A stretch of 21,503 nucleotides of DNA from a virus. Numbering within the stretch: position 1 is the first letter of the stretch; each line of letters starts with the position of its first letter. Below the pieces are notes generated by a model. It was not told where the DNA came from and ran no database searches. It saw only the letters and a program-made list of their open reading frames with translations. Below, in pieces: positions 1 through 21,503 of the stretch. Location of the stretch: the IMG/VR virus record IMGVR_UViG_3300020193_000163, positions 1 through 21,503 of that record; one strand, 5' to 3'. The position numbers and the translations under genes are program-made.

Positions 1-104
1 TGCATGGTTGCGATGGTGAGTATGTCTTTCAGAAGAATGGTCAGTGGTTCATTCAATACGAAGGTGCTCCAATTCCCTTCTTCTCAGGTATGCGTTTGAA
101 CTGA
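1..104 (+). CDS. 3' end of an unknown small protein (5' partial)
   Basis: Reading from base 3, an open frame runs in from the left edge and stops at TGA 102-104. It gives a 33-residue C-terminal fragment ending in PIPFFSGMRLN. The composition looks protein-like (DGEYVFQKNGQWFIQYEG, alternating aromatic and polar residues as in beta strands). The next gene starts 6 nt downstream in the same direction, which fits a compact phage operon. The start lies outside the window and no family is recognisable from so short a piece. Confidence 0.55.
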   Translation, partial: HGCDGEYVFQKNGQWFIQYEGAPIPFFSGMRLN

Positions 105-110
105 ATTGTA

Positions 111-248
111 ATGAAAAAGTATATCTTCCAACACTGCAATACTCATCACATTAAGACGATTATTGCGCGTTCTGAATATAAAGCAATGACACAGAACTTT
201 GGTCATCTTGCTGGTTACAAACTTACTCAAATCCTCCCACTTAACTAA
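111..248 (+). CDS. Small hypothetical protein, 45 aa
   Basis: ATG at 111 opens a 45-codon frame ending at TAA 246-248 (protein begins MKKYIFQHCNTHH and ends TQILPLN). It starts 6 nt after the preceding stop, and its stop codon overlaps the next start (TAATG), a spacing typical of translationally coupled phage genes. No signal peptide, membrane segment or known motif is visible. Being a small gene without clear homology, it is supported mainly by tight packing with its neighbours; function unknown. Confidence 0.5.
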   Translation: MKKYIFQHCNTHHIKTIIARSEYKAMTQNFGHLAGYKLTQILPLN

Positions 249-382
249 TGTTCACCATCCGTTACTTTACGCCTTATCAACAACAGTGGAGGACACAAAG
301 TTTCTCTACACTAGAGGAAGCAAATCGTATGATTGAGTTCTATAAATCATGTGGTAGTCCTGCTGAACTCATTAACAACTAA
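248..382 (+). CDS. Small hypothetical protein, 44 aa
   Basis: ATG 248-250 shares its A with the preceding TAA stop, and the frame closes at TAA 380-382. The protein begins MFTIRYFTPYQQQW and has a helical, charged middle (LEEANRMIEFYKSCG). The pattern of an N-terminal strand, then 'S..EEA.R....Y...G', is seen in many small phage proteins that are otherwise uncharacterised. Coupling to the upstream gene by a 1-nt stop/start overlap is the main support. Function unknown. Confidence 0.5.
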   Translation: MFTIRYFTPYQQQWRTQSFSTLEEANRMIEFYKSCGSPAELINN

Positions 383-401
383 TACCAACAAAAAACAACA
401 A

Positions 402-590
402 ATGACTTACAAAGAACTTCTCTCACAACTGCAATCTCTCACTGAAGAACAACTCAATTCGGTCGTTTCTATTTGTTCTGTAGATGACGATCCTGATGAA
501 TATGGGTATATTCAACACGGTGTTGAGTTAGTGTTTGCGACTGATGCACAATCAGTTCTTAATGTAGATCATCCTATCATTCGTTTCTGA
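402..590 (+). CDS. Small acidic hypothetical protein, 62 aa
   Basis: I place the start at ATG 402 (MTYKELLSQLQSLTEEQL), 19 nt after the preceding stop. A longer frame from 333 would overlap the upstream gene by 50 nt and adds an unconvincing N-terminus. The protein has an N-terminal amphipathic helix (KELLSQLQSLTEEQLNSVVSI) followed by an acidic stretch (SVDDDPDEYGYIQHG) and ends NVDHPIIRF. The 'TYKELLxxLxxLxxEQL' pattern is common in small cyanophage proteins of unknown role. No purine-rich ribosome site is obvious. Function unknown. Confidence 0.6.
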   Translation: MTYKELLSQLQSLTEEQLNSVVSICSVDDDPDEYGYIQHGVELVFATDAQSVLNVDHPIIRF

Positions 591-604
591 TAATCAATTC
601 CGTC

Positions 605-841
605 ATGTTACTCTCTAAACAGTCATTCAACGATAACAAAGTTCTGCCTTTTATTGTAAAGAAAGAAGCAGAAAGAACAGAAGAAGGTAGTTACTCACTG
701 CACCTATTCTCCAGAACTGTTATCACTAGGGAAGGTAAGAAGTATAGGTATCTGCCTCTTAAGTTTGAAGGAGAAGAAGCACGTTTCAAGAAAAGAAAGG
801 ATGCTGAGGATTATGCAAGGTACAGATTAGCGATTGATTGA
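605..841 (+). CDS. Small basic/acidic hypothetical protein, 78 aa
   Basis: ATG 605 to TGA ending at 841, 14 nt after the previous stop. The protein is rich in charged residues (VKKEAERTEEG, EARFKKRKDAEDYARYRLAID) with a short strand-rich centre (YSLHLFSRTVITREGKKYRYLPL). No membrane segment and no recognised family. It is the last gene of the left operon: a rho-independent terminator follows within 11 nt of the stop. Function unknown; the reading frame and context make it a credible gene. Confidence 0.6.
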   Translation: MLLSKQSFNDNKVLPFIVKKEAERTEEGSYSLHLFSRTVITREGKKYRYLPLKFEGEEARFKKRKDAEDYARYRLAID

Positions 842-851
842 TATAGTATAG

Positions 852-876
852 AGACTCTATCTACAGGGTCTTTTTT
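852..876 (+). terminator. Rho-independent terminator of the left small-gene operon
   Basis: AGACTCT (852-858) pairs with AGGGTCT (865-871) with one G-U wobble around a 6-nt loop, followed by a T run (872-876). It lies 10 nt beyond the stop of the 605-841 gene. The T tract is on the plus-strand side only, so it ends plus-strand transcription. The convergent endonuclease gene on the minus strand ends inside the hairpin (stop at 861-863). Confidence 0.75.
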
Positions 877-1889
877 ATTGTCTTTTCGTACCATTTGTAA
901 CCATAAGCATTACACCAAGTTTGTCCATTTTTTATACGTTGAATGTTATTTTTGATGTTAGCAACGCCACTATAGTTACCATTACCTTTGATAAAGAATG
1001 ATGCCTCACTCATACTACTAAACTCCACGATTTCGTTAGTTTTAATACTTACACCATAGACGGGTTTCTTTCTTTTTTCGTTGCTAATTGCAGCAATTTT
1101 TTTATAGTGTTCTATTGAATGTGCTTTTGTTGCTGGTGTCCAATCTGTTGGTTTTGATCTAAACAAATACCATCCAGATGCTTGTAATTTGTTATTGTCA
1201 GGACTGCGTATTGAAAGTAAAAGATTAGCATTTCTTTTGCGATTTCCAGATATTTCTTCTGCTGCATCTGCTTGTGACTTCCACATCTTTTTACGTCCTA
1301 ATGTTGGATTGATACCATATACAACACCACGAACATTCACTCTGTTTTCTACTACTTTTGGTTGCTCACCTTTCCATGCCCATCTATATCCAAGTGCTTG
1401 AAATGTTTTGCCTTTGATACAAAATATAATTGGCGATTTTCCCTTTTTATTGCCACAACTATCAGCAGCAATTCCTACGCTTTCATAGTCTCTAACCCAT
1501 TCACCTTCTAATGTATAACAACTCACAGGTTTAGAATGTGGATGATTTGCCCAATACTTTTTTGGTTTCTTTACACCATCACCACCTAACGTAATGTTAT
1601 ATCCATTCTTACCACAAGTATCAAGTTTGTTTATCCAAAAGGTTTCACGTTCATTAACATCATCATCGTTACATTCTTCCAATACTCTAAACTTAAAGTT
1701 GTCTGCTCCGTATTTACATATGGCACGAACAATAGGCATAGAGTGAACCGAATTGTCCTCTTCTAAATTATCCTTACTTCTTGCGTTTTGTAGGTGTTGC
1801 TTCCATCTATCATATGGGTTGGGTTGTGTAGTCTTTCCCACGTAGAGTTTGCTATTCTCAAGGTTGGTAATCGTATAGATGTATGCCAT
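861..1889 (-). CDS. Free-standing GIY-YIG homing endonuclease with DNA-binding repeats
   Basis: A 342-residue site-specific nuclease of the GIY-YIG superfamily, which nicks or cuts a target gene so that the nuclease gene is copied into it. The N-terminal catalytic domain (about residues 1-105) shows YIYTITN (3-9) and LYVGKT (15-20) in place of GIY/YIG, Arg28 in YDRWKQH, the catalytic Glu82 in ERETFWI and GYNITLGGDG (96-105). Three NUMOD/IENR1-like DNA-binding modules follow, at about 118-175 (KPVSCYTLEGEW, GYRWAWKGE), 187-247 (ASGWYLFRS) and 275-337 (KKPVYGVS, GYKWYE). It is the only minus-strand gene here and is not inside a visible intron. A perfect TATAAATA late box lies about 27 nt upstream. 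All catalytic residues appear present, so it may be active. Confidence 0.93.
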   Translation of the reverse strand: MAYIYTITNLENSKLYVGKTTQPNPYDRWKQHLQNARSKDNLEEDNSVHSMPIVRAICKYGADNFKFRVLEECNDDDVNERETFWINKLDTCGKNGYNITLGGDGVKKPKKYWANHPHSKPVSCYTLEGEWVRDYESVGIAADSCGNKKGKSPIIFCIKGKTFQALGYRWAWKGEQPKVVENRVNVRGVVYGINPTLGRKKMWKSQADAAEEISGNRKRNANLLLSIRSPDNNKLQASGWYLFRSKPTDWTPATKAHSIEHYKKIAAISNEKRKKPVYGVSIKTNEIVEFSSMSEASFFIKGNGNYSGVANIKNNIQRIKNGQTWCNAYGYKWYEKTIKKTL

Positions 1890-1915
1890 TAAATTGATGA
1901 AAAATATACTTGCGT

Positions 1916-1923
1916 TATTTATA
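1916..1923 (-). promoter_or_regulatory. T4-type late promoter for the homing endonuclease
   Basis: On the minus strand the sequence reads TATAAATA, the exact T4 late-promoter box read by the phage sigma factor gp55. It lies 27 nt upstream of the endonuclease start at 1889 and is correctly oriented for it. The surrounding AT-richness raises the odds of a chance match. Confidence 0.5.
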
Positions 1924-1961
1924 TTTAAGAATAGATTAAATGATAATAGTTATTAACAACC

Positions 1962-1997
1962 CTGTGGAAAAGTATGTTGAAACTGTGGAAAAGTATG
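1962..1997 (+). repeat. Pair of 15-bp direct repeats containing DnaA-box-like 9-mers
   Basis: CTGTGGAAAAGTATG occurs at 1962-1976 and again at 1983-1997, exactly 21 bp apart (two helical turns). Each holds TGTGGAAAA, whose complement TTTTCCACA is the DnaA-box consensus described for Synechococcus chromosomal origins. The repetition is seen directly; a role in binding host DnaA is inference. Confidence 0.65.
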
Positions 1998-2031
1998 GTT
2001 TATGAGTGATATATTGTCCTTCTAATCGTCT

Positions 2032-2119
2032 CTAAAACCTTTATAATGTGCTGAGGTATGTGTGCTAAAACCTTTATAATGTGCTGATGCCTTTTGCTTA
2101 TGTCGTTATAAATGTGCTG
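2032..2119 (+). repeat. Three iteron-like repeats with a 33-bp period
   Basis: A 23-bp word beginning CTAAAACC and ending GTGCTGA is present identically at 2032-2054 and 2065-2087. A third degenerate copy retains TTATAAATGTGCTG at 2106-2119. The shared core ATGTGCTG sits at 2046, 2079 and 2112, an exact 33-bp period placing all three copies on nearly the same face of the helix. Such spacing is typical of repeated protein-binding sites. Confidence 0.7.
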
Positions 2120-2220
2120 GGTGCTTGTGGTCTTACCGAGCATAACATAAGGACCGCACTTTTGTCAACTCCAAGGTCATAAAATCCTCACAATCCCCGC
2201 ACAAAAATCCACACCCGCCC

Positions 2221-2227
2221 ATAAATA
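2221..2227 (+). promoter_or_regulatory. Possible late-promoter box (ATAAATA)
   Basis: CATAAATA (2220-2227) matches the NATAAATA late box of cyanophages and lies 69 nt upstream of the 2296 start, just before the sigma-70-type promoter. A gene with both would be expressed early and late. Short AT-rich match, so weak support. Confidence 0.3.
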
Positions 2228-2239
2228 CTCCCCAGGACC

Positions 2240-2268
2240 TTGACATTTTTGCACACAAGACTTAGAGT
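2240..2268 (+). promoter_or_regulatory. Sigma-70-type promoter for the 2296-3319 small-gene operon
   Basis: A consensus -35 TTGACA (2240-2245) is separated by 17 nt from TAGAGT (2263-2268), a weaker -10. The expected start near 2275 leaves a 20-nt leader before ATG 2296. The -35 lies inside the right arm (GACCTTG) of an inverted repeat whose left arm is at 2172-2178, a possible operator. Confidence 0.6.
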
Positions 2269-2295
2269 ACTCTCATAACACACAGGAGCGAACTT

Positions 2296-2469
2296 ATGTC
2301 AGTTGCATATCAACAAGCACAGAAGCAGCGTTATAGGGTCACTCTAGATCTATCAGTGTTCGGTGACTTCGACCCACACCAGATTGACTGGGAGAAGTTA
2401 TTCAAGTTGGAACCTGCAGAGAAGTGTGATGCATATGTGGAAGACCTAAGTACACCCGACCGTTGGTAA
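2296..2469 (+). CDS. Small acidic hypothetical protein, 57 aa
   Basis: ATG 2296 is preceded by a good ribosome site (AGGAG, 2284-2288, 7-nt spacing) and a promoter 28 nt further up, making this the first gene of its operon. The 57-residue product begins MSVAYQQAQKQRYRVTLDL and has a strand followed by an acidic helical stretch (FDPHQIDWEKLFKLEP, CDAYVEDLSTPDRW). The 'YRVTLDLxVxxDFDPxxIDWxKLF' pattern resembles short conserved proteins of cyanophages with no known role. No membrane segment or catalytic motif is visible. Confidence 0.7.
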   Translation: MSVAYQQAQKQRYRVTLDLSVFGDFDPHQIDWEKLFKLEPAEKCDAYVEDLSTPDRW

Positions 2470-2503
2470 GTTTCTGGGTATTAAAGTTAGGATCGTCTAA
2501 AGC

Positions 2504-2523
2504 GTCCCTATAGTATGAGGGGC
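2504..2523 (+). other. Intergenic stem-loop between small genes
   Basis: GTCCCT (2504-2509) can pair with AGGGGC (2518-2523) with one wobble around an 8-nt loop. No T run follows, so it is more likely an RNA-processing or stability element than a terminator, or it may be chance. Confidence 0.25.
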
Positions 2524-2560
2524 ACACATCACTTCCCCACTAACACTCAAGACGTACCAA

Positions 2561-2806
2561 ATGACAGTCACTTATCAACGCAACATCCTCTCTACTGAGT
2601 ATAACGGTTGGGAGAATTATGAGACCTGGAATGTTGCACTCTGGTTGCAGAATGATGAGAGTTTGTATCACCTTGCTATGGACTGTGGTGATTATGAAAC
2701 CTTCGTAAAAGAGGTCGGTGTTGGATACTCTACTCCTGACGGTGTTAAGTATGCTGACCTCAAGGTAAATGTCATCCAACTGAATAGCGATGTGTTCGAC
2801 CTCTGA
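2561..2806 (+). CDS. Conserved phage protein with [10 protein letters not shown] motif, 81 aa
   Basis: An 81-residue protein with the segment [19 protein letters not shown] (residues 16-34), a signature I recognise from a widespread family of short, uncharacterised phage and plasmid proteins. Two helices are likely ([21 protein letters not shown] and YETFVKEVG). The remainder is acidic and contains no metal-binding or catalytic pattern. The gene has no strong Shine-Dalgarno sequence. The repeated spacer word TAACACTCAAGAC lies 8-20 nt upstream of ATG 2561. It is in the middle of a four-gene cluster of tiny genes, probably expressed early. Function unknown. Confidence 0.8.
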
Positions 2807-2842
2807 TTAACACTTAAGACCAGTACACTTCACTACACTTTC

Positions 2843-3124
2843 ATGCTGAACTTCATCCCCTACGCTATTCGTCGTCCTTTCTACTATGTGTTCGACCTGA
2901 TCGCATGTTCTGATTTTCGTAATGAAGAATTCGGTCGGATCTTCGATGCTTATGAGTATGAGCAATCAACGCAAATCCTAGGGTTCATTAACTACTTGGG
3001 TATGTCAGGTCAGTTAGATCTACCTGAGGACTTTGACCTGTTCGCTGATGTTGAAACTCTAGAGCAAGCAGTAGAGAAGTGGAGTGATTATCAGGACTTG
3101 ATGAACACCTCCACACTCGCTTAA
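2843..3124 (+). CDS. Hypothetical acidic protein, 93 aa
   Basis: ATG 2843 to TAA 3122-3124. The protein begins MLNFIPYAIRRPFYYVFDL, a hydrophobic, aromatic N-terminus that could associate with a membrane but lacks the length and clean hydrophobicity of a proper transmembrane helix. It then becomes strongly acidic (DLPEDFDLFADVETLEQAVEKWSDYQDL). No ribosome site is obvious. The spacer upstream contains TAACACTTAAGAC, which is also found before the previous gene. Function and family not recognised. Confidence 0.65.
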   Translation: MLNFIPYAIRRPFYYVFDLIACSDFRNEEFGRIFDAYEYEQSTQILGFINYLGMSGQLDLPEDFDLFADVETLEQAVEKWSDYQDLMNTSTLA

Positions 3125-3193
3125 GTAACACTCACTCCTGTCGCATGAGTATAAACTAGGCACACACAGTTCACAACACTTTTCTTCTTTATT

Positions 3194-3319
3194 ATGTCTA
3201 AATCCGTGATGCTTTCTCTTCTCGCTCAAGGTAACACTGGCAACGAACTTCTGTCGATTCTTGATGCTCTCGCTGCTGAAGCTGTGAGTGATACTGAGGA
3301 AGGCACTATCGAGTTCTGA
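3194..3319 (+). CDS. Small conserved hypothetical protein, 41 aa
   Basis: ATG 3194 opens a 41-codon frame to TGA 3317-3319. The product is MSKSVMLSLLAQGNTG followed by NELLSILDALAAEAV and an acidic tail (SDTEEGTIEF). The 'LAQGNTGxELLxILD' string resembles a very short protein I have seen repeatedly in cyanophage genomes without a function. The amphipathic helix NELLSILDALAAEAV suggests a small interaction partner of a larger protein. It is the last gene of its cluster: a GC-rich stem-loop follows 15 nt after the stop. Confidence 0.65.
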   Translation: MSKSVMLSLLAQGNTGNELLSILDALAAEAVSDTEEGTIEF

Positions 3320-3334
3320 TTGTTAACAACTGTG

Positions 3335-3363
3335 CGTCCCCTGGTTGACACTGGGGGGCGTTT
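3335..3363 (+). terminator. GC-rich stem-loop, probable terminator
   Basis: CGTCCCCTGGT (3335-3345) pairs with ACTGGGGGGCG (3350-3360) over 11 bp including wobbles, with a TGAC tetraloop, followed by only a short TTT. It lies just after the last gene of the small-gene cluster. The -35 of the next promoter falls in its apical stem and loop, so termination and re-initiation share the same DNA. Confidence 0.55.
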
Positions 3364-3373
3364 ATGTTATGAT
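3345..3373 (+). promoter_or_regulatory. Strong sigma-70-type promoter
   Basis: TTGACA (3345-3350), a 17-nt spacer and TATGAT (3368-3373): a perfect -35, optimal spacing and a -10 with one mismatch. Transcription would start near 3380, just before the hairpin cluster at 3389-3433, and continue towards the gene at 3527. Confidence 0.65.
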
Positions 3374-3378
3374 TTGGC

Positions 3379-3500
3379 AGTGATGCTTATCGGCAGTTAT
3401 ATGCCGCCGATTTGTTATAACGCCGTGCGGCGTCGCCCCCCTAAAATAAAAAACGCAAACTACCCTAACCTACAGAGGTGACAAAACGCGACCTCTATCT
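3379..3500 (+). ncRNA. Candidate structured leader or small RNA
   Basis: No coding frame fits here. Downstream of the 3345-3373 promoter lie, in order: two mutually exclusive hairpins (ATCGGC 3389-3394 with GCCGAT 3406-3411, or CGGCA 3391-3395 with TGCCG 3402-3406), a hairpin ACGCC/GGCGT with GTGC loop (3420-3433), and AGAGGT/ACCTCT (3474-3479 and 3491-3496). The first part is far richer in G+C than its surroundings. It could be a regulated 5' leader of the 3527 gene or a free small RNA; no known RNA family is recognised. Confidence 0.35.
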
Positions 3501-3526
3501 CAATCTCAAAAAATTTTTCCGGAAGT

Positions 3527-3685
3527 ATGAGCACCCTTAGAAATCGCCGTCAAACTCCTTACTGGAATTTTTGGAGAGTTGTACTTGCAGGTTGGACAAT
3601 CAGGTATCCAAAGACGATGGGTAAAATAATATTAATGCCCCTTGGATTTTTGATTGTGCTGATATATAATGCAATAGTACGTTAA
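3527..3685 (+). CDS. Small single-pass membrane protein, 52 aa
   Basis: ATG 3527 to TAA 3683-3685, preceded by CCGGAAGT, which gives a weak ribosome site. The N-terminal half is basic and aromatic (STLRNRRQTPYWNFWRVV, then AGWTIRYPKTMGK). The C-terminal half is a hydrophobic helix (IILMPLGFLIVLIYNAIV) long enough to cross a membrane, ending in Arg. By the positive-inside rule the N-terminus would face the cytoplasm. The 160-nt leader from the upstream promoter is structured. It could modify the host envelope or be a small lysis-related protein, but nothing shows which. Function unknown. Confidence 0.65.
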   Translation: MSTLRNRRQTPYWNFWRVVLAGWTIRYPKTMGKIILMPLGFLIVLIYNAIVR

Positions 3686-3722
3686 GTGCTGTCAAAAAAA
3701 ATTCCGGAAAATATTTTTTTAT

Positions 3723-3941
3723 ATGGAAAAGATTTATCACATATACGCAAAGGACAGGTGTTTATTTCATTCTCTAAAAGAGGAAGAATTTCATAATACT
3801 TGGAAAACTTTGAATAATATTGTAGGGTTAATGAAAACTGACTATAAGGAAGAAGATTTGAGTTTCATAGAACTTCCAGTAAATATTGGAGGGGTTCATA
3901 CAAGTTTGACAGCAGATCCTCCAGGGTCTCCGTCATATTGA
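3723..3941 (+). CDS. Conserved cyanophage hypothetical protein, 72 aa
   Basis: A 72-residue protein beginning MEKIYHIYAKDRCLFHSL, with a helical centre (EEEFHNTWKTLNNIVGLMKTDY) and ending TADPPGSPSY. The 'YHIYAKDxCLxxxLxEEEFxxTWxxLxxxVGLMKTDY' pattern resembles a short protein found in many T4-like cyanophages, where it has no assigned role. The start codon lies just after an AT-rich palindrome centred on TTCCGGAA (3702-3709), like the preceding gene. The stop codon overlaps the -35 box of the next promoter. No membrane segment is visible. Confidence 0.75.
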   Translation: MEKIYHIYAKDRCLFHSLKEEEFHNTWKTLNNIVGLMKTDYKEEDLSFIELPVNIGGVHTSLTADPPGSPSY

Positions 3942-3966
3942 CAACACATATATAGACTGTTAAAAT
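3938..3966 (+). promoter_or_regulatory. Strong sigma-70-type promoter for the glycosyltransferase gene
   Basis: TTGACA (3938-3943), a 17-nt spacer and TAAAAT (3961-3966). The -35 overlaps the TGA stop of the preceding gene (3939-3941). The predicted start near 3973 gives a very short leader containing GAAGG (3974-3978) before ATG 3992. Confidence 0.65.
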
Positions 3967-3991
3967 TGAATTTGAAGGTTCATTAAACTTT

Positions 3992-4756
3992 ATGGCAAAA
4001 GGATTTACTGTTAAAGCTGCTGCACCAAAACCCAAAGAAGAATGGGATATTGATGCAATCAAAGAAAGAATGCGTGGAAAGAGTATTGTATTCTGTCTAC
4101 CTGGTAGAGGATGCTCTTTCATTTTTCTGAAGAACTTTGTACAACTGTGTTTTGATATGGTACAGAATGGTATGAGTATTCAGATTTCTCAAGACTATAG
4201 TTCAATGGTGAACTTTGCACGTTGTAAGTGTCTTGGTGCAAATGTTCTTCGTGGACCTAAGCAAATTCCTTGGGATGGTAAACTACAGTATGATTATCAA
4301 CTATGGATTGACTCGGATATTGTCTTTGACACAAACAAGTTCTGGCAACTCTGTGATTTAGCTCTTTCTGAAGATGGAACTGAGCGTGAAATTGTCGCTG
4401 GTTGGTATGCAACTGAAGATGGTCACACAACATCTGTCGCACACTGGTTGGAAGAAGATGACTTCCGCAAGAATGGTGGAGTGATGAATCATGAAACCGT
4501 TGAGTCCATTTCAAAGCGTAGAAAGCCTTTCACAGTGGATTACACTGGTTTTGGTTGGGTTCTGATTAAGAACGGTGTCTTTGAAAATCTTGAGTATCCT
4601 TGGTTTGCTCCGAAGATGCAAGTCTTTGAGTCTGGTAATGTTCAGGATATGTGTGGTGAGGATGTTTCATTCTGTCTTGATGCAAAAGAGCAAGGATTTG
4701 ATATCTGGTGCGATCCTCGTATTAGAGTTGGGCATGAAAAAACTCGCATTATCTGA
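3992..4756 (+). CDS. GT-A-fold glycosyltransferase-like protein, 254 aa
   Basis: It probably transfers a sugar from a nucleotide-sugar donor; donor and acceptor are unknown. The sequence has the layout of a GT-A (family 2-like) enzyme. A strand IVFCLPGRG near residue 33 is followed by a helix and the phrase DYSSMVNFARCKCLGAN. The metal-binding DxD motif is WIDSDIVFD with Asp107 and Asp109. An acceptor-side region has VDYTGFGWVLIKNGVFE. The candidate catalytic pair is Glu223-Asp224 in CGEDVSFC, and His248 in RVGHEKT is a possible metal ligand. The N-terminal 25 residues are charged and probably an extension. There is no signal peptide, so the enzyme is cytosolic. It could modify virion proteins, phage DNA or a host glycan. 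It has its own promoter, and its stop overlaps the next start (TGATG). Confidence 0.82.
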   Translation: MAKGFTVKAAAPKPKEEWDIDAIKERMRGKSIVFCLPGRGCSFIFLKNFVQLCFDMVQNGMSIQISQDYSSMVNFARCKCLGANVLRGPKQIPWDGKLQYDYQLWIDSDIVFDTNKFWQLCDLALSEDGTEREIVAGWYATEDGHTTSVAHWLEEDDFRKNGGVMNHETVESISKRRKPFTVDYTGFGWVLIKNGVFENLEYPWFAPKMQVFESGNVQDMCGEDVSFCLDAKEQGFDIWCDPRIRVGHEKTRII

Positions 4757-4911
4757 TGAAAACATTTAACGTACTTTATAAAGGGCGTAAAATTTATACA
4801 AATCTCACTCCAGAAGAATGTAGTGAGATTCTTCAAGACTTCTCCGAACGTTTTTTCTCGGGTGAAGACATTGATCCAAATTTAATTGAACTGGAGGAAA
4901 TTTATGGATAA
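4756..4911 (+). CDS. Small acidic hypothetical protein, 51 aa
   Basis: ATG 4756-4758 overlaps the TGA of the glycosyltransferase gene by one base, so the two are probably translationally coupled. The 51-residue product starts MKTFNVLYKGRKIYTNLTPEEC and continues into an acidic helix (SEILQDFSERFFSGEDIDPNLIELEEIYG). The strand-then-helix layout with 'LTPEEC.EIL..F...F' is typical of short cyanophage proteins containing a 'T.EE...IL..L' module of unknown role. Its end overlaps the next gene by 8 nt. Function unknown. Confidence 0.65.
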   Translation: MKTFNVLYKGRKIYTNLTPEECSEILQDFSERFFSGEDIDPNLIELEEIYG

Positions 4912-5047
4912 AGGCGGAAGTAACAAAACTCTTTTTGAACCTGGAGCACCTAAGAAGACACGTCAAGGACGCTCGGCAAGAACACTGTTAAGCGCAACCT
5001 CTCGTAATGGACGTAAAAAAAGATATCGTGGACAAGGTAAAGGTTGA
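4904..5047 (+). CDS. Very basic small protein, 47 aa
   Basis: ATG 4904 is preceded by a strong ribosome site (GGAGG, 4893-4897, 6-nt spacing) located inside the upstream gene, with which it overlaps by 8 nt. The product is extremely basic, with Gly, Lys, Arg and Ser predominating (LFEPGAPKKTRQGRSART, SATSRNGRKKRYRGQGKG). The C-terminus 'SRNGRKKRYRGQG' recalls a short protein conserved in T4-like cyanophages with no known role. Binding to nucleic acid or to the acidic product just upstream are reasonable guesses from charge only. A strong terminator follows. Confidence 0.75.
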   Translation: MDKGGSNKTLFEPGAPKKTRQGRSARTLLSATSRNGRKKRYRGQGKG

Positions 5048-5063
5048 TATTAATATTATAGAT

Positions 5064-5089
5064 AGAGCAGGGGAAATCCCTGCTCTTTT
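5064..5089 (+). terminator. Strong rho-independent terminator
   Basis: AGAGCAGGG (5064-5072) and CCCTGCTCT (5078-5086) form a perfect 9-bp stem with a GAAAT loop, followed by TTTATTAT. It closes the glycosyltransferase operon 16 nt after its last stop codon and separates it from the 5101 gene. Confidence 0.88.
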
Positions 5090-5100
5090 ATTATCAACTT

Positions 5101-5796
5101 ATGGCATATCTCAATCACAATCTTCCAACGATTACCTGTTATATTCGTAATGAATTCCTCTACAATCATAAAAAAGGTCATGGTGAGGTAACTTTATGTG
5201 ATGTGCATTCCGTAGCGTCCTTAGAGAAGCACGTACCCCTCTTTGAGGCGTTTCTAGAGAATGGGGTTAATTGGACACGTAGACCCATTCATGCATTTTG
5301 TTGGAAACCTGATGCACCAGTTCCTCAACTAGAGGAGTGTATGTGGTGGGATTGCTTTTCTCCTTATATTGATGTTCAAGTACGTTCAAGATTGGCTAAC
5401 TTACGTGCGGAACTCATCAATTATCGTGGAGAAAAGAATGAAGGAACTTACTTATTCACTCTTGACTGGTCTTGGGAATCAAAATCAACTCTGAATACTA
5501 ATTTTAGTGAAACTCCAGAGCATAAGTGTGCCCACTTCTTTAAGATGAATAACGGAAACTTCTATGCTTATCCAAATAATAAGATTTTGTGGTATGATGA
5601 TGCATGGACAAAGAATAGAATTACCAAAAATCCAGGGTATGAAATTGATCTAACCGAATATTCTGTCGAAAATAGTCGTAAAATTGAGACATCTGACGAT
5701 TTTATGTACGAAGTTACAAGTATTCGGGATAGCAACCCCGTAAAAAGTTCTGATTTAACAAATCAGGAGCAAAAAAATGACCAAACAAGTCGATAA
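5101..5796 (+). CDS. Conserved cyanophage protein of unknown function, 231 aa
   Basis: A 231-residue soluble protein starting MAYLNHNLPTITCYIRNEFLYNH. It has Trp- and Cys-containing strings (IHAFCWKPDAPVPQLEECMW, WDCFSPYIDV, GTYLFTLDWSW, KCAHFFKMNNGNFYAYPNN, KILWYDDAW) and ends in a polar tail. I recognise the N-terminus and the 'HxxxxDNGxFxAxPNNRILW' type motif from proteins found near structural genes of many T4-like cyanophages, but none has an established role. The start codon has no strong ribosome site and lies 14 nt after a terminator, so its promoter is not obvious. Its last 20 nt overlap the next gene. A structural or assembly role is only a guess from position. Confidence 0.82.
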   Translation: MAYLNHNLPTITCYIRNEFLYNHKKGHGEVTLCDVHSVASLEKHVPLFEAFLENGVNWTRRPIHAFCWKPDAPVPQLEECMWWDCFSPYIDVQVRSRLANLRAELINYRGEKNEGTYLFTLDWSWESKSTLNTNFSETPEHKCAHFFKMNNGNFYAYPNNKILWYDDAWTKNRITKNPGYEIDLTEYSVENSRKIETSDDFMYEVTSIRDSNPVKSSDLTNQEQKNDQTSR

Positions 5797-6031
5797 AGAC
5801 CAAAATTTTATGCGAAACCAGTGGGGAACTGAGTTTTTGTCAAGCGAATATGGTTGGGAGACTAAAATTGAGAAGCAAAAAATGCTTCGTGAGATAGCAA
5901 ATGATGAATTAACACCCAAAAAGCATGACTTTTTTCATCAAAGCGAAATTCACTCACAAATTCGCAATGATGAAGACTATGATGATTGGGAATATGGCAC
6001 AGAACCAATCTATGAATCCAAAAATCCCTAA
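5777..6031 (+). CDS. Acidic hypothetical protein, 84 aa
   Basis: ATG 5777 lies inside the end of the preceding gene in a different frame and has its own ribosome site (AGGAG at 5765-5769, 7 nt away). The overlap is therefore normal coupling and not a frameshift. The product is highly charged: QVDKDQNFMRNQWGTEFLSS near the start, a helix EKQKMLREIANDELTPKKHD, then an acidic, Tyr/Trp-rich end (NDEDYDDWEYGTEPIYESKNP). No known family is recognised. The TAA stop lies inside a late-promoter box for gene 25. Confidence 0.7.
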   Translation: MTKQVDKDQNFMRNQWGTEFLSSEYGWETKIEKQKMLREIANDELTPKKHDFFHQSEIHSQIRNDEDYDDWEYGTEPIYESKNP

Positions 6032-6038
6032 TAAATAA
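6028..6038 (+). promoter_or_regulatory. Late promoter upstream of gene 25
   Basis: CTAATAAATAA contains ATAAATA (6031-6037), matching the NATAAATA late box of T4-like cyanophages. It overlaps the stop codon of the preceding gene and lies 20 nt before ATG 6058. The identical 11-mer recurs at 8645-8655, again over a stop codon. Confidence 0.65.
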
Positions 6039-6057
6039 GGTAGAATTATACTATTCG

Positions 6058-6459
6058 ATGCCTCTAGAAAGGGTAAGCCAAGGTTTTAAAGACATTAGTA
6101 TGACTTTTCAGAGTAATCCTCTGAACAGTGACTTGATAGCACTTAAAAATGAGAGTGCTATATCACGTTCAATCAGAAACATTGTGTTTACCCTTCCTGG
6201 TGAGAAATTTTTCAATCCAAATTTTGGATCGAGAGTAACAAAAATGCTTTTTGAGAATGTTGATGAAATTACAGCATCAAACGTTAGGGATGAAATTGCA
6301 ACCTCAATTGTGAATTATGAACCAAGAGTTGATTTAACAAACGTTGTAGTGACCCCTGATTATGATAATAACTCTTTTGATGTATTAGTACAATATCAAA
6401 TTATAGGAGCCAATGTTCCTGCACAAGAATTACAATTTGTTTTGCAACCAACTAGGTAA
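6058..6459 (+). CDS. 25: Baseplate wedge subunit gp25
   Basis: Homologue of T4 gp25, a small wedge protein that contacts gp6 and gp53 near the tail sheath and nucleates sheath assembly. At 133 residues it matches the T4 protein length (132). Diagnostic features are the N-terminal stretch DISMTFQSNPLNSDLIALKN (about 12-31), the conserved ISRSIRNIVFTLPGEKFFNP region (34-54), FGSRVTKMLFENVD (57-70), and NYEPRVDLTNVVVTPDYDNN followed by a strand-rich C-terminus. The fold is related to the gp25/IraD/lysozyme-like tail family of contractile systems. It is transcribed from the late box just upstream and ends 2 nt before gene 6, the usual pairing in cyanophages. Confidence 0.95.
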   Translation: MPLERVSQGFKDISMTFQSNPLNSDLIALKNESAISRSIRNIVFTLPGEKFFNPNFGSRVTKMLFENVDEITASNVRDEIATSIVNYEPRVDLTNVVVTPDYDNNSFDVLVQYQIIGANVPAQELQFVLQPTR

Positions 6460-6461
6460 AA

Positions 6462-8648
6462 ATGCCACTAGTAAACTTTTCTAACCTAGATTTCGATCAG
6501 GTTAAAGCAACGCTTAGAGATTATCTAAAAGCAAATCCCAATTTTACTGATTATGACTTTGAAGGGTCTAATCTTTCAACAATTTTGGATGTTTTGGCAT
6601 ATAACACATATATCACTTCATATAATGCAAATATGGTTGCAAATGAAGTGTTTATTGATAGTGCAACACTAAGAGAAAATGTGGTTGCACTTGCAAGAAA
6701 TATAGGATATGTACCCCGTTCGAGAAAATCTGCGTCAGCGACAGTATCTTTTTTCGTAGATCTCTCTAATGTAACACCAGCTCCTTCATCCTTAACCTTA
6801 AAAAAGGGTATTGTAGCTACTTCATCTGGAAATTTTGGTAATCAATCTTTTGCTTTTTCAATATTAGAAGACATTACGGTTCCCGTCTTCAATCAGCAAG
6901 CAACTTTTACTAATGTAAAAATAAATGAAGGAATTCTGTTAACAAATAATTTTACTTATTCATCTAGAAACCCAAATCAAAGATTTATCTTACCGAATTC
7001 AGGTATTGACACTGAGTTAATATCAGTAGCAGTGCAAAGCAATGAAAATGCCACAACTTCGGTAAAATATGCATATCAAGATAGTCTATTTGATATAAAT
7101 GGTTTCTCAAATGTATATTTCATACAAGAAATAGAAGATGAAAGATATGAATTAATTTTTGGTGATGGTATATTTGGTAGAAAATTAGAAGAAGGAAACT
7201 TTATTACTGCAAATTACATAACTTCAAATGGTGATAGTGCTAATGGAGTAAATTCTTTTACATTCTCTGGTAGATTAACTTATACAAGAAACTCTATTGA
7301 ATACACTGTTACCTCTGGCATTTCTCTACTTACAACACAACTTCCTGCTAGAGGCGGAGAAAATATTGAAAGCGTAGAGTCTATAAAAAAGTATGCTCCA
7401 AGAATTTATGCATCTCAAAATAGAGCTCTTACTGCAAATGATTTTGAAACTTTGATTCCATCAAAAATTTATCCAGAAACTGAGGCTATTTCTGTTTTTG
7501 GCGGAGAGGAACTGATACCACCACAATATGGAAAAGTTTTTATTAGTATAAAACCAAGATTTGGTGACTTTTTACCAAATTTGGTAAAACAAAGTATAAA
7601 ATTAAAACTAAAAAAATATGCGGTTGCCGGAATAGTCCCAGAAATTTTAGATCTAAAATACCTTTATGTTGAAGTGAACTCGAAAATTTATTATAACACG
7701 AATCTGGCACCATCATCTGCCTTTGTTTCAAGTATTATTCAAACAAATGTTACCAAATATTCAGAATCTACAGAATTAAATCGTTATGGAGCTAGATTTA
7801 AATATAGCAAATTTTTGAAATTGATTGATGACAGTCATGAGTCAATAACATCCAATATTACAACTATTCAAATGAGAAGAGATTTGAGAGTTGTCTTAAA
7901 TACCTTCGCAGAGTATCAAATATCTTTTGGTAATGAGTTTCATATATCCAGTATGGACGGTTACAACATTAAATCAACTGGTTTCCAAATTGCAGGAATA
8001 TCTCAGACAGTTTACTTAGGAGATGTTCCAAATACAAATAGACAAACTGGTACTTTATTCCTATTTACTGTTAATACAACTAATTCAAGAACTCCAAGTA
8101 TTTTAAGGAGAGGAGTTGGTACAATAGATTATAAAAATGGTATCATAACCATCAATCCTATCAATATATTAGCGTCTGCAAGAATTAAAGATGGTCAACC
8201 AATCATGGAAATTTCTGTAGTGCCAAAATCAAATGATGTTGTTGGAAAGCAGGATTTATATCTACAACTAGATGTTAGTAATAGTGTTTTTGATATGGTT
8301 GTGGATAATATATCATCTGGGTTGGATCCATCAGCATCTACTTACATAACATCCTCAAGTTACGCAAATGGTCTTCTTGTTCGTCCTGGAGGTTCAGTGC
8401 AGGGGTCCACAATTGTATCTGGGACTGGAACAATAGTCGGAGCTCTAGCGGGATCATCTTCATTCATAACAGCATCAACACCAACTCCAACACCAACTCC
8501 AACACCAACACCAACTTCATCAATACCCACATTCACATTCACTCCCTCCTTCACATCCCCATCACCATCTCCGTCCCCTTCGCCATCTCCATCCCCCTCG
8601 CCATCCCCATCTCCTTCGCCATCCCCATCTCCTTCGCCAGGTTACTAA
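6462..8648 (+). CDS. 6: Baseplate wedge protein gp6 with an appended Ser/Thr-Pro tail
   Basis: Homologue of T4 gp6 (660 aa), which dimerises to form the ring holding the wedges together. Here it is 728 residues. The N-terminus (LVNFSNLDFDQVKATLRDYL...) and the DYDFEGSNLSTILDVLAYNTY region (about 30-50) are typical of cyanophage gp6. The baseplate-J-like part shows FGDGIFGR (233-240), then ARGGENIESVESIKKYAP (296-313) and NRALTANDFETLIPSKIYP. The last 56 residues are unlike the body: six Thr-Pro pairs (673-684), a short linker, then fourteen Ser-Pro pairs (699-726) and Gly-Tyr. This tail is likely an extended, exposed peptide. The start follows gp25 by 2 nt, and the stop overlaps a late box. 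Confidence 0.94.
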   Translation: MPLVNFSNLDFDQVKATLRDYLKANPNFTDYDFEGSNLSTILDVLAYNTYITSYNANMVANEVFIDSATLRENVVALARNIGYVPRSRKSASATVSFFVDLSNVTPAPSSLTLKKGIVATSSGNFGNQSFAFSILEDITVPVFNQQATFTNVKINEGILLTNNFTYSSRNPNQRFILPNSGIDTELISVAVQSNENATTSVKYAYQDSLFDINGFSNVYFIQEIEDERYELIFGDGIFGRKLEEGNFITANYITSNGDSANGVNSFTFSGRLTYTRNSIEYTVTSGISLLTTQLPARGGENIESVESIKKYAPRIYASQNRALTANDFETLIPSKIYPETEAISVFGGEELIPPQYGKVFISIKPRFGDFLPNLVKQSIKLKLKKYAVAGIVPEILDLKYLYVEVNSKIYYNTNLAPSSAFVSSIIQTNVTKYSESTELNRYGARFKYSKFLKLIDDSHESITSNITTIQMRRDLRVVLNTFAEYQISFGNEFHISSMDGYNIKSTGFQIAGISQTVYLGDVPNTNRQTGTLFLFTVNTTNSRTPSILRRGVGTIDYKNGIITINPINILASARIKDGQPIMEISVVPKSNDVVGKQDLYLQLDVSNSVFDMVVDNISSGLDPSASTYITSSSYANGLLVRPGGSVQGSTIVSGTGTIVGALAGSSSFITASTPTPTPTPTPTPTSSIPTFTFTPSFTSPSPSPSPSPSPSPSPSPSPSPSPSPSPGY
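8478..8639 (+). repeat. Coding low-complexity repeat (Thr-Pro then Ser-Pro)
   Basis: At 8478-8513 ACNCCA-type 6-mers encode Thr-Pro six times. At 8556-8639 Ser-Pro is encoded fourteen times. Within the latter an 18-bp unit TCGCCATCCCCATCTCCT occurs at 8598-8615 and 8616-8633, with a two-base variant at 8580-8597 and a partial copy at 8634-8639. The nested period suggests growth by slippage or unequal exchange. Confidence 0.9.
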
Positions 8649-8655
8649 TAAATAA
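8645..8655 (+). promoter_or_regulatory. Late promoter downstream of gene 6
   Basis: CTAATAAATAA, identical to the 11-mer before gene 25, contains ATAAATA (8648-8654) and overlaps the TAA stop of gene 6 (8646-8648). It lies 20 nt before ATG 8676. Confidence 0.65.
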
Positions 8656-8675
8656 CAAAAACCATCTATAATTTC

Positions 8676-8936
8676 ATGAGACAAAAACCTATTGAAAACG
8701 AAAATTGGCAAGAAGGAAAAAATGTCAGTTATAGTCCTAATTTTATAATTAATGTTGGGAATCTTCAAATGGAATTAAACAAAACCTCTGCCTATGATTT
8801 CTACACAATTCCAGATAATATAGATGTTTTTGAATTTGAAATAACACTTGACAAATCATTTCATGTTCATAATAATCAGCACGTTAAAATTACTGGAGGC
8901 CAAAAAAGTAGTTCATCTGGGTCATATGGATACTAA
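8676..8936 (+). CDS. Unknown small protein between gp6 and the giant gene, 86 aa
   Basis: ATG 8676 to TAA 8934-8936, directly after a late-promoter box. The product starts MRQKPIENENWQEGKNVSY and has a strand-rich centre (NFIINVGNLQMELNKTSAYDF, DNIDVFEFEITLDKSFHVHNN). It ends in a flexible Gly/Ser/Tyr segment (GGQKSSSSGSYGY). The position among baseplate genes and the late promoter suggest a virion or assembly protein. The Gly-Tyr end resembles the Pro-Gly-Tyr end of the preceding gp6 product. No family is recognised and there is no membrane segment. Confidence 0.72.
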   Translation: MRQKPIENENWQEGKNVSYSPNFIINVGNLQMELNKTSAYDFYTIPDNIDVFEFEITLDKSFHVHNNQHVKITGGQKSSSSGSYGY

Positions 8937-8955
8937 TCAAGAGTAAAATAATAAA

Positions 8956-11900
8956 ATGTCAGAAAAAAGAATTCAATTAAAAGATATTGTAAAAAATCAA
9001 GTCCCACAATACGTAAAAGAAGAGTATCCTCTTGTGGGAGAATTTTTATCGCAGTATTATCTTGCTCAAGAGTTTCAAGGAGCCCCAATTGATCTACTGC
9101 AAAATATTGATCAATATGTGAAACTTGATTCCATCACTAATCTAGGAACTTTTACTACACTAAGTTCTGACATAACTTCTTTTGATGAAAACATATCAAT
9201 AAATCTTTTAGATTCTGAAACTGGAACTGAAGGATTTCCAGAAAAATATGGTCTAATTTCAATAGATGATGAAGTGATTGCATATAAAACAAAAACTCCT
9301 AATGGATTCACTAACTGCTATAGAGGATTTAGTGGAATTGTAGCATATAAAAATACCAATGTTGGAATCGCTTCCACTTATAAATTAAAAACTTCTGATC
9401 AATTAATTTTCAAAGATTCTAATTCCGAATCCCATAGTGCTGGAACTAAAATATACAATCTTAGTAATCTTTTCTTAAAAGAATTTTTAATTAAGACAAA
9501 ATATCAAATATCTCCTGGATTTGAAAATAGGAGTTTTATTGAAAGGGCAAACGAATCAACAATATTAAAGCAAATTAAGGATTTTTATAAAAGTAAAGGA
9601 ACTGATCGTTCCTTTGAAATTTTATTCAAAGCTTTATATGGCGATGAAGTAAAAGTAATACGTCCAAGAGATTTCCTTTTTAGACCTTCAGATGCACAAT
9701 ATAAAGTAACAAATGACTTAGTGGTAGAGTTAATCTCTGGTCCTATACAAGATATTCCAAATTTAACTCTGTTTCAAAATCCATATCAAAGCATTACCAA
9801 AGCTTATGGCACAGTTTCTGAACTAGAAAATATAGTTTCTGATGATGGAAGAAGTTTTTATAAGTTGAAAATTGATGGTGGATATAATAGAGATCCAGCT
9901 TTTAATGGCGCAATTTATGGGAAATTTGCAGTTCATCCCAAAACTAGATCAATTGGACAATTTCCATCTGGATCTTCCGCAATAGATGTAGATTCTACTG
10001 TTGGTTTCCCAAATAAAGGAGAAATTTCTGTAGAATTTAGCAACCAAACGACAGGTATTGTATCTTATACTTCAAAAAATCTAACTCAATTCTTAGGGTG
10101 CGGTAATGTAAATTATGCGATAAGTAATAACTCTAAAATAGGAATTAATACATACGCATCAGCAGTAACTGGATTTGGAACTGAAATTAAAGTTAGAATA
10201 AATTCTATCTTAAATAGCGTAGCAATTAGTGCCGGAAATTATTTTTACGCTAAAAATGATACCGCAACTATTCCAACTTTAGGTTACCAAGGAAAAAATG
10301 CTCTTGATAATGGTTGGGTTTTTAACACTTCACCAACATATGAAGTGGAATCCTATGAAATCGTTGATTTTTCAGATCAGACTTATAGTGTTACACTCAA
10401 AAACAAACATGCATTCCAAACTGGCGATAAATTAGAAATCGTAGAGAGTGATGCTGTTATTGGAAATTCTAATGTTTTAGATATTTTATCCGAAAAGACA
10501 ATAGTCATTATTGGACAGGGATTATTGAGAGGAAGAGGATTTAAGATAAGAAGAAAGATATTAAAAGTAAGTTCATCAAAGTTTCCAGATGCTAATATAT
10601 TATCTGCCAACGTACAGAACATTTATAAAGACGGACAAAAAACTCTAGTCGCTGCGCCATCTCTTCCAAATTATAACAACCAACAATTAAACGTTACTGA
10701 TCGTTCTATCGTTTTTTCTGGTGTTTTTCAGGGAAGCACTTTTACAATAACTTCTTTAGAAGATCATGGTTTTTATACTGGAGATTCTGTTTACTATACG
10801 CCAGAAAAAACTACATTAACTTCTATTGATGTTGATGGAAATTCTTCAATATCTAATATTATCTCCAGTTCTCTTTTTGATGAAGGAATTTACTTCATTA
10901 AAAGAATTGATGCAAATAATGTAAAGTTTGCGAAAAGTAAATCTGACATTCTGAATGGGGATTTTATATCGTTAGAAAACCAAACAACGATCAATAACAA
11001 TACATTAGAACCATATGAATTTGCCAATAAAACTCTAGAATCTCAAAAATTACTGAGGGAAATTTCTCTACCGGAAACAACAAATCTATCTGAAGAAACA
11101 ATTCCAGGATTTACAGGAATTTTAGTGAATGGTGTTGAAATATTAAACTATAAATCTAAAGATAAAATAATTTATGGACCTATAGAAGATATTGAAGTCT
11201 TATCTGAAGGAACAAACTATGATATCATTAATGCACCACATCTTATCATAAGTGATTCTGTTGGAACTGGTGCAACAGGATATTGTGCAGTTTCTGGTTC
11301 TTTAAATGAAATTCGCATAGTAGATCCTGGTTTTGATTATCTCGATACTCCAACTGTTAGGATAACAGGTGGTAATGGTTCTGGAGCAAAAGCCAGAGTT
11401 AATATGAAATTAGTCGTACATGAAGTAATTTTTAATTCTGAATTAAAATCTGATTTAGTTGGAATTGGAAGTACAATTTCTACGATAGGATTTTCAACTG
11501 CACATAAATTCAGAAACGGCGAAGGCGTAATTTACAAGACTTTTGGACAAAAATCTGTAACTGGACTGACAACAGACGCAACTTATTATGTTTCAAACGT
11601 TTCTACCACAAAAATAAAATTACATAAAAACTTTAATGATGCTATTTCTGGAATTAATACAATATTTTTAACAGGATATGGTGTCGGAAATCATTCATTT
11701 GAAACAATTAATAAAAAGTCAATTCTTGCTTCAGTAACTGTAGAAAATACTGGATTTGGATATCAAAACAAAAAAAGAACTGTTTCATCATCAGGTATTA
11801 ATACCTCAACAGATTCAATCTACATTAAAAACCATAATTTTTCATCTGGGGAAATAGTAACTTATTCAACTTCTGGTAGTGCAATTGGAGGACTTTCTAA

Positions 11901-14900
11901 TAATACGAATTATGTTGTCACAAAAGTAGACAACAATAATTTTAGAGTTTCTCAAGTTGGCAGCGGAAATCTTAGTGAAGATTTTTACTACAAAACTAAA
12001 CAATATATTGATATTACTTCAACCAATGGAGATACTCACATTTTCAATTATCCAACCATAAATGTTGAGTTAGTTGGAAATGTTGGAATCTCCACAAGTT
12101 ACAAAGCTCAAATAGAACCAATTTTTAGAGGTTCTATTAAGTCAATACACATGACCTCTGGTGGATCTTCTTATGGTGTTGAAGATATATTCAATCTTGA
12201 TAGACAACCTCTTATAACAATTGCCAGTGGCTCTAATGCAGAATTTCAACCAGTTATATCAAACGGAAAAGTAAAACAGGTTCTGGTTAATAATGTCGGC
12301 AGAAACTATACTTCTTCACCAAATTTAGTTATTTCTGGTAGTGGTTCTGGTGCGGTTCTAACTCCAGTTATTTTAAATAATCAAATAATAGATGTTAAAG
12401 TAATTGATGGCGGTAGTGGATATCTACAAGAATCTACTTCGATTGTCGCAGTTCACCCTGGATCTGGAGCAACATTTAGAGCAAAAATAAAATCTTGGAC
12501 TGTCAATTTATTCCAAAAATACATAAGCAAAATATCAGAAGATGATGGATTTTTAACAATAGGAACTGGAAAGGAATTTGGTTTACAATTTAGTCACATA
12601 TATGCTCCCAGAAAACTAAGAGAGTTACTATTTTCTAAAGATCAAGCAGGAAAAACATTATATTCAAATTCAGATTTAAGAATATCAAACTCTGTAGAAA
12701 TAAATTCCACGGACCACTCCCCTATAATTGGATGGGCTTATGATGGCAATCCAATTTATGGTCCATATGGATATTCCACAAAATCTGGTGGTGTAGTTTC
12801 CCAGATGAAGAGTGGTTATAGATTGCAATTAAATTCTTCTAGACCTTCTTTAAATTATTTTTCAGAAGGATTTTTCATCGAGGATTATATTTACTATAAC
12901 TCTAATGACGAAACTGTTTTAGATGAAAATAATGGAAGATTTTGCATAACTCCAGATTATCCAAAGGGAACATATGCATACTTTGCGACTTTAGATAATT
13001 CTAGTGTCGAATCTTCAGGACCTTTTGCGAGATATAAAAAACCTATTTTCCCATACTTAATAGGAAATAAGTTTACATCAAAACCAAATAAGTTTAACTT
13101 TGACAGATTTTCTAATCAAAATGTAATAGACTTAAATAAGACAAATTGGGTTAGAAATACTTATCCATATAACATCATAGAAAATGAATCAACTTATGAG
13201 TACATAACTATACCCAATAAACTAAATCAGACAATTGATGTTGTTGGCGTTTCTCCTGGACATGTAGATAGCATTGGAATACTAACGGGAGGAAATAATT
13301 ATCAGATTAATGATGCGCTTGTATTTAATAATATTGATTCTGGTAAAAATATTAGAGGATTTTCAGCAGCAGCTGTCGTTTCAAAACTTAGTGGAAAAAC
13401 AGTTTCAAACATAAGTGTTGCCAGTAGCACTTTGAATAATGTTGAATTCTATCCAATCGGAAACAAAGGAGAATACATCTTATTCAACGAAAATCCACAT
13501 AATTTTACTGATTTTGATCTTGTTTCAATATCTGGTCTAAGCACAACTTCATCACTCATAGAAGGAAATTATATTGCTGGAATAGAGACAAGCAAATTGT
13601 CTTTAGTTGGAGTAGGAACTTCTACTATCGGAATCGGTACATTAGGTGTAACTGGAATTGTAACTTATATTTCTGTAAGAGGATCTTTAGGATTTTCAAA
13701 TATAAGAGAAAATGATATTCTCTCCATTAATAATGAGAAGATAAAAGTTCTTAATATTGACAATGTTTCATCCAGATTAAGAATTTTAAGACAAGTTAGT
13801 GGAACAGTCGGAACATCTCATAGTGTTACTACAGTTATATACGAAAATCCAAGGAAGTTAAAGATAAACTCTGGATTTAAGACTGATTACTCATATTTTA
13901 TAAACAAGGAAATTTACTTTAATCCAAGTGAATCTATTGCAATAGGAACAAATACTTCTATCGGTGTTGGCACAACGATTACTTTCTCAAATCCAGGAGC
14001 GGGAGCAACTCAAGTATTCATTCAAAATGGTTTAATTTATCTTCCAAATCATCAATTAAATACTGGAGATCAATTAACTTATAGAACTAACACGGGAACT
14101 CCTATAACAGTCTATTCTATTGGTGTTGGCACTATAAGTTTGTCTGATAATTCAAGTGTTTATGTTGCTAAATTTAGTGATAATTTTATAGGAATATCTA
14201 CAGTAAAAGTTGGATTGGGAAGTACAGGATTCTTCGCTGGTATTGGTAGCACAACAAGTAACATAAAACCAGTTCTTTTTACCGGATTTGGAACTGGCGT
14301 TTATCATAGTTTTGTTACTAATTATTCTGTAATTACTGGACAAGTTTCCAGAAATGTAGTTACTGTTTCTACAGCTCAAACACATGGTTTGATGAATGAT
14401 GATTATGTTGAAGTTGATGTAAGTCCATCTATTACAACATCAATAACTCTAAAATATAATGACTATAATAGAAAAATAGTAGTCAATCCAAAATCTTTTA
14501 GTGCAGGTAATGTAAATATCACTACTAACACTATAACAATTCTGAATCATAATTTTAATAGTGGCGATAAAGTAATTCACACATCAACTTCACCATCTGG
14601 AGGTTTGGTCGATCAAAAAACTTATTACATAATTTTTGTAGATAAAAATAACGTTAGATTATCAGATAGTTATTTTAATTCAACTAAGAGAGTTCCAGAT
14701 GTTATTGATATTACAAGTGCATCTTCTGGAGTTCTTTCACAAGTAAATCCTCCATTAAAACTATACAAAAATTCTGTAGTTGAATTTGATTTATCAGATT
14801 CTTCTCTATCATATACTTACCAATCAACTAGATACTCTGCATTTAGATTTGAAATATTCAAAGACAGAGAATTTAAAAACATTTTTGATACTTCAGAATA

Positions 14901-17900
14901 TAGTTCTACCTTTAATGTTCAACGTATTGGTGTAGTTGGAATATCATCAGATGCAAAATTAAGACTGATTGTAGACGAATATCTGCCAAAAGTTTTATAC
15001 TATAACTTGGTTCCTGTTTATGAAAGCACTCTTCCAATAGAAAAACAAGAGATATTATCAGATAATTCTATCAATTCATATAACGAGTTGCAAATAGAGA
15101 AGAGCATTTATAATGGGACTCACAAAGTTTCTATATCCACATCAACCTCATTCAACTACTTCTTGAAAAGTGAACCTGAGGTATCATCATACATATCATC
15201 AACCTCTGATCTGAAGTATTATACAAATTCAGTATCAGCATATGGACCAATTAGAGATATTAAGATATTGAACAGGGGAGTTAACTATTACTCTTTACCA
15301 GCAATTTCAGATGTGACTTCGGGTGTTGGTTCTGGAGCAGTTCTTGAAGCTCAAAGCAGATCTATTGGAAGAATTAAAAAAACAAAAATAATGAATGTTG
15401 GATTTGATTATCCATCGGATTATACTTTAAAACCAAAAATAGCTTTACCAAAAATAATAAAAATTGATAGTTTAACGTCATTCCAATCTGTCGGGGTTTC
15501 TTCTTTCGGCAGAGGATATGTTTCTGCGCCAAAACTATTAGTCTTTGATGGTAAAACAGGACAATTAGTTCCAGAAGTTGATTTAAAATATGAACTTGGA
15601 AAAAATCAAGTTGAAATAAGAAATAATAGTTATGGAATGTATAACACGCAACCAGTTATACTGCCAATACAAAACTCAAATGGAGTTGGAATTAGAACTA
15701 TATCATACAATAGTTCAACTAAAAAAGTTACTGTTGGTCTTTCCACCGGTTTCAATACTTCAAGTTCTTTCCCATTCCAAGTTAATGATAAAGTTCTCAT
15801 AGAGAACATAAGTGTTGGAATAGGATCGACTGCAAAAGGATTTAATTCCGAAAATTACAATTATCAATTATTCACATTAACAGATATTGATGCAAATATT
15901 GGTGGAATAGGATCGGTTTCATATAGTTTAGATGGATATTTGTCCGGCACAGAATTTCCAGGAAATTTTGATGCGGCAAACTCTGCTGGTAGAATTATTC
16001 CAGAAAAGTTTTTCCCACAATTCATCTCAACTTTAAAGAAAAATGATTATAGAGTAGGTGAAATAGTTAAATCCGAAAATTCTACTGGAGTTATTGAAAG
16101 TTGGGATTCTATAACAAATTATTTGAAAATATCAACCAAAGATGAATTTGGGGTTGGCAATAAAATTGAAGGATTATCATCAAAAACTCAAGGTTTTGCA
16201 TCGTCTATTACAGAATTTGATTATTATGCAGTTCTTGATTCAACATCAAAAGTTGAAAATGGATGGGAAACAAGTGCAGGATTCTTAAATAGCGAAGAAC
16301 AAAGAATCCAAGATAACCTTTACTATCAAAATTTCTCATATTCAATTAAATCAAAAATACCATTTGATACTTGGAATGATGCGGTTAGTACGCTTAATCA
16401 CACAGTTGGGTTTAGAAAATTCTCAGACTTACAGGTAGAATCAAAAGTTTCTCCAGAAACAAATACTTCTCTTACTGTTGGTGTTTCGACTCAAGTGACT
16501 GGAGTAGATGTTATTGTAGATATGATTGGTGTTGGTGACTTAAATTGTTTTTATGATTTTGATCTGGCTAAAGAGAATTCTCTAAGAATTGGGTCTAGAG
16601 TATTCTCAAACAGAATATCTTTCAATAACAGAATTTTAACAGATTATTTCGAGTCTTTTGGAAATAGAGTTCTATCAATTGATGATATTAGTTCTCAATT
16701 CAATAGTAATCCAAGACCAACTAACTATGCAGAAGTTCATAGATTTGATCTGAGAGACATAAGAGCTCAAAAATATATCACTTATATTAAAGATAGAAGA
16801 TACACTGGTCAACGCCAGGTCATGTTGCTCACGTTGATTCATGATGATTTAAATGGATACTTAAATCAGTATGGAAGAGTTGAGACTTCATATGATCTTG
16901 GTTCTTTTGATTTTGCAGTTAGTGGTTCTGATGGTATTTTAAATTATTATCCAACTAGATTTACAATAAATGATTATGATGTCACTACTCTTTCTTATAA
17001 TTTAAAAGACAACCTGAGTGGAGTAGGTAGTACTACTATAGGACCAATCATAAATATCAACACAACAAACTCAAGTGTAGCAGCAGCGTCAACTGTAACT
17101 ATTGTTAGTTTTGCATCTACATATACCTCGGCTAAAATTCTTGTAGAAATTAATGGCGGAGATGGTGAATATGAGCTAGATGAACTTAATCTAGTTCATG
17201 ATGGAACTAATGTGGAACTAATTGAATATGGTCAATTAACCACTGGTTCTTTACTAACACCATTATCTTCTAGTGGGTATGGAACTTATTATCCATATAT
17301 CTCAGGATCAACGATAAAGGTAGACTTTATTGCTAATGCTGGAATAGGAACGACAACATATATCAACACTATTACGATTGGAATTGCCAACACCTCTAGT
17401 GTAGGTGTTGGAACTCTTGAAATGAAACATGCTGTTTTGACAGCAAAAACTACATCCATAGCCTCTTCTACTTCACCAACTTCGTCCTCTATTCTAGAAT
17501 ATTCTGGAGAATATAGTGCCGCATATTGTTTGGTTCAAGTAACAGATGTAACTAATAATAGACACCAAATATCTGAAATTGTCATGATAGATGATGATGC
17601 ATACCCTGAACCATATGTAACAGAATTTGGAAACTTAGAAACTCATAGTGGTCTTGGAACTATTGGTGGATCAATTACTGGAATTGGAGAAACTACTCAA
17701 TTAACATTTACTCCTCTACCAAATATTGAGACACAAGTTAAAGTATATGCAAATATTTTAAGAATACAAGATGATTCTAGAGATATTGTTGATTTAGACA
17801 ATGGAACAATTGAAACAAATTATGCAAATTATTATGGAACAGAAAGTGATTTGAAGAGAGCATTTAATCTCACCCATAAAGGATCTCAAATTTTTGAAAG

Positions 17901-20900
17901 ATATTTTGATGGATCTAATGCCAGTATTGTGAGTTTTACTGACAATACAATAGAAATTCCAGGACACTTCTTTGTTACTGGAGAAAAGGTTACTTATACT
18001 AGTGCAGGTGCTGGAACAACCGCATCTGTTGGAATTGCTACCACAACGATAACTGGAATTGGAATTACTGATAAACTACCATCAACTCTTTATATTGTTA
18101 AAGTAAATGATAATAAAGTAAAAGTATCTGCTTCCGCCACAGATTCATTAAAATCAATTCCTAATGTTCTTGACTTGACAAGTGTTGGAGTTGGAACCAC
18201 TCATAAATTTACTTCACATAATCAAAATGCTAAAGTTCTAATATCTTTAGATAATATAATTCAATCACCAGTTGTTGCTACTTCTCAAACAACGACTCTT
18301 GCAGTTAATGCATTTACAACCGAGGATGTATTATACTTTACAGGCATAACTTCATTCTTTGGTGGTGATTTAATAAGAATCGGCAGCGAAATAATGAAAA
18401 TTGAAGGAGTTGGAATTGGAAGCACTAATGCGATAAGAGTGAGAAGACCTTGGCTTGGAACTTCAGTTGCAGGATATTCTACTGGAGCTATAGTTACAAA
18501 GGTACGAGGAACATATAATATTGTTGATAATATTTTGAACTTTGTAGAAGCTCCGTATGGAAATGTTCCAATTGGAAGTATAACCAATCCACCTGATGAA
18601 AGAGATTGGTCTGGAATATCAACAAGTTCACACTTCCATGGAAGATCCTTTATGAGATCTGGAATCGTCAATAGTTCCAACGAATCTTACTATAAAAACT
18701 ATATCTTTGACGATGTTTCAGATAATTTTACCGGAACAAACAGAACTTTTGCATTAAAAACTTCAGGTTCAAATGTAACTGGAATTTCAAATGAAAACGC
18801 AATCATACTGATTAATGATGTTTTCCAGGGACCTGGTTCTGATGCAAATTATACGCTATCTGAAAATGTTGGTGTTACTTCTATAACCTTTACTGGAACA
18901 GCTACTTCTGTTGCATATGATATAAATTCATCGAATCTTCCTACTGGCGGAATCATTATTTCTGTTGGTTCAACTGAAGGATTTGGATATCAACCATTAG
19001 TTGCTGCTGGTGGAACAGCGATAGTTTCTATTGCTGGAACAATTTCATCAATCAGTATTGGAAACAGTGGTTCTGGATATAGATCTGGCATTCAAACTGT
19101 CAGGGTTGGAGTTCAAACGTATGATTCTAATGGGTTCTACTTGAATTTTATTGGAACTGCTGCCGTAAGTAAAGGAAACATTGTAAGTATTGCTATTACA
19201 AATCCAGGTATTGGATACACCTTCACAAACCCACCAAAAGTTATCTTTGATGAGCCATTATCATATTCAGATATTCCATTAATTTATAGTTCTTCTTCAT
19301 CAATTGGAATTGGAACAGCAGCAACTGTTGATATTGTAGTAGGACAAGGTTCTAGTGTAATTGATTTTGAAATTAGAAATACTGGTTATGGATATAGAGA
19401 AAATGAAATATTAACCGTTCCTATTGGGGGTTTGAGTGGAATACCAACAACATCATCATTTAAAGAATTCCAGATTACAGTACAAAATATATTCTCAGAT
19501 AAATTTACTGGATGGTCTCTTGGCGAATTGCAATCTTTTGACGATATTTCTGAATTATTTGACGGCGAAACTACAACTTTCCCACTGACAGTTAATGGAA
19601 ATTTAATTTCTATTAAAGCATCTAAGGGTTCTAATATTAACGTTCAAGATTTGCTTTTAGTATTTGTAAATGATATTCTGCAAGTTCCTGGACAAGGATA
19701 TATTTTTGAAGGTGGAAGTATTATAACATTCACTGAAGCTCCAAAAGGAACAAGTTTGGGAATTCCTGGTACAAATGATACATGCAAAATTCTTTTCTAT
19801 AAGGGAAGTGGATCTGTTGATGTAATAGAAAGGAACATTTTAGAGACAGTTAAAATAGGAGATCAGTTGATTTTAGGTTATGATCCATCTATTGGTCAGC
19901 AACCAACACTTCAAGAGGAAGATAGAACAGTAACTTCAATTCTTGCAACAGATTTAGTTAACACAAATCCATATTTTGGACCAGGAAACACTGGGGATGA
20001 ATCCTTAGCAAGAACAATTACTTGGTGTCGTCAAACTGAAGATAAGATTATAGATGAAAAAGAAATAACGAAAGATAGAATGCTTTATGAGCCAACTATC
20101 AATCCAACTGCTTATTTAATACAACCAGTTGGAGTTGGTACAACTATTGTATATGTTGATAATCTAAGACCATTCTTCAATCCAATAAATGAAAGTCAAA
20201 CTAGCCTGAGTTTCCAAAATAAAATCACTTTAATCTCTCAAGATGAAAAAGTTGGAGCATCTGCTACAGCAGTGGTTTCTACTGCAGGAACAATAACGTC
20301 GATAAGCATTAATAATGGAGGAAGTGGATATGCTTCTGCCCCATCTATTAGTATTGGAAACACAGCACAATCTATTGGTTTGGGAACTACCGCTATTGCA
20401 TCTGCCTCGGTTCTTTCTGGAGTTGTTACATCAATAACATTAACTAATGCTGGAACAGGATATACCTCAACCAATCCACCATCAATTTTAATTGAACCTC
20501 CAACATCAGTTATTGAAACTAATTCTGTAGAATCTTATTCTGGTGATTCTGGGGTAATTGTTGGATTTGGAACGACAACACAATCCGCTACTGTTAAACT
20601 TATATTTGATTTGCATATACCACTAGATTCCTATTTACGAGCAACATCTGTGGTTGGCAGTGCAGTGACTTTAAGTTCAATATCCATTGGAGATTACTTT
20701 ATCGTTTATGATTCTAATGTTGGGTCATCATCAACAACGATTTATTCTAGAGATAAAGATGATAATATTATAGGAATCGGAACGGAATTTTTAGATAACA
20801 TCTATCAAGTTGATTCAGTATCTAATGTTCAATACTCGGTTGTTGGAGTTGGAACAACAACTTTAAGAAGAGTCCAGGCAAGAGTTAGTGGTCTCTCTAC

Positions 20901-21165
20901 TATTTCGTTTAGTTCTTCTTTAATTACTTTTGATTCTGGTGTTTTTACTTTTGATAGTTCTGGAATCACTACTTCATACAGTGGAATAGTAACAACCATA
21001 ACTTCATATAACTTTGGTAATTTTAGCTGGGGTAAAATTATACTGTCTTCAAGATCTGCCAATAATCAATTTAATTACTATGGTAATAATGGAGTTGTTG
21101 GAATTACAACCTCATCTCTAGTAAAAAGATCAACCCCACTTAAATATATAAACTACATAGTCTAA
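8956..21165 (+). CDS. Giant modular virion structural protein (4069 aa), in the gene 7 position
   Basis: One uninterrupted 12.2-kb frame for a protein of roughly 440 kDa. The N-terminal part (about 1-250) has LSQYYLAQEFQGAPIDLLQNI (31-51) and FYKSKGTDRSFEILFKALYG, a pattern of large phage baseplate-associated proteins. Then come six 'NHNF.SGD.V.Y...' modules (near 584, 839, 949, 1685, 1851 and 2990) and four 'I.dE...Y' modules (103, 355, 1587 and 3138). Paired GSGY-type repeats lie near 763, 1069, 2107, 3336 and 3763. A YHYH domain spans about 1240-1350 (GWAYDGNPIYGPYGY). Further segments are DNLYYQNFSYSIKSK (~2450), a duplicated beta unit (2726 and 2856), INDVFQGPG (~3287) and VNDILQVPGQGY (~3573). 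The order gp6 - small gene - giant matches T4 genes 6-7 by position, and T4 gp7 has 1032 aa, so identity as gp7 is not proven. A peripheral baseplate or fibre role is inferred. Confidence 0.88.
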   Translation: MSEKRIQLKDIVKNQVPQYVKEEYPLVGEFLSQYYLAQEFQGAPIDLLQNIDQYVKLDSITNLGTFTTLSSDITSFDENISINLLDSETGTEGFPEKYGLISIDDEVIAYKTKTPNGFTNCYRGFSGIVAYKNTNVGIASTYKLKTSDQLIFKDSNSESHSAGTKIYNLSNLFLKEFLIKTKYQISPGFENRSFIERANESTILKQIKDFYKSKGTDRSFEILFKALYGDEVKVIRPRDFLFRPSDAQYKVTNDLVVELISGPIQDIPNLTLFQNPYQSITKAYGTVSELENIVSDDGRSFYKLKIDGGYNRDPAFNGAIYGKFAVHPKTRSIGQFPSGSSAIDVDSTVGFPNKGEISVEFSNQTTGIVSYTSKNLTQFLGCGNVNYAISNNSKIGINTYASAVTGFGTEIKVRINSILNSVAISAGNYFYAKNDTATIPTLGYQGKNALDNGWVFNTSPTYEVESYEIVDFSDQTYSVTLKNKHAFQTGDKLEIVESDAVIGNSNVLDILSEKTIVIIGQGLLRGRGFKIRRKILKVSSSKFPDANILSANVQNIYKDGQKTLVAAPSLPNYNNQQLNVTDRSIVFSGVFQGSTFTITSLEDHGFYTGDSVYYTPEKTTLTSIDVDGNSSISNIISSSLFDEGIYFIKRIDANNVKFAKSKSDILNGDFISLENQTTINNNTLEPYEFANKTLESQKLLREISLPETTNLSEETIPGFTGILVNGVEILNYKSKDKIIYGPIEDIEVLSEGTNYDIINAPHLIISDSVGTGATGYCAVSGSLNEIRIVDPGFDYLDTPTVRITGGNGSGAKARVNMKLVVHEVIFNSELKSDLVGIGSTISTIGFSTAHKFRNGEGVIYKTFGQKSVTGLTTDATYYVSNVSTTKIKLHKNFNDAISGINTIFLTGYGVGNHSFETINKKSILASVTVENTGFGYQNKKRTVSSSGINTSTDSIYIKNHNFSSGEIVTYSTSGSAIGGLSNNTNYVVTKVDNNNFRVSQVGSGNLSEDFYYKTKQYIDITSTNGDTHIFNYPTINVELVGNVGISTSYKAQIEPIFRGSIKSIHMTSGGSSYGVEDIFNLDRQPLITIASGSNAEFQPVISNGKVKQVLVNNVGRNYTSSPNLVISGSGSGAVLTPVILNNQIIDVKVIDGGSGYLQESTSIVAVHPGSGATFRAKIKSWTVNLFQKYISKISEDDGFLTIGTGKEFGLQFSHIYAPRKLRELLFSKDQAGKTLYSNSDLRISNSVEINSTDHSPIIGWAYDGNPIYGPYGYSTKSGGVVSQMKSGYRLQLNSSRPSLNYFSEGFFIEDYIYYNSNDETVLDENNGRFCITPDYPKGTYAYFATLDNSSVESSGPFARYKKPIFPYLIGNKFTSKPNKFNFDRFSNQNVIDLNKTNWVRNTYPYNIIENESTYEYITIPNKLNQTIDVVGVSPGHVDSIGILTGGNNYQINDALVFNNIDSGKNIRGFSAAAVVSKLSGKTVSNISVASSTLNNVEFYPIGNKGEYILFNENPHNFTDFDLVSISGLSTTSSLIEGNYIAGIETSKLSLVGVGTSTIGIGTLGVTGIVTYISVRGSLGFSNIRENDILSINNEKIKVLNIDNVSSRLRILRQVSGTVGTSHSVTTVIYENPRKLKINSGFKTDYSYFINKEIYFNPSESIAIGTNTSIGVGTTITFSNPGAGATQVFIQNGLIYLPNHQLNTGDQLTYRTNTGTPITVYSIGVGTISLSDNSSVYVAKFSDNFIGISTVKVGLGSTGFFAGIGSTTSNIKPVLFTGFGTGVYHSFVTNYSVITGQVSRNVVTVSTAQTHGLMNDDYVEVDVSPSITTSITLKYNDYNRKIVVNPKSFSAGNVNITTNTITILNHNFNSGDKVIHTSTSPSGGLVDQKTYYIIFVDKNNVRLSDSYFNSTKRVPDVIDITSASSGVLSQVNPPLKLYKNSVVEFDLSDSSLSYTYQSTRYSAFRFEIFKDREFKNIFDTSEYSSTFNVQRIGVVGISSDAKLRLIVDEYLPKVLYYNLVPVYESTLPIEKQEILSDNSINSYNELQIEKSIYNGTHKVSISTSTSFNYFLKSEPEVSSYISSTSDLKYYTNSVSAYGPIRDIKILNRGVNYYSLPAISDVTSGVGSGAVLEAQSRSIGRIKKTKIMNVGFDYPSDYTLKPKIALPKIIKIDSLTSFQSVGVSSFGRGYVSAPKLLVFDGKTGQLVPEVDLKYELGKNQVEIRNNSYGMYNTQPVILPIQNSNGVGIRTISYNSSTKKVTVGLSTGFNTSSSFPFQVNDKVLIENISVGIGSTAKGFNSENYNYQLFTLTDIDANIGGIGSVSYSLDGYLSGTEFPGNFDAANSAGRIIPEKFFPQFISTLKKNDYRVGEIVKSENSTGVIESWDSITNYLKISTKDEFGVGNKIEGLSSKTQGFASSITEFDYYAVLDSTSKVENGWETSAGFLNSEEQRIQDNLYYQNFSYSIKSKIPFDTWNDAVSTLNHTVGFRKFSDLQVESKVSPETNTSLTVGVSTQVTGVDVIVDMIGVGDLNCFYDFDLAKENSLRIGSRVFSNRISFNNRILTDYFESFGNRVLSIDDISSQFNSNPRPTNYAEVHRFDLRDIRAQKYITYIKDRRYTGQRQVMLLTLIHDDLNGYLNQYGRVETSYDLGSFDFAVSGSDGILNYYPTRFTINDYDVTTLSYNLKDNLSGVGSTTIGPIININTTNSSVAAASTVTIVSFASTYTSAKILVEINGGDGEYELDELNLVHDGTNVELIEYGQLTTGSLLTPLSSSGYGTYYPYISGSTIKVDFIANAGIGTTTYINTITIGIANTSSVGVGTLEMKHAVLTAKTTSIASSTSPTSSSILEYSGEYSAAYCLVQVTDVTNNRHQISEIVMIDDDAYPEPYVTEFGNLETHSGLGTIGGSITGIGETTQLTFTPLPNIETQVKVYANILRIQDDSRDIVDLDNGTIETNYANYYGTESDLKRAFNLTHKGSQIFERYFDGSNASIVSFTDNTIEIPGHFFVTGEKVTYTSAGAGTTASVGIATTTITGIGITDKLPSTLYIVKVNDNKVKVSASATDSLKSIPNVLDLTSVGVGTTHKFTSHNQNAKVLISLDNIIQSPVVATSQTTTLAVNAFTTEDVLYFTGITSFFGGDLIRIGSEIMKIEGVGIGSTNAIRVRRPWLGTSVAGYSTGAIVTKVRGTYNIVDNILNFVEAPYGNVPIGSITNPPDERDWSGISTSSHFHGRSFMRSGIVNSSNESYYKNYIFDDVSDNFTGTNRTFALKTSGSNVTGISNENAIILINDVFQGPGSDANYTLSENVGVTSITFTGTATSVAYDINSSNLPTGGIIISVGSTEGFGYQPLVAAGGTAIVSIAGTISSISIGNSGSGYRSGIQTVRVGVQTYDSNGFYLNFIGTAAVSKGNIVSIAITNPGIGYTFTNPPKVIFDEPLSYSDIPLIYSSSSSIGIGTAATVDIVVGQGSSVIDFEIRNTGYGYRENEILTVPIGGLSGIPTTSSFKEFQITVQNIFSDKFTGWSLGELQSFDDISELFDGETTTFPLTVNGNLISIKASKGSNINVQDLLLVFVNDILQVPGQGYIFEGGSIITFTEAPKGTSLGIPGTNDTCKILFYKGSGSVDVIERNILETVKIGDQLILGYDPSIGQQPTLQEEDRTVTSILATDLVNTNPYFGPGNTGDESLARTITWCRQTEDKIIDEKEITKDRMLYEPTINPTAYLIQPVGVGTTIVYVDNLRPFFNPINESQTSLSFQNKITLISQDEKVGASATAVVSTAGTITSISINNGGSGYASAPSISIGNTAQSIGLGTTAIASASVLSGVVTSITLTNAGTGYTSTNPPSILIEPPTSVIETNSVESYSGDSGVIVGFGTTTQSATVKLIFDLHIPLDSYLRATSVVGSAVTLSSISIGDYFIVYDSNVGSSSTTIYSRDKDDNIIGIGTEFLDNIYQVDSVSNVQYSVVGVGTTTLRRVQARVSGLSTISFSSSLITFDSGVFTFDSSGITTSYSGIVTTITSYNFGNFSWGKIILSSRSANNQFNYYGNNGVVGITTSSLVKRSTPLKYINYIV
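12673..13005 (+). other. YHYH domain region inside the giant structural gene
   Basis: The segment encodes about residues 1240-1350 of the giant protein. It has the core pattern DHSPIIGWAYDGNPIYGPYG (around 1253-1272), a descending FFIEDYIYY stretch, DENNGRFCITPDYPKGTYAY and FATLD. This matches the YHYH family, known from bacterial and eukaryotic secreted proteins and from cyanophage virion proteins. The eponymous Tyr-His-Tyr-His string itself is replaced by YAYFAT here. Confidence 0.75.
18961..20515 (+). repeat. Related GSGY repeat blocks within the giant gene
   Basis: Two blocks encode the same module. Block one (about 18961-19430) contains AGTISSISIGNSGSGY and NIVSIAITNPGIGYTFTNPP. Block two (about 20242-20515) contains AGTITSISINNGGSGY and VVTSITLTNAGTGYTSTNPP. 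Each block has two 'I.SI.I.N.G.GY' units followed by a Pro-rich end. Between them lies the non-repeated 'VNDILQVPG' to 'PTAYLIQPVGVGTT' segment. The blocks point to internal duplication. Confidence 0.65.
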
Positions 21166-21168
21166 ATA
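21161..21168 (+). promoter_or_regulatory. Possible late-promoter box after the giant gene
   Basis: TCTAAATA differs by one base from TATAAATA, overlaps the TAA stop of the giant gene (21163-21165) and lies 22 nt before the next start. The arrangement is the same as at genes 25 and 8676, which supports it despite the mismatch. Confidence 0.4.
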
Positions 21169-21190
21169 CTTCTAAACCAAAATATCAATA

Positions 21191-21503
21191 ATGGCAAAGT
21201 TAGGTATAAGTACAGGAACAGTGCCTAATGATGGAACAGGTGACACGCTGTTGTCTGGTGCGATAAAAGTAAATAGTAACTTTAATGAAATTTATAATTA
21301 TTTCGGAGCAGGGAGCACTACAACCCTATCTGCGCCTGTTTGGAGCACTACGAACGCTGGTATTAACACATTAAGGAATGTTGGTATCGGAACCACAAAT
21401 CCAAGATTTGCCCTAGAGGTTGGTGCTGTTGGAGCATCAGGAACCACATTATTTGTAAATGGTGATGCACGAATCACTGGAATCTTAAGTATTGGAACTT
21501 CGT
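21191..21503 (+). CDS. Fibre-like virion structural protein, N-terminal part (3' partial)
   Basis: ATG 21191 runs open to the right edge (104 codons). The N-terminus MAKLGISTGTVPNDGTGDTL followed by LSGAIKVNSNFNEIYNYFG is a hallmark of cyanophage tail-fibre and structural proteins. It probably attaches the fibre to the particle. It is followed by NVGIGTTNPRFALEVG (around 68-83) and VNGDARITGILSIGTS, the repeating 'VGIGTTNP..LEV.G' module typical of fibres with triple-beta shafts. The gene starts 25 nt after the giant gene and probably continues for hundreds of codons. The exact T4 equivalent cannot be named from this fragment. Confidence 0.85.
   Translation, partial: MAKLGISTGTVPNDGTGDTLLSGAIKVNSNFNEIYNYFGAGSTTTLSAPVWSTTNAGINTLRNVGIGTTNPRFALEVGAVGASGTTLFVNGDARITGILSIGTS

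Follow-up and report, generated by a model that had tools for sequence, protein, structure and literature searches.

The giant open reading frame that takes up 57% of a viral record of 21,503 bases (analyzed in full and hereafter called the window) very probably encodes gp7 of a T4-like cyanophage of the Kyanoviridae type, with two landmark sequences of the gp7 core set far apart in one chain. This core seems to be interrupted by roughly 2,200 residues (2188) rather than simply extended, the form of enlargement that an earlier sequence-only reading of the window had supposed, and a tail of 1576 residues follows the second landmark. The family itself is already known; the gain lies in knowing where the two landmarks sit and how far apart they are. 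A gp7 that is present with a seemingly split core contradicts the published claim that T4-like cyanophages have none.

Gene context of the giant frame

The following features were annotated around the giant frame:

6058..6459, + strand: gp25-like baseplate wedge / sheath initiator, 133 aa (PF04965, E 4e-16; phrog_261)
6462..8648, + strand: gp6-like baseplate wedge protein, 728 aa (phrog_219, E 2e-189; Pfam Gp6-like_1st)
8647..8654, + strand: possible late promoter AATAAATA, 21 bases 5′ of the 86-aa ORF, fitting the motif NATAAATA
8676..8936, + strand: ORF of 86 aa between gp6 and gp7, function unknown (phrog_3363, E 1.6e-10)
8956..21165, + strand: giant gp7-family baseplate wedge protein, 4069 aa (phrog_2885, E 0)
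21191..21502, + strand: start of a gp9/gp10-N-type fibre-like gene (PF07880, E 1.5e-9), which runs off the record

The gp6-like protein shares 27% identity with T4 gp6 and carries a low-complexity C-terminal tail (TP/SP). The giant frame had been described as lying right after gp6; it is indeed located downstream (3′) of gp6, but the 86-aa ORF intervenes. A similar reading to this small ORF was also noticed upstream of gp7 in another locus (L011). The motif NATAAATA is the reported late-promoter motif of cyanophages (PMC2984593), yet the candidate at 8647..8654 is weak because the 7-base core of the motif is not enriched in the window, where it is rarer than expected (5 found vs. 12 expected). 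On the other side of the giant frame, the gp9/gp10-N-type gene matches a 322-aa ORF of G011 (64% over 77 aa), and gp8 lies past the window end. In relatives, gp8 follows either directly after gp7 or after a fibre cassette; since it is a gene of its own there, fusion of gp8 into the giant ORF was rejected.

The frame is a real gene of a known family

The frame at 8956–21165 starts with ATG and runs for 4069 codons, over half of the window and exactly as the sequence-only reading had it, with a calculated mass of 442 kDa and a pI of 5.2 for its product. It is a real gene: a chance ORF or an assembly artefact is ruled out by a full-length homologue, by open frames in other loci and by purifying selection. 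Gene 111 of Bellamy (4067 aa) aligns from end to end (residues 1–4067 to 1–4065; 50.8% identity over 4135 columns) and the gp7 of S-SM2 in two pieces (1–3376 and 3385–4069), with identities to these two proteins ranging from 28% to 74% per 100 residues along the chain. In 34 of 89 matching loci, the remainder being mostly shorter pieces, the frame is open for 3912–3937 codons, up to the sequence end. Purifying selection was seen in all 70 of 70 windows of 400 codons (seven relatives times ten windows), with dN/dS values of 0.04–0.29 that stem from a simple counting estimate and are approximate because dS was often near or above 1 (saturated); two of the relatives (L013 and L014) gave near-identical values and are in effect one. 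Constraint was fairly even along the giant chain.

Its match to phrog_2885 (3835 bits) assigns the protein to the known giant gp7 family of Kyanoviridae. A tblastn search with residues 1–600 returned 466 phage records (E ≤ 1e-5); by name, 457 are a Synechococcus phage, a cyanophage or a Prochlorococcus phage, and among the matches listed (60 of 466) many were annotated as gp7 or as baseplate wedge initiator or subunit. As these homologues already bear such names, the giant gene is not new. Nor is its size, about four times that of T4 gp7 (4069 vs. 1032 aa) as had been remarked earlier: large size is usual in the family, and the window protein lies at the low end of the range spanned by six relatives (4067–7124 aa), namely Bellamy (4067 aa), S-SM2 (4156 aa), P-HM1 (4446 aa), P-SSM2 (5195 aa), S-SZBM1 (6619 aa) and P-SSM7 (7124 aa). 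With the giant gp7s of Bellamy, S-SM2 and P-SSM2, the window protein shares the gene order gp25-gp6-gp7, alignment over the full length, both landmarks, the YHYH-like domain and the size class. The window differs from them in the extra 86-aa ORF between gp6 and gp7, and in having a fibre-type gene downstream, at the place where Bellamy and S-SM2 have gp8.

The N-terminal region corresponds to the C-terminal part of T4 gp7

Two features define the beginning of the chain:

8956..9120, + strand: N-terminal helices, residues 1–55, the presumed hairpin of the (gp6)2-gp7 core bundle
9544..9690, + strand: landmark 1 (FYxSKGTxxSFxxLFKxLYG), residues 197–245, equal to T4 gp7 732–758 (strong)

Profile comparison shows that the ~300 N-terminal residues, together with a stretch around 2434–2493, correspond to the wedge-core parts of T4 gp7 (about 640–890). 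When 74 N-termini were compared with seven T4-type gp7s by hhalign, residues 201–307 aligned to T4 725–814 with a probability of 95.5% and a score of 78.7, the best of 100 column shuffles reaching 29.2; for landmark 1, the probabilities to T4-type gp7 were 95.5–95.7%. A 57-row N-terminal profile retrieved two gp7 sequences first among all PDB sequences (E 5.3e-5 and 7.7e-5), with unrelated chains next from E 0.098, and in the whole T4 genome it matched a single place, in gp7 (E 5.7e-8). At E ≤ 10, the N-terminal query touched wedge genes of T4-like phages at residues 148–250 (best 60 of 878 matches).

The reverse search with the T4 gp7 PHROG gave a single match in each of 14 records out of 17: T4, phiN3, Yut2 and 11 of 13 cyanophage-type records (seven of the 13 being fragments), where the match always fell in the giant ORF. 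It gave no match in P-HM1, S-SZBM1 and ACP17, and also rang in one of 14 control genomes. A PHROG scan of T4 gp7 touched the cyanophage family at T4 730–758 (E 1.3e-4). With the whole of T4 gp7 aligned to a 12-row full-length alignment of giant proteins, residues 201–306 matched T4 725–813 (92.4%), and no counterpart of T4 gp7 1–640 was found in that alignment (best probability 0.07%). Profile–profile, PDB-profile and whole-genome comparisons thus bear out the idea of a gp7-like wedge protein; the profile check that had been proposed for residues 1–400 led to the C-terminal part of T4 gp7 (about 640–860) and not to its N-terminus.

The Pfam gp7 models PF21427, PF21428 and PF21456 (Gp7_helical, domain V, domain VI) gave no match for the window protein; they match T4 gp7, and none of them matches ACP17, Yut2 or phiN3. 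PF23786 (Baseplate_wedge) scored 26.5 bits against the giant protein, just under the 27-bit cut-off. For the N-terminal helices, hhalign to a Yut2/ACP17 profile paired residues 8–62 with 5–59 (73%, second alignment), and residues 1–55 are equivalent to the start of the ~500-aa gp7s and, through them, to the helical region of T4 gp7.

The sequence-only reading had raised the question of a separate gp7 homologue elsewhere in the genome; no second gp7 core was found in the six complete cyanophage genomes of relatives. Other ORFs of S-SZBM1 and P-SSM7 match only the inserted beta domain (profile 55–129). S-SZBM1_205 (615 aa, annotated 'baseplate wedge initiator') was rejected as a separate gp7, landmark 1 being unmatched; it matched phrog_22827 and phrog_708 as well as repeats, and over A2 profile 62–123 the inserted beta domain. 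Second N-terminal matches in P-SSM7 and S-SZBM1 were likewise discarded as other gp7s, since they include the N-terminal helix piece of the same giant gene, which lies in front of a ~500-residue insert at about residue 117.

A second core landmark lies 2188 residues downstream

The second core segment is a single stretch:

16255..16434, + strand: landmark 2 (YYQxFSYxIxS...W...HPxGF), residues 2434–2493, equal to T4 gp7 865–888

In the short gp7s, landmark 2 lies close to the C-terminus (hhalign 94.5–96.4%). To T4 848–890 (short profile), hhalign gave 81% and a score of 40.7, vs. a maximum of 22.3 in 100 shuffles. In a genome search, a nine-row landmark-2 profile pointed to one place, in gp7, in six of six records outside the profile (T4, E 9.6e-5; RB49, 5.7e-4; K491, 2.8e-3; phiN3, 3e-14; Yut2, 6e-12; ACP17, 1e-10). 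Against the PDB the same profile ranked gp7 first, but with E-values of only 0.08 and 0.12. When full lengths were compared, the correspondence of 2462–2487 with T4 864–889 came second, at only 1.2% probability. The evidence tying landmark 2 to T4 is therefore modest, and draws mainly on the short gp7s and on the specificity of the genome search. A weak extra place was noticed in P-SSM7 (E 0.063), in an 842-aa frame.

Both landmarks were present, landmark 1 always first, in all 17 proteins compared. Residues before, between and after the landmarks were as follows:

Window protein: 196 / 2188 / 1576
T4 gp7: 731 / 106 / 144
Yut2: 79 / 253 / 68
ACP17: 80 / 256 / 53
phiN3: 83 / 797 / 21
P-SSM7: 676 / 2708 / 3630
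S-SZBM1: 691 / 2780 / 3039

The distance between the landmarks is thus 104–106 residues in seven T4-type gp7s vs. 2188–2780 in the window and six giant relatives, whereas 719–838 residues precede landmark 1 in the former vs. 196 in the window. P-SSM7 and S-SZBM1 have a further insert of ~500 residues at about residue 117. Among 37 viral loci, which were picked by length and include several rows of the landmark profiles, 36 contained both landmarks, spaced by 2169–2228 residues in 35 cases and by 2443 in one; the only locus without both (L042) is cut at 2415 aa.

T4 gp7 (1032 aa; PDB 5HX2, 5IV5) resembles the window protein in landmark 1, landmark 2 (modestly), its location after gp6 and, tentatively, a domain-V-like fold. 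It differs in its arm (1–640), for which no counterpart was detected in the window protein, in the closeness of its landmarks (106 vs. 2188 residues) and in what follows landmark 2 (144 vs. 1576 residues). The short gp7s of Acidovorax phage ACP17 (482 aa), Stenotrophomonas phage Yut2 (503 aa) and phiN3 (1006 aa) have both landmarks, the N-terminal helices and the same gene neighborhood, with gp25 and gp6 on one side and a further baseplate wedge gene on the other, but only 253–256 (ACP17 and Yut2) or 797 residues (phiN3) between the landmarks and 21–68 after landmark 2. They align to T4 from about 640 to 830, with 96.6% as a group (phiN3 6–205 to T4 640–830) and with 91.0% (phiN3) or 71.7% (Yut2 with ACP17) when taken separately. 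It follows from this alignment that the T4 core sits behind a 640-residue arm, while short and cyanophage gp7s begin with the core; the differing landmark spacings, in turn, show that T4 and cyanophage gp7s have grown at different places.

Structure models

One further segment was delineated from an AlphaFold2 (AF2) model:

9694..10215, + strand: residues 247–420, like T4 gp7 762–843 (domain V), with an apparent extra insert

The models of residues 1–604 (pLDDT 66, pTM 0.33; N-terminal helices mostly at pLDDT 34–54) and 2096–2620 (pTM 0.49; landmark 2 mostly below pLDDT 50) are weak overall by their pTM. Residues 247–420 superimposed on T4 762–843 of 5iv5_BJ, taken as gp7 from its chain length and the PDB profile search, with Z 8.8 and an rmsd of 2.1 (82 residues). 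Slightly higher scores, Z 9.2–9.7, came from three further phage tail chains on model parts 326–399 and 328–537, differences in Z under 1 counting as ties. In a Foldseek search with the N-terminal model, gp7 was absent from the top 50. For 2096–2620, the fold search yielded small beta-barrel matches only (best Z 8.5 for Uba1 chains; endosialidase chains 5.5–6.8), and the PDB profile search one chance-level match (E 1.6). A viral fold library placed cyanophage relatives on top, with many low-similarity rows below.

Modules, repeats and the C-terminal tail

The 'repeated beta-rich modules' of the sequence-only reading found partial support. The models of 1–604 and 2096–2620, two folded stretches, are beta-rich at middling confidence, but repeats cover just 20% of the chain (822 of 4069 residues). 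They fall into two families, six copies of ~80 aa and ten shorter GSGY-type stretches, with two thirds of the coverage between the landmarks, and these counts are generous because the repeat models were iterated on the same proteins.

Two further features were mapped:

12700..13002, + strand: YHYH-family domain, residues 1249–1349 (PF14240, E 2.8e-23, profile 87–185 of 193)
16435..21162, + strand: lineage-variable C-terminal tail, residues 2494–4069 (tblastn)

The YHYH-family domain is the only Pfam domain above cut-off in the giant protein, and represents the second half of the model only. Such domains have been predicted to be zinc-binding hydrolases (PMC7824862), the YHYH motif contributing to the set of histidines that is proposed to bind metal. 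The literal motif is absent from the window protein and its six giant relatives, and it is likewise missing from all 66 chains that exceed 1420 aa, 65 of which keep a DGxPxYG motif; the stand-alone protein S-SZBM1_207 does carry the literal YHYH. Because of the missing motif, the gp7 copy is probably not a zinc-binding hydrolase.

By tblastn, the region after landmark 2 is the variable part of the chain: the tail matched 104 phage records, with coverage of at least 80% in 15, vs. 466 (102) for residues 1–600 and 463 (397) for the YHYH region, counts that are only roughly comparable because the queries measure 1576, 600 and 383 aa, respectively.

The YHYH-family domain, the repeats and the variability of the C-terminal tail would also suit a protein that is mainly a tail fibre or adhesin and merely borrows a wedge-type N-terminal anchor, without building the wedge. 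The N-terminal beta domain (profile about 55–129) is found again in S-SZBM1_205 and two ORFs of P-SSM7, and the homologous fragment of Syn30 is named LamG-like, so that adhesin-type modules are possible in relatives. No fibre or lectin Pfam family matched the giant protein, however, and of the 'fibre or adhesin modules' proposed earlier, the degenerate YHYH domain and the short repeats are what was found. If this chain did not build the wedge, something else would have to fill it, and the six complete cyanophage genomes hold no other gp7 core. Moreover, landmark 2 is kept ~2,200 residues downstream at near-constant spacing, which a simple anchor would not need. We therefore regard a fibre with a borrowed anchor as quite unlikely and favor a gp7 that itself forms part of the wedge.

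Virion presence and published statements on gp7

The sequence-only reading had been prepared to give way if the protein were absent from the virion; published proteomics detected relatives of it there. S-SZBM1_208 (6619 aa) was represented by 71 peptides that cover 13.5% of the chain (PMC9146016, Table 1), and ORF122 of S-CREM2 (77594–83407, 1937 codons), considered a homologue because of its annotation and because two inner wedge genes precede it, by 91 unique peptides that cover 27.2% (PMC10665884, Table 3). A long chain with distinct regions might be cut during assembly, so that core and modules act as separate proteins. Nothing direct points to such cutting, although the coverage of only 13.5% for S-SZBM1_208 (PMC9146016) would be compatible with it. 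The peptide tables give one entry per whole chain, and the passages that go with them mention no cleavage (PMC9146016, PMC10665884), and the fairly even constraint along the chain also speaks against it; we deem cleavage unlikely and retain the uncut chain.

T4 gp7 has been stated to be absent from pelagi- and cyanomyophages and apparently substituted by VrlC (PMC7029224). On that statement, cyanophages would do without gp7, VrlC would do its work, and the giant ORF would be an unrelated virion protein beside gp6. Yet S-SM2 and P-HM1 have the gp7 landmarks, in order within the giant ORF, alongside an annotated VrlC, so the statement fails at least for these two phages. phiN3 likewise possesses both a 1006-aa gp7 and VrlC. 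The substitution of gp7 by VrlC is thus highly improbable here, and the giant ORF is better read as gp7. In ACP17 as in phiN3, VrlC is annotated after gp7, and the pelagiphage Mosig EXVC030M matched a short gp7 (E 2e-8).

gp7, gp10 and gp12 have been described as very divergent even among non-cyanophage T4-likes (PMC3037559). A search of the open PMC literature found no paper on the two gp7 landmarks, which is no proof of absence.

A possible role of the split chain in the baseplate

The baseplate of T4 contains six copies of gp7. In the mechanism that we propose for the giant protein, the N-terminal helices would bundle with two copies of gp6, as in T4 and XM1, and the region of landmark 1 and domain V would build the wedge core. 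The chain would then leave the wedge for roughly 2,000 residues, return at landmark 2 and exit again as a tail of ~1,580 residues. Multiplied by six copies, these excursions would make up the baseplate periphery, replacing the N-terminal 640 residues of T4 gp7 and the products of g10, g11 and g12, and may hold receptor-binding parts. The wedge half of this mechanism rests on homology; the replacement of the periphery is what we infer beyond it.

T4-like cyanophages have been described as being without several T4 baseplate parts, g10, g11 and g12 not having been found in cyanomyoviruses (PMC2984593). Pursuing the mechanism to its end, a core divided between two segments with over 2,000 residues between them would carry a collar of ~2,000 residues and an arm of 1,600 residues, and six such chains (about 2.65 MDa) would constitute the whole receptor platform in place of T4 gp10, gp11, gp12 and the N-terminal arm of gp7. 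T4 and cyanophages would then have enlarged one core at different points. We consider such a platform possible, though at somewhat less than an even chance, and place less confidence in the path of the chain in space and in its platform role than in its identity as a gp7 with this landmark anatomy. Replacement of T4 parts may be partial, because the gene that follows in the window, S-SZBM1_206 and a P-SSM7 gene annotated gp9 each still have a gp9/gp10-type N-terminus. Segments of about 1–300 and 2434–2493 should meet in space, which makes replacement of the T4 outer baseplate directly testable.

A small counterpart is offered by gp17 of XM1 (242 aa), which is likened to the window protein by its published description as a gp7 orthologue with an N-terminal helix-turn-helix in a (gp6)2-gp7-type bundle and has no giant inserts (PMC10457771). 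It binds spikes via loop 80–106 and its C-terminus (PMC10457771); by analogy, these may be the same points at which the giant gp7s have grown.

Variable gene content between gp7 and gp8

Between gp7 and gp8 sits a variable cassette of a fibre-type ORF and a 115-aa ORF, located as follows:
Window 21191–21502: start of the gp7–gp8 cassette
L341 (related locus) 818–2144: gp7–gp8 cassette
L342 (related locus) 2175–3501: gp7–gp8 cassette

The fibre-type ORF (322 aa) combines a gp9/10-like N-terminus with a glycine-rich end, and the 115-aa ORF matches Phage_tail_APC (PF16778). The cassette is carried by the related records G010 and G011 and, judged by its start, by the window. In the related record G008 (90% identity over residues 1–600), it is absent and gp8 directly follows gp7.

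Annotation of S-SZBM1_205

The record of cyanophage S-SZBM1 annotates one gene as baseplate wedge initiator, a label likewise used in PMC9146016:
L008 (S-SZBM1 locus) 14260–16107: S-SZBM1_205

This protein has repeats and a beta domain in common with the giant gp7 protein and gave no match to gp7 landmark 1 (residues 197–245 of the window gp7, equalling T4 gp7 732–758); the label is likely a misnomer.

Other features of the window

A long tail of TP/SP dipeptides closes gp6 (8440–8648), whereas the gp6 tails of cyanophages S-SM2 and Bellamy are T/S/G-rich. A run of at least four SP/TP dipeptides, at most 700 bases upstream of gp7, occurred in one of 12 relatives checked (L011).

Two possible late-promoter motifs agree with NATAAATA, the motif reported in PMC2984593; its core 7-mer was not enriched across the window:
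6030–6037: AATAAATA, overlapping the stop codon before gp25
8647–8654: AATAAATA, overlapping the stop codon before the 86-aa ORF

Two further genes were noted:
861–1889, (−), opposite strand: GIY-YIG endonuclease gene (PF01541, E = 7e-14)
5101–5796: phrog_3704 ORF, named ferredoxin

The former probably encodes a homing endonuclease. For the latter, a Pfam search returned no family, and the ferredoxin name, which matches annotations in S-SM2 and Bellamy, may be incorrect.
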